Positions 1 to 45,514 of a DNA stretch of 45,514 bases are shown piece by piece; the stretch's first letter is position 1, and each line of letters begins with the position of its first letter. Source of the stretch: Nitrososphaera sp. (GTDB lineage Archaea > Thermoproteota > Nitrososphaeria > Nitrososphaerales > Nitrososphaeraceae). The translations under genes were made by a program, and so were the position numbers. Below the pieces are notes generated by a model. That model made no database searches and was not told the origin of the DNA. It saw only the letters and a list, made by a program, of their open reading frames with translations. The stretch is taken from assembly GCA_013114715.1 (NCBI GenBank), contig QCWB01000003.1, forward strand, positions 1 through 45,514. The letters run 5' to 3'.

Positions 1-441
1 GCACCCGCGAAATTCAGGCAAACGTGTTCAGCCACCCATACGACTTCGATGTATGGGACGAGCTGATGGCGGAAGACCCGCAGAAGTTGGCCGAAGAAGG
101 CGCTGCCATCGAGCGTAAGCACTTCAAGGACATTGCCGAGTTAATCGGCGTTGTCACGCGCGAATTCGTGATTGGCGGGTACAGAGTCCATATCGCCAAC
201 CTGCCGTATACCATGACATCCGATGCGGGCCACGCGCTCGCCAAAGGCCGGCCGTTTGCCGGTTGCTACTGGGACACGCCAGACGGGAGAGTATTCAGCC
301 TGCGATCTCAGGAAGATGGCATCGACGTATCGGAGATCGCAAAACTGTATGGCGGCGGCGGTCACAAGCACGCCAGCGGGTTTCGTGTTCCTTTCGCGCA
401 ACTTGAGAAGGAGGGATTGGCATGAGCGAGCGAGACGAACT
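1..441. repeat. Left copy of imperfect terminal direct repeat
   Basis: Positions 1-441 align without gaps to 45074-45514 with 14 substitutions (about 97% identity); the last 133 bases of the repeat are identical and 13 of the 14 changes fall in the first 213 bases. The repeat runs exactly to both contig ends, as expected when an assembler reads round a circular or terminally redundant genome. The mismatches, several of which change amino acids, argue that the ends come from different strain variants rather than from one molecule. A true gene duplication is the alternative. Confidence 0.9.
3..425 (+). CDS. DHH phosphoesterase, 3' part (contig-end copy)
   Basis: This open frame enters from the left contig end and encodes the C-terminal half of the DHH-family protein that is complete at 44662-45498. 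It carries the DHHA1-type substrate-binding motif GGGGHKHASGF near the end. Compared with the other copy it differs at a few residues (for example SHPYD for SYPYD, and F, H and M where the other has L, P and L). It probably represents the same gene from another strain variant, not a second gene, because the contig is expected to be circular. An internal GTG at 24 could be called as a start, but no ribosome binding site supports it. Confidence 0.85.
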   Translation, partial: TREIQANVFSHPYDFDVWDELMAEDPQKLAEEGAAIERKHFKDIAELIGVVTREFVIGGYRVHIANLPYTMTSDAGHALAKGRPFAGCYWDTPDGRVFSLRSQEDGIDVSEIAKLYGGGGHKHASGFRVPFAQLEKEGLA

Positions 442-475
442 TGTAGCGAAGCTTAAGAAAGAGGGGCTGACATGA
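422..475 (+). CDS. 17-residue mini-ORF between modules
   Basis: The frame starts with an ATGA overlap on the DHH gene stop and reads MSERDELVAKLKKEGLT. It is preceded by a good Shine-Dalgarno sequence (GGAGGG) inside the end of the DHH gene. Its ending copies the -KEGLT/-KEGLA endings of two neighbouring genes, because the ribosome binding site of the next gene is embedded there. It may be the two ends of a gene whose middle was deleted, or a linker left by module exchange. It lies where the GC-rich block meets the ordinary phage sequence. Whether a peptide is made is unknown. Confidence 0.4.
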   Translation: MSERDELVAKLKKEGLT

Positions 476-507
476 AACGCACGCTTGGGGAAATAGGAGG
501 ACAAGGA

Positions 508-996
508 ATGAGCTTACATGATATTCGCAAGAGGGCCAATCGGTGGTCTTTCTCTGGGCACTTCGCCCCAGACAAAGAGCAGCCGGAGAAGGAAGTCTAC
601 CTTCAAGTTCTGCAAGATCGGGAGACCCTTCTCAACCTCCTAGATGCAGCGCATTTCCGTTTCGAGCGCACATGGGCCAAAAAGGAGGAGCTGCACTTCC
701 TTCTCTCGAAAGCTATAGAAGCCGGAGCAAAAAATCATGGTGAGCTAGAAACCGCTCTCAGGCTTCTAGTCGCCACCGCTTCCATTCTTCCCTACCGGAA
801 GAACAAGAACGCACTTGCTGTCCAATCCGCTGTCGAGTTCTTCCTCGAGAAGCACGACCTCAAGGAACTCCTCCTTCAAAGGCAGAGGGAAGTAGAAGAA
901 CTGCGAGCGAGGAGAAGGAAGCAGGAGACGGAGAAAGATCGAGAGGAAGAAGGTCTCGAAAGTAAAGAGCGGGAGAACGAAGATGAACAGCATTAA
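508..996 (+). CDS. Hypothetical protein with charged C-terminal coiled coil
   Basis: The product has 162 residues. I chose the ATG at 508 because a perfect AGGAGG lies 7 bases upstream; an in-frame ATG at 472 overlaps the preceding stop but has a weaker site. The first two thirds are helical, with leucine-rich segments, and the last 45 residues are almost wholly Arg, Glu and Lys, predicted to form a single charged helix or coiled coil. I do not recognise the family. It overlaps the next gene by 14 bases, so the two are likely co-translated. It may be the first early gene of the phage-type sequence after the module border near 475. Confidence 0.75.
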   Translation: MSLHDIRKRANRWSFSGHFAPDKEQPEKEVYLQVLQDRETLLNLLDAAHFRFERTWAKKEELHFLLSKAIEAGAKNHGELETALRLLVATASILPYRKNKNALAVQSAVEFFLEKHDLKELLLQRQREVEELRARRRKQETEKDREEEGLESKERENEDEQH

Positions 997-1363
997 GCCC
1001 TATGTCTACATTGCCTCCCCCTACTCCAAGGGAGACCAAGCACTGAATGTCCGCTCGGCCATGGCAACCTTCGACTTCCTTCTAACGAAAGGCTCTTGCA
1101 TACCGGTCTGTCCTCTCTGGGCACACTTTCAGCATCTGACATTTCCCCACCATTATGCTACTTGGCTTTCCTACTCACTCTCCATTGCAAAACTCTGCGA
1201 TATCTGCCTGCGTGTCCCGGTTCGCTACACCGAACTTCACTACTTTCAGCAAGACTCACCCGGCGCAGACTTTGAAATTTCTCACTTTGAGAAGCACGGC
1301 AAGCCCGTAGTCTACTCCCTCCTCGAACTTGATTCGCTCTTGCGGACTTGGCCGCAGGCATAA
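983..1363 (+). CDS. DUF4406 / nucleoside 2-deoxyribosyltransferase-like protein
   Basis: The product has 126 residues. It opens with VYIASPYSKGD, the usual first strand and loop of the deoxyribosyltransferase-like (DUF4406) fold, and ends with the pattern GADFEISHFEKHGKPVVY, typical of the helix and last strand that carry the acidic residue and the GKPV turn of this superfamily. Related phage proteins are thought to act on nucleotides or nucleosides, but most have no shown activity. The middle (CDICLRVP) fits the conserved region where the nucleotide-handling loop lies. Its stop lies two bases before the strong promoter at 1366, so it ends its own transcription unit. Confidence 0.6.
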   Translation: MNSIKPYVYIASPYSKGDQALNVRSAMATFDFLLTKGSCIPVCPLWAHFQHLTFPHHYATWLSYSLSIAKLCDICLRVPVRYTELHYFQQDSPGADFEISHFEKHGKPVVYSLLELDSLLRTWPQA

Positions 1364-1365
1364 AC

Positions 1366-1394
1366 TTGACAACGCATTCGGAACGTGTTAATAT
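1366..1394 (+). promoter_or_regulatory. Strong sigma70 promoter
   Basis: The sequence shows a perfect -35 box TTGACA (1366-1371), a 17-base spacer and a -10 box TAATAT (1389-1394) that differs from consensus at one base. It lies directly after the stop of the DUF4406 gene and 27 bases before the start of the gene at 1422, so it should drive the rightward early operon by host RNA polymerase. It is the best-formed promoter in the window. Confidence 0.85.
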
Positions 1395-1421
1395 GCCACA
1401 ATCTATCTGGAGCTGACGAAG

Positions 1422-1670
1422 ATGCCGCGAGAACTTAGTATAATTCAGACCACGGACGGCAAATTCCTAATCCGAACGGAGAAGATGCTCTACCAAGCAG
1501 AGGTCTCCTTCGCCCAATCCAAGATTACCATTGCCGGACTTGGTCTTGTCCAGTCATATGACCTGCGAAACGGGGTTCTCAGTTCCTTTCTTGAATCTGA
1601 GATACCGACAGAGGATCTTGTTCTCCTAGCTACTATCCTAGCCGAAGCCTTCTTCGAGGATACAATATGA
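1422..1670 (+). CDS. Hypothetical small early protein (82 aa)
   Basis: This is the first gene after the strong promoter at 1366. The product has 82 residues, a beta-rich first half (KFLIRTEKMLYQAEVSF) and an acidic C-terminal helix. A GGAG site lies about 10 bases before the ATG. I do not recognise the family. It overlaps the next gene by ATGA. Being first in the early operon, it may take part in host takeover, but that rests only on position. Confidence 0.7.
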   Translation: MPRELSIIQTTDGKFLIRTEKMLYQAEVSFAQSKITIAGLGLVQSYDLRNGVLSSFLESEIPTEDLVLLATILAEAFFEDTI

Positions 1671-2008
1671 GCTACAAGATTCAAGACCAGTCCCTACTTA
1701 ACCGCGTCTGGCTCACCGCACTGAAAACTTGCAGGACCGGCGCTACTGTCCGTCTCGAATGCGCCTCAAAGAAGGAGGCTATCCGCTTTCGCTTCCAGCT
1801 TAATCTTGCAAGGAAGAGCCTCCTACGTGAGCACCCCGAACTCGAGACTCTTACAACCAGCATCGAGGACCGCACAGTAACCGTAAGTGCCACCTTCTCA
1901 GATGCACTCCTATCCGCTATCATGCAACTGGAAGGGGAAGCGAGCAGGGAAGCAGAGGGCACCTCCCTTACAGAAAATGACCTTAAGAAGATGCTTCAGG
2001 GGGATTGA
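1667..2008 (+). CDS. Hypothetical early protein (113 aa)
   Basis: The product has 113 residues. It starts on an ATGA overlap with the gene before. It has a basic N-terminal half (KEAIRFRFQLNLARKSLLREH) followed by two beta strands (TTSIEDRTVTVSATFS) and a helical acidic tail. I do not recognise the fold. The basic patch could contact nucleic acid, but no known DNA-binding motif is visible. Confidence 0.7.
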   Translation: MSYKIQDQSLLNRVWLTALKTCRTGATVRLECASKKEAIRFRFQLNLARKSLLREHPELETLTTSIEDRTVTVSATFSDALLSAIMQLEGEASREAEGTSLTENDLKKMLQGD

Positions 2009-2009
2009 C

Positions 2010-2330
2010 ATGGAACGTATCTTCAAGAAGGAAACACGAGTCAAGATCACGGCAGTCTTCCACCAAGAAGATATGCCCTTCCTCCACAGGAAGCTCACAG
2101 TAATTCCGCAGGTCTGCAATCATATTAGTACAGAGCGCGGCTACTTCCTAGATCGAGTAGAGACTAAAGAAGGCCTTGTCTACTGCATGGTAAAGTTAAG
2201 TAAGCGGCTCAGGCTTTACTCCCTTTGCTCGTGCGGAGCTTACCCGTTTCGACACAGAGCTGGCTCCGGTCAGTGCGAAGGAGAAGAAGGAGAAGAAGGA
2301 GAAGAAGGAGAAGAAGGAGAAGAAGGATGA
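2010..2330 (+). CDS. Hypothetical protein with Gly-Glu-Glu repeat tail
   Basis: The product has 106 residues. I place the start at the ATG at 2010, one base after the previous stop, with GGGG upstream. Residues 1-85 form a compact domain with two CxC/Cys positions near its end (LCSCGAYPF). The last 20 residues are a GEE tandem repeat coded by repeats of GAAGAAGGA. The repeat also supplies the purine-rich ribosome binding site for the next gene, whose ATG lies inside this gene's stop. Change in repeat number would lengthen the tail by whole codons without a frameshift. The function is unknown. Confidence 0.65.
   Translation: MERIFKKETRVKITAVFHQEDMPFLHRKLTVIPQVCNHISTERGYFLDRVETKEGLVYCMVKLSKRLRLYSLCSCGAYPFRHRAGSGQCEGEEGEEGEEGEEGEEG
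2277..2326 (+). repeat. GAAGAAGGA microsatellite acting as coding repeat and RBS
   Basis: About five tandem 9-base units of GAAGAAGGA run up to the ATG at 2327. They encode the Gly-Glu-Glu tail of the gene ending at 2330 and at the same time give several overlapping Shine-Dalgarno-like sites for the gene at 2327. Such a tract is prone to slippage. A similar GGAGAA tract stands before the kinase gene at 42295. Confidence 0.8.
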
Positions 2331-2530
2331 GCAAAGGTGGCAGACCGAAGAACTATGCCTACAAGTGTCTCATCAGAATTCTACCCGAGACACGGGTAAA
2401 GATCCTCCTACTTCGCCCTCAGCTGGCAAGCGTGGAAAACCCAGAGGAGTTTCGCTACGGTGCTCTCAGCCACTACATTGAGGCTCTGATACAGAAAGAC
2501 CTAGCTGCAATCGAGGAGAAACTTAGATGA
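2327..2530 (+). CDS. Putative ribbon-helix-helix DNA-binding protein
   Basis: The product has 67 residues and starts on an ATGA overlap, right after the purine repeat. The order of a basic start (MSKGGRPK), a short beta strand (KCLIRILPETRVKILLL) and helices ending in YGALSHYIEALIQKDL resembles ribbon-helix-helix transcription factors, which bind palindromic operators as dimers. The five palindromic operator-like sites in this genome, one of them 230 bases downstream at 2762, would be natural targets; this link is inference. Alternatives are another small helical protein without DNA binding. Confidence 0.55.
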   Translation: MSKGGRPKNYAYKCLIRILPETRVKILLLRPQLASVENPEEFRYGALSHYIEALIQKDLAAIEEKLR

Positions 2531-2748
2531 AGAAACAGCCGGAGAGAATCAAGAGCGATGCCCGAGTAGTGGTCTTGCTCTCCATCGAGAACGAAAACGG
2601 AGACGGGGTAGAAATAGGCGGCCTTTCCATCTCGGGAGGGGAGACATGGCCCGATCTACTTAACGGGCTCCAGATGCACACTGCTGCCCTCCTCGAGGCT
2701 GCGGTAGATGACCTGTCGGAAGAAGATTTCAGAAGGTACTTTGTCTAG
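2527..2748 (+). CDS. Hypothetical protein (73 aa)
   Basis: The product has 73 residues and starts on an ATGA overlap with the RHH gene, so the two are probably coupled. It has a beta-hairpin-like first half and an acidic C-terminal helix (AAVDDLSEEDFRRYF). I do not recognise it. An acidic partner directly after a basic DNA-binding protein is a common layout for a regulator and its modulator, but nothing else supports that. Confidence 0.6.
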   Translation: MKKQPERIKSDARVVVLLSIENENGDGVEIGGLSISGGETWPDLLNGLQMHTAALLEAAVDDLSEEDFRRYFV

Positions 2749-2749
2749 T

Positions 2750-2780
2750 AAATGTCCTATACTTACCACATAGTAACAAT
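2750..2780 (+). promoter_or_regulatory. Palindromic operator / start-associated element, copy 1
   Basis: The element has the arm AAATGT (2750-2755), a 3-base gap, ATA, and the 16-base palindrome CTTACCACATAGTAAC (2762-2777), followed by CAGAAGGA, the ribosome binding site of the gene at 2798. The same layout recurs at 18587-18617 and 31318-31348 on the minus strand, and related forms at 38537-38576 and 40156-40183. As DNA it could bind a dimeric regulator; as RNA it would form a hairpin just before the Shine-Dalgarno sequence. Confidence 0.75.
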
Positions 2781-2797
2781 TCAGAAGGAAACTCAAC

Positions 2798-3037
2798 ATG
2801 ACACCTGATGACGCACGATTCGTAGCTGACCTTCGTATGCGCATACTCGTAGGCATTCGAGAAGGAAAGAACGTTCGAGACCTCGTAACGAAAGAGGAGC
2901 TTCGTAAGGCAGTAAATCTCACTCGTGAGGCCAGACGCCAGGCTCCCGTGGTTACGGAGGGCAAGGCCAAGAAGAAATCAGGCACCTCTGCTGCTTCGGC
3001 TGCAGATTTGGACACCCTTCTCGACTCATTCGAGTAG
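2798..3037 (+). CDS. Hypothetical basic protein (79 aa)
   Basis: The product has 79 residues with a good Shine-Dalgarno site (AGAAGGA). It is mostly helical (FVADLRMRILVGIREGKNVRDLVTK and following), then a basic linker KAKKKSG and an acidic end LDTLLDSFE. The tail with an acidic tip resembles the C-terminus of single-stranded-DNA-binding or accessory proteins that recruit partners, but the family is not recognised. It is the first gene after operator copy 1, so its expression is probably controlled there. Confidence 0.6.
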   Translation: MTPDDARFVADLRMRILVGIREGKNVRDLVTKEELRKAVNLTREARRQAPVVTEGKAKKKSGTSAASAADLDTLLDSFE

Positions 3038-3048
3038 GGAGAAGAAGG

Positions 3049-4074
3049 ATGAGACCGAAAATAGAGAGGCCACCGTTCCCTGCCTGGATAGACTCCTCAA
3101 CTCGCCTTGCCTTTACCGAGTGCGAGTTGAAGGGAGCCTATTCTGGCCTATACCACTTCAAGCCAAAGTCTGTATCCAATCATCTCTCTGCCGGAGGTGC
3201 CTTCGCGCACGGTATAGAGGTTGCTCGCAAGATCTACTTTACGGAGGTTCGAAGGGACAATTCTTCCTCTTCCTCTTCCTCTTCCTCTTTTCTTTTCTTC
3301 CCCAACCTCTCCCCTGCTGAGAGGGCCGACATAGCCTCTGCCGCCGGGGCTCTCTCCGCCTTCCTCGCTAAACCCGAGGAGGATTCTGCTGACGCTCTTG
3401 GCCCGAAGTCCTCTTCGAGGATTCTGCTGGCAGTCTTGCGTTACTTTGCAGAATTTCCGCTGGATCGTGATATAATCATTCCCTACATAAATCCCCGAGG
3501 TGAGCCAGCGGTCGAGTACAAGTTCGCCATCCCCCTTCCAATCTCTCATCCGGAGACGGGAGAACCGCTCCTGTACACAGGTAAGTTTGACATGCTCGCA
3601 TACTACAACGGTCAGTATTGGCCTGTAGACGAGAAGACTACTTCAAGGCTCGGACCTTCATGGGCCTCCAACTTCGACCTTCGGGGTCAGTTCCTTGGCT
3701 ATACATGGGCAGTTCGAGAACAGGGCTTCGAGTGCCCTGGGGTTATTGTTCGCGGCATTGGGCTTTTAAAGAACGACATAACCTTTCAGGTAGCTCCAGT
3801 CCGCTACCCATCTTGGCTCATTAATCAGTGGTTCGATCAACTCTGTGAGGATATAGAACGATTCAAAAAGGCGTGGGAGAATCACTCCTACTCTCAAGAC
3901 TTCGGTGAGTCCTGCGGGCACTACTCTGGCTGTGCATATAAGCAACTCTGCCTTCGGCCTAATCCCGAGGAGTGGGTCATGACCTTCTTCCAGAAGCTTG
4001 AGTGGAATCCCCTTACAGAGCAAGATTATACAGCTACCGATCTACTTTACGAGGCACTATGCGAACTTACCTAG
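3049..4074 (+). CDS. PD-(D/E)XK nuclease with Fe-S cluster (Cas4/RecB-like)
   Basis: The product has 341 residues. The nuclease core is clear: D181 in GKFDMLA, D194-E195-K196 in VDEKTTS, then Q214xxxY218 in QFLGYTW, the motif of RecB-type nucleases. C25 together with C289, C295 and C301 has the one-plus-three spacing of the 4Fe-4S clusters of AddB and Cas4. It likely resects DNA ends in phage recombination, next to the Sak4-like ATPase and the ssDNA-binding candidate. An odd feature is a run of nine serines at residues 72-80, coded by a TCTTCC-type repeat, that probably forms a linker absent from most relatives. Confidence 0.8.
   Translation: MRPKIERPPFPAWIDSSTRLAFTECELKGAYSGLYHFKPKSVSNHLSAGGAFAHGIEVARKIYFTEVRRDNSSSSSSSSSFLFFPNLSPAERADIASAAGALSAFLAKPEEDSADALGPKSSSRILLAVLRYFAEFPLDRDIIIPYINPRGEPAVEYKFAIPLPISHPETGEPLLYTGKFDMLAYYNGQYWPVDEKTTSRLGPSWASNFDLRGQFLGYTWAVREQGFECPGVIVRGIGLLKNDITFQVAPVRYPSWLINQWFDQLCEDIERFKKAWENHSYSQDFGESCGHYSGCAYKQLCLRPNPEEWVMTFFQKLEWNPLTEQDYTATDLLYEALCELT
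3261..3300 (+). repeat. TCTTCC microsatellite in nuclease gene
   Basis: A pyrimidine tract built from repeated TCTTCC/TTCCTC units lies in frame inside the nuclease gene and encodes its poly-serine run. Gain or loss of a 6-base unit changes the protein by two serines and keeps the frame. It is one of several such in-gene microsatellites in this genome. Confidence 0.75.
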
Positions 4075-4517
4075 TAATCTGTGAGAACTGTAGTCATCGT
4101 GAGCAGGTTTCAGTATCCTATCCACAGATGTTTTCTTGTTCTGCTTGTCAGTCAACCTCAGTCAACTATCACGAGGTAGAACTATGTACTCGCTGTGGGA
4201 GGAATCCGAAAGCGTGGGGAAAACAGCTCTGTCGAGACTGTCTCCCTTCGCTACACCTACCAAAGCAATCATCTACTCGGAAGACTTCGCCTTCGCCACA
4301 GCTACCTACCCCTCGCTCTCCCGTTCGTGTGTCTGCATCTGCTGCTGCTGCGGCAAAGACCTCTATCGCATCAAGCTCATCCCGGAAAGGGAGTGGCAAA
4401 TGTGGTACGAGTACTGCACCCGCTGTCAAGAAAAGAAAGGCAAAGTCTACTACATCGAAGTCCGTCCTCCAGACGACTACTACAGGATGCACGCCTACCC
4501 GCAAGAGTTCGACATAG
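4059..4517 (+). CDS. Double zinc-ribbon protein, overlapped in another frame
   Basis: The ATG at 4059 overlaps the end of the nuclease gene. Residues 1-57 hold four Cys pairs (CENC, CSAC, CTRC, CRDC), which make two zinc ribbons. From about residue 60 the frame reads as low-complexity Ser/Thr/Ala/Lys sequence with no visible domain, and this part overlaps the frame of 4184-4555, which looks more protein-like. So either the true product is a short zinc-ribbon protein with a junk-like tail, or the ribosome moves to the -1 frame, or one base is missing from the assembly. A GGGAAAA heptamer in the correct phase lies at 4217-4223. Confidence 0.5.
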   Translation: MRTYLVICENCSHREQVSVSYPQMFSCSACQSTSVNYHEVELCTRCGRNPKAWGKQLCRDCLPSLHLPKQSSTRKTSPSPQLPTPRSPVRVSASAAAAAKTSIASSSSRKGSGKCGTSTAPAVKKRKAKSTTSKSVLQTTTTGCTPTRKSST

Positions 4518-4555
4518 TTTCCTTTCTACTCAACACGGAGCCTGCTTATGACTAA
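4184..4555 (+). CDS. Cysteine-cluster protein in overlapping -1 frame
   Basis: From the ATG at 4184 the product has 123 residues. The second half reads like a real protein: CVCICCCCGKDLYRIKLIP, then EYCTRCQ, likely a zinc site, and a tyrosine-rich end. Its stop overlaps the start of the ATPase gene by ATGA-type coupling, which supports translation of this frame. A weak GAGGTAG site lies before the ATG. The first 334 bases overlap the zinc-ribbon gene in the 0 frame. It may be a separate gene or the 3' half of one frameshifted gene. Confidence 0.5.
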   Translation: MYSLWEESESVGKTALSRLSPFATPTKAIIYSEDFAFATATYPSLSRSCVCICCCCGKDLYRIKLIPEREWQMWYEYCTRCQEKKGKVYYIEVRPPDDYYRMHAYPQEFDIVSFLLNTEPAYD

Positions 4556-5369
4556 ATCACCTATTCCTGCTCCCAAGGTAATTCTAATGGGGCCTTCGGG
4601 CACAGGTAAGACTCACTCCATCCGTACTCTCATAGATGCAGGCATTACTCCCTTTGTCATCTTTACTGAGCCGGGAATGGAAGTTCTCTCCGATGTTCCC
4701 GTCGAGAAGCTGCACTGGAAGTATATTCCTCCAGCAGCTACCAACCTCCAGTCTATTCTTGACATAGCTACGAAGGTCAACAAGTTCACCTTCGAGATGC
4801 TAACGAAGATGACAGACGCAGACCGCGCCAAGTACAACCAGTTTCTTGAGGTAATTAATACCTGCAATAACTTCATCTGTGATCGTGACGGTAAGTCCTA
4901 TGGCTCAGCTGATTCTTGGGGCACAAATCGCTGGCTCGTCTTTGACTCTCTTACCGGCTTAGGCAAGATGGCAATGTCCCTCGTGGTCGGTGGTAAGCCT
5001 ACTAAGTCTATGCCTGACTGGGGGCTTGCGCAGGACATGATTCGCAAGCTTATAGACTACGAGACTACAAATATGCGGGCAGGCTTCCTTCTCATTGCTC
5101 ACATAGCAAGAGAGCGAGACGAGGTAACAGGTGGAACCTACGTCACTATCAATACACTCGGACAGAAGCTAGCTCCAGAACTTCCCCTGTTCTTCTCCGA
5201 TGTAATTCTTGCTCGCAGAGAGGGAGACAAGTTTACTTGGTCTGCTGCTGAGACAGGTGCTGATACAAAGGCAAGAAATGTCCCACTTGCAGCTAACCTT
5301 AAGCCAAGCTTCGTTCAGCTCATAGATACATGGAAGAAAAAAGGAGGCATTATCGAAGAAACCGAGTAG
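4548..5369 (+). CDS. AAA ATPase, Sak4/AAA_24-like recombination protein
   Basis: The product has 273 residues. Walker A is GPSGTGKT (residues 15-22) and a Walker-B-like strand is WLVFDSLTGL (around 129-138). This size and motif spacing fit the phage RecA-like ATPases (Sak4, AAA_24) that work with single-strand annealing or ssDNA-binding proteins. The neighbours agree: a RecB-like nuclease upstream and a small putative ssDNA-binding protein directly downstream. It probably loads on single-stranded DNA during replication or recombination in the cytoplasm. A long insert between the two Walker motifs is normal for the family. Confidence 0.75.
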   Translation: MTKSPIPAPKVILMGPSGTGKTHSIRTLIDAGITPFVIFTEPGMEVLSDVPVEKLHWKYIPPAATNLQSILDIATKVNKFTFEMLTKMTDADRAKYNQFLEVINTCNNFICDRDGKSYGSADSWGTNRWLVFDSLTGLGKMAMSLVVGGKPTKSMPDWGLAQDMIRKLIDYETTNMRAGFLLIAHIARERDEVTGGTYVTINTLGQKLAPELPLFFSDVILARREGDKFTWSAAETGADTKARNVPLAANLKPSFVQLIDTWKKKGGIIEETE

Positions 5370-5408
5370 GCAGTTCTTCTCTTTCATCTTCACTAAGGAA
5401 ACTTAATC

Positions 5409-5870
5409 ATGACTCTTGATCCAAATGCATTTCTCTCAATGACTGTTGACGGTGCTAACTCCACTCAGCTCGCACTTATTGAGGAAGGTGACTACACTGC
5501 TCAGATCGTCAGTGTTGAAACCCGCAAGATTGACTTTCGTTCTGGCGATCGTGCCGGTACTTCTGGAATCAGCCTAGACGTAACTTGGGAAATTACGGAT
5601 GAGGAAGTCCGCAAGAAGCTCGGCTACACTCCGAAGGCCCGTCAGTCCATGATTCTTGATTTGACCCCATCAAATGGACTTGACATGGGCAAGAACAAGA
5701 ATGTAAACCTCGGTCGCCTTCGTGAGGCGCTCGATCAGAACAAGGATGGGCAGGCTTGGGGACCGCTCATGCTGAAGGGCTGCGTAGCTATCATCTCCAT
5801 TAAGCACCGCACGGATAAGGAAGATCCGGCTAAGGTGTATGCTGAAGTCCGGGGGGTCAAGGGCCTGTAA
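5409..5870 (+). CDS. Putative ssDNA-binding protein (DUF669-like)
   Basis: The product has 153 residues with an OB-like order of strands: GDYTAQIVSVETRKI, GISLDVTWEIT, QSMILDL, and VAIISIKHRT near the end. Small beta-rich proteins of this kind follow the AAA_24/Sak4 gene in many phages and are annotated as DUF669 or ssDNA-binding proteins; I infer that role from context more than from a motif. A good site (AAGGAAAC) precedes the ATG. A strong terminator follows at 5891, so this gene may be transcribed more than the replication genes after it. Confidence 0.55.
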   Translation: MTLDPNAFLSMTVDGANSTQLALIEEGDYTAQIVSVETRKIDFRSGDRAGTSGISLDVTWEITDEEVRKKLGYTPKARQSMILDLTPSNGLDMGKNKNVNLGRLREALDQNKDGQAWGPLMLKGCVAIISIKHRTDKEDPAKVYAEVRGVKGL

Positions 5871-5890
5871 GTAGGGCGGGCCCTTGTTTT

Positions 5891-5937
5891 GGGCAGGCAG
5901 GTTGAGCCTTACGGTTCCCTGCCTGCCCGTTTTTTTC
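5891..5937 (+). terminator. Rho-independent terminator
   Basis: GGGCAGGCAGG (5891-5901) pairs perfectly with CCTGCCTGCCC (5918-5928), an 11-bp stem with a 16-base loop, followed by GTTTTTTTC. It sits 20 bases after the ssDNA-binding gene. No good promoter is visible between it and the methyltransferase gene at 5954, so read-through or antitermination must supply the replication genes. Confidence 0.9.
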
Positions 5938-5953
5938 TTCATCGAGGATTCAT

Positions 5954-7222
5954 ATGGCCAGTCTACTTAATGTTAATACGATTGAGATTCCTAAAGATCG
6001 GCAAAGGGCTGAGTCTGCTGATAAGCATATTAAGGAACTAGCAGATTCAATTCTTGCAAACGGACTCATTAACCCCATCACAGTTACTAAGGATCGACAG
6101 CTAGTTGCAGGCTTCTGCCGTCTTTCCGCTGTTCGCTCCCTAGCCGCTTCAGGTAAGACCTTTCTATATGATGGGCAGCAGGTTCCACCAAATCAAATTC
6201 CTGTTCTACTTGCATCTTCAGAGGAACCGCGTATCCTCTTTCGTATCGAACTTGAAGAAAATCTCCGCAGGAAAAACCTTTCCCCGGCAGAACAGGCAAG
6301 AGCGGTTGCTCGTCTTCATGCCTTCTTTGCAGAGCAGAATGTCTCCTGGACGCAAGAGCAGACAGCACAGAAGCTGGTTGAACACGAAGTTGTAGAAGAA
6401 GAAAGTACAGCGAAGAAGGATGTAAGCCGTGCTCTCCTAATTGCTGCTCATGCTGATGATGAAGATGTAAAGAAGGCTAAGACGGAAAACGAAGCTTACA
6501 AGCTTGCGAAGAAGAAGTCTGAACAGCTCTTTGCTCGAGCTCTGGGCGAGCTTCTCGAAGAGGAGGAACAAGAATATAACATCCTCTTCGAAGGTAGCTA
6601 TACAGACTTTGAGCTACCGCTCGAGACTTATGACTGTATCATTGTAGATCCGCCATATGGAATTGAAGCTCATGCCTTTGGCGAACAGACAAAAGCCCTT
6701 TCCCATACTTATAAGGATGACCAGCTGGCTGCAATAGAGGCCAAGAACTTTCTTCTTTCTGAAAAGCTTCTTGCCTCTTGCAAGTCAAAGATGCACTTAT
6801 TCTTCTTCCATGACATTCGCTTCTTCTCCCTTCTTCGCCTCCAGTTTGAGGCAGGCGGCTACTATGTTTGGCCTACTCCCGTAATCTGGGCAAAAGGAAC
6901 AGGGCATATGCCTCAACCTGATTATGGCCCACAGCGTTCCTACGAGGCCATCATCTTCGCGTCACGCGGGCGCAAGCCAGTCATTCGGCACGGCTCTGAC
7001 GTAATCTTCTGTCGTGCGGAGCCAGATAAGATTCACTCAGCGCAGAAACCCGTCGCACTCTACGAGGAACTTCTTTCCTGGTCTGTTGGTCCGGGAGATC
7101 ATGTTCTTGACTTCTGCTGTGGCTCGGGTACAATCTTCGCAGCCACAAAGGGAAAGAATATCTATACCACAGGAATTGAAATTGATAAGGAGATGTGTAA
7201 GATCGCTCGTACTCGCATGTAA
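5954..7222 (+). CDS. ParB-like domain fused to class beta DNA methyltransferase
   Basis: The product has 422 residues. Residues 1-105 form a ParB/Srx-like domain (SILANGLINPITVTKDRQLVAGFCRLSAV). Residues 205-422 form an amino-methyltransferase: motif IV is DPPYGI (232-237), then HSAQKP (361-366), and the AdoMet motif I VLDFCCGSGT comes last (384-393), the order of the beta class, which methylates N6-adenine or N4-cytosine. No restriction enzyme is next to it, so it is probably an orphan methylase that protects phage DNA or marks replication sites. ParB-methyltransferase fusions are known from phages and mobile elements. The helical linker (110-205) is very charged. Confidence 0.88.
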   Translation: MASLLNVNTIEIPKDRQRAESADKHIKELADSILANGLINPITVTKDRQLVAGFCRLSAVRSLAASGKTFLYDGQQVPPNQIPVLLASSEEPRILFRIELEENLRRKNLSPAEQARAVARLHAFFAEQNVSWTQEQTAQKLVEHEVVEEESTAKKDVSRALLIAAHADDEDVKKAKTENEAYKLAKKKSEQLFARALGELLEEEEQEYNILFEGSYTDFELPLETYDCIIVDPPYGIEAHAFGEQTKALSHTYKDDQLAAIEAKNFLLSEKLLASCKSKMHLFFFHDIRFFSLLRLQFEAGGYYVWPTPVIWAKGTGHMPQPDYGPQRSYEAIIFASRGRKPVIRHGSDVIFCRAEPDKIHSAQKPVALYEELLSWSVGPGDHVLDFCCGSGTIFAATKGKNIYTTGIEIDKEMCKIARTRM

Positions 7223-7240
7223 GAAGAAAGGTAGGAAGCT

Positions 7241-9592
7241 ATGAAAAGAGTACCTGCTTCTGGTCCACTCGATGCTCAACTCTATATCATTGGTGAAGCT
7301 CCCGGTAAGGAGGAGGAAGAGTATGGAAAGCCATTTATCGGTCAATCGGGAATGCTGCTCTCACGGATGCTTGCTTCGGTCGGACAAGACAGAAATCAGT
7401 GTAGAATCAATAACGTTGTTCAGTATCGGCCGCCTGGAAATCGTCTTGAAGCTTGGTGGCCAGACAATCAAGGTCCAAACGAGACAGTTCGGAACGGCAT
7501 TCGAGAATTACTCGCAGATCTACAAGTTGTTCGTCCGCGAGTCGCACTTCTACTCGGTCGAGCGCCCCTTCGAGCCCTCTTCGGTTACGATTCAATTATC
7601 AAGTGGCGGGGATCTCATTTAGTCTATCAAGATGGCGACCTCGAAATTAAGTGCATTCCTACTTATCATCCTGCCTACTTACTTCGGCAGCCACAGGAGC
7701 AGTATGTTACCTCTCTAGATATAGGACGGGCCTGCGCTCGAGCATCCGGTCGTGTACCCTGGCCTAATCCTCAATACGAGTTTATTCTTCGCCCCTCAGC
7801 TGAGAAGGTAATTGAAACTCTTTCCTTCCTGCAGAAGAAGGCAGATGAAGGCCCTCTCATTCTCTCTGTAGATATCGAGACACGGAATAAGCAGATTGCT
7901 TGCATCGGTATCTCCTGGTCACCCACTCAGGCTATCTGCATTCCCATTCTCTGCGTTGAACGATGGGATGGCTACTTCTCCCCAGAGGAAGAACTCGAGG
8001 TAGTCTTCTTCATTCGCCAACTTCTAACTCATGAGAATGTCTCAGTTGTCGGTCAGAATTTTCCATACGACTCCCAATACTTAATTCGGCAGTGGGGTCT
8101 CTGGTGCAAGCTTAATCTTGACACGATGACTGCTCATCATTCCCTATTCAGCTTACTGCCAAAAGGTCTTGATTTCTTATCCTCCTTCTACTTGGAAGAT
8201 CACATTTACTGGAAAGACGAGGGCAAGGACTGGAATCCCAAGTACATGAATGAGGAGCAGCTTTGGCGGTATAACTGCATCGACGCTGTCCGTACTTATG
8301 CTATAGCAGAGGAGATTAAGAAAACTCTCCTCAGTATGAACTATAAGAGAACGAAGTACGGGACGCCCTGCGAGATGCAGCACAATTTTCAGGATACCGT
8401 TCTTAAGATGATGCTTCGGGGCATCCGAGTAGATGAAGGAATTAAGAAAGATCTGGGAGAGAAGCTTCTCAAGGCGGAACAGGAGCGTATTGCCTGGCTC
8501 CAATTTATTACTTCTGGTACTGAGAAGATGGCCAACTCTCCGAAACAGCTTTGTCAGCTTTTCTATGAGGATCTCGGCATCAAGCCTGTAATGAACTACA
8601 GGGTTAGTCCACCAAGACCTACAACTAATGATGATGCTTTAGAGAAAATCAAGAAGCAAGATCCTCTTGCTGTTCCTCTCTGCGAGACTATTTCTGAAAT
8701 ACGAACCATGAAGATCTTTCATGCGGTCTGCGCTCAGCCTGTAGATCATGATGGCCGTATGCGCTGTTCCTACATCATTCCAGGAACTAGTACATATCGA
8801 CTTGCCTCAAGAGAAGATGCTTTCGGCTTTGGCACCAACTTGCAGAATGTGTCTACAGGAGCTGACTACAAGAACTTCAGCTATCCAATGCCTAATCTTC
8901 GTAAGATGTTCATAGCTGATGAAGGCAAGACCATAGGGGATTTTGACGGCGCACAGGCAGACGCTCGTGTAGTAGCTTGGGAGGCTAATGATGAACTACT
9001 TAAAGCAATCTTCAGAGACAAGTCAAGAGACCTGCACACGGAGAATGCTAAAGACATTTTCGGTGCCTGCTCGGGCAAGGGTGATCCCAGACGACAACTG
9101 GCAAAAACTGGGGTTCACGCCGCAAATTACATTGTTACTCCATCAGTCCTTGCTAGCCACCTTGGAATCACTACCCATGAAGCAGAGCAGTTTCTTGCTC
9201 GCTGGTTCAGTGCACATCCTGCGATTGCCGAATGGCATCGTCGTATTAGACTTGAAATCTCATCCAGGCGATATGTCGAAAACGCTTATGGCTATAGATG
9301 CTACTTTTTTGGACGAGTAGACGACATTATCAAGGAAGCTGTAGCATGGATACCGCAGTCTACCGTCGGAATTACTATCAATCAAGGCATCAGGAATGTT
9401 GATCTTGCCCTTCCCCATGTCGAGGCCCTTCTCCAGACTCACGATTCGGGCACATTTCAATTTCCTTTAGAAGGAAAGGAGGAGACTAGTAAGCAGATCT
9501 GTCAACTTATGGAGATAGAAATTCCCTACGAAGATCCTCTTGTTATCCCAATCGACGCTCACCTTGGGCATTCCTGGGGTGATTGCAAGTGA
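7241..9592 (+). CDS. Uracil-DNA glycosylase / DNA polymerase A fusion
   Basis: The product has 783 residues. Residues 1-165 are a family-4-type uracil-DNA glycosylase domain (GEAPGKEE at 18-25, HPAYLLR at 143-149) without the Fe-S cysteines. Residues 205-360 are a 3'-5' exonuclease: DIE at 211-213, NFPYD at 273-277, YNCID at 344-348. The polymerase follows: motif A GDFDGAQADAR (D567 and on), motif B RRQLAKTGVHAANY (617-630) and motif C THDSG, where the usual Glu of HDE is Ser. SPO1 polymerase is a known case of a glycosylase-like N-terminus. This is the phage replicase. Confidence 0.9.
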   Translation: MKRVPASGPLDAQLYIIGEAPGKEEEEYGKPFIGQSGMLLSRMLASVGQDRNQCRINNVVQYRPPGNRLEAWWPDNQGPNETVRNGIRELLADLQVVRPRVALLLGRAPLRALFGYDSIIKWRGSHLVYQDGDLEIKCIPTYHPAYLLRQPQEQYVTSLDIGRACARASGRVPWPNPQYEFILRPSAEKVIETLSFLQKKADEGPLILSVDIETRNKQIACIGISWSPTQAICIPILCVERWDGYFSPEEELEVVFFIRQLLTHENVSVVGQNFPYDSQYLIRQWGLWCKLNLDTMTAHHSLFSLLPKGLDFLSSFYLEDHIYWKDEGKDWNPKYMNEEQLWRYNCIDAVRTYAIAEEIKKTLLSMNYKRTKYGTPCEMQHNFQDTVLKMMLRGIRVDEGIKKDLGEKLLKAEQERIAWLQFITSGTEKMANSPKQLCQLFYEDLGIKPVMNYRVSPPRPTTNDDALEKIKKQDPLAVPLCETISEIRTMKIFHAVCAQPVDHDGRMRCSYIIPGTSTYRLASREDAFGFGTNLQNVSTGADYKNFSYPMPNLRKMFIADEGKTIGDFDGAQADARVVAWEANDELLKAIFRDKSRDLHTENAKDIFGACSGKGDPRRQLAKTGVHAANYIVTPSVLASHLGITTHEAEQFLARWFSAHPAIAEWHRRIRLEISSRRYVENAYGYRCYFFGRVDDIIKEAVAWIPQSTVGITINQGIRNVDLALPHVEALLQTHDSGTFQFPLEGKEETSKQICQLMEIEIPYEDPLVIPIDAHLGHSWGDCK

Positions 9593-10818
9593 GCAGGAGA
9601 CACTTCTCAGACTGGCTTCAAGCCTACCTCGAGTACACAGAATACTCGGAAGCTCCAGCGGTCTTCCACTTTTGGGCCGGTGTTCATACTATCGCAGGTG
9701 CACTAAGGAGAAAAACATGGATCGAGATGGGTTACTTCCAGTGGTATCCGAATTTCTATATAATCTTTGTAGCTCCTCCCGGAATTGTGTCGAAGTCAAC
9801 GACGCTAAGAATTGGTCAGAATCTGCTTCGCCAGCTAAAGGGTATTCACTTTGGTCCAGAGGCAATTACTTGGCAGGCATTAGTAACGCACCTTGCGGAA
9901 TCAACGGAGGGCATTCCACTAGCCAATGGTACATTTATGCCTATGTCGGCTTTGTCAATTGCCAGTGGCGAGTTTGGTACATTCTTAAATCCACACGACA
10001 GGGAAATGGTAGATATCCTCGTTGCCTTATGGGACGGTCAGACCGGTATTTTCGAGAAGAAAACGAAAACTTCTGGACACGACAAGATAGAGAACCCTTG
10101 GTTGAATATAGCTGCATGTACAACACCAGCTTGGATTCAGGGAAATTTTCCCGAGTATCTAATTGGCGGAGGTTTTACCTCCAGATGTATTTTCGTTTTT
10201 GCAAACAAGAAGCGCCGTTTTATTGCTTATCCCTCTTTGGAGATGCCGAAAGCGTTCAAGGAATTAGAGAGCAAGCTAGTCGAAGACTTGCGAGTGCTTT
10301 CTTCTCTTGTGGGCGAGTTTCATCTTACTCCTGAAGCTGTTGCTTGGGGCACGGAGTGGTATGAGAAACACTATGCTAAGACAGATAACATCTTAGCTGG
10401 CGAACGCTTTGCAGGTTATTGGGCACGGAAGCAAACTCATATGCACAAGCTTGCTATGATTCTCTCTGCAGCTCAAGGGAATGATCTTATAATCTCTGCC
10501 AAACATCTTGAAAGCGCAGAGAAGATTCTTACGGTTAACGAAAGGGATATGCCGCACGTCTTTTCTGCTATAGGTGCGGACACAGGAGCTAAGAAGTTTA
10601 GGGAGATTATGCAGATTCTTCTCTCTCATAAGATTATTAAGAAGTCTCAACTCTTTTCCCTTGTCATGGCTCATATGTCCTTTGAGGACTTTGAGAAGGC
10701 AACAAGTGCCCTCATTCAGAATGAGTTTGTCTTTCTTGAGCAGAAAGATAGTCAACTCTATCTTAGGCCAAATATGGAGAAACTTCGTGGGCAGAACACT
10801 GATGGAGCAGCTAGCTAA
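9589..10818 (+). CDS. DUF3987-like P-loop protein, helicase candidate
   Basis: From a GTG start that overlaps the polymerase stop (GTGA) the product has 409 residues. A degenerate Walker A, APPGIVSKSTT, lies at residues 62-72, preceded by the strand FYIIFVA. The start (SDWLQAYLEYTEYSEAP...FHFWAGVHTIAGAL) matches the helical N-terminus of the DUF3987 family, often found as helicase or primase-helicase partners in phage and plasmid replication modules. The C-terminal 70 residues look like a winged-helix domain (KIIKKSQLFSLVMAHMSFEDF and following). Position directly after the polymerase supports a role as replicative helicase or loader. Confidence 0.6.
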   Translation: MSRRHFSDWLQAYLEYTEYSEAPAVFHFWAGVHTIAGALRRKTWIEMGYFQWYPNFYIIFVAPPGIVSKSTTLRIGQNLLRQLKGIHFGPEAITWQALVTHLAESTEGIPLANGTFMPMSALSIASGEFGTFLNPHDREMVDILVALWDGQTGIFEKKTKTSGHDKIENPWLNIAACTTPAWIQGNFPEYLIGGGFTSRCIFVFANKKRRFIAYPSLEMPKAFKELESKLVEDLRVLSSLVGEFHLTPEAVAWGTEWYEKHYAKTDNILAGERFAGYWARKQTHMHKLAMILSAAQGNDLIISAKHLESAEKILTVNERDMPHVFSAIGADTGAKKFREIMQILLSHKIIKKSQLFSLVMAHMSFEDFEKATSALIQNEFVFLEQKDSQLYLRPNMEKLRGQNTDGAAS

Positions 10819-11038
10819 GTTCGCCGGCTACTGCTGCTCTTACAATCTTCTAATGCATAATAAGAAGGTAACTACAGCCTCCCTAGCTAGACGCCTCGGC
10901 CTAGCTAAAGGAACTGTGCAGCACTATAGGAGAGCCCTTGGGGCAGGAAAGCTGGAGAAGTGCTTTCGCTGCCCCAAGGTACTTTACGAACTTAGGCAAC
11001 TTCCGAAGGAACGGAAGACTAAGAAGAAAAAGAGTTAA
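10802..11038 (+). CDS. Small helix-turn-helix protein
   Basis: The product has 78 residues. KKVTTASLARRLGLAKGTVQHYRRAL (about 21-46) is a typical helix-turn-helix, and the end is very basic (KERKTKKKKS). It overlaps the DUF3987-like gene by 17 bases. It may be a regulator or a replication-initiation accessory. It is the last rightward gene; its TAA is followed directly by the stop codon of the leftward late operon, with no base between. Confidence 0.65.
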   Translation: MEQLAKFAGYCCSYNLLMHNKKVTTASLARRLGLAKGTVQHYRRALGAGKLEKCFRCPKVLYELRQLPKERKTKKKKS

Positions 11039-14000
11039 TTACCTTCCCTCTCCCTGCAAGCCCTCATAGGACTGTTCCAGCCTATATTGCTTTATATCTC
11101 TGGGCAGTCCTAACTTTGCTCTTTCCCTAGCCTCTATATATTTTCTAAGAGATTCTTGCAAGGAAGATGCTTCGAGTCCCAATTCAGGAAAAGGAACCTG
11201 CTTCTGGAAAATCCGAATATCCTTCTCTACTCTAGCAATAGCTTCTCTATCATTTGTATAATAGGCAAAGTTCCTTCTATTCAGAAGCTGATTTCGCCAT
11301 GTTGAGTAGTATAATGCTCCTTGCAGTTTCCATGCTTCCTTCTCCCATCCTTGTGTTACTCGAGAAGATTGAAAGCTCAAAGCCATAGCAGCCAGTTCTA
11401 CTTTAGCTACTGGATCGTGCGTTTCAAATGCTGCAATTTTGTCTCCAGCACGGGAGAAAACTCCCTCCCTTGCTGCCGCTCTCATAGTCCTACTTGCATT
11501 CCTAAAGGCGGCAGGTAGTCCTACTTCTGCCCTTGCCCAAGTATCAGGATTGTCTGCAGCTAGAGCCCCAATTAGGCTTACAATGGAAGAGCCAGAAGCA
11601 CCGCTCTCCTCCAGAAGGGAGCCAACAATCTCTGAGCCGGTCATATCCTTATTCTGTCCCAGCTTCTTAATAGTCTTCGTAAAAGGAAGAATATTTCCAA
11701 AGCCGATAGAGTTAGATACGTCTATCTTTGGAAAAGGAAAGCCCAGATTGTCTGCAACGAAGCCGAGACCAAAACTCTCACTCGTAATACCGTGCATAAC
11801 CAGTTCAGGATCAGCACCCAAAGCTCCTATTAGACGGTGCATATCCGCAGACAGCTCAGTATGAGGATCCTTCATTCCCATCCTCTGCTTATACTGAGTT
11901 AGAAGGGCATCAAGAATATCCTCAAGGTCTTCAACGAAGGGAAAACCGGAAAGTCCCGCAAGAGTTAGCAGTCCAAGCCAGAAACGGAAAGCCGCCGGAT
12001 CATTACCAAAGGCAAAGCGGTTAACCGCATTTGCTACAAACTTCATGAAGGGGAATAATGAGCCAGCACGACCTCTACTAAAGCGAGGATTATTCCATCT
12101 CGCATTCTCATTTTGCGTAGCTGAAACAGCTTGCTTAGCAAAAGAGAAAGCTACACTTTGCTGGCCAGTAGGCTCATCCCTAGAGGCACTAGACTCAAAT
12201 GCCAACTTAGCAGCTGCAATAGCTGTTATGTTTCTATTCAGTTTCTCAACCAACTGGAAAGGCACTGCGCCAGCCCAAGATATTTGATAGGCTCCTTGCT
12301 TCCAAGCTGGAAGAAAGGGATTCTGATTCTCTGAATACTCAGAAGCAGCTACCGCAGCTTCCATCATAAGGGACTGGTCAATAAAGCCTTGTGCGGTTCC
12401 CCACTCCAAGAGCTTAATCATCCTTGGATCAGCCTTTTCCGGATTATGCACAATCCTCCACAGTTCATTACTAGCCCAGGAGAGCGAATCCTGTGCTGCC
12501 TTATCTCCAAACCTAGCTGCAAGGTAGGGATAAGTTATCATCGGGATTGAAGCAAAATTCATTGCCGCACTTTTAATATTAAACCCGAGAGACCAGGTAA
12601 AGATAAAGCTGCGAAGAGCGTGCCACTCTACTTGCGGCTCTGTCATATACTCGAAGTGCTCTTTCAGGTAGCTAATTATATCAGAAATCTTATTTGCATT
12701 CTTACCCGCCTCACGGAGAATTTGTGCTCTAGTAGAAAGGTCAGTAATAGACTGTCTAATTACTGGAACATATTCCGTTCTAGCAGTATGAGAAGCATGA
12801 GAAAGAACGAAGGAATTAAATCCTCGAATTAAGTCTTCTGAGTAACCTTCAACTCCCTTCCTTTGCAGAAACCTCTGTTTGTATCCCCTAACAGGAGAGT
12901 TTTCTTCGATTAGGAAGTTTAGTACATCTGTTTGATCCTTTGTCAGAGCAGGCAACTTATCCTTCAAAGCCCGCAAGTAGAAGGCAGGCATTCCCTGTAA
13001 GTCTCTGAATTCATCAATAAACTTAGAAGTAAAGACTTTCGCTGTTGCACCAAAAGTAGCCCGATACTTATTCTCAGCTAACTTCTGCCCAAGCCTTGTC
13101 TCACGAGCAGTAAATGCAATTATCTTACCTTTATCATCATATACGCCAGTTGTCCAGTTTCCATAGCGCATGTGAGGAAAGTACGGCTTTGCTAACATGA
13201 GAGCAAAATCTTTCTCAAGCTCTGCCAACTTCGTGTGCAACTCTAAAGGCTTTTCCGCATAGGTTTCTTTCAAGAGAGCTATCGTACTATTCTTCGCTTC
13301 TAACAAAGAATCAGTAAAGACTTTTCGAATCTGCTTGTAAACTTTTACAGTTTCTTCTGTAATACCTCTATGCTTAAGTTCTACAGCATCATAAAAGATT
13401 CCGTGAAAGTCCTCATCAAAGATCCAATGGGAAAGCTTTTGCCTCTGTGCTTTCGGCAAATCCTTAATCTGCCTAGTAATTTCATCTCCACGGCGAACTA
13501 AGCCAACGCGACGAGCGTGCCAGCGTTCCATACCGCTAACATAGTCTGCGATTTCTGTAATATCTGGATTAATATCCCTCAAGTTAAGTAGGCCAAAGGT
13601 ATTCTTAATCCACCAGTTAAAGCGAACCTTAGCTTCTAAGAATTTATCCAAACTCTCCATATCCCAAAACGCATCTGGGTCCTGAGTATTAAGGATCATG
13701 TTCCTTAACGTCTTATACTTAGTTACCTCTTTCTCGGCATTTTCAGCTATCCAAAGCTTGTTTCTTCCCTCAAACGTAAGGAAGTCCATGTACTTCGTAA
13801 AGCTGTTAATAGAACCAAAGAAGGAAGGTTCGGAAGACAGTGCCCTTATCCCACTAAAGATCTTCTTCATGTCCGCCAGAACATCCTGAGAGAACTTAAA
13901 AAGAGTCTCATCAAACTGGATATTACCTTCTACTATACCAGTAGCAAAGAATTCAGCCATGAACTCAGAAGGACTTGCATAATACCTTAAATCCCCCGCC

Positions 14001-16645
14001 AAGCTCAGAGGTGTATCTAAAGGAATATTTTTTTCCATTGCTACAATGGACGCGGTACCAGGAATATCTACTAGTAGAGACTCAACAGGCTGCCTTATCT
14101 TAGTCTGTGCCCATCGAAGATAAGCTGTATCCAGTTCCTCCATCAGCTTAACATACTCAGCAGCTCTATTCTTCTTCAATATATCAAGATGCCTATGGAG
14201 TACATGATGAAAAACTCCATGTCCAAACTCATGCATTATCGTTTGAGCCGCTTGAATGACACTATCCCTATTGTGAAGTTTATTGGGCGGAACACTAATT
14301 TTTACTGTGCCTAATTCACCAAATAAACCCATCATATAGGAGCTAGAAGGTTCTCCAGAAATAAAGCGAACTACTGTCTTATGGTTTTTTCCCATAAGCC
14401 TATTCGAAAACTTACCTATAGTAGTTGCAAAGCGAACTAGATTATTAAAATTTCGCTGCGCTTTTAAGGCTCTAATAAGCTCCTGCTTATACTGCTTCAG
14501 CTCTGCTTCTTTGTTCTTCAACTTATTTTGCATAAGTAAAGTAGGTTTTCTCTTCCCTGAACCGAACTGCGCTTTAAGGGCATTAACCTCCTGCTGTACA
14601 GTTGCCACTGCAGCTTTATGATTGGCAATAATAGTACCGAAATTTGTTTCGTCTTGAATGGCTAGAATATTACCAGCTTTAAATTCTGCAGGCTTATATA
14701 TATCAGGAAAGGAAACGACCTCACTTCCATCTGGCTCAACAGAGGTCGTATGAGCAACACCAAGCGCAGTCAGTACCTTAGAACTAAAATCATACAGGTA
14801 TGACCTGAAAACACCAGTTGTAGGCGTTCTTCCTTGAAACGTAGCAAAGGTGGTTGTTAGTAGAGATATACCCCTTTTTGGAGTATCTACTAGATACTTA
14901 ATAGGATTCGTAGACGTTAATCCGGTCTCCCTACTATTCTCAAGAAAAAGCAGCCTTGCTTTTTCCTTAGCCTCATCCAAATCCTTCGCGGGAAAAATTT
15001 CTGGGGGATAATTAGAGGGCCTTGTTTGCGACTGAGTCTTCTTATTAACGACGACTTCTTCATAGGAGTAAAGGGGTTGATTAGTTACAGGATCTACTTG
15101 ACCAAGTTCAGTAAGTTCACCTCTTACTGAAACAGACTCTGGAACTCGAGAAGAAAGAATCTCTTTCTTACCTTCCTGACTCCAAGTAAGCATTTCCAGT
15201 CTAGATCCACCTAGGAGAGCAGGAAATTGAAGCCTATCTGCTTCTTGCTCAGCAAACTCGACTGCTTCCTTTACAGTAGGAAAAACTCTCTCTTGTGGGG
15301 AGCTACCAGGAGCAGTAGGTTTTACTATAGTATGCACACCATCCTTCTTAAGTTCAACCTGAATCTCCATCGGTGGAGCTGCTTGATTCGGATTAAATGC
15401 AAGTACTATACTAGCACCCTCTGGTCCTGTATCACCAGGATACCAAAAGTACCGACTCTGCATTTCATCTTCTAGATGACTAAGCGGATCATCGGGCTGA
15501 GCTAGTTTATTACTAAGCCTCTTCCTCTCCTCAATCTGTGTACCTACAGGCGTATAGGTTCCCATTACAGCTGTAACGTCGGCTCCCTTAGCTGCAGCCT
15601 CTACTGCCTTCTCATGCTTTTCAGCCTGTTTCTGCTGCCACTTAGTCCTTCCATACTCATCCCTTGTCGCCTTCTGATGCCCTCTTTTAATACTAGTCAG
15701 AAGAAGATCTACGATAGCACCGGCAGACGCACCACCCGTAGCCGCATCTATTAACCCTTCCGTAAGTGGACGGTTTGGGTCATAGCCAACAACGTCACTC
15801 GCTACCCAATTTCCACCAATTTCCTCCAAGACTTCCTGAAGTGTATTCTCTATGGCACTCTTTGATACATCTCCCAAGAACTTTCCGGCGGTTCTATGTT
15901 TAATTAGTTCATTGGTAAAAGTCTGTGCAACCTTACCAGCAATGCCTAACCTTTTTAGCAGTCTGAAGGAAACTAAGCCAGAGGTAATACCAAAGACAGC
16001 ATTCAGCTCAGCAACCAAATTAAGCTCATTATCAGTTACTGGCTTGTCTGAAGAAAGAGCATCAAGCACACCGGCTCCACCTGCTTGCATACCTCCGGTT
16101 AAAAGACCAAGAGCAGGATTTACAGCACTCGCAACAGTAGTCGCCCCAAAGCCAGAAACGAAAGAAGGTAAACCCCAAGTAAAGAAGCTGTCTACCTTAT
16201 TTGCACGGATCTTTTCTTTAACCTCATTAGCAAGATCCCTTCTCGCTTGCGAAGTAGTAGCCTGAAGATTCTTCCCGTATTCTACAAGGCCCAGCTGATC
16301 CCGCAAATCCCTATTAGGCAGAATAGGAAATTTAAAATAAGCTTGGTCATTTTCTCCTGCCAGATCTTTGCCAAACTTATTAACCAGGGAAAGCGCAGCA
16401 GCTTTAATTGTATCCACTACATATACATCAGCAGCCGTTTTTATAGACCTAAGACTTTTAAATTCTTCTTCTCCAGTAGTTCTATTTTGAAAGAACTGAG
16501 ACTCCTCATCAAGATTCAGCTCTTTCATAGGCGCTAATGCGGGTACTGCCGTGGGCGTAGAATTCCCCAAGTCAAGCTCTTTCATCTTCTGAACAGGGGG
16601 CTGGCTAGTAGCCGCGGCCGGCTGCCCAAGATCAAGCTCTTTCAT
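11039..16645 (-). CDS. Giant virion (ejection) protein with zinc-protease motif
   Basis: The product has 1868 residues. A MHEFGHGVFHHVLHRH segment near residue 800 carries the HExxH-type zinc-metalloprotease motif. Hydrophobic, glycine-rich segments occur around 150-200 and again in the last third, and long helical stretches fill the rest, as in the largest ejection proteins of podoviruses (compare T7 gp16). The N-terminus repeats the heptad MKELDLG/MKELNLD three times at residues 1, 21 and 40. The Shine-Dalgarno AGGAG is good. It is the last gene of the late leftward unit, after two smaller candidate ejection proteins, and probably enters the cell with the DNA. Confidence 0.75.
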   Translation of the reverse strand: MKELDLGQPAAATSQPPVQKMKELDLGNSTPTAVPALAPMKELNLDEESQFFQNRTTGEEEFKSLRSIKTAADVYVVDTIKAAALSLVNKFGKDLAGENDQAYFKFPILPNRDLRDQLGLVEYGKNLQATTSQARRDLANEVKEKIRANKVDSFFTWGLPSFVSGFGATTVASAVNPALGLLTGGMQAGGAGVLDALSSDKPVTDNELNLVAELNAVFGITSGLVSFRLLKRLGIAGKVAQTFTNELIKHRTAGKFLGDVSKSAIENTLQEVLEEIGGNWVASDVVGYDPNRPLTEGLIDAATGGASAGAIVDLLLTSIKRGHQKATRDEYGRTKWQQKQAEKHEKAVEAAAKGADVTAVMGTYTPVGTQIEERKRLSNKLAQPDDPLSHLEDEMQSRYFWYPGDTGPEGASIVLAFNPNQAAPPMEIQVELKKDGVHTIVKPTAPGSSPQERVFPTVKEAVEFAEQEADRLQFPALLGGSRLEMLTWSQEGKKEILSSRVPESVSVRGELTELGQVDPVTNQPLYSYEEVVVNKKTQSQTRPSNYPPEIFPAKDLDEAKEKARLLFLENSRETGLTSTNPIKYLVDTPKRGISLLTTTFATFQGRTPTTGVFRSYLYDFSSKVLTALGVAHTTSVEPDGSEVVSFPDIYKPAEFKAGNILAIQDETNFGTIIANHKAAVATVQQEVNALKAQFGSGKRKPTLLMQNKLKNKEAELKQYKQELIRALKAQRNFNNLVRFATTIGKFSNRLMGKNHKTVVRFISGEPSSSYMMGLFGELGTVKISVPPNKLHNRDSVIQAAQTIMHEFGHGVFHHVLHRHLDILKKNRAAEYVKLMEELDTAYLRWAQTKIRQPVESLLVDIPGTASIVAMEKNIPLDTPLSLAGDLRYYASPSEFMAEFFATGIVEGNIQFDETLFKFSQDVLADMKKIFSGIRALSSEPSFFGSINSFTKYMDFLTFEGRNKLWIAENAEKEVTKYKTLRNMILNTQDPDAFWDMESLDKFLEAKVRFNWWIKNTFGLLNLRDINPDITEIADYVSGMERWHARRVGLVRRGDEITRQIKDLPKAQRQKLSHWIFDEDFHGIFYDAVELKHRGITEETVKVYKQIRKVFTDSLLEAKNSTIALLKETYAEKPLELHTKLAELEKDFALMLAKPYFPHMRYGNWTTGVYDDKGKIIAFTARETRLGQKLAENKYRATFGATAKVFTSKFIDEFRDLQGMPAFYLRALKDKLPALTKDQTDVLNFLIEENSPVRGYKQRFLQRKGVEGYSEDLIRGFNSFVLSHASHTARTEYVPVIRQSITDLSTRAQILREAGKNANKISDIISYLKEHFEYMTEPQVEWHALRSFIFTWSLGFNIKSAAMNFASIPMITYPYLAARFGDKAAQDSLSWASNELWRIVHNPEKADPRMIKLLEWGTAQGFIDQSLMMEAAVAASEYSENQNPFLPAWKQGAYQISWAGAVPFQLVEKLNRNITAIAAAKLAFESSASRDEPTGQQSVAFSFAKQAVSATQNENARWNNPRFSRGRAGSLFPFMKFVANAVNRFAFGNDPAAFRFWLGLLTLAGLSGFPFVEDLEDILDALLTQYKQRMGMKDPHTELSADMHRLIGALGADPELVMHGITSESFGLGFVADNLGFPFPKIDVSNSIGFGNILPFTKTIKKLGQNKDMTGSEIVGSLLEESGASGSSIVSLIGALAADNPDTWARAEVGLPAAFRNASRTMRAAAREGVFSRAGDKIAAFETHDPVAKVELAAMALSFQSSRVTQGWEKEAWKLQGALYYSTWRNQLLNRRNFAYYTNDREAIARVEKDIRIFQKQVPFPELGLEASSLQESLRKYIEARERAKLGLPRDIKQYRLEQSYEGLQGEGR

Positions 16646-16648
16646 GTC

Positions 16649-17569
16649 TTACTCCTGAAGAAGTATAAGCAGTTGCTCTGCCGACACAGGAACACTCACA
16701 CCAGGATTATTTTCCTGCACAGCTATTCCACTACCATCCTGATTAACGTGAACAACCTTATAAACCTCGTTCTTATAGGTAAAAGGTTGTCCAACTGCCT
16801 TCTCTGTGTCCTTCTTTGTATAGGCCCTAACTGGCTGGGGTACTCGTTTCGTTGGTGCTGCTGACGGAGGTACCTCAGTCTGAGGTGCTGCCGGTGCTTT
16901 TGGTCTAGACCCAGTAAGCCCCATTGCCTTCCTTCTCTGCTCAATAACATCACTAAGACCAGGATAAATAAGCTCATCTTCTCCATACTGAACATTAAAG
17001 AGCTGTGCTGGAATAGCCGCATCTTGAGCTACTGCTTCAAGCCAAGCAGTGTCAATATCCATTCCAGGATTCTTCTTCATCAATGCTTCTGCCGTCTTTG
17101 TGAGCAACTGCACCTTAGCTGCTGGCAGTCTATTAGCAATCTGATTGCGTGCAGAGGCAACATCCTTCCTTCCTTGAATTTCTAGGCCAGCAATTTCCTT
17201 CTGCGTCTTCCTATTCAACCGCTCTTGAACATTCCTAGCAATCCTATCCCTCCTCGTCTGCGCCAGTTCAGCCTTCTGGTTCTCCAAGACCCCTGCACGA
17301 TAACCAGCATTAGCTTCTGCTTCAGCCCTCTGAATAGTCAGACCTTCTTCCGCCAGATGCTGCTTATCCGCCTCCGCACGATTCTTTCTATCCAACTCAC
17401 GCATGGCAAGAACATAGTCCTGCGAGCGCTGAATCGCTGAGCCAATATTTCCAAACGGCGTAACATCTGGCTTACTCTGCATAAGAGCCATAGCGAACTG
17501 CCGAAACTGCTCCCGCTTTTCAGGATCTTGCAACATTCCTTGCCAAGCATCTTGAATCTGGTTAAGCAT
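16649..17569 (-). CDS. Internal virion / ejection protein candidate
   Basis: The product has 306 residues. Residues 60-165 form a long coiled coil rich in Arg, Gln, Ala and Glu (ENQKAELAQTRRDRIARNVQE). A Pro/Ala-rich linker (225-250) leads to a small C-terminal domain. Between the giant protein and the ejection protein at 17571, this matches the three-protein sets of podovirus ejection machinery. The GGAGG site lies at the end of the preceding gene. I do not recognise the exact family. Confidence 0.6.
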   Translation of the reverse strand: MLNQIQDAWQGMLQDPEKREQFRQFAMALMQSKPDVTPFGNIGSAIQRSQDYVLAMRELDRKNRAEADKQHLAEEGLTIQRAEAEANAGYRAGVLENQKAELAQTRRDRIARNVQERLNRKTQKEIAGLEIQGRKDVASARNQIANRLPAAKVQLLTKTAEALMKKNPGMDIDTAWLEAVAQDAAIPAQLFNVQYGEDELIYPGLSDVIEQRRKAMGLTGSRPKAPAAPQTEVPPSAAPTKRVPQPVRAYTKKDTEKAVGQPFTYKNEVYKVVHVNQDGSGIAVQENNPGVSVPVSAEQLLILLQE

Positions 17570-17570
17570 C

Positions 17571-18569
17571 TCAGTAGCCTCCTAAAGTGGGAGCCGCAAC
17601 TGGATTAAACCCACTTCGCGGCAGGCCGAAAGTTTGAACTGGCTGCCCAAATGCTCCTGTCGGAAGCGTAGGCGTTAAGCTGACTGGCTGCGTCATGGGA
17701 TTTACTGACTGGGGATTCATCATCTGCATTAGATAAAGCGCAGCACCAAGACCCTGCATAGCTCCGGTTCCAGTCTGGCTAGGACCAGTCTGCACATTAG
17801 TTCCTCCGTACTGGCCTGCAGTTCCAGTCAGTGCTTTAAGCATCTCCAGGTTTAAAAGGGGTCTATTCTCATTAAAGTTCCACCTATTAATATCAGCATT
17901 CAGTCTGTTCTGCGCATCCTGTTCATTCGTTGCTCCAATCATCTGAAGAATCTGTGCAGGCTGCAAGCCAAGTGACATAAGCATTGGAGCCAACTGAATC
18001 GCATTCTGCTGCAGGTTAGCCGCCTGTCCCCAGGTACTAAGACCCAGCTGAGACAACTGCCCAGCCAGGTTATCTGATGCCCTAGCTGTAGCAAGTGCCT
18101 GTCCCTGAACATTCTTTGTATCTCCGTAGCCGCCAGAAAGGACACCGGAGGAACGAAGGCCAGGAAGAAGATCCTCTCGCAAATTCTGCGTTATTCGCCG
18201 CTGAATGTCTGAGGCCATTCCCGAGTAACCAGGAATCTTATTCAGATCCGTAAGAATGCTAGGATCAAGCCAAGCATTATTTGCTGTAATTGCTCTATCT
18301 GCCAGCGTGCCACCTTGCCCAGTTGCAAAGGCACGCGCTGCGTCAAGTCCAGCCAAGGTGTCTGCCGATCTTGGCGCTACCGTGTCTCCTTCGTAGTAGC
18401 GCGGTCCGCCAGTCTGATACAGTTCCTTAGCCCCCCTCATCAGCAAGTCTACATTAGCTTGCTGATTATCAGGAAGTTTAGTAACCGAGGTCTGCTTCGG
18501 TTTCTTAGCAAGTGCCGCTCCGAGAACCGGTCCGGCAATCGCAGCTCCAAGTCCACTCCAGATACCCAT
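17571..18569 (-). CDS. Podovirus-type DNA ejection / internal virion protein
   Basis: The product has 332 residues. It starts with a glycine-rich hydrophobic stretch (GLGAAIAGPVLGAALA, residues 6-21) and then a helical Ala/Gln/Asn-rich region, with the segment LLPGLRSSGVLSGGYGDTKNVQGQALATARASDNL that recurs in candidate ejection or tail-tip proteins of podoviruses. The C-terminus is Pro/Gly/Gln-rich. A perfect AAGGAG lies before the ATG, and operator copy 2 (18587-18617) lies directly upstream, so this gene starts the last late transcription unit. Confidence 0.6.
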   Translation of the reverse strand: MGIWSGLGAAIAGPVLGAALAKKPKQTSVTKLPDNQQANVDLLMRGAKELYQTGGPRYYEGDTVAPRSADTLAGLDAARAFATGQGGTLADRAITANNAWLDPSILTDLNKIPGYSGMASDIQRRITQNLREDLLPGLRSSGVLSGGYGDTKNVQGQALATARASDNLAGQLSQLGLSTWGQAANLQQNAIQLAPMLMSLGLQPAQILQMIGATNEQDAQNRLNADINRWNFNENRPLLNLEMLKALTGTAGQYGGTNVQTGPSQTGTGAMQGLGAALYLMQMMNPQSVNPMTQPVSLTPTLPTGAFGQPVQTFGLPRSGFNPVAAPTLGGY

Positions 18570-18586
18570 TTCATATCTCCTTCTGG

Positions 18587-18617
18587 ATTGTTACCATATG
18601 GTAACAATGTGACATTT
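18587..18617 (-). promoter_or_regulatory. Palindromic operator / start-associated element, copy 2
   Basis: On the minus strand the element reads AAATGT, a 3-base gap, ATT, the perfect palindrome GTTACCATATGGTAAC (18590-18605) and AAT, then CAGAAGGAG, the ribosome binding site of the gene at 18569. With the flanking ATT/AAT the palindrome is 22 bp and perfect. It matches copy 1 in arm, spacing and core. Confidence 0.85.
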
Positions 18618-19251
18618 ATACCGGATAAACAACGACTGTAGGAATAATCTCATCAACTGCAGCATCATTAAAGGTGCCATGTAGTCGATGCAGTCTCATT
18701 TCTACACGTACTATTCGTGTTCCTACTGGCATACTCCATTCATCTGTCTGATGATCCCACGCATAGTTACCACCAACAACAGTAGTTGCAACTCTTAAAC
18801 CAGTTGATTCGTAGCCAAGAAGAACTCCACTTCCATCATAGAAGTAGGCTCGCATCTCAGAAGAATCCCATTTAGTTGCTCCAGATGGTCGTATAGTTCC
18901 GGCCCACCAAGACAACTTAAAAGTAGCTAAGCCTGCATCTATATTTGCTAGCGGCACACTAGTTTGTGTAGCTAGTACAATATCTTGATACTGCACACCT
19001 AAAATAGAGTAGAAGCCTAAAAAGAAATAGCTTCCAACAGGTGGATAGCGGGAAAGATTTGTATCTCCTATACCGTAGGGTGCCCCAGTAGGATAGTGAT
19101 CTGCTCCACGAGTCCAGAAAACATTATTTTTAGACTCGCCACCATTATTTTTGAAATCAATTACTGCATACTCAATAGGCTCTGACGGCTCTATTGGACC
19201 TCCACCTGAAATAAAAGGCTTCAGAACTGGAATTAGGCGAGAAGTAAGCAT
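18616..19251 (-). CDS. Beta-rich virion/tail decoration protein
   Basis: The product has 211 residues and starts on a TAATG overlap. It is rich in aromatic residues and beta strands (FKLSWWAGTIRPSGATKWDSSEMRAYFYDGSGVLLGYESTGL), like the jelly-roll modules found on tail spikes and fibres. No catalytic motif is visible. It follows the nozzle-like gene and a small tail gene, so it may be a receptor-binding or decoration subunit. Confidence 0.5.
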   Translation of the reverse strand: MLTSRLIPVLKPFISGGGPIEPSEPIEYAVIDFKNNGGESKNNVFWTRGADHYPTGAPYGIGDTNLSRYPPVGSYFFLGFYSILGVQYQDIVLATQTSVPLANIDAGLATFKLSWWAGTIRPSGATKWDSSEMRAYFYDGSGVLLGYESTGLRVATTVVGGNYAWDHQTDEWSMPVGTRIVRVEMRLHRLHGTFNDAAVDEIIPTVVVYPV

Positions 19252-19811
19252 TACGCCAAATCTCCCATTAAGACCCAGTTATTCTCCATCCTCTGATGCA
19301 AGGCTATCGTTCCCCACCTCGCTCGAATCACATAGTTCAATGGGCTCCATAAGCTCACGCCATCTTCTGCAGAAATGGAGGTCGTACCAGTTCCAATCTG
19401 GCGAATCTGAATCTGCATCCCAACCTCGAACAAGTCCGCAGGAACAACCAGCTGATTCGCTCCCTCCAAATCCATCTCCACACACTTGTAGGCATCCTCT
19501 TCAAGAAGTACATAAGGCGTTTCTGTTACTACATGTACAGGTACTGCAAGAGAAATCTCCCCACTACCACCCTCAGCAAACGGCTGCCACTCCTCTCCAT
19601 CAAACCAAACAGGCGTAATATTCCCTGTTTCTAGTGGATTCCACTGCTCTCCATCTGCAATATAAACAATCCCCTGTCTTGGCTTTGCAGGCTCCTTATA
19701 TGCCACTTCCAGTTGATTAAAGGTAGCTCTATTCAGCACATCAGAAATGCGCTGAAACTCCTGCGCTATCTGCGCATCACCAACATAGACAGGAGTATAG
19801 AGAATCTTCAT
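19251..19811 (-). CDS. Tail structural protein (fibre-like)
   Basis: I place the start at the ATG at 19811, which overlaps the previous stop as ATGA; a GTG two codons earlier is the alternative. The product has 186 residues: a helical start (AQEFQRISDVLNRATFNQLEV), then repeated beta segments with GEQWNPLETG and GEEWQPF, and a C-terminal beta domain. The helical part resembles the oligomerising neck of fibre-attachment proteins. The order after the nozzle candidate suggests a tail role. Confidence 0.5.
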   Translation of the reverse strand: MKILYTPVYVGDAQIAQEFQRISDVLNRATFNQLEVAYKEPAKPRQGIVYIADGEQWNPLETGNITPVWFDGEEWQPFAEGGSGEISLAVPVHVVTETPYVLLEEDAYKCVEMDLEGANQLVVPADLFEVGMQIQIRQIGTGTTSISAEDGVSLWSPLNYVIRARWGTIALHQRMENNWVLMGDLA

Positions 19812-20911
19812 CCCCACGCATCTCCCTCACTAGAATCAATCTTCAAGCCAGGAGTAATGTAAGGCACATTTGGCAAATCCATTTCTCCAAGTCCACCGGA
19901 AGCCCAATTCCAGATAAGTGCCTTGGTTGCATACGTACTTCCTAGTTCGGGAAAGCAAATCCACACTTCCTTCTCTGGCTGATTCACAAGAAGAAATGTA
20001 TTCTTAAAGTTGTCATCATCGAGAGTGGAAAAAAGCCGCTTCTTCCACCTTCTCTCAAGAATCGACTGATCGCTATTCAAGGAGCCGTTATGCACAATCA
20101 CATCACTTCTAGTAACCACCAGATGTCCAAGCGGTATCTGCGCTACACAGCCCTTAGCCAGCAAGCCTACACCATCTCGCAGAAGTTTTGAGGAGGCAAA
20201 GAAGTTAGGAGCTCCTATATACTGAAAGGCGTAAGTCGATTCTTCGCGATAAACAATGAACAAGTTACCGAGATCAAGACCATCTACTACAACATCCGAG
20301 GTCTCTCCCAACTCTCTTGCTCCAGTATCATATGCAGGATCTTCTACATCCCAAGAAACAGGAACAGTCCCCGGCTCAGCCGGATGACTCCAAACTATTC
20401 TGTAGGGATAGTTAAAGCCGCTGATCGTCATATTTCCTGCAATCAGCATATTCTTATACGACCGAATAAACTCACATCTCCAATTTACCGGCCAATAAGG
20501 CAAATCAACCAACTTTGCTCCTGCAGCTATTGGAGCCCATATCTGAGGAATATCCGTAGAAAGATTAAAGATTGGAATGCCAGAAAGAAAAGTATCCTGC
20601 CACCTATCTTCTGTACCCCCAGAGTAATTTCCTGAAGCTCTAGTAATATCCGTATGCGTAACTCCATCTACGCAGAAGATCCTACTAGAATCTCCATAGA
20701 GAAGAAGAGGACTAGTTACCGGAGGAAACACACGAAGCCAGTTAGCAGCAGAAATCTGCGTCTGTCCGAGAATTGGACCATACCCGTAAACCTGCTCTAC
20801 CCCCCTTGAAGTAAAGCGCACATTCTGGCCCGAGGAAAAAGCATTACTCGGTAACTCAAGCGGTGCTAAATCCCTTACTATACCAATCGCACCTAAATCT
20901 TTAATCAGCAT
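19808..20911 (-). CDS. Tail nozzle-like protein (beta-propeller type)
   Basis: The product has 367 residues. The start MLIKDLGAIGIVRDLAPLELPSNAFSSGQNVRFTSRGVEQVYGY is typical of the podovirus tail tube/nozzle proteins (the T7 gp12 or P22 gp10-like class), which begin by binding the adaptor and then form a beta-propeller; repeated short strands with Trp and Gly (RWQDTFLSG, WRCEFIRSYKNMLIAGN, YREESTYAFQYIG) fit blades. It is much shorter than T7 gp12. A perfect AAGGAG lies before the ATG. Confidence 0.6.
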   Translation of the reverse strand: MLIKDLGAIGIVRDLAPLELPSNAFSSGQNVRFTSRGVEQVYGYGPILGQTQISAANWLRVFPPVTSPLLLYGDSSRIFCVDGVTHTDITRASGNYSGGTEDRWQDTFLSGIPIFNLSTDIPQIWAPIAAGAKLVDLPYWPVNWRCEFIRSYKNMLIAGNMTISGFNYPYRIVWSHPAEPGTVPVSWDVEDPAYDTGARELGETSDVVVDGLDLGNLFIVYREESTYAFQYIGAPNFFASSKLLRDGVGLLAKGCVAQIPLGHLVVTRSDVIVHNGSLNSDQSILERRWKKRLFSTLDDDNFKNTFLLVNQPEKEVWICFPELGSTYATKALIWNWASGGLGEMDLPNVPYITPGLKIDSSEGDAWG

Positions 20912-21384
20912 GCAAACTCCTTTCTTGCATCAAAGCCAGGACAGGTTTTCAACCACTCATGCTTCTCCACTTTTCCGTTCTTATCCTTATCCGGAAACAG
21001 ATCCCTATGTCCAAGAACTTCTGCCTTTGGATAAATCTTTCTAAGTAGGTTTACAACAGCATGGGCAGACTTTACCTGCTCCTCAGTAAAGCTATCAAAC
21101 TCTAAAGGGCAAGTAAGATCAGCTGTACTCCCATCCGGCATTAAGCCGCCTACAAGGCAAACCCCCACAGAACGATTATTAAAGCCACGAACATGTGCCC
21201 CTTCCTCAGAAAGAGGCCGACCAACTTCAACAAGCCCACTTCGCCTAATGACAAAGTGATAGCCAATATCGGACCAGCCCTTACTCATATGCCACTGTCG
21301 AATTTCTCGCACTCCAATATCCGCATTAGGTCTAGTAGCAGAACAGTGAATTACAATAAAATCCGTCCAGGCTAGCTTAGTCAC
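20905..21384 (-). CDS. N-acetylmuramoyl-L-alanine amidase (T7 lysozyme type)
   Basis: The product has 159 residues, the size of T7 lysozyme. Zinc ligands are H13 (VIHCSATR), H126 (LGHRDLFPD) and C148 (KTCPGFD), with the catalytic partners Y42 and K147 in the expected places. It cleaves the bond between muramic acid and L-alanine in peptidoglycan and serves as endolysin. There is no signal peptide, so it needs a holin to reach the wall. It overlaps the membrane protein gene upstream by 8 bases and the nozzle gene by 7 bases. The regulators of host RNA polymerase seen in T7 lysozyme cannot be judged here. Confidence 0.92.
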   Translation of the reverse strand: MTKLAWTDFIVIHCSATRPNADIGVREIRQWHMSKGWSDIGYHFVIRRSGLVEVGRPLSEEGAHVRGFNNRSVGVCLVGGLMPDGSTADLTCPLEFDSFTEEQVKSAHAVVNLLRKIYPKAEVLGHRDLFPDKDKNGKVEKHEWLKTCPGFDARKEFAC

Positions 21385-21850
21385 TGTTCAATCCTCCGCA
21401 AGGCATAATCGGATATCGTTCCTTCGTCAAACGCTGGTGATCGTCCTGCAGTGAATCAATCTCCGCTTCAAGTCTATCTACAGTTCTCTGCTTCTTTGCC
21501 TGGCATTTCTCATGCACCAAGTCCCTAATTCTTGCTTCAATCTGAAGCTTAAGCGAAGAGTCTACTTTCGCCTCAATTCGCACAACTCGCTGCTCTAACT
21601 CTTGAACCTGCTTTGCAACTTCCTGCTTTACTCTAATAACCTTCTGCTCAAGATCTTCAGCAGATGCATACGGACTCACATTAGGAATCAGTCCGCAGGC
21701 TCTCGCCGCATGGTAAAAGGTAACTAGAGTTGCCAAACCTACTACCATTCTCCAATTGCGCAACTTAGCATTCCGTTCCCTACAGGATTCCGACCCATCA
21801 AGGGGACTTACTACCCCTAGAAGCTGATCTAACTTATCCAAGGGAGCCAT
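21377..21850 (-). CDS. Membrane-anchored coiled-coil lysis protein (spanin/holin candidate)
   Basis: The product has 157 residues with one membrane segment at about 34-55 (WRMVVGLATLVTFYHAARACGLI) and then a long coiled coil (63-140). This is the build of an inner-membrane spanin (Rz type), although the 33 residues before the membrane helix are longer than usual. It stands directly before the amidase and overlaps it. No lipoprotein partner (Rz1) with a lipobox was found in the other frames by eye. It could also be a single-span holin. Confidence 0.55.
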   Translation of the reverse strand: MAPLDKLDQLLGVVSPLDGSESCRERNAKLRNWRMVVGLATLVTFYHAARACGLIPNVSPYASAEDLEQKVIRVKQEVAKQVQELEQRVVRIEAKVDSSLKLQIEARIRDLVHEKCQAKKQRTVDRLEAEIDSLQDDHQRLTKERYPIMPCGGLNSD

Positions 21851-21864
21851 TCTTCTTCTCCTTT

Positions 21865-22575
21865 TTATACTCCAGTATACATAACAAAGTGCAAAGCTAG
21901 AGCCGGCTGCAATGCAGAAACAGTATGTGTATGTCCGGACAGTGCATTACCAGTAAAGGTGTGCGTATGCGTATCTCCCGAGCCAACCGGCGAACTGAGC
22001 CCAAGAGTTGGCGTAATTGCAGACCCCATCAGTTTGTACTGCAAATCACCAAGAGAAGTATCATTAAACTTCGCTACAGAAGTCGAAGCATTAACCTCAT
22101 TCGTACTTTCAACATCTGCAACAGTAAAATGATCGTGCACAGGCAACTGTGCTTTCGTTAGCGCCGTTCCCCCAACCGTACCTGCCGGAGTTCCGCCACT
22201 AGTAGACGAAGTAGTAGGGTTGGCAGAGCCCACAGACTGACCAAGAGTATAAGTAGAGCCAGCACCAATAGGAACAAGATTTCTAAGATCCGGAGTGCCA
22301 TTAGTCCCATCGCAAACATGCCAGCCTGCAGGTAGGTCACCAGGATCTCCATAGTACATTCTTACTTCGTTAAGAAAGAGAGCACTTGTAAAACCTGCCG
22401 CGGCATTATTCAGCTCCTCGTGCGTAGCAGTTACGGCCCCAGTTACGTTAGGAAACGTATTCTTCACCGCACTCTTAATCAAGCGCAGATGGTCGTCTCC
22501 CTGTCTCCTCTTATCAGTCGATGGAGGATTACTTACAACCAGGTCACTAATATAAGTTGCAACTTCAAGTGCCAT
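21865..22575 (-). CDS. Tail fibre protein with collar domain
   Basis: The product has 236 residues. Residues 70-105 hold the phage tail collar motif (GDLPAGWHVCDGTNGTPDLRNLVPIG). The N-terminal 60 residues are the helical attachment part, and the C-terminus is His/Gly-rich with repeats GDTHTHTFTG and SGHTHTVS that usually bind metal along a fibre tip. It probably contacts the host surface. It lies between the adaptor and the lysis pair. Confidence 0.8.
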   Translation of the reverse strand: MALEVATYISDLVVSNPPSTDKRRQGDDHLRLIKSAVKNTFPNVTGAVTATHEELNNAAAGFTSALFLNEVRMYYGDPGDLPAGWHVCDGTNGTPDLRNLVPIGAGSTYTLGQSVGSANPTTSSTSGGTPAGTVGGTALTKAQLPVHDHFTVADVESTNEVNASTSVAKFNDTSLGDLQYKLMGSAITPTLGLSSPVGSGDTHTHTFTGNALSGHTHTVSALQPALALHFVMYTGV

Positions 22576-22578
22576 AGT

Positions 22579-23211
22579 TCAATCCTCAATCAGAAGGGAA
22601 GAGCCAGAGTGAATTCGTGCCTCATTCGCTGCCAGAAGATTATCTAGTGCCCGAGACTCAAAAGCAGCAAGAGAATCCCTCAACTTCATATTTTGAAGAA
22701 CCGTACCAGCAAAGATAGCGGCTGAACCAAAGACCAAAGCACTCGCCGCCTCCGCGCCCCAATGCGTCGCTTCCGAATCATTATCCGCAAGAACCGTCGA
22801 TTTCCCATAGTAGAAAAACCTCAGGAAATACGCCGCATCGGGAGTCTGCCTCAAATACATTCTCCCATTAAACAGATAGTAGGCTTCCGGTAAGCCACCT
22901 TCATCTTTCTCGGAAAGAAGCCTATCAAGTGATGGCGCCTTCACAAGCTTATGCTCAAGACCATCTGCATCAGTTACAAGAACAGTTCCTTCGTCCAATT
23001 CACGAAGGAAGTCGGTCGGCAAACTGATATAGTCCCGATCTTCTACCGTTACAAGTCCAGAACTCTCTTTCTCAAGAAACCAGGGAAGAAACCGACCACG
23101 CTCTCGCTCATCCACCCACAGCTTCATACTGGAGAGAACATTTGCCCGATACGAAGCTCTATTTCCAAGGTGGAACAGGACTTGGTCAATCAGCTGTGCG
23201 TTCGTCGCCAT
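22579..23211 (-). CDS. Head-tail adaptor protein (gp11/TTPA-like)
   Basis: The product has 210 residues. The start ATNAQLIDQVLFHLGNRASYRANVLSSMKLWV and the block FLPWFL...ISLPTDFLRELDEG are typical of the podovirus adaptor or tail tubular A family, which joins the portal to the nozzle. The C-terminal helices (SALVFGSAAIFAGTVLQNMKLRDSLAAFESRALDNLLAANEAR) fit the family. It is the first gene after the capsid terminator. Confidence 0.7.
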   Translation of the reverse strand: MATNAQLIDQVLFHLGNRASYRANVLSSMKLWVDERERGRFLPWFLEKESSGLVTVEDRDYISLPTDFLRELDEGTVLVTDADGLEHKLVKAPSLDRLLSEKDEGGLPEAYYLFNGRMYLRQTPDAAYFLRFFYYGKSTVLADNDSEATHWGAEAASALVFGSAAIFAGTVLQNMKLRDSLAAFESRALDNLLAANEARIHSGSSLLIED

Positions 23212-23223
23212 ACCTAGTTCCTT

Positions 23224-23257
23224 GAAAAAGAGGAGGGCGGGAGACCACCACCCTCCT
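23224..23257 (-). terminator. Rho-independent terminator after capsid gene
   Basis: On the minus strand AGGAGGG (23257-23251) pairs with CCCTCCT (23237-23231) across a 13-base loop and is followed by CTTTTTC. It stands 12 bases after the capsid stop codon. A terminator after the major capsid gene is common and lets the head genes be made in excess over the tail genes. Confidence 0.85.
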
Positions 23258-23268
23258 AACCACCAACA

Positions 23269-24462
23269 TTAGCTCACGTAGATATTGCCCAGGTACGCCA
23301 TTGTCTTCTCATGATGCAGAGTGATCGTGGCTTCCGTCAGCCACTGATCCTTCTTCTTATCCGCATCATTATCCTGGATATCCTTCTCAACGTGCGTGTC
23401 TCGTCCACGCAGCGGCCGATACTTAATGCCGGGCGGATTGATGATGAACATGCTCTTCGAGTACCGAGCATGAGTATTCATCAACGGATGAGTCTTCAAA
23501 AGCAGTTCACCCTGCGGCATCACGAACCGAGCAAACTTCATTCCATAGACACCTACGACACCATCATAAGTGATCTGCGTCGTACCAGCATCCTTAATTG
23601 CCTTATTCAAGGCATTCAAGGCACCGTTTCCACAGAATGCAATTCGCTGATCTCCCGAACCTTCTCCCGAGTAGTTAAAGACCTGATAGACCTGATCCAG
23701 GAAGGTGTTAATCGTAATCGCCGAGGAAAAGACTTTCCGGTTACTTACGATAAACTCACGCAGACCGCCCATCGAACGCATCGGCTGCCCATCACTCCCC
23801 GTAACCTCAGCTGCCTTACCAAAGAGAATCGACCACTCAATCTTGGCCGCATGCTCAAAGGCCTTTCGACGCTGCTCATTCTTCAACGGATCACCCGTCC
23901 TGAACTTCGTTGCCAGTGCAGTCTTTGAAATCTCATACGGAGTTTTAAAGATCTGACAATAGTTCGTAAACTTCGACGGGTTCGTGCTAGTTGTCGCCGG
24001 CGATCCACTTCCTTCCTCATGCGCCGAGCCAACACGCGTAAAGTAAGTATCATCTGTAATCGCAGCCGCAGTCGAACCACCAAAGCCTCGACTAATCGTA
24101 AAGGCCGTATCGCTCGCCCGCGCAGTCACACGAACCAACTCCGCATCGTAGGCATCAACCTCCGTCGTTTCCACTAGAAGAATATCGCCCACATTCAGAG
24201 CCAAAGCACCCGAATCTACGACAACTGCCGTATCCGAGTCGCTCATATCCGTAGCATCATTCAACCGCACTCGAACGGTGTCCAGAGTTTCCTCCCACCA
24301 GTACGTCTGCGGATCGTCCAAGGACTCAGTCCCCATCTTCGACGTAAGTGCAAAGAGGGGCGCCATTCCATTCGGCTCCAGCCACAGAATCATCTCCCGA
24401 AAATTCTTCGGACGTTCATCTGCACCAAACGAGCCAGTTCCACGCAAGCCTGCAAAAGCCAT
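23269..24462 (-). CDS. Major capsid protein (DUF5309, HK97 fold)
   Basis: The product has 397 residues. The segments SKFTNYCQIFKTPYEISKTALATKFRTGDPLKNEQRRKAFEHAAKIEW, MRSMGGLREFI and FCGNGALNALNKAIKDAG match the DUF5309 major capsid family. The first 170 residues include a beta-rich insert (TFTISRGFGG-type). Its codon use is more GC-rich and more biased than that of its neighbours, as expected for the most abundant virion protein. A good AAGGAG site precedes it; a terminator follows. Confidence 0.88.
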   Translation of the reverse strand: MAFAGLRGTGSFGADERPKNFREMILWLEPNGMAPLFALTSKMGTESLDDPQTYWWEETLDTVRVRLNDATDMSDSDTAVVVDSGALALNVGDILLVETTEVDAYDAELVRVTARASDTAFTISRGFGGSTAAAITDDTYFTRVGSAHEEGSGSPATTSTNPSKFTNYCQIFKTPYEISKTALATKFRTGDPLKNEQRRKAFEHAAKIEWSILFGKAAEVTGSDGQPMRSMGGLREFIVSNRKVFSSAITINTFLDQVYQVFNYSGEGSGDQRIAFCGNGALNALNKAIKDAGTTQITYDGVVGVYGMKFARFVMPQGELLLKTHPLMNTHARYSKSMFIINPPGIKYRPLRGRDTHVEKDIQDNDADKKKDQWLTEATITLHHEKTMAYLGNIYVS

Positions 24463-24482
24463 GACAGTTCTCCTTCAAAGAA

Positions 24483-25463
24483 TTAAGTTCCAAACATTTC
24501 CTCTCGCCATTCTTCCGCCATTTTCGCAAAGGTATTTTCTGAGCCAGCTCCCTGCGGATTAGGAGCCCCCACACTCGCGGCCGTAGTACCAGCCGGCTGA
24601 TGAATAACAGGTGGTGCAGGCGGAGGCGCCGGCTGCTGAGTCTGCGTCTTGGAGGCGATGGGATCCAAGCCAAACTGCAACATAGCCAGCGCTCCCGCCT
24701 GCTTAATAACCATCTCTGCACTTGCCTGCGGATTAATCTGTCGATACGTCATCACAGTCCTAGTAATCAAGTTCTCGTCTTTACCCTTCAACTGAGGCCA
24801 CTCATCAAAGAAGGACTGCTTAAACGTCTCAACCTGCTTCGTCTGCTCAAGTGCAGCCTGCACCATTGCCGGAATCTGCTCACTAATGGCTGAGTAAATA
24901 CCCGTTTGAATTTCGAAATGAAGCCGTGCAAACTGCTGAGGAAGAACCTTAGCCAGGCTTTCATCTACAAAGCCTTCTGCAACATCAGCAGAAAGAGCAT
25001 ACATCTTCTCCAACTCAGGTAGAGCCTTAGCCCTAATCTGATCGAAGGAGACTGCCTGCTCTTCCTTACCCGCGGCCGCAGGAGAAGGCGGTTCCTGCGG
25101 CTGGGTTTGAATCTGCACCTCGGGGGCAGCGGCAACCGGAGGCGCCGCAGCAGGAGGAGGAGGAGAGGAAGAAGGTTCAGCGGGAAGGGCGTTCACCGCA
25201 CCGGAGGGCGAAGCTGCGGGCGTAGCGGCAGCAGGGGCCGCCTCAGCGGGTGCCTGTAGGGACGTGGAGGGAGGCGGAGAGGGGGGAGAAGAAGAAGAAG
25301 AAGAAGAAGACCCTACCGGGTCCTGCACTTCCACGTCATCTGAGGTAAATGCGTCTGCAAGCGCCCCATAGTCAGGGTGCTCGATCTTCTCCGAAACTGA
25401 GCTCGTCTGCTCCACTTCCGTACTCGCGCTCTCCATCTCTGTCTTGTTCGTCTCTGTGCTCAT
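24483..25463 (-). CDS. Scaffolding protein
   Basis: I start at the ATG at 25463, which has GAGGAG 8 bases upstream; an upstream in-frame start nine codons earlier lacks a site. The product has 326 residues: an acidic start, a long Ser/Pro/Ala-rich disordered region (about 50-140) with a run of eight serines, then a helical C-terminal domain and a last helix (FAKMAEEWREEMFG). Low complexity, acidity and place directly upstream of the capsid gene fit a scaffold that guides head assembly and then leaves. Confidence 0.75.
   Translation of the reverse strand: MSTETNKTEMESASTEVEQTSSVSEKIEHPDYGALADAFTSDDVEVQDPVGSSSSSSSSPPSPPPSTSLQAPAEAAPAAATPAASPSGAVNALPAEPSSSPPPPAAAPPVAAAPEVQIQTQPQEPPSPAAAGKEEQAVSFDQIRAKALPELEKMYALSADVAEGFVDESLAKVLPQQFARLHFEIQTGIYSAISEQIPAMVQAALEQTKQVETFKQSFFDEWPQLKGKDENLITRTVMTYRQINPQASAEMVIKQAGALAMLQFGLDPIASKTQTQQPAPPPAPPVIHQPAGTTAASVGAPNPQGAGSENTFAKMAEEWREEMFGT
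25287..25310 (-). repeat. TTC microsatellite in scaffold gene
   Basis: Seven or so TTC units (read on the minus strand) encode the poly-serine run of the scaffold protein. Slippage by three bases keeps the frame, so the linker length can vary between strains. Confidence 0.75.
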
Positions 25464-25767
25464 CGCCTTTCTCCTCGAAGTATTCGTCAATCTCTTGCTT
25501 TAAGACGCCGATCCTAATATCCACTATCTCTTTAAAAAGGAGGATACCAGCTACTTCCCCCTTCTTATATTCCTGCTCTAAAACCTCATCCATTCCCTTC
25601 AAGGGCGTCAGAAGAAGTGTCCTTTGCCTTTGCTCCAGCTGCTCATCCGCCAATCTAATAAGCCACTTATACCCCAGTGTCCCTACCAACCCTTGCAGGT
25701 TAGATAGTTCCTCCTGAAGTTCCCTGACCTGCTGCCCCGAGGGCGTTTGCGAGTCTAGTCTGTCCAC
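25372..25767 (-). CDS. Hypothetical coiled-coil protein between portal and scaffold
   Basis: From a GTG at 25767 with GGAGG 8 bases upstream, the product has 131 residues. It is mostly helical (QQVRELQEELSNLQGLVGTLGYKW, then LADEQLEQRQRTLL and FKEIVDIRIGVLKQEIDEYFEEKGDE), with a charged tail. It overlaps the end of the portal gene by 68 bases and the start of the scaffold gene by 92 bases in another frame. It fills the gap between these two genes, which supports it being real. It may be a head-assembly accessory. Confidence 0.6.
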   Translation of the reverse strand: MDRLDSQTPSGQQVRELQEELSNLQGLVGTLGYKWLIRLADEQLEQRQRTLLLTPLKGMDEVLEQEYKKGEVAGILLFKEIVDIRIGVLKQEIDEYFEEKGDEHRDEQDRDGEREYGSGADELSFGEDRAP

Positions 25768-27682
25768 CGCCTGAACCTCCACCAATCGGAACCATACTCC
25801 CCTGCTGCGCCATCTGCTGCAGCATAGCAGGGTCCATCGCCTGCATGTTCACCCTTCGGAACTTCTGAATGTTCCTTTCTCCCTGCATACTCATAATATG
25901 CGAGACGAGGCCAGACAAGTCCCATTCCATCGCCATCTGAGGACTCTGTGCAATCATCCCCACCATTTCCTTCCAGAAGTTCGCCTGCGCCATTCTGTCA
26001 ATCGGCAACGTTCCATCTATCGGAACATAATCATAGAAGCCGGCAAGGACCTCCTGGTCAACCCGCACAGACAAGAACGCACCCGCATCCTGCATCAAGG
26101 AACCAGCTATTCTAAAGAGCCTCTCATCCTGATACAGCTGCTGTGTATTCATGACCAGCCTTTGCGAAAGGGAGGAGAAGCCCGTAGCCGCAACATACTC
26201 TGCTGTCGTCTTCATTCTCGAGGTTGAATACCCCGTCCTCACTCGCACTTCCGTTGCAGTCTGCCGATCAGATCCGGCTCCTTGGACACCCATCACATCA
26301 TCTACGATACCAAGAGTCCTCTGCAGCATCTGCTCCACGATAAGCATATCTCGAGTATGACCCGCTGTAGGATCTCCTACCTGCAGCTGGTGAATCATAT
26401 CCCTTGGGCTCTGCCCATACGCGTTTGGCTTCAGTCGAATAATAGAGCCCCCATATGGCTGCAACATATCCTTAATCGTCACTCGTGAAGGATCTACAAT
26501 CCTCGTATCTGTAAGGGACTTCCTTACTCCATACATATGCGAGTTGAAAAGCCAGGTAAGCGCATTCGAAAGAGGCTTAATAATTTCAATCATCGAAGGC
26601 TTAACAAACTCCTCTGAGCCCAAGCCATACTCGATGATAGAGTAAGGAAACTGATTATGAAGAAGTCCGAGGGGCTGTGCTCCGATAATGAGGTCATCAT
26701 TTACCAGGGTAAAGACCCACTTCTCCAGCTTAGATGAAGTACCCAGACCCCACTGCGAGGGGATCAGGCGAATAATCATCTCATGCAACTTGTAGAAAGC
26801 AGGACCTCGATAAGCCTGTTCTCCATAGAAGTAGGGAAGATCCAAGCGAGAAGAAGCCTCGCTATAGCCATTCCCATCTACGGAAGCAGCAGACTCACTC
26901 TCTTGCTTCATACTCCTTACTTTGTCTACATTGAAGTAGCGCCCACTTACCTCTCCTTCCAAGATCTCGTGCAGGCCTACACGAACATCGCGCCCGAAGA
27001 ATTCCCCATCTTGAAAATGACAAAGGGGAACCCGCGGATCAGGATAGATATCGTATACGGAGACGTTGTAAAGATGATTTCCCTCAAAGGTAGTAACCGT
27101 AGCTACTTCCTTAACCTTCTGCTTCTTGAAGGGAACTTCCATACCGAGGAGAGTTACCGGGCGCTCGACCAGACGAGCAACATCCGCGGTCTCCTTGCAC
27201 CAGTAATCACCTACGACTCCCACACCATACTTGGTCATGGAAAAGAGCCAGTTCATAAGAACCGGAACGTGCTTACCTACTCGTAGTTGGTAGTCCATAA
27301 TAGCTTCAATGGCCTGAATGGACTGCTGCGTTTCTCCATGCCGCCCGGAGAACTGATAGACTGGGTTACGGGAGAGGAAGATAGCACTCAGATAAGTGTG
27401 CGCAGTCATCGCCACTGCATAAGAGTAGGGAACTGCAAGAGTGATGTAGTCAAGCTTACCTTCCTGATCCCACTTCAAACGCTTCTGCGCATCCAGCTCC
27501 TTCTCTGGAATATAAGCCTTGAACTGGTCATCTGCAGTACGCCAGCGAGTACGGGCCTCGGACATCTTCCTATTCGAGTAACGCTTCCTATCCAGAATGA
27601 AATTCTTAATCTGGTCATACTTCCCTGTTCCAGGCTTAAGCTCGGCCTGCAGGCTGTTATATGTTGCTCGTCCTGCAGTCAT
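25700..27682 (-). CDS. Portal protein (P22-like)
   Basis: From the ATG at 27682, which overlaps the terminase stop as ATGA, the product has 660 residues. The N-terminal part with SEARTRWRTADDQFKAYIPEKELD and the later DRQTATEVRVRTGYSTSRMK block are typical of P22-type portals. Twelve copies form the ring at the head vertex through which DNA is packed and ejected. The end is Gly/Gln-rich and overlaps the next gene. Confidence 0.85.
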   Translation of the reverse strand: MTAGRATYNSLQAELKPGTGKYDQIKNFILDRKRYSNRKMSEARTRWRTADDQFKAYIPEKELDAQKRLKWDQEGKLDYITLAVPYSYAVAMTAHTYLSAIFLSRNPVYQFSGRHGETQQSIQAIEAIMDYQLRVGKHVPVLMNWLFSMTKYGVGVVGDYWCKETADVARLVERPVTLLGMEVPFKKQKVKEVATVTTFEGNHLYNVSVYDIYPDPRVPLCHFQDGEFFGRDVRVGLHEILEGEVSGRYFNVDKVRSMKQESESAASVDGNGYSEASSRLDLPYFYGEQAYRGPAFYKLHEMIIRLIPSQWGLGTSSKLEKWVFTLVNDDLIIGAQPLGLLHNQFPYSIIEYGLGSEEFVKPSMIEIIKPLSNALTWLFNSHMYGVRKSLTDTRIVDPSRVTIKDMLQPYGGSIIRLKPNAYGQSPRDMIHQLQVGDPTAGHTRDMLIVEQMLQRTLGIVDDVMGVQGAGSDRQTATEVRVRTGYSTSRMKTTAEYVAATGFSSLSQRLVMNTQQLYQDERLFRIAGSLMQDAGAFLSVRVDQEVLAGFYDYVPIDGTLPIDRMAQANFWKEMVGMIAQSPQMAMEWDLSGLVSHIMSMQGERNIQKFRRVNMQAMDPAMLQQMAQQGSMVPIGGGSGGGQTRLANALGAAGQGTSGGTI

Positions 27683-29175
27683 GGGCACAGACTCCCTGCG
27701 GTGTAAGTGAGGGCCTCAATCGACTTCTCACTTTTAAGAATATGAAGAAGGTCTTCCCCCTCACTCTCAAGAGAATCGAAGAGAAGGGGAGTAGCAGAAT
27801 CCAAGGCTATGGCAAGAGCGTCTAGAAGGTCAAAGTCCATTCCATCCTGATAGTCAGTCAGCTGCTTAAGTAGATCTATCTGCGAGTGGCGGACAAGGAG
27901 TGTACCATGCGCAAGGCGCCCTCCAATAGCCTGCCGAATACGATTTGCCTTCGAGCGCCTATCATCAAACTCGAGAATGGAAACATAGAAGTTATTTTCC
28001 TTCATCTTCGTCGCAAAGTAGAAGGAGAGTACTTGCTGATAGGCCACAGACTCAATTGCGACTTGGCGAGGACGCCAACGAACAGCCATCTCAAAAAACT
28101 TCTGCCAAGTCTCTTCTGGGTTCATTCCCTTCTGTGCATAATACTCGAGGACGTAAGCCTTATTCTGCGCAATGCCAATAGCCACGATTGCGCTCTTATG
28201 AGCACTCTTAAGCTTACTTCTTGCGGGGTCAATGGCGAAGAGAACGTCCATTACCTCCGGCGGATGATCGAAGTAGGAAACGAGTTCGATATTAAAGGCA
28301 GCCCCTTCAGGAGCTACAAGCTTGCACTCCATCTCACGAAGCCACAAATAGAACTGGCCGCGGTCGATAAAGGCCTGCCTCTCCTGCTTGAGGAAGTCCG
28401 TGGGGAACCTTTCTTCCCAGGCAGAAATCTCACCGCGGGAAGAATCCAGAATAAAGCAAGGAAACTTGACCGTCTTCCAGTTTGAAGACTTGTGTGCCTG
28501 GTTAATTAGGTCCCTCGAGTCCAAAGAAGTAGCAAGTAGGACCATCTTCGCATGCTGATTCTCCGACGGAGGAGTGAGGGAGTTCTGAAGAGAGCCGAAG
28601 AAAAGAGCATCCATCTTCTTCCGCTGCTCCTCCGTTCCAGCGTTCTCCTCATCATTCGGATCGTCTACTACGATTAGGTCAGGACGGAAATCGTCCTGCG
28701 TATTAATACCACGAATCTGGCCTGTGATACCTGCGGCCAGAATAGTAATCGTCAGCTGCAGATCACCGTGCCTAATCTCAATTTCATCATCTGTCCACTT
28801 CGCTCCCTTACTTAGGGAGTAGAAGGAAGCCCACTTCTTATTAGTCTCAATCTGCCTACGAAGCCACTTGATCGAACGCTGCGCGTGCGAAAGGGATTTG
28901 GAGACATAAAGAATCGTTCTGGAAAGCCCATAGGAGATTCGCTTCGCGGTAAAGATGCGAGTAATCGTAGTCTTAGCACCGCCGCGGAAAATCTCCGCCC
29001 CGAAGTAGCGAAGGCCGCGCTCCTCGAGACCGAGCCAAAGCTGCTCATGCATCTTCGGGCTGCCTTGACGAATCGTCCTCTCAAAGAAGTAGTGAGAGAA
29101 GAAGATACCATCCTCCGCAGCTAGACGGAAAATCTCCCCTGCCTGGGCCTTAACAGTATCTTCAGCCGCACTCAT
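27679..29175 (-). CDS. Terminase large subunit
   Basis: I start at the ATG at 29175; a longer frame begins at 29247 but its first 24 residues are Arg/Ser-rich and overlap the gene upstream. The product has 498 residues. The ATPase has FRGGAKTT (63-70, Walker A) and LIVVDD (167-172, Walker B). The RNase-H-like nuclease has an Asp in LFAIDPARS, an acidic strand QVAIES, and a last Asp in FDLLDALAIAL. It packs DNA into the head and cuts it. Confidence 0.92.
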   Translation of the reverse strand: MSAAEDTVKAQAGEIFRLAAEDGIFFSHYFFERTIRQGSPKMHEQLWLGLEERGLRYFGAEIFRGGAKTTITRIFTAKRISYGLSRTILYVSKSLSHAQRSIKWLRRQIETNKKWASFYSLSKGAKWTDDEIEIRHGDLQLTITILAAGITGQIRGINTQDDFRPDLIVVDDPNDEENAGTEEQRKKMDALFFGSLQNSLTPPSENQHAKMVLLATSLDSRDLINQAHKSSNWKTVKFPCFILDSSRGEISAWEERFPTDFLKQERQAFIDRGQFYLWLREMECKLVAPEGAAFNIELVSYFDHPPEVMDVLFAIDPARSKLKSAHKSAIVAIGIAQNKAYVLEYYAQKGMNPEETWQKFFEMAVRWRPRQVAIESVAYQQVLSFYFATKMKENNFYVSILEFDDRRSKANRIRQAIGGRLAHGTLLVRHSQIDLLKQLTDYQDGMDFDLLDALAIALDSATPLLFDSLESEGEDLLHILKSEKSIEALTYTAGSLCP

Positions 29176-29183
29176 TCTATAAC

Positions 29184-29543
29184 TCAGCCGAAAAGGAGAA
29201 CGGAATGCCGTCCTCGAGTTTCTGCGGGAAGTTCGTCTGGTTCCCACAAGAAAAGGGGCTCTGTTTCATCAGGGGCTCGAATGACGGGATCATAGTACTT
29301 ACAGACCTCGACAGTTCTAATGAGCCAGCCCGGAAGAAGCAGTTTGAGTAGCCTTGCATAGTGAATCATCTGCCAAATCGCTTCTTGAGTGTTTCGAACT
29401 TTACACTCATAGAGTATGCAAACTTTTGCATCATCAAGAAGAAGGAAGCCATCCAGCTGGTTAAAGGCAGAATTTGCCCTAAGACTAGCCCGCCAAGTAA
29501 TCCAGCGATCAGGAAAATAAAGGAATTCATACCTCTCCTCCAT
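29184..29543 (-). CDS. Small PD-(D/E)XK-like protein next to terminase
   Basis: From the ATG at 29543 the product has 119 residues. FNQLDGFLLL followed by CILYECKVRNTQEAIWQMIHYARLL has the order Asp, then Glu-x-Lys, then a helix with Gln, as in PD-(D/E)XK nucleases. The aromatic start (YEFLYFPDRWITWRAS) suggests a compact fold. It may help the terminase or act as a small endonuclease; related genes sit near phage terminases. The start has no good Shine-Dalgarno site. A second frame (29366-29530) overlaps it fully and has a better site, so at least one of the two starts needs explanation. Confidence 0.6.
   Translation of the reverse strand: MEERYEFLYFPDRWITWRASLRANSAFNQLDGFLLLDDAKVCILYECKVRNTQEAIWQMIHYARLLKLLLPGWLIRTVEVCKYYDPVIRAPDETEPLFLWEPDELPAETRGRHSVLLFG
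29366..29530 (-). CDS. Candidate nested membrane protein (54 aa)
   Basis: The frame opens with ATG on the TGA of the small terminase gene (ATGA) and has GGAGG 6 bases upstream, the best start signal in the area. It begins MNSFIFLIAGLLGGLVLG, a clear membrane helix, has a second hydrophobic stretch around 27-40, and ends with a basic tail (LKKRFGR). This is the build of a small holin or antiholin. It lies wholly inside the nuclease-like gene in another frame, so its hydrophobicity could also be a by-product of that gene. I see no family. Confidence 0.4.
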   Translation of the reverse strand: MNSFIFLIAGLLGGLVLGQILPLTSWMASFFLMMQKFAYSMSVKFETLKKRFGR

Positions 29544-30117
29544 CATATTCGAGAACTGGGTTTGGTACCTGTAGCCGGCCTGTGCTGAGGGCTTCCTCGA
29601 CTTTGGAACTTGAAAGGGCGGGTGGCTGATCCACTGAGCCGTTAATGGCATCGGTAAGTCCCTGTAGCGACTTGGCACCGATGCGGTTCTGTGCCTCGTA
29701 GTACAGTTCTCGAGCGACGACGAGCGTGTTGTTGTTAATGACTGTAGGTCCATCGCCTGCACCTCCATTCTTGCCACCATAGCCCAAACGCTCAAGGGCC
29801 ATGTCAGCTGTTTCTCTAAGTTCTTTCGTATCCAGAGTAAAATCAATCTGATCGACTAGCTTATCTAGAGCCTTATGCGCAAGTACAGAAACCTTATCCC
29901 GAACCGTAGCTACGACTGTGTGATGAAAGAGAACGTCCTTCTTTTCCAAAAGACGATCCTGAAAAGCCGGAGAGTGAATAACTGTCGATAACCACGCCGA
30001 AGAAATTCCGAAGTGAGCTGCTACTGAGGCCAAAGGCTCTTGCGGATTCTCCATAATGTAGTTCATAATCATCTCGTGCTTAATCGAGACTTTCTGAATT
30101 GCTGCTGACATAGCCAT
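29527..30117 (-). CDS. Terminase small subunit candidate
   Basis: The product has 196 residues. Residues 12-45 form a helix-turn-helix (MNYIMENPQEPLASVAAHFGISSAWLSTVIHSPAF), followed by helices (RDKVSVLAHKALDKLVDQIDFTLDTKELRETADMALERLGYG) as in terminase small subunits that recognise the packaging site. It stands two genes before the large subunit. The tail is low in complexity and disordered. The match is by architecture and position, not a specific motif. Confidence 0.65.
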   Translation of the reverse strand: MAMSAAIQKVSIKHEMIMNYIMENPQEPLASVAAHFGISSAWLSTVIHSPAFQDRLLEKKDVLFHHTVVATVRDKVSVLAHKALDKLVDQIDFTLDTKELRETADMALERLGYGGKNGGAGDGPTVINNNTLVVARELYYEAQNRIGAKSLQGLTDAINGSVDQPPALSSSKVEEALSTGRLQVPNPVLEYDGGEV

Positions 30118-30120
30118 CGC

Positions 30121-30861
30121 TTAATCCTCTCCAGTCCTTTGTACAGTGACATCAAAACGGGACAACTGCCAATGCGGTTGCCCCACAGCCTCGAAGCGGA
30201 GGGCCAAGAAGCGCCCGCTCGAAATTAGGTCTGCTGAATCATCAGTTCCCAAGACGAAGGAGTAGGCTTCTTCCCAAATAACGGAGTCGTTCTGCGTCCT
30301 TTCCTGCGTGCCAAGAGAAACCTGAATAGTGGTTCCCGCGCCGCCGAAGAAAAGTGGAGCAACCTCCGTAATGAGAAAGACCCCAGTACGGTCATCTGGA
30401 GGAAGGGAAAGCCTTTCCACATAAGACTGGATGCCGGCATCACCAAACTTGGCATGTGCCGGTCCAAACTGTATGAATGACTGACTTTTGAGACCGATCG
30501 GATAGCGCCCAAGATCAATGCCTGAAACAGCATCCCAAGGAAGTTCATCTCCTTCCCAGTTCATAGAGTCTAGCAAGTAGCCCGCTAGAACTTGCTGGAA
30601 AGTCACCGTACCTACCAAGAAGGCACGAGCTTTAGCAGAACCTCCAACTGCGTAACTTAGGTCTGTAGAAGCAGCAAGAACTCCCCTTGGAAACGCCGTT
30701 CCGGCTAGTGTAAGAGAAACGGTAACTGCAGCCGCGCTAAGTGAGCGGACGAAACCTGAGGCTGCCAGCGTCTGTGACTGGGTGGCGGAGGCAGAGATAT
30801 GCCCACGCCCCAAGAGTGGCGCAGAGAGTGAGAAGCCTATTTGTACGTCCGCGACACTCAT
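30121..30861 (-). CDS. Virion-associated beta protein
   Basis: The product has 246 residues. The first 90 residues are repeated beta strands rich in Ser, Ala, Leu and Val (SATQSQTLAASGFVRSLSAAAVTVSLTLAG), suggestive of an adhesin-like or fibre stalk; the rest is a separate beta domain ending in a strand with Arg/Phe (FLALRFEAVGQPHWQLSRFDVTVQRTGED), a form seen in virion proteins. It is not recognised. It lies between a fibre-type gene and the terminase. Confidence 0.5.
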   Translation of the reverse strand: MSVADVQIGFSLSAPLLGRGHISASATQSQTLAASGFVRSLSAAAVTVSLTLAGTAFPRGVLAASTDLSYAVGGSAKARAFLVGTVTFQQVLAGYLLDSMNWEGDELPWDAVSGIDLGRYPIGLKSQSFIQFGPAHAKFGDAGIQSYVERLSLPPDDRTGVFLITEVAPLFFGGAGTTIQVSLGTQERTQNDSVIWEEAYSFVLGTDDSADLISSGRFLALRFEAVGQPHWQLSRFDVTVQRTGED

Positions 30862-30862
30862 C

Positions 30863-31303
30863 TTAGCTAGCAGTTACCGTAAGCTGACCAGCTGCAAACT
30901 CAGGCTGCACAGTATTGGACACGGCCAAGCTGGCAGCAAGAGCAGCAGAGAAAAGAAGTACGCCTGCACCAGAAGAAGAAGTACCGATACCCACATGCGT
31001 AACTGTCGCTGTGCCACCAGTGCAGGTAGGAAAGCTAACTGCAGCAATGTTTGAGGCAACCGCACCAGTTACATCCCAGGCAGCAGCAGATCGAGCGACT
31101 GCAACACGCGCATAGGAGGTGTATGCTGTCTCATTCGAAGCCTGCGAGCCAGATTCTCCGGGGTCGGAAGTATGAAGGGAGACATACAAGCTGCCTGGAG
31201 TAGAAGCTCCCCGGAGCCCTGTAGCATCACCAATGTTAGCAAAGTCTACATTCTGAAAGATGAGCTTCAGAATGTTAGTTTCCATTGAATCAGAAGCAGA
31301 CAT
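30863..31303 (-). CDS. Phage virion protein, SLYVSLHTSDPG family
   Basis: The product has 146 residues. SLYVSLHTSDPGESGSQASNETAYTSYARVAVARS is the hallmark of a widespread small phage structural family often annotated as tail-fibre protein. The perfect site AGGAGGTG lies before the ATG, and operator copy 3 lies directly upstream, so it opens the transcription unit that continues through terminase, portal and scaffold to the capsid gene. Confidence 0.65.
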   Translation of the reverse strand: MSASDSMETNILKLIFQNVDFANIGDATGLRGASTPGSLYVSLHTSDPGESGSQASNETAYTSYARVAVARSAAAWDVTGAVASNIAAVSFPTCTGGTATVTHVGIGTSSSGAGVLLFSAALAASLAVSNTVQPEFAAGQLTVTAS

Positions 31304-31317
31304 CTTTCACCTCCTGA

Positions 31318-31348
31318 ACTGTTACCATATGGTAAGTGTAGGACATTT
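31318..31348 (-). promoter_or_regulatory. Palindromic operator / start-associated element, copy 3
   Basis: On the minus strand it reads AAATGT, CCT, ACA, the palindrome CTTACCATATGGTAAC (31336-31321) and AGT, then CAGGAGGTG, the ribosome binding site of the gene at 31303. Arm, gaps and core match copies 1 and 2. Confidence 0.85.
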
Positions 31349-31349
31349 A

Positions 31350-31697
31350 CTAACTACCGATCAAGTTCCCGCAAAGCAGGTAACCTTCAAAATCCGTTGC
31401 ACCAGACTGCTTGAGGCGAACATAGGGCGCCTTCATTCTGGCTGCATACAGAGGCCCATTAACTCCGGTGGTAACAAGGGTGAGAGTAGTCTGCCCTCGA
31501 TCCTCAAGCTGAACTGCGTTAGTCCACTCAGTTCCATCAAAGGAGACCTCTACTGTGAAGTTGCCACCGTAAGAGTGCACCTCGAAAACGTCATACCTGG
31601 ATACATCATCTGTGAGGATGAGTACATTACCATCTCCCGCAGTCCCCTCCGCGGGATAGATACGAACGGCACCCTGCAAGTAAGAAGAAGTTGTCAT
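31350..31697 (-). CDS. Hypothetical virion protein (115 aa)
   Basis: The product has 115 residues, nearly all beta strands (FEVHSYGGNFTVEVSFDGTEWTNAVQL, then PYVRLKQSGATDFEGYLLCGN), like a small jelly-roll or discoidin-type fold. Such proteins decorate heads or tails. It ends just before operator copy 3. It is the last gene of the transcription unit that begins with the holin candidate. Confidence 0.55.
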   Translation of the reverse strand: MTTSSYLQGAVRIYPAEGTAGDGNVLILTDDVSRYDVFEVHSYGGNFTVEVSFDGTEWTNAVQLEDRGQTTLTLVTTGVNGPLYAARMKAPYVRLKQSGATDFEGYLLCGNLIGS

Positions 31698-31701
31698 ACA
31701 A

Positions 31702-31914
31702 TTAACTCCAGAAAGTCAGAAGGCCAAGAAGGGACGTGCCGCCCGTATTCACATCTGTAGGCTCAGGAAGGCCATTCAACGCAGGCATGTGCAACATGGT
31801 CGCCCTCTGAATTACCGTATCGAGACCGACAACGGCATCAGCTACCGCTAACATCGGAGTAAAGGGGCAGGTAGCTAGAAGGGCGTGTGCGTCTGCTCGC
31901 GAGTCGATAGCCAT
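31702..31914 (-). CDS. Hypothetical small protein (70 aa)
   Basis: The product has 70 residues and starts on a TAATG overlap with the fibre-like gene upstream. It is mildly hydrophobic (ALLATCPFTPMLAVADAVVGLDTVI) but has no clear membrane helix. It is not recognised. Its place inside a run of virion genes suggests a structural or assembly role. Confidence 0.5.
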   Translation of the reverse strand: MAIDSRADAHALLATCPFTPMLAVADAVVGLDTVIQRATMLHMPALNGLPEPTDVNTGGTSLLGLLTFWS

Positions 31915-33806
31915 TAGCTGATCGCTCCCTTCGTGGTAGTCGTAGCATCATCCGCGTAAGTAGCTGTGCCGACATTCGCAGAGTCAGCATTGTTCCTGAT
32001 AGCAAAGGCACCAGTATCCTTATTCAGAGTCTGCTTATTACGCGAGATCTGCCCAAGGAAGCCGAGGATATTCCGCGGCGTTGCAGAAGCCCAAGCGAAA
32101 ACAGAGGCAGGCTCCGCAATCGCCTCATCCAGAATATCATCAACGCCGGTAGCGGATAGGCGATAGCCCGTCTTATCATTATTCGTAGTAACCGTGACAC
32201 CGGCTGTTACAGAGCCTACTGCGCCTGTGACGGAAGCTACGGAGCCTGCGACGTTGCCGCCCACATTACCTGTAACGGAGCCCACTGAGCCGCTAAGATT
32301 ACCTGTAATGTTGCCTGTGATAGCGCCTGTAATAGCGGCAGTAATCGTTACACCTCCCGTACCATCAAGCATAGCCTCGAGGGCATCAGCTGCAGCAGAA
32401 TCTCCCGAAATCTGGGTGATATTAGCTGAAACCGCATTCGTAACTGCGGTTACAGTTGGGATAGTATTCCCTGTTCCTGCATAGCCAGTCCCATCGAAGA
32501 AGGACTCGGCGTTGTCTGCGGCAGTTGTATCCCCTGAGAGCTTAATGACATCTGCAAGAAGGTACTCACCAAAGGAACCAGCTATGATGTGACCGCTTCT
32601 TGCCTCATCCCAAACGGCGTCAGCAATCATAGCCAAAGTTGCAGCATCTATTCCGAGCGGAAGAATCATGAAGATGTTTCCACTCTCTGGCGTACCAATG
32701 AATGGAGGGTCTACTGTAGCTACACGGCCTGACGAATAACTTACGATCTGCCGAGTCTGCCCAGCACAGGGACCGTCAATCATCGTAACTGTTTGATACT
32801 TGTAGTAGTCCGTTGTCGTCGAAGCTGAAGCATCGAAGGTAAGAAGTGAATCAGAGTTCGTTGCCGCGAGGGCAGCTCGACGAACAACCTTAAACCGTTC
32901 ACCGAAGGAACCGGCGGCAGTATAGGAAGCCGTAAGAGCATTCCAGACCGCAGCTGCATTGTCAGCAGCGGACGGAGCAGACGCGCCAGGGATCGTCCCA
33001 CCTGGATGCACGACGTAGGCCCACCCAGTCTGTGGCGCCGAGGCGAACCCGGTCACAGTCGCAGTCTGCGTAGTCCCGTCGTAGTCGAGACAATAGTCTG
33101 CCACTCGCGTAGTACCATCCGCAGACCATGCAACAATCAACTCGCCATTGTAAAAGTCGTCAGCACTCGATGCTCCAGCTGCCAGTTTGATCGTCGTTGT
33201 CAGAGGCGATGCAATCGTCGGGCAGGTGCCAGAATGCAGTGGCTGCAGAATTGCGCCGGCAGCGTTTGGCGAGCGGTGACCTGTGATGTCCTCGTCCCAG
33301 ACCTGATCGGCTACTGAGTTAACGGAAGAAGTGGTCAGGGAGACTCCACCAGAGGAGAGGTTGATCTCTCCTGTACCGGAGCCAGACTTGATTGTGGTCT
33401 TTGGGTAGCCAGCTGTGTCTGGAGTAGCAATTGCCGCAGTATTCCAGCCAACGACGTTAGCAAGAACGCCGAGACTTGTATAACTGATTAGAGAATCAAA
33501 GACGTTAGCGTGAACTACGTAGAAGGTTTCCTTAACAGGAAGGGCACCGCTCTTATGAACAGTGATGTGAAGGATACCATTCGTATCTGTGTCTGTCGTA
33601 CTAAGTGGACAGGTGTAGTAACCGTTTGAACGAGAAGTACAGGCAGTCGCATCATTCTTCTGCGCCATAGTCGTACCGCCCTCCTTCCACAGGAGAACGT
33701 CACTCTGCGAGATGGTGAGACCGGTCTCGGCTGTCTTGCCGTCTGTTTCATCTACAAACGGACCAAGAAGGACCGTCGTAGTCGTGGACTTCTTGAGAAT
33801 CTTCAT
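31914..33806 (-). CDS. Large fibre-like virion protein
   Basis: The product has 630 residues. The first 100 residues form a beta domain (VLLGPFVDETDGKTAETGLTISQSDVLLWK) that is common at the N-terminus of phage fibre proteins. Pieces such as VWDE plus GSFGE occur more than once. Around 500-550 there is a regular Gly/Asn/Ser/Val stretch (GNITGNLSGSVGSVTGNVGG), which probably forms a beta-helix-like stalk. Its start overlaps the previous stop as ATGA. Confidence 0.6.
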   Translation of the reverse strand: MKILKKSTTTTVLLGPFVDETDGKTAETGLTISQSDVLLWKEGGTTMAQKNDATACTSRSNGYYTCPLSTTDTDTNGILHITVHKSGALPVKETFYVVHANVFDSLISYTSLGVLANVVGWNTAAIATPDTAGYPKTTIKSGSGTGEINLSSGGVSLTTSSVNSVADQVWDEDITGHRSPNAAGAILQPLHSGTCPTIASPLTTTIKLAAGASSADDFYNGELIVAWSADGTTRVADYCLDYDGTTQTATVTGFASAPQTGWAYVVHPGGTIPGASAPSAADNAAAVWNALTASYTAAGSFGERFKVVRRAALAATNSDSLLTFDASASTTTDYYKYQTVTMIDGPCAGQTRQIVSYSSGRVATVDPPFIGTPESGNIFMILPLGIDAATLAMIADAVWDEARSGHIIAGSFGEYLLADVIKLSGDTTAADNAESFFDGTGYAGTGNTIPTVTAVTNAVSANITQISGDSAAADALEAMLDGTGGVTITAAITGAITGNITGNLSGSVGSVTGNVGGNVAGSVASVTGAVGSVTAGVTVTTNNDKTGYRLSATGVDDILDEAIAEPASVFAWASATPRNILGFLGQISRNKQTLNKDTGAFAIRNNADSANVGTATYADDATTTTKGAIS

Positions 33807-35083
33807 TGACTAGTCCTCATCATTTCGTAGTAACGGGCACGTGCAGCATTACCTGTCACCGCGTCTGCGCCGAATGCAAGATATGGAAACTTGGTCGCCA
33901 CGCCGCTAGCGGTTGTATAATTATGCTCGATTCCGCCAACCCACGAGGAAACTGTTGCAGCAATGGAAGTTACTCCATCAGCGTCGAGAACGTGAAGGTG
34001 CTTTGCTGCTGAGTGCTGATGATTCAGCCAATCAGCAGTAGTTGCATCTCCATCATCTGCCGACGAGACGACACCCATATACTGGGTTACACCATCAGAA
34101 CTTCGCTTGCAAGAAATTCCAAGCCCAAAGTTTCCACTTGTATCTGTAGATGACGCCAAGTCCGCGGAAGTCAGTGCGGTTGGCAGAACAAGCAAAACCT
34201 GAGGATTGTTAGTCATCCCAGAAATATCTGACTGGGTTCCAGTGGAAGTTTTTGCTGTCCCAACTCCAGCAGCTACAGAGAGAGCCGTTCCACTAGTTGA
34301 ACGAAGGGACAAGAAGTGTAGATTGTTTGTAGTGCTTGGAGCTGTTGTCATATCAAAACTGGAAGAACCTACATTCGAGATGGCCCCTTCGTAGACTATA
34401 CCACCAGCAGTAGAAAAGGCGGAAAAAGCAAACGCTGTGTTAATTTGCCCGGAAGAAGCAGCGGTTGACTGACCATCGCGCAGTCTTTGACCGGCACAAA
34501 GCTGGGTCGAGGCTGTCCAGAAGCCGATGCTTCCGTTTGTATCTCCACCAGTATCTGTATTCTCCGCAGCCCACGCATCGAGAGCAATTATCAATTCCGG
34601 TGCTGCAGATAGTCCGTGGGTAACGGTTTGAGCACTACCACTGCCATTCCCAGTTACATTAACGACTGCGGCCTCAATATCACCACCGATCAGAAGAACG
34701 TAGATTGTCTCTCCCGTAGACTGGTCACTCCATGTTAGACGGCCACCGTTAGCGATTAGCGAGATGGTAGCTGCTCCGTCTACTGTACCATCAACGCCTA
34801 GGTGAACGTAACCAGCGTTTGCTCTATTCGAGCGAGCCGTGCTATTTGTTGAGGTTGACGTGTCACCTGCAAACGCAATTGCGCTCTGGTTCGTACCGTC
34901 ACTGAAGCCGAGCTGGAACGAGAGCCCGTCAGTAGCAGTATCTGCGGAGCCGGCTCCGCCTCCAAGAATGATAGCGGCCTTGGGCGTAGCTCCACCAAAG
35001 ACATCAGAGTTTGTGAAGTCCTGTGTAAACGGTGGAGTTCCTGTCCCAGCGACAGCAGAAACAATACAGCACTTCATGGACAT
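33803..35083 (-). CDS. Virion protein with repeated Ser/Thr-rich beta domains
   Basis: The product has 426 residues. The protein is Ser/Thr/Gly/Ala-rich and seems to be built from two similar halves, each with a strand, an Ala-rich hairpin (KAAIILGGGAGSADTATDGLSFQLGFSDGTNQSAIAF and LIIALDAWAAENTDTGGDTNGSIGFWTAS) and a Gly/Asp turn. The architecture suggests a fibre or head decoration. No catalytic motif is visible. The start is TAATG-coupled to the depolymerase gene. Confidence 0.55.
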   Translation of the reverse strand: MSMKCCIVSAVAGTGTPPFTQDFTNSDVFGGATPKAAIILGGGAGSADTATDGLSFQLGFSDGTNQSAIAFAGDTSTSTNSTARSNRANAGYVHLGVDGTVDGAATISLIANGGRLTWSDQSTGETIYVLLIGGDIEAAVVNVTGNGSGSAQTVTHGLSAAPELIIALDAWAAENTDTGGDTNGSIGFWTASTQLCAGQRLRDGQSTAASSGQINTAFAFSAFSTAGGIVYEGAISNVGSSSFDMTTAPSTTNNLHFLSLRSTSGTALSVAAGVGTAKTSTGTQSDISGMTNNPQVLLVLPTALTSADLASSTDTSGNFGLGISCKRSSDGVTQYMGVVSSADDGDATTADWLNHQHSAAKHLHVLDADGVTSIAATVSSWVGGIEHNYTTASGVATKFPYLAFGADAVTGNAARARYYEMMRTSQ

Positions 35084-38082
35084 TAGGTGCGCACTCCACG
35101 AGGCTTCACAAGATCATAGGCTGGGTCCGCTGAAGTAACTGCGCCACTCGGCCCGTTAATTCTCTTCGCGAGATGAAACTCATCGTAGTAGATTACGCAG
35201 GCAGCAGGCCAATCAGCTGGAACTTCCTGTCCGTCCCCTGAAGCAGTTGTAGGATTACCGTTGCTGTCTACCATATGATCGCTGTAGTTCGGCCATCCAT
35301 GATACATGCCTAAGCGCCAGTACATTCTTGGTGGCTGACCACGAATTTCGGCTGTGTCAAAGCGCCCTATAAGAATGTTGAATTGCTCCGCAACAAGCTC
35401 ATCATTTACCCAAAGCTGGAAGTATCCATCGTAGTTGTCGCTTAACTTGTAACGAAGAACAAAGTCAATCCAGTGTCCACGAAGATCCCAACCTTCAATG
35501 CCGCCAAAGGTACTAGATTGATAGTCCGAGTTGACCTTGTTATAGTTTGCATAAGGCCACTCAGTATTTGGTAGTAGTGGGGCGCTGTAGTGAATACCGT
35601 AAATCTGCATACCGAAGCACGAGCGCCGAGACGGGCAAGGAAGTGACCAAGGCCCTTCAACACCATTTGCATCTACTGGTGCTATGCAGATATATGAGGC
35701 GGACATGATCTTTGACTGCCAAGTGCCGAGCTTCGTCTCTTGGTAAGTTCTTACCGTACCACTGCGTGTTACGGTCGTCTGGTCATATCTCATACCAGTC
35801 GTTTCTGCCGCAAGAATATCTGAACCGAGCTGCTGATATGGGCCCTCAGCACGCACTGCTCGATAGACACGATACTTTGCTGCTCCGGGGACAGAATCCC
35901 ACTCAACACTTAGAGTATGAGCAGCCGAAGATGCCCCACTAATGAAGGAGGACGGCGTCCCTAAAGTAACTTGATCACTTCCACGCTTGTAACGAACTAC
36001 CGGAGCACCGGCGATAACTGGATATGCATTTACGTTTGCTCCGGTAACATTTCGGTTGATTGCCATTTGTTTGAGAGCAAGGGCAGGATTAAAACCCCCA
36101 CTACTAGAGCTGGCTGAAAGTGGCCCATATAGGGCATATTCCGCAGTTGTCATATTGACTGGATGAAGCTGAGGCCCGTCAGACCAGCCGCCCTGAAACG
36201 ACAGCGGTTTAAATTCCGGATCTCCGTAAGGATCATTCGGACCGGGGTAGAACATGGACCAGCCCATCCAGTATTCTACGCCCCTCTCGATACTGTCCAT
36301 TCCGGTTCCGGGGTCAAATATGACTTCGTTTCTGTGTGCAGCATTTGCGTTTGCCGATGCGCCATTCTTGTGAACCCAGTTACCAGGCCCCATTAGGGAT
36401 TGACTGTAGGCAGCGGCACCAGTTGGCCACTGATTTGTCCCGTACTTGTGCTGAACAAGATGAACTCGCATCGACCTGGCCATTTCTCCATTATCCCCAA
36501 CAGGATAGCGAACGCGGACTGTAGAAGTTTCGCATGGATTATTATATGCAGGATCGTAGGCGTCGTGAGAACTGAGGGCATACTGCTTCATGCCACCAGC
36601 AGGAAAAGAAGGAAAATCGAAGCTGTTCTGCCAGAGACTGGTAAGCTGTCCAGAAGTTGCAGCAACTATCGCAGACGCAACTGATTCATTGCCGTCCTTA
36701 GTTGCCGTTACATAAAAGTAGGGAGTCTGAGAATTTGAAAAGTTTGGATTCGAGCCGGAGCCTGTTGAGCTTGCTACGTAGGACGTGCTAGCCCCTGTAT
36801 ACACGAGTACCCAAGGACCAGATATACCAAAAGCTTGGTAAACCTTGTATCCTGTTGGAGTAACACCATCTCCTTGCTCCCACGAGAGAGTCGCTTGAAG
36901 AGGAGAATCACGAGATGCTGAGACATTGATTGGAGGATTCAGAGTAGTTAGTAGGGGACCAGCAGAAAGGATTTCAGTATAACCGGATTTCTTGAAGGCA
37001 TTATCTACTGAGCGAATACGCCAACCGCACTCAACTTGGGCGAAAGCATGATAGGACTCCGACTCGACAGCGGAGACAAGAACACGGGTTACGTAGGCAA
37101 AGTTAATCCACGAACCACCCTCGTCCTTCTCAGTAGAGCGCCAGATGTCTGTACCGAGAAGGCCGCTCTTGTACTCACCGGGAATGGAAGTGTCGTCTGC
37201 CGGATTTGTCCATGTGAGATGCACTAAATCAGCTGAGTAGGAAGTTGCTGCGAAGTTCGTTGGTACGGGAGGAGGCGTAATGTCTTGGGTCTCGACAATG
37301 AAGGTTACCGGAGCACTCTCCTCACTGTGATTAGCCGGGTGCTCGGCATGAGTCAGCAAGAAGGTAATGGAGCCACTGAAAGAACTGGTTGGCGTTCCGC
37401 TAACAACACCAGCGGAGGAGAGCGAGAGTCCTGGCGGTAAGGAGCCAGAAGCTACAGAGAATTGAGGCGTATATTCACTCATGTCCTCGATGTATGTGAC
37501 GAGGTTTAGGTTAAGTGAAGAGCCAACAATTAGATTCTGCGTGCCAGGCGCTCCAAGCCAAAGTGGAGCCTCGTTCTCAGTTGTCTGGAAACTAACAGCA
37601 GCACTCAGTGAGCTCTCGCCAAAGGAAGCTTTAGCTTTTACCTTGACCGAGTATGCAACCCCAGCAGAAAGGCCAATAAATTGTGTTTCTGGAATACTCG
37701 TAGTATTGGCGAGAATGTCGTTCAAGTACCAAAGATAAGAGGTTGCAAAATCAACTGGATCGCACGAAGCAAACCCAGTAGTGGCTGTCTGCCCCTCTGC
37801 GTATAAATTCTCTGGGGTTGACAGCAGGAAACTAGAACCCGGTCTTACGCCGTATGCCTTGCTCACGTCAACCTCAATCGGTGGCTGCTCGATAATGTAA
37901 AGAGAAGGACCATTTCTGGCGTCTGCGAGGGCAATATCTGCGGCGTCAAAAAGGGAAGTGGAGGAGCCGAGAAGGGTTCCTTCCGGAAGTTTCCTGACAA
38001 GGTACTTTCCTTTACGCGTGAACACAAAGATGAAACTCCCGTCATGTATCGGTCTGCCCACGGCGCCAGTAACGGATGCCAT
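35083..38082 (-). CDS. Capsule depolymerase-like fibre with Ig, FN3 and lyase domains
   Basis: From the ATG at 38082 the product has 999 residues (a TTG start at 38148 would add 22). In order: a short head domain; a putative Ig-like domain (SGSLPPGLSLSSAGVVSGTP, about 175-265); two fibronectin-III repeats (about 270-470); then a lyase-like jelly roll. The lyase has HRNEVIFDPGTG and EYWMGWSMFYPG, is broken by another FN3-like insert (VEWDSVPGAAKYRVYRAV), and resumes with WIDFVLRYKLSDNYDGYFQLWVNDELV and YWRLGMYHGWPN, as in heparin/alginate lyase folds. It likely degrades host polysaccharide. Confidence 0.7.
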   Translation of the reverse strand: MASVTGAVGRPIHDGSFIFVFTRKGKYLVRKLPEGTLLGSSTSLFDAADIALADARNGPSLYIIEQPPIEVDVSKAYGVRPGSSFLLSTPENLYAEGQTATTGFASCDPVDFATSYLWYLNDILANTTSIPETQFIGLSAGVAYSVKVKAKASFGESSLSAAVSFQTTENEAPLWLGAPGTQNLIVGSSLNLNLVTYIEDMSEYTPQFSVASGSLPPGLSLSSAGVVSGTPTSSFSGSITFLLTHAEHPANHSEESAPVTFIVETQDITPPPVPTNFAATSYSADLVHLTWTNPADDTSIPGEYKSGLLGTDIWRSTEKDEGGSWINFAYVTRVLVSAVESESYHAFAQVECGWRIRSVDNAFKKSGYTEILSAGPLLTTLNPPINVSASRDSPLQATLSWEQGDGVTPTGYKVYQAFGISGPWVLVYTGASTSYVASSTGSGSNPNFSNSQTPYFYVTATKDGNESVASAIVAATSGQLTSLWQNSFDFPSFPAGGMKQYALSSHDAYDPAYNNPCETSTVRVRYPVGDNGEMARSMRVHLVQHKYGTNQWPTGAAAYSQSLMGPGNWVHKNGASANANAAHRNEVIFDPGTGMDSIERGVEYWMGWSMFYPGPNDPYGDPEFKPLSFQGGWSDGPQLHPVNMTTAEYALYGPLSASSSSGGFNPALALKQMAINRNVTGANVNAYPVIAGAPVVRYKRGSDQVTLGTPSSFISGASSAAHTLSVEWDSVPGAAKYRVYRAVRAEGPYQQLGSDILAAETTGMRYDQTTVTRSGTVRTYQETKLGTWQSKIMSASYICIAPVDANGVEGPWSLPCPSRRSCFGMQIYGIHYSAPLLPNTEWPYANYNKVNSDYQSSTFGGIEGWDLRGHWIDFVLRYKLSDNYDGYFQLWVNDELVAEQFNILIGRFDTAEIRGQPPRMYWRLGMYHGWPNYSDHMVDSNGNPTTASGDGQEVPADWPAACVIYYDEFHLAKRINGPSGAVTSADPAYDLVKPRGVRT

Positions 38083-38491
38083 AGGTTGCAAAGAAGATTG
38101 AAAGTAGGAGAAGCTGATACCAGTAGGGCATTGCGGAAAGGGCGTCAAGTCCGGCCTTAGCGTAGCGGGACCACCCAGGAACGAAGGCCATGATTGCGGG
38201 AATGGAGACTACGATTAGGGTGTACTCGTCCTTCCAGGAAGAGGAAGCTTGGCGGGCAAATTCCATCTCCCAATTCATGTCTGCGGTGAGCCCCTGCTTG
38301 ATTAGCTCGATCTTGCGCTCTGCGAGGGCAGCTTGGATTTGACGTTCCTGGGCCTTGGCCTCGGCACGTATGCGCATACGCTCCCGGTAGATTTCCCCGA
38401 TGAGGGATAGGGGACCGGCTAAGATTTTGCTCAGGATGGAAATACCTTCTCTCCCCTCATGACCTTCGGTGCGGTCCTTCGAGGGTAGCAT
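38042..38491 (-). CDS. Holin candidate (3TM-type family)
   Basis: The product has 149 residues. A charged helix (35-68) is followed by two membrane segments, about 89-105 (EYTLIVVSIPAIMAFVPGW) and 121-141 (MPYWYQLLLLSIFFATYGIRYW). The pattern SSWKDEY, then IP, FVPG, P-WY and YGIRYW matches the 3TM-type holin family first described for gene transfer agents. It would open the inner membrane for the amidase, although it stands 17 kb from that gene. It is the first gene of the leftward late unit, under operator copy 4. Confidence 0.65.
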   Translation of the reverse strand: MLPSKDRTEGHEGREGISILSKILAGPLSLIGEIYRERMRIRAEAKAQERQIQAALAERKIELIKQGLTADMNWEMEFARQASSSWKDEYTLIVVSIPAIMAFVPGWSRYAKAGLDALSAMPYWYQLLLLSIFFATYGIRYWRRGQTDT

Positions 38492-38536
38492 ATTAGCTCG
38501 GTCTTCTTCGGATTAATAGGCGGGCGCGTGGATTAT

Positions 38537-38576
38537 AAATGTGGGATAGTTACTATGTAGTAATTATGCGATATTT
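38537..38576. promoter_or_regulatory. Symmetric palindromic operator, copy 4
   Basis: This is the fullest form of the element: AAATGT, GGG, ATA, then the core GTTACTATGTAGTAAT (38549-38564), then TAT, GCG and ATATTT, so both arms are present. A leftward -10 box TATAAT (38537-38532, minus strand) lies at its edge, which puts the core over the spacer and -35 region of the late promoter. Binding there could repress or activate the late genes. Confidence 0.75.
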
Positions 38577-38681
38577 ACTTGGAGTAGAAGCGCGGAGTGA
38601 GAGGCAATCAAATTCCGGGGCGGTAGCCTCGGCTCTGGGGGGAGCGCGGCTATCCTGAATGCAAATCATTCGTCTTTTGAT

Positions 38682-38735
38682 TTCGATTCTCATTCTTACT
38701 TCGATTCTCATTCTTACTTCGATTATCCTTCTCAT
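38682..38735 (+). repeat. Three 18-bp direct repeats (iteron-like)
   Basis: TTCGATTCTCATTCTTAC occurs at 38682-38699 and 38700-38717, and a variant TTCGATTATCCTTCTCAT at 38718-38735, with a partial fourth start at 38736. GCAAATC (38661) and GATTTGC (38739) enclose the array as an inverted pair. Iterons bind replication or partition proteins, but a simple purine/pyrimidine expansion is also possible. Confidence 0.7.
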
Positions 38736-38814
38736 TTCGATTTGCCCGAGCCAGCCAGGCCGTCCTCGAGGTTGTCCGTCCAATCGCCGCCCGAAAAAAA
38801 TTTTCAAACACCCC

Positions 38815-38843
38815 TTGCAAAACCCCGGCCGGTATGTTATCGT
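38815..38843 (+). promoter_or_regulatory. Rightward promoter candidate
   Basis: TTGCAA (38815-38820), a 17-base spacer and TATCGT (38838-38843) with TG one base before the -10 (extended -10) lie 75 bases before the gene at 38919. It is weaker than the promoter at 1366. It would drive the two genes ended by the terminator at 39702. Confidence 0.5.
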
Positions 38844-38918
38844 TTGCCCGTGGTCGGATGTTCCGGCCGCTCCCCAAGACTAGCTTCTCGGGGATGTTAT
38901 TTCAAACTGGAGAGTAAG

Positions 38919-39431
38919 ATGGCAATTGAACGCGTGTTCGAGCCGGGAGGGTCCGTTTGGACCCTCAAGACCGAGAGCGGCACCAAGTCATGCGACTTGG
39001 CCGACTTGTCGGCCGGAATGCGGGCGGCCGTGCTGATGCACGGCCTCAACGCAAAGCTCGGAGATTCATTCTCCGGAGCGAAAAAGGCCGTGGAGTCGGG
39101 GGAGTACTCGTCGGTAGACGAGTACGCTCTTGACTGCGTGGAGCAGGTTTGGGAAAACCTGCTGAATGATACGTGGACTGACCGGGCAGGACCGCGCGGA
39201 GCCCGCATTGGCGACATCGCCCTCGCGCTCACTCGAGCGCGTCCGGAGCGGTTCCCCGATCTCGGGGCCGCCAAGGCTTTCCTGAAAGGCAAGGCCGAGG
39301 AGGATCTTGTCAAGTTCAGGACGGCAATGGCTCCGCACCTCGCCGCCATCGCCGAGGAACGGGCTCGCGCCCGCAGGGAAGCCGCAGAGAAGCGCACGGA
39401 TGCGAAGGGACTGGACGCCCTGCTGGACTGA
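38919..39431 (+). CDS. Hypothetical protein (170 aa), hairpin-rich gene
   Basis: The product has 170 residues; the ATG at 38919 follows GGAGAGTAAG. It starts with a small beta domain (VFEPGGSVWTLKTESGTKSCDLADL), continues with helices, and ends with a basic coiled coil (EERARARREAAEKRTDAKGLDALLD). I do not recognise it. The gene is GC-rich and its coding strand folds into one short perfect hairpin after another (see the hairpin array at 38947). It forms a two-gene unit with the next gene, from the promoter at 38815 to the terminator at 39702. Confidence 0.7.
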   Translation: MAIERVFEPGGSVWTLKTESGTKSCDLADLSAGMRAAVLMHGLNAKLGDSFSGAKKAVESGEYSSVDEYALDCVEQVWENLLNDTWTDRAGPRGARIGDIALALTRARPERFPDLGAAKAFLKGKAEEDLVKFRTAMAPHLAAIAEERARARREAAEKRTDAKGLDALLD

Positions 39432-39630
39432 CCGAAAACTGAAAGCGGGGAGCATGGAGGCTCCTCGCCTTCTCTTGCGGAGGAAGGCAATGAATAGTTT
39501 TGTGGCTTACCTCGTCACGGAGGAAAGCATGAAAAGAGGCGTCGCCATCCGGCATCCGGATGGCCGAACCTTCCCGACGGAGGACGGCCCAGTCGATAGT
39601 GTCGGCTGGGCCACTGGCAACATTGTTGCC
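38947..39630 (+). repeat. Array of perfect hairpins in coding sequence, block A
   Basis: Successive perfect stems with short loops: GAGGGTCC/GGACCCTC (38947-38966, loop GTTT), CCAAGTC/GACTTGG (38983-39000), GGCCGAC/GTCGGCC (38999-39014), GGCCGTGC/GCACGGCC (39026-39045, loop TGAT), CGGAGA/TCTCCG (39059-39075), GTACTCGTC/GACGAGTAC (39104-39125, loop GGTA), AGCAGGTTT/AAACCTGCT (39142-39163, loop GGGA, a GNRA type), CGCGCTC/GAGCGCG (39224-39241), CCCCGA/TCGGGG (39254-39267), GCCATCCG/CGGATGGC (39544-39564), GGCCCAG/CTGGGCC (39586-39612), GGCAAC/GTTGCC (39616-39630). No two stems share a sequence. Confidence 0.85.
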
Positions 39631-39696
39631 GTGCTCGAATACCGGCCAGGACAGAAGATCCGGGAAGAAATCCCTTTCGGGGCGACTGACGCCTAA
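39490..39696 (+). CDS. Hypothetical protein (68 aa)
   Basis: The product has 68 residues; GGAGGAAGG stands directly before the ATG. It has a beta fold with HPDGRTFPTEDGPVDSVGWATGNIVAVLEY, unrecognised. It is the second gene of the unit that begins at 38919 and is followed 5 bases later by a strong terminator. Three perfect hairpins lie within it (39544-39630). Confidence 0.65.
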   Translation: MNSFVAYLVTEESMKRGVAIRHPDGRTFPTEDGPVDSVGWATGNIVAVLEYRPGQKIREEIPFGATDA

Positions 39697-39701
39697 TTCC
39701 C

Positions 39702-39730
39702 AGCCCCGGTCTGATCCGGGGCTTCTTTTT
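39702..39730 (+). terminator. Rho-independent terminator
   Basis: AGCCCCGG (39702-39709) and CCGGGGCT (39716-39723) form a perfect 8-bp stem with loop TCTGAT, followed by TCTTTTT. It ends the two-gene unit 38919-39696. Confidence 0.93.
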
Positions 39731-39914
39731 GCCTTCTCTTCACTAGAATCCGACCACCTTCTAGTATATATAGAGCGGCCGGACGGCCCGCGGTCCGCGG
39801 TCGATGCGATCCATTCGCATCTACTCCGCAGTTCCACTATTAATGCCGCACATTAACCCAAAGTAGCAGCCCTGTGTTCCCCGTGCATGGTCCCTAATTC
39901 CCCTGTAGCATGGC

Positions 39915-40066
39915 CCTGTGGCCCATTGGCCCTACGGGCATCCCCCCGGAGGAGGTTAATATACCACCTTAATTTTTTTTTTTTTTTTCTTTAAGTAGTA
40001 TAAGAGCAACTCCGGGTCCATTCGGGTCCGTCCGGGCATCGGGGGGTAGGGCCAATGGAACACAGG
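39915..40066. repeat. Long-range imperfect inverted repeat
   Basis: CCTGTGGCCCATTGGCCCTAC at 39915-39935 is complementary to 40046-40066 except at two positions; the arms are 110 bases apart and enclose the T16 tract. Words such as GGGCATC followed by a C or G run lie beside both arms. A fold of this size could form a cruciform in DNA or a large hairpin in RNA. Confidence 0.75.
39949..39993 (+). terminator. Terminator-like hairpin with T16 tract
   Basis: AGGAGGT (39949 and on) and ACCACCT form a short stem with one mismatch and loop TAATAT, followed by AA, 16 T, C and TTT. It has the look of a terminator, but transcription from the left should already stop at 39730. The tract may serve as an unwinding element instead. 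Confidence 0.5.
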
Positions 40067-40155
40067 ACCATCCACCTAGCCGCACAGGGACCATTCCCAA
40101 GGACACCAGGGAACATCGCACCGTAATTCTCTCCTCTCACTTTCCCCCCTTAATC

Positions 40156-40183
40156 ATTACTACATAGTATTTATACTACATAT
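40156..40183. promoter_or_regulatory. Palindromic operator, copy 5, with -10 box
   Basis: The core ATTACTACATAGTATT (40156-40171) is followed by TAT, a 3-base gap and ACATAT, the complementary arm. A rightward -10 box TATACT overlaps the right edge (40172-40177), so the core fills the spacer of a promoter with a poor -35. Only one arm is present. It precedes the rightward unit that starts at 40275. Confidence 0.65.
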
Positions 40184-40274
40184 TGTTGCGCAAATACCAC
40201 TTGCACCCGCGATCAAAATATGCGACCATATGCCCGTGCCACCCATTGCGCACATAACCCAACCGGAGAACACA

Positions 40275-40319
40275 ATGGAACAGGACAACAAGTCCTTTTG
40301 GCGGGCTACAGAGCCATGA
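40275..40319 (+). CDS. 14-residue leader peptide candidate
   Basis: The frame MEQDNKSFWRATEP has a good site (GGAGAA, 5 bases before the ATG), and its stop overlaps the ATG of the next gene as ATGA. It may be a leader peptide that couples translation to the gene at 40316. There is no other evidence for function. Confidence 0.45.
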   Translation: MEQDNKSFWRATEP

Positions 40320-40462
40320 CTACTTACCTGGCAACCCTGCGGGTCAACGACAGGTCCGCCCTCCTCGCGGACACCCGCCAGACACTCGATGGCATCCTTG
40401 ATGCCATCGACAGCGGGTTCCTGGAAACAGTGAAGAAGAAAGAAGGAAGAAGCAAGAAGTAG
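40316..40462 (+). CDS. Hypothetical small protein (48 aa)
   Basis: The product has 48 residues. The start at 40316 is coupled to the 14-residue leader; a longer frame from 40220 has an N-terminus that does not look like protein and lacks a ribosome binding site. The protein is a helix-rich small domain (RQTLDGILDAIDSGFLETV) with a basic end (KKKEGRSKK). Two perfect hairpins lie in its coding sequence. Confidence 0.5.
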   Translation: MTTYLATLRVNDRSALLADTRQTLDGILDAIDSGFLETVKKKEGRSKK

Positions 40463-40880
40463 GAGACTCGCTCATGCACAAAGGAATACTTCAAGACGAC
40501 CTGCTCGATACCCTAATCGAGCAGGCCGACGCCAAGGCGCAGACTTCCCCTGCGGAAGTCCTGCGAGAAATCGCAGCCCGACTGGAAGCTCTCCAGTCGG
40601 GAATCTTCCTTCATCCGAAGCGAGTCATCCTTCGGATGAACCACTGCCATTGCGCCTCTTGCGTCCGCTCTTGGACGCAAGAGGAGGGACTCTACCTCTA
40701 CTCCGAATCAAGGAACGGAAAGACAAAGGAAACCCGACTCATCTCTTTCCTTTCTCCTTCCTACTCGCCTCTTCCTCGCTCAATCGAACGAGGAGAGGAT
40801 CAGATCTTCCCCTTCTGCTTCAGCTGCTTTAAGGTGAAGCAATGAATGCCGAAGAAGCCGAGAAGGAAAAAGCCCTTCTC
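40354..40880 (+). repeat. Array of perfect hairpins in coding sequence, block B
   Basis: Stems in order: GTCCGC/GCGGAC (40354-40372); TCGATGGCATC/GATGCCATCGA (40386-40410, loop CTT); CCTGCTCGAT/ATCGAGCAGG (40500-40525); GACTTCC/GGAAGTC (40542-40560), which grows to 11 pairs with one bulge; CTGCGA/TCGCAG with a GAAA tetraloop (40561-40576); CCCGACTGGA/TCCAGTCGGG (40577-40601); TTCATCCGAAG/CTTCGGATGAA (40610-40640); CCTCTTGCGTCC/GGACGCAAGAGG (40655-40684, 12 pairs); AAAGGAAA/TTTCCTTT (40725-40753); a bulged 10-pair stem (40768-40798); TGCTTCA/TGAAGCA (40816-40841); GAGAAGG/CCTTCTC (40860-40880). From 40500 to 40684 hardly a base is outside a hairpin. Confidence 0.92.
40474..40845 (+). CDS. Zinc-binding hypothetical protein (123 aa), hairpin-rich gene
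   Basis: The product has 123 residues. Residues 1-45 are helical; HCHCASC (about 57-63) and CFSC near the end (116-119) make a likely zinc site, with a variable Ser/Arg-rich loop between them. GGAG lies 9 bases before the ATG. I do not recognise the family. Its coding sequence is the most hairpin-dense in the window, with codons in the stems chosen so that both arms pair perfectly. Confidence 0.65.
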   Translation: MHKGILQDDLLDTLIEQADAKAQTSPAEVLREIAARLEALQSGIFLHPKRVILRMNHCHCASCVRSWTQEEGLYLYSESRNGKTKETRLISFLSPSYSPLPRSIERGEDQIFPFCFSCFKVKQ

Positions 40881-41195
40881 AGCTTAAAGGCACACTGCAC
40901 AACTGCGCAGTACGACAGTCTCGTCTTTCGTCTTGCCGCAGTCTTTCACATAAAGGCTCTACGCGAAACAGCAGCCGCTCGTCTCGGCATAGAGTTAAAC
41001 CCAGAAGAAGAAGAAGAAGGAACCATCCTAGACAAGATCAAACTTGTTTGCGCAGATCTCAATATCAAGGAATATCCTTGCCAAGTCCTTTACAACTGCA
41101 CCATTTCCGGCCAGTTCTATCAGGACTGGCTCGAGGCCGGTAAGGGCATTCCCGATCCCCCCAGAGAAGAAATTAAGAAAGGAGTCAAGAGATGA
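40842..41195 (+). CDS. Hypothetical protein (117 aa)
   Basis: The product has 117 residues, ATGA-coupled to the zinc protein upstream. It is helical (LLSLKAHCTTAQYDSLVFRLAAVFHIKALRETAAARLGI), with a short acidic run coded by GAA repeats and a second helical half with Cys and Tyr residues. It is unrecognised. Smaller perfect stems occur here, for example CAAGG/CCTTG near 41066 and GCCAGT/ACTGGC near 41110. Confidence 0.6.
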   Translation: MNAEEAEKEKALLSLKAHCTTAQYDSLVFRLAAVFHIKALRETAAARLGIELNPEEEEEGTILDKIKLVCADLNIKEYPCQVLYNCTISGQFYQDWLEAGKGIPDPPREEIKKGVKR

Positions 41196-41539
41196 AGAGA
41201 CCATTCACCCGCGTCTGTACAACCCTGCTCACGCAGGAATGCCTTAAGGCAGCAGATGACTTTTTAACCGCACGGGAGATCGCAAACCGTACAGGCGAGT
41301 CCATGCACCGGGTAGGCGCAGCCCTACACTTCCTCAGAAAGAAGGGAGCAGTAGACTGCCTTTCCGTTCCCGTAGGACAAGCCTACTCACTCTTTTGGTT
41401 CCTTACACTAGAGACAGACAGCAGGAGCCGCATCCTTACGGAAATAAAGGCCGAAATCAAGAAGCCTAAGAGAAGGAAGAAGCAGAATCTTCCTACTTCT
41501 AAGGAGAGCAAGGATGAACATTCGCTTCAGAATCATTAA
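41192..41539 (+). CDS. Putative winged-helix DNA-binding protein
   Basis: The product has 115 residues. DDFLTAREIANRTGESMHRVGAALHFLRKKGAVDCLSV (about 22-59) fits a winged helix: helix-turn-helix followed by a hairpin wing. The end is very basic (KKPKRRKKQN). It is ATGA-coupled to the gene before. It could bind one of the operator copies, but so could the RHH protein at 2327; the sequence cannot tell. Confidence 0.6.
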   Translation: MKRPFTRVCTTLLTQECLKAADDFLTAREIANRTGESMHRVGAALHFLRKKGAVDCLSVPVGQAYSLFWFLTLETDSRSRILTEIKAEIKKPKRRKKQNLPTSKESKDEHSLQNH

Positions 41540-41687
41540 CCAGTCCGCTTTAAGAGAAAGGTATCAAGCCGATGGAATCATTCCCCCAGTTCCTCTTGTC
41601 TGCCCTTCTCGAATTCCTCCTGTACGCTCTCTTACTCTGGCTACTCGCCCGTTCCTCAAGGGAATAGGCAGAAAGCCCAAGGAGTAG
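41514..41687 (+). CDS. Small basic hypothetical protein (57 aa)
   Basis: The frame starts with AAGGAG 9 bases upstream of the ATG and overlaps the end of the winged-helix gene by 26 bases. The 57 residues are basic with several prolines and no visible domain. A second frame inside it (41572-41667) codes for a membrane helix, so either one or both may be real. Confidence 0.45.
   Translation: MNIRFRIINQSALRERYQADGIIPPVPLVCPSRIPPVRSLTLATRPFLKGIGRKPKE
41572..41667 (+). CDS. Candidate nested single-span microprotein (31 aa)
   Basis: From the ATG at 41572 the frame has 31 codons. After MESFPQ comes an almost unbroken run of Leu, Ala, Phe, Tyr and Trp (about 20 residues), then a basic end RSSRE, as in a single-span membrane peptide with its C-terminus in the cytoplasm. 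GAGAAAGG lies about 10 bases before the start. It is nested in another frame of 41514-41687. Confidence 0.4.
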   Translation: MESFPQFLLSALLEFLLYALLLWLLARSSRE

Positions 41688-41691
41688 AATC

Positions 41692-41883
41692 ATGCTTACA
41701 AAAGAAGAACTTCTTGCCACCGCTCAAGAATGCCTCGAAGAGGGAGACGATAACGCCGCAGTCTGTCACTCCTGCGGAGCCGTATACTACGGCTATGAGC
41801 CCGATACTCGCAAAGCCCAATGCGAGGAATGTGGCGCCTTCGCACTCTACGGTTGCGAAGAAATCCTCTTAATGTACGCCTAG
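41692..41883 (+). CDS. Small zinc-ribbon protein (63 aa)
   Basis: The product has 63 residues. CHSC (25-28) and CEEC (44-47) have the spacing of a zinc ribbon; the start is an acidic helix (KEELLATAQECLEEGDDN). AAGGAG lies before the ATG. Small zinc ribbons of this type are frequent in phages, often of unknown role. Three perfect hairpins lie in the second half of the gene. Confidence 0.65.
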   Translation: MLTKEELLATAQECLEEGDDNAAVCHSCGAVYYGYEPDTRKAQCEECGAFALYGCEEILLMYA

Positions 41884-41920
41884 ATCGCATCTCACATGGA
41901 GGTTCAACCGAGCCTCCATG
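41778..41920 (+). repeat. Perfect hairpins, block C
   Basis: AGCCGTA/TACGGCT (41778-41794, loop TAC), CTCGCA/TGCGAG (41807-41826), CTTCGCA/TGCGAAG (41838-41860), all inside the zinc-ribbon gene, and CATGGAGG/CCTCCATG (41895-41920) just after it. Smaller stems go on into the next gene: CCCAGA/TCTGGG, GCCGTA/TACGGC and ATCACG/CGTGAT between 42100 and 42180. Confidence 0.8.
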
Positions 41921-41954
41921 CAGCTGCAATCTCGCAGACGAAGGAGAAGAGAAG

Positions 41955-42305
41955 ATGAAAGAGAAGATGAAAGAGAAGATGCGCAAGCCTACCAAAGTAT
42001 ACCTTAGCTACTCCATCTACGGGGAAAAAGAGCAGAGAATTTACCGCTTCTCGAACGGCTACGGGGCCTCAGTAATTCGTGGCCCGTTCACCTATGGAGG
42101 CCCAGACGGCCTCTGGGAACTTGCCGTACTCTACGGCGAAGATATTTGCTACTCAACAGTCATCACGCAGGACGTGATCGGCTTCCTTTCAGAAGCTCGA
42201 GTCAATGAGATTCTCGACCAGATCGAGGAACTTCCGCCAAGGCCAGAAGGAGAAGGAGAAGGAGAAGGAGGAGAAGGAGAAGGAGGAGAGTTCAATGCAA
42301 GCTGA
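41955..42305 (+). CDS. Hypothetical protein with Gly-Glu tail
   Basis: I start at the ATG at 41955 behind AAGGAGAAG; the ATGs at 41967 and 41979, in a 12-base repeat AAAGAGAAGATG, are alternatives. The product has 116 residues: a beta domain (VYLSYSIYGEKEQRIYRFSNGYGASVIRGPF) and a helical part, then a Gly-Glu repeat tail coded by GGAGAA repeats, just as in the gene ending at 2330. It is not recognised. It overlaps the kinase gene by 11 bases. Confidence 0.6.
   Translation: MKEKMKEKMRKPTKVYLSYSIYGEKEQRIYRFSNGYGASVIRGPFTYGGPDGLWELAVLYGEDICYSTVITQDVIGFLSEARVNEILDQIEELPPRPEGEGEGEGGEGEGGEFNAS
42246..42290 (+). repeat. GGAGAA microsatellite acting as coding repeat and RBS
   Basis: Repeated GGAGAA and GGAGGA units encode the Gly-Glu tail of the upstream gene and end 5 bases before the ATG of the kinase gene, so they also supply a chain of Shine-Dalgarno sites. 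This is the same layout as at 2277-2326, 40 kb away, with a different repeat unit. Confidence 0.8.
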
Positions 42306-42699
42306 GCTCATTATCCTCCGCGGACTTCCAGGTTCAGGCAAGTCTACACTTGCTCGTGAAGCCTACCCCAGTCATATCCTTATCGAGGCAGATGATTTCT
42401 TCTACTTGCCGAACGGCACATATGCCTTTAATCCTCGCTACCTCAGGATAGCGCATGCTACCTCTCTAGCACGAGTAGAATTCCTCCTCCTAAACGGATA
42501 TAGGACTGTCGTAGCTAACACATTCACTCGTCTTTGGGAATTCTTACCCTACATCACCTTCTGCTCCAAGCACCAGATTCCCTTTCGCGTAATTCACTGC
42601 ACAGGAGAGTACAGAAATAATCACAACGTTCCGCCAGAAGCCATCCAGCGAATGAAAGACCGCTGGAACACCTACAAAGGCGAGGAGACTTACCCATGA
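42295..42699 (+). CDS. P-loop kinase-like ATPase (AAA_33/polynucleotide kinase type)
   Basis: The product has 134 residues, with start at 42295. GLPGSGKST (10-18) is the Walker A loop; HILIEADDFFYL and the helix HATSLARVEFLLLNGYRTVVANTFT follow as in the AAA_33 family that includes polynucleotide kinase 5'-kinase domains. It may phosphorylate 5' ends of RNA or DNA, or a small molecule. In T4 such a kinase repairs cut tRNA together with a ligase; no ligase was seen here. Hairpins in the same transcription unit could be a substrate, but that is speculative. Confidence 0.75.
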   Translation: MQAELIILRGLPGSGKSTLAREAYPSHILIEADDFFYLPNGTYAFNPRYLRIAHATSLARVEFLLLNGYRTVVANTFTRLWEFLPYITFCSKHQIPFRVIHCTGEYRNNHNVPPEAIQRMKDRWNTYKGEETYP

Positions 42700-42974
42700 G
42701 CTACTCTTATTCCATCTACTTACCAGACGAAACCACTCTCGAGATAGATTTCACCTACTCTCCCGGTCATCCAGGTTCCTTTTATAACCGACACGGCGAT
42801 CCCGGAGATCCTCCCGAACCAGCGGAGGTCGAAATCCTATCTGCAACCCTCGCCTTCGGAGCCTACCAATTCGATGTCTCCGACACAAGGAAGTGGCCTT
42901 CAGACCTCGAACAGAGAGTTTTCGAGGAACTCGAGGAGGAGGGAGAGGCCCTTCTGGAGGAAAGTAGGTCATGA
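42696..42974 (+). CDS. Hypothetical acidic protein (92 aa)
   Basis: The product has 92 residues, ATGA-coupled to the kinase gene. A beta domain (YSIYLPDETTLEIDFTYSPGHPGSFYNRHGDPGDPPEP) is followed by a very acidic helix (EQRVFEELEEEGEALLEESRS). It is unrecognised. It is the last gene of phage-typical base use before the GC-rich block. Confidence 0.6.
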   Translation: MSYSYSIYLPDETTLEIDFTYSPGHPGSFYNRHGDPGDPPEPAEVEILSATLAFGAYQFDVSDTRKWPSDLEQRVFEELEEEGEALLEESRS

Positions 42975-43021
42975 AGATCATTGGCAAAGCCACCTTGCGC
43001 AGAACACGGGAGGCGACATGA
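42971..43021 (+). CDS. 16-residue mini-ORF at module border
   Basis: MKIIGKATLRRTREAT starts on an ATGA overlap with the previous gene and stops on an ATGA overlap with the next. It is very short and basic and may be a remnant of a gene cut by recombination. It marks the change of base and codon use at about 43000, as the mini-ORF at 422 does on the other side of the block. Confidence 0.35.
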   Translation: MKIIGKATLRRTREAT

Positions 43022-43266
43022 GCGATTTGGAGAGGTTGTTTAACGCGCAGGCTGTCAGCGCCCGATGGATGGCAGAGCATGAAAACACCGGCGCCAGGCT
43101 TGAGATCGCACTGATCAAAGAGCGCGCGGCGTATCTACTATCTCAGCATGAGCCTGTCGCATCGCTTGGCCTGGATCGCGAGGCGCTACGGGCTGCACTC
43201 TCGTATCTGTGGCATGGGAGCGAACAGCAGGCACTATGCGATTTCTTCAAGGGGAAGAAGCTATGA
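43018..43266 (+). CDS. Hypothetical helical protein (82 aa), GC-rich module
   Basis: The product has 82 residues. GGGAGG lies before the ATG. The protein is helical (LFNAQAVSARWMAEHENTGARLEIALIKERAAYLL). The family is not recognised. It opens the compact block of small genes in GC-rich style, each overlapping the next by a few bases. Confidence 0.6.
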   Translation: MSDLERLFNAQAVSARWMAEHENTGARLEIALIKERAAYLLSQHEPVASLGLDREALRAALSYLWHGSEQQALCDFFKGKKL

Positions 43267-43439
43267 GCAAGGCCAGCGACATCGCGCAGATGATCGAGGA
43301 CTGCGAGGCGCGCGACTCGAAACTCTCCGAATGGGAGCAGCAGTTCATCGACTCAATAAGCCGGCAGCTCGCCAAAAACGGCTCGCTGTCGCAGAAGCAG
43401 AGAGAGCGGCTTGAAATCATCTGGGAGAAAGTGACATGA
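43263..43439 (+). CDS. Hypothetical helical protein (58 aa)
   Basis: The product has 58 residues, ATGA-coupled. The sequence IEDCEARDSKLSEWEQQFIDSISRQLAKNG with KQRERLEIIWEKV is like a small conserved protein seen in several phages, of unknown function. It is wholly helical. Confidence 0.6.
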   Translation: MSKASDIAQMIEDCEARDSKLSEWEQQFIDSISRQLAKNGSLSQKQRERLEIIWEKVT

Positions 43440-43504
43440 CGAGCATTGATTCGACGAGCGACGAGCGCACGAGAGAGGGGGAGAGCGATGCCGCGCCGCG
43501 CTAA
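43436..43504 (+). CDS. Very small ORF (22 aa)
   Basis: This 22-codon frame is ATGA-coupled to the gene before and ends inside the start of the next gene. It is polar (Ser/Asp/Arg/Glu). It may only serve to keep ribosomes moving to the start at 43488. There is no further evidence. Confidence 0.3.
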   Translation: MTSIDSTSDERTREGESDAAPR

Positions 43505-43691
43505 GGAACGTCGTGAACTGCGTAGATACTTCGTCTTGGCCGAGGACGGCTATTACGTCTACTGGCCACCACAGGAGAAGAGAGGCGCCCTTGGGTCGCG
43601 TCATTTACGCTGGATTGCGGATGAACTCGACAAAGCCAATGAGGCTCTGGACGCGCCTCGTGAGGAGAACGATGATGCCGAAGGTAAGTGA
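43488..43691 (+). CDS. Hypothetical protein (67 aa)
   Basis: The product has 67 residues from the ATG at 43488, with GGGGGAGAG upstream. It starts very basic (PRRAKERRELRR), then YFVLAEDGYYVYWPPQEKRGAL, a small beta hairpin, and ends with an acidic helix. It is unrecognised. The frame could be extended upstream to 43446, but the extension lacks a site. Confidence 0.55.
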   Translation: MPRRAKERRELRRYFVLAEDGYYVYWPPQEKRGALGSRHLRWIADELDKANEALDAPREENDDAEGK

Positions 43692-43878
43692 TGCTGAGCT
43701 GCGGTTTCATGCGAAGAGCGACGGGCCGCAACCATTACAGGACATCGCCCGCGAACTGCTCGCGGCTCGGGCGATGATGAAGATGGCGAAAAAAGAAGGG
43801 TTCGGGTGCCGCGCGGAAGACAACTGCGGGTCTCCGCTGTGCGCCGCTATCCGAAACTACGAGGAGGTAATCAAATGA
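43672..43878 (+). CDS. Hypothetical protein (68 aa)
   Basis: The product has 68 residues from the first of two adjacent ATG codons, with GAGGAG upstream. It is helical (QDIARELLAARAMMKMAKKEGF), then has three Cys (CRAEDNCGSPLC) that could bind a metal. It overlaps its neighbours at both ends. It is unrecognised. Confidence 0.55.
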   Translation: MMPKVSDAELRFHAKSDGPQPLQDIARELLAARAMMKMAKKEGFGCRAEDNCGSPLCAAIRNYEEVIK

Positions 43879-44306
43879 ACAAACCAATCCCCGCCTTGGA
43901 CGAAAACGGCGAGTTCGTAGTGGCCGTCTGCCACGATGGTTCACGCATCCCGATCTACACGTTGGAGAATGAGCAAGGCCAGATAGTCGGCGAATTCCGG
44001 TGGTGGAAGCAGGACGGTACCAGCATCTGTGAGAGCTACCCGGAGATGCGCATTCGCAACCTCGACGAGCTGCGCGCCACGGTCGAGCGTGCGCAGAGGA
44101 AGCGTGAGGCCGAGGCAAAGGAACTGAACTATGACGGATCAAAGTGGCATGAGTACACAGATTGCCCAAAGCAAACTGGATGCGAGTATTGCTTAAGGGC
44201 TCGCCCCACCTTCGCAGAGGCGCTGCAAGCCGAAGCCGGTGATGCGGGCGACTTCTGTCTGATGCACATGATAGAGCGCGCACGCCGCGCATCGGAGGGA
44301 CCGTGA
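43875..44306 (+). CDS. Hypothetical protein (143 aa)
   Basis: The product has 143 residues; GGAGG lies before the ATG. A beta-rich N-terminal domain (EFVVAVCHDGSRIPIYTLENEQGQIVGEFRWWKQDG) leads to helices and a pattern HEYTDCPKQTGCEYCLRARP that may bind zinc, with a final His/Cys pair (CLMHM). I do not recognise it. Confidence 0.55.
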   Translation: MNKPIPALDENGEFVVAVCHDGSRIPIYTLENEQGQIVGEFRWWKQDGTSICESYPEMRIRNLDELRATVERAQRKREAEAKELNYDGSKWHEYTDCPKQTGCEYCLRARPTFAEALQAEAGDAGDFCLMHMIERARRASEGP

Positions 44307-44665
44307 GCGACTGCTACCGTGACGACGGTACAGGTACGGAGGATTGGGGCGTGACTCGCATCACTGACCAGATGAAGGCGTGGCCGGGTCTGGGCTGCGG
44401 GCCGGACCCGCTGGCCGACTTCGGCCGCGAGTGCCAGCACGGCCACCTGCGCCGCAAGTGCGAGGTGTGCGAGGTGCTGGCTGAGCGCATTGCCATCGAG
44501 GCCCGTCTGCGCACGACCGCCGAGGCGCTGCGCAAGGCGATCGCAAAAGCAGATAGCTGGACGCATGACCAACTGGACGGCACATCATTGCTGGACGAAG
44601 CACTAGCGGAACTAGACGGTGAGCGCGCCATCCTCGCTGCACTAGAGAAGGAGGGATTGACATGA
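44303..44665 (+). CDS. Hypothetical protein (120 aa) with Cys/His cluster
   Basis: From a GTG start on a GTGA overlap the product has 120 residues. CQHGHLRRKCEVCEVLAERIAIEARLR is a Cys/His zinc-type cluster with a helix, seen in small phage proteins of unknown role. It ends in LEKEGLT, because the ribosome binding site of the DHH gene is embedded there. Confidence 0.55.
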   Translation: MSDCYRDDGTGTEDWGVTRITDQMKAWPGLGCGPDPLADFGRECQHGHLRRKCEVCEVLAERIAIEARLRTTAEALRKAIAKADSWTHDQLDGTSLLDEALAELDGERAILAALEKEGLT

Positions 44666-45498
44666 AGCCACTATGCATTTACCACGGCAACTGCGCTGAC
44701 GGGTTCGGCGCAGCGTGGGTCTTTAAGCGGTTTGCGGATCGCGAGTTTGATTTTCATGCCGGCATCTATCAGGACGCCCCGCCAGACGTAACAGGCCGCG
44801 ACGTATATCTAGTCGATTTTTCGTACAAGCGTCCTATTGTTGAGGCCATGCTGGAGCGGGCAAGCCGGGTGGTGCTGATAGACCACCACAAGACGGCGAT
44901 CGACGACTTGCGGCCATTGATCGACTCGCGGAGGATCGAATCGTTGTGCAGCCTGGAACACTCCGGCGCCGTCTTGGCGTGGCAGTGGTTCTGCGGCAAT
45001 AATCACGATGACAGTATGCCAAAACTGCTCGCGCACATTGAGGACCGCGATCTGTGGCGGTTCGCGCTGGAGCACACCCGCGAAATCCAGGCCAACGTGT
45101 TCAGCTACCCATATGACTTCGATGTATGGGACGAGCTGATGGAGACAGACCCGCAGAAGTTGGCCGAAGAAGGCGCTGCTATCGAGCGTAAGCACTTCAA
45201 GGACATTGCCGAGTTAATCGGCGTTGTCACGCGCGAACTCGTGATTGGCGGGTACAGAGTCCCTATCGCTAACCTGCCGTATACCCTGACATCCGATGCG
45301 GGCCACGCGCTCGCCAAAGGCCGGCCGTTTGCCGGTTGCTACTGGGACACGCCAGACGGGAGAGTATTCAGCCTGCGATCCCAGGAAGATGGCATCGACG
45401 TATCGGAGATCGCAAAACTGTATGGCGGCGGCGGTCACAAGCACGCCAGCGGGTTTCGTGTTCCTTTCGCGCAACTTGAGAAGGAGGGATTGGCATGA
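44662..45498 (+). CDS. DHH-family phosphoesterase
   Basis: The product has 278 residues. Metal-binding motifs are HGNCADGFG (H8, D13), a central Asp in LVDFSYK (D52), and DHH at 74-76 (VLIDHHKTA); the DHHA1-type end has GGGGHKHASGF (255-265). The family includes RecJ, NrnA oligoribonucleases and cyclic-dinucleotide phosphodiesterases. The short length fits nanoRNase or a small phosphoesterase, not RecJ. A phage copy may recycle short oligonucleotides or degrade a signal nucleotide; the substrate cannot be told. The 3' half appears again at the left contig end with differences. Confidence 0.85.
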   Translation: MKPLCIYHGNCADGFGAAWVFKRFADREFDFHAGIYQDAPPDVTGRDVYLVDFSYKRPIVEAMLERASRVVLIDHHKTAIDDLRPLIDSRRIESLCSLEHSGAVLAWQWFCGNNHDDSMPKLLAHIEDRDLWRFALEHTREIQANVFSYPYDFDVWDELMETDPQKLAEEGAAIERKHFKDIAELIGVVTRELVIGGYRVPIANLPYTLTSDAGHALAKGRPFAGCYWDTPDGRVFSLRSQEDGIDVSEIAKLYGGGGHKHASGFRVPFAQLEKEGLA

Positions 45499-45514
45499 GC
45501 GAGCGAGACGAACT
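45074..45514. repeat. Right copy of imperfect terminal direct repeat
   Basis: This stretch matches 1-441 with 14 substitutions and no gaps and runs to the last base of the contig, 13 bases into the mini-ORF that is complete at 422-475. It shows that the sequence after 45514 is the sequence after 441, so the genome closes on itself. Confidence 0.9.

Follow-up and report, generated by a model that had tools for sequence, protein, structure and literature searches.

Dense hairpin chains in the presumed earliest genes of a tailed phage

The first rightward genes of the phage contig studied here are packed with short-loop hairpins created by the choice of synonymous codons, and it is likely that selection acts on the coding-strand mRNA. 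As the best explanation we propose, giving it about an even chance, that the early mRNA is kept generically folded by selection and that the folding serves as armour. The window, i.e., the whole stretch of DNA analysed, is one entire contig of 45,514 bp from an assembly of 229 contigs. It encodes a large terminase, a portal-type protein, an SU10-type major capsid protein, a DNA polymerase and a DHH phosphoesterase; because the first four of these tailed-phage proteins are present, the contig can be assigned to a tailed dsDNA phage. The late genes point leftward and extend from 38491 to 11039; the replication genes and small genes point rightward, from approximately 38919 to the contig end and onward from the contig start to approximately 10818. 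A control region separates the late from the early gene group, and the hairpins occupy the first rightward genes. On the basis of this gene order, the two hairpin blocks, A and B, are presumed to be the earliest transcribed genes. A search of host-family genomes and genome contigs found no close relative.

Block B folds far below shuffled controls

Block B (40354-40900) has a folding energy of −239 kcal/mol, whereas dinucleotide shuffles reach −166.5 ± 7.0 kcal/mol (z = −10.3). For the reverse complement, z is −10.6, so the strength of the fold is approximately equal on both strands. A window-scale folding scan of the contig placed the lowest z-scores at the hairpin blocks. The first-pass annotation had located the feature in block B; the folding there is indeed extreme, but it is not confined to this block, as described below for block A.

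All genes and stems of the two blocks are given for the + strand. The first gene of block B (40316-40462, 48 aa; the ORF list gives it in a longer form, 40220-40462) has a codon-shuffle z of −4.1 in the sense and −1.8 in the antisense direction and contains a short stem at 40354-40372 and a perfect 11-bp stem with the 3-nt loop CTT at 40386-40410. The second gene (40474-40845, P0002) encodes a Cys-rich protein of 123 aa (CHCASC...CFSC), for which homologue searches found nothing, and reaches a codon-shuffle z of −8.6 to −9.0 in the sense direction. Here we find perfect stems of 10 bp at 40500-40525 (6-nt loop ACCCTA), 10 bp at 40577-40601 (5-nt loop AGCTC), 11 bp at 40610-40640 (9-nt loop) and 12 bp at 40655-40684 (6-nt loop GCTCTT). 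Between the first two of these lie a 7-bp stem with the loop CCTGC (40542-40560) and a 6-bp stem closed by a GAAA tetraloop (40561-40576). Farther along there are an imperfect stem of 16 pairs (40717-40761), a stem of 9 pairs with one mismatch (40773-40794) and, in the third gene, a stem of 12 pairs with one mismatch (40855-40885). An imperfect stem of 10 pairs (40816-40841) covers the presumed ribosome-binding site of this third gene (40842-41195, 117 aa, P0003; codon-shuffle z −3.7), along which the structure weakens. Thus, all five perfect stems of 10, 10, 11, 11 and 12 bp, with loops of 3-9 nt, that had been noticed on first inspection are present, and the count of at least twelve hairpins also holds, as we arrive at approximately twelve when the short, 7-bp, GAAA-loop and imperfect stems are included.

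The density of stems exceeds chance, as had been claimed: the 45.5-kb window contains 20 perfect stems of at least 8 bp, against 2-9 in composition-matched shuffles. Mobile palindromic repeats of the REP/RPE type are copies of one repeat sequence. Block B differs from them, since it contains no direct repeats of at least 10 bp and the stems of the window share words of no more than 6 nt, which agrees with the earlier view that the stems are not copies of a mobile element.

A second chain lies across the control region

Block A (38880-39780) is a second hairpin chain, comparable to block B (z = −9.8), with approximately eight stems of 7-11 bp and loops of mostly 4 nt within two genes. The first of these, the hairpin-packed P0004 gene (38919-39431, 170 aa), has a codon-shuffle z of −5.8 sense and −1.8 antisense in 120-nt windows, and of −4.6 and −4.1, respectively, in 100-nt windows. 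Its perfect stems are of 8 bp at 38947-38966 (loop GTTT) and 39026-39045 (TGAT) and of 9 bp at 39104-39125 (GGTA) and 39142-39163 (GGGA); 7-bp stems are found at 38983-39000 (ATGC) and 39224-39241 (ACTC). The second gene (39490-39696, P0005, 68 aa), an ORF with GGAGG upstream, gave a codon-shuffle z of −3.0 in one run and −4.1 in another, and carries a perfect 9-bp stem with the loop CAT (39544-39564) and an 11-bp stem that includes one T-G pair (39586-39612, loop TAGTG). Block A is followed by an intrinsic terminator, an 8-bp stem and a T run, at 39702-39735. Between blocks A and B, a noncoding control region (39852-40110) forms an imperfect inverted repeat about a T16 axis at 39973-39988, and this element is a candidate replication origin or control element.

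Hairpin chains recur at the same place in related phages

Six relatives, several of them distant, carry chains at the equivalent genome place, made of different hairpins. The chain is weaker in L116 and strong in L213, L216, L261, L217 and L235, five phages that came from a terminase-based scan and one further search. A peak of stem density is seen at this place in six phages; in L261 the hairpins extend over up to 4 kb of early genes. The layout of L116 (contig G122) matches that of the window, with a P0004 homologue, a terminator, an inverted repeat with a poly-T axis and early genes, and its most structured genes include the P0004 homologue and the early genes beside the poly-T element. The counterpart of the control region in L116 is an imperfect inverted repeat with a T-run axis at 8060-7390 (− strand), and most relatives have a lone poly-A/T run at the equivalent place. 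The P0004 family has members in many related phages, with homologues in A2 and in 14 of 33 relatives; a single-sequence search for P0004 homologues returned none.

Most other relatives, including some with the same layout, have no hairpin chain, a statement that is not always safe on short contigs. On the terminase tree the trait requires at least four to five changes and therefore repeatedly arises or is lost. As most relatives do without it, the feature is not essential to such phages. A hairpin cluster in L027 was considered as a further case and rejected, because it sits in a stretch without clear genes and is a different thing.

Synonymous codon choice makes the pairing

Here, we permuted synonymous codons within each gene, which keeps the protein and the codon counts fixed. 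The genes at 40474-40845 (z approximately −9) and 38919-39431 (approximately −6 to −7) rank first and second among the 48 ORFs of the contig, while the other window genes have a mean z of −0.30. Since the codon-shuffled controls are far less folded, it can be concluded that the synonymous choices create the pairing. The earlier proposal to set the folding of the block, against codon- and dinucleotide-shuffled controls, beside that of other genes thus gave a clear answer, the block being lower by both measures.

The count of stems was extended to 33 block genes from seven contigs, two of these genes having boundary or frame errors; the misframed one was excluded later (n = 32). The 33 genes contain 84 perfect stems of at least 7 bp, against 13.7 ± 3.3 after codon shuffling. 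The stems are 7-14 bp long, and the loops are mostly of 4-6 nt, 4 nt being the commonest length (28 of 84). For the six larger contigs, 178 non-block genes gave a ratio of perfect stems to codon-shuffled expectation of only 1.54. This weak excess of short perfect inverted repeats is strand-symmetric, as template-switch mutation predicts. The register of the stems relative to codon phase (17/26/41) was tried as a signal and proved uninformative, being identical to that of codon-permuted controls.

Selection on local mRNA folding in coding sequences is general; the folding is weak at the start codon, stronger in the gene body and set by synonymous codons (PMC7063772). The blocks resemble this pattern: synonymous codons are responsible, most block genes begin behind a Shine-Dalgarno-like sequence, and the pairing probability, 0.65 in the gene body, drops to 0.47 in the first 15 nt. 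They differ in being several-fold stronger, in consisting of discrete perfect hairpins and in involving few genes. The main functional rival to shielding is pacing, in which the structured transcript would slow down or time the passage of ribosomes or RNA polymerase along the first genes, with Rho exclusion, R-loop prevention near a replication origin or translational coupling of successive genes as examples of variants. Coding-region folding has been linked to the regulation of translation across life (PMC7063772), which we count in favour of such pacing, as we do the position of the chains next to the noncoding poly-T element, a possible origin, and the hairpin over what is presumed to be the ribosome-binding site for the third gene of block B (40842-41195). 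However, the mean codon-shuffle z of −3.55 in 32 block genes, compared with −0.87 in 108 other genes of the same phages, goes far beyond the ordinary bias, and there are relatives of the same layout that lack the feature. We thus regard pacing as unlikely to be the explanation.

The coding-strand mRNA is the likely target

The fold as such is nearly symmetric, and we separated the strands by the kind of interruption within stems. If DNA hairpins or palindrome-making mutation were responsible, G-T and A-C interruptions should be equally frequent, whereas selection on mRNA should enrich G-U alone. Stems of block genes with one G-U interruption were doubled (30 against 14.7 ± 3.7 expected), while those with one A-C interruption, which is G-U on the other strand, were not (13 against 12.3), nor were stems with other mismatches (44 against 48.3). 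Control genes showed no asymmetry (ratios of 1.33 for G-U and 1.30 for A-C). The mean sense-minus-antisense folding z was −0.71 in blocks and −0.11 in controls. The G-U/A-C contrast weakens for longer stems, and the interrupted stems of the window by itself are too few for the test. L213, L216 and L261 are closely related and have some stems in common, so the stem counts are not fully independent and the p-values are optimistic. Taken together with the symmetric controls and the slower synonymous change of stems (see below), the doubling of G-U but not of A-C makes the coding-strand mRNA the likely target of selection. An antisense RNA had been suspected from + strand A-C pairs in several imperfect stems of block B; the larger strand tests ruled against it. 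Counting G-U- against A-C-interrupted stems is a simple means, applicable to any genome, of telling selection at the RNA level from mutation that makes palindromes.

The same test bears on the possibility that the hairpins work as single-stranded or cruciform DNA, in the manner of N4 promoters or as replication or packaging signals. The stems are perfect Watson-Crick helices near a possible origin, as would suit such a role. On the other hand, the G-U preference distinguishes the strands, the loops vary and have no common motif, and the hairpins are spread through coding sequence. Promoters of the N4 virion RNA polymerase are few, short-stemmed, sequence-specific hairpins with 3-nt loops upstream of genes. 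The blocks share with them hairpins in phage DNA near early genes; they differ in their many stems of 7-14 bp, their mostly longer loops, their position inside genes and the RNA type of selection. An N4-type phage encodes a virion RNA polymerase; the proteins scanned here gave no polymerase-type hit of this sort, and the 1868-aa protein encoded at 11039-16645 (− strand) shows weak similarity to DarB-like antirestriction and large uncharacterised families. Given the long stems, the varied loops, the G-U preference and the position inside genes, the earlier suggestion of N4-type promoters is not supported, and we consider any DNA-level role extremely improbable.

Individual hairpins are retained for a time and then replaced

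The terminases of L213, L216 and L261 are almost identical, their early genes have diverged (down to 34% protein identity), and all three are hairpin-rich; their hairpin region undergoes very fast evolution or exchange. Orthologues were compared in gene-wise codon alignments, as a whole-region alignment of L216 and L261 was misaligned past the orthologous part. Among the better-conserved orthologues of the three phages, synonymous third-position differences were found at 34 of 128 sites in stems (0.27), compared with 17 of 34 in loops (0.50) and 343 of 816 elsewhere (0.42). The slower change in stems has p = 9e-4, an optimistic value since both directions were counted. Among the aligned examples are a compensated pair in an intergenic stem, changed loops between intact arms in coding stems, and a double change from A-T to G-C in one coding stem. 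The earlier proposal to look for compensatory changes in relatives gave a mixed result: stems change more slowly, but only 35 of 81 stem pairs altered on both sides remain Watson-Crick, which is little over chance. When fixed-helix covariation was sought in the most diverged orthologue pairs (approximately 34% protein identity), no stem conservation was found, and the substitution-level G-U/A-C contrast was not significant in the conserved orthologues alone. The two longest hairpins of L213 lie within or beside segments missing from L216. Hairpins are retained for a time and then replaced. The codon-shuffled controls, the absence of copied stems and the relatives all agree with the original proposal that selection favoured pairing and left the reading frame intact.

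A purely mutational origin has to be weighed here. Template switching at quasi-palindromes is a known hairpin-creating mechanism (PMC8794818), and it would write perfect inverted repeats into fast-evolving small genes whose proteins tolerate them, without any function. This would account for the excess stems being mostly perfect (at 8 bp, 53 perfect stems where 5.9 were expected), for the hairpin turnover, including the L213 segments that L216 lacks, and for the weak strand-symmetric excess in control genes. It predicts strand symmetry, however, whereas the enrichment is seen for G-U stems and is absent for A-C stems, and orthologue stems show fewer synonymous changes, not more. Nor does it explain a single genomic place in separate lineages or the relatively open start sites. 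Hence we find it distinctly unlikely as the whole cause, while template switching may well supply the raw material for hairpins.

It has also been proposed for the coding palindromes of Nematomorpha mitochondria, which have a mean length of 43 bp (up to 142 bp) and a mean spacing of 37 bp, are scattered and are possibly functionless (PMC6649704). These are the nearest described phenomenon: perfect inverted repeats lie in translated genes with the frame kept, many are species-specific, and gain and loss are rapid. They differ from the phage chains in length, placement and proposed cause, the phage stems being short-looped, of 7-14 bp, restricted to one early-gene region, asymmetric in coding-strand G-U and synonymously slower. 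Palindromes of the Nematomorpha type, if maintained by conversion, should show no excess of imperfect repeats, whereas G-U-interrupted stems are in excess in the phage blocks.

The turnover also bears on the idea that the genes overlap a discrete structured RNA with a regulatory, packaged, decoy or defence-triggering role. Overall folding is strong, as such an RNA would require, yet no fold is conserved across relatives and the 84 block stems have no loop motif in common. The sponge RNAs of CsrA/RsmA present GGA in hairpin loops, while GGA occurs in only 8 of the 84 block loops. An Rfam scan of 38000-45514 returned only two matches up to E = 1, far under gathering scores and outside the blocks. 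The packaged or regulatory RNA suggested by the first-pass annotation is thus not borne out, and we judge any discrete RNA highly improbable.

Folding may protect the early mRNA

Our preferred explanation remains that selection keeps the early mRNA folded in a generic way. Through their synonymous codons, the genes next to the divergent control region would encode a further message besides the protein: the transcript may fold while it is being made and form a row of short-loop hairpins of approximately 7-12 bp, with ribosome-binding sites and start codons comparatively open. Selection would favour general folding of the coding-strand RNA, neither particular hairpins nor a sequence-specific binding site, and under such selection hairpins should be gained, lost and shifted fast while the folded state is maintained. 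The folding would leave scant single-stranded RNA to endoribonucleases, be they host decay enzymes or RNA-cutting and RNA-guided defence, in the first minutes of infection. RNase III prefers long duplexes, and the stems would be shorter than these. Among the roles proposed at the outset, resistance of a folded mRNA to nucleases or RNA-guided attack fits best, with early timing, shielding and the identity of the enemy being what we infer. The lack of a shared motif argues against a specific binding protein. That the chains keep to one region speaks against mutation acting genome-wide, and their scattered distribution among relatives against a core function.

The genome-scale ordered RNA structure (GORS) of RNA viruses and the folded genomes of ssRNA phages concern RNA genomes that are structured over their whole length. 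The phage blocks resemble them in having many unrelated coding-sequence hairpins, defined against shuffled controls and not by one fold, and in an extended coding region far below its shuffles (with codon-shuffle z down to −9 in addition to the block values given above). The difference is that the genome here is dsDNA and only the mRNA of a few genes is structured.

A wider reading, that dense hairpins of rapid turnover, written in synonymous codons, armour the first mRNAs of some tailed dsDNA phages as a repeatedly gained counter to RNA-cutting or RNA-guided bacterial immunity, is tentative and in our view rather doubtful. In the literature searched we found no report of such phage blocks, nor of strong, localised and recurrent mRNA-structure selection inside dsDNA phage genes. 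If protection of early mRNA is true, it would be a passive, sequence-independent evasion of RNA-targeting immunity or host mRNA decay. The region codes for protein and RNA shape at once, and hairpin-free relatives and the late genes of the same phage provide natural controls.

Other features of the contig

Folding energy is also very low at 10801-11160, the junction of the convergent gene groups, which is probably a bidirectional terminator. Early ORFs at 2225-2530, 3049-4074 and 41820-42305 contain low-complexity runs (poly-Arg, poly-Ser and KEKMKEK repeats), which suggests triplet-repeat slippage.
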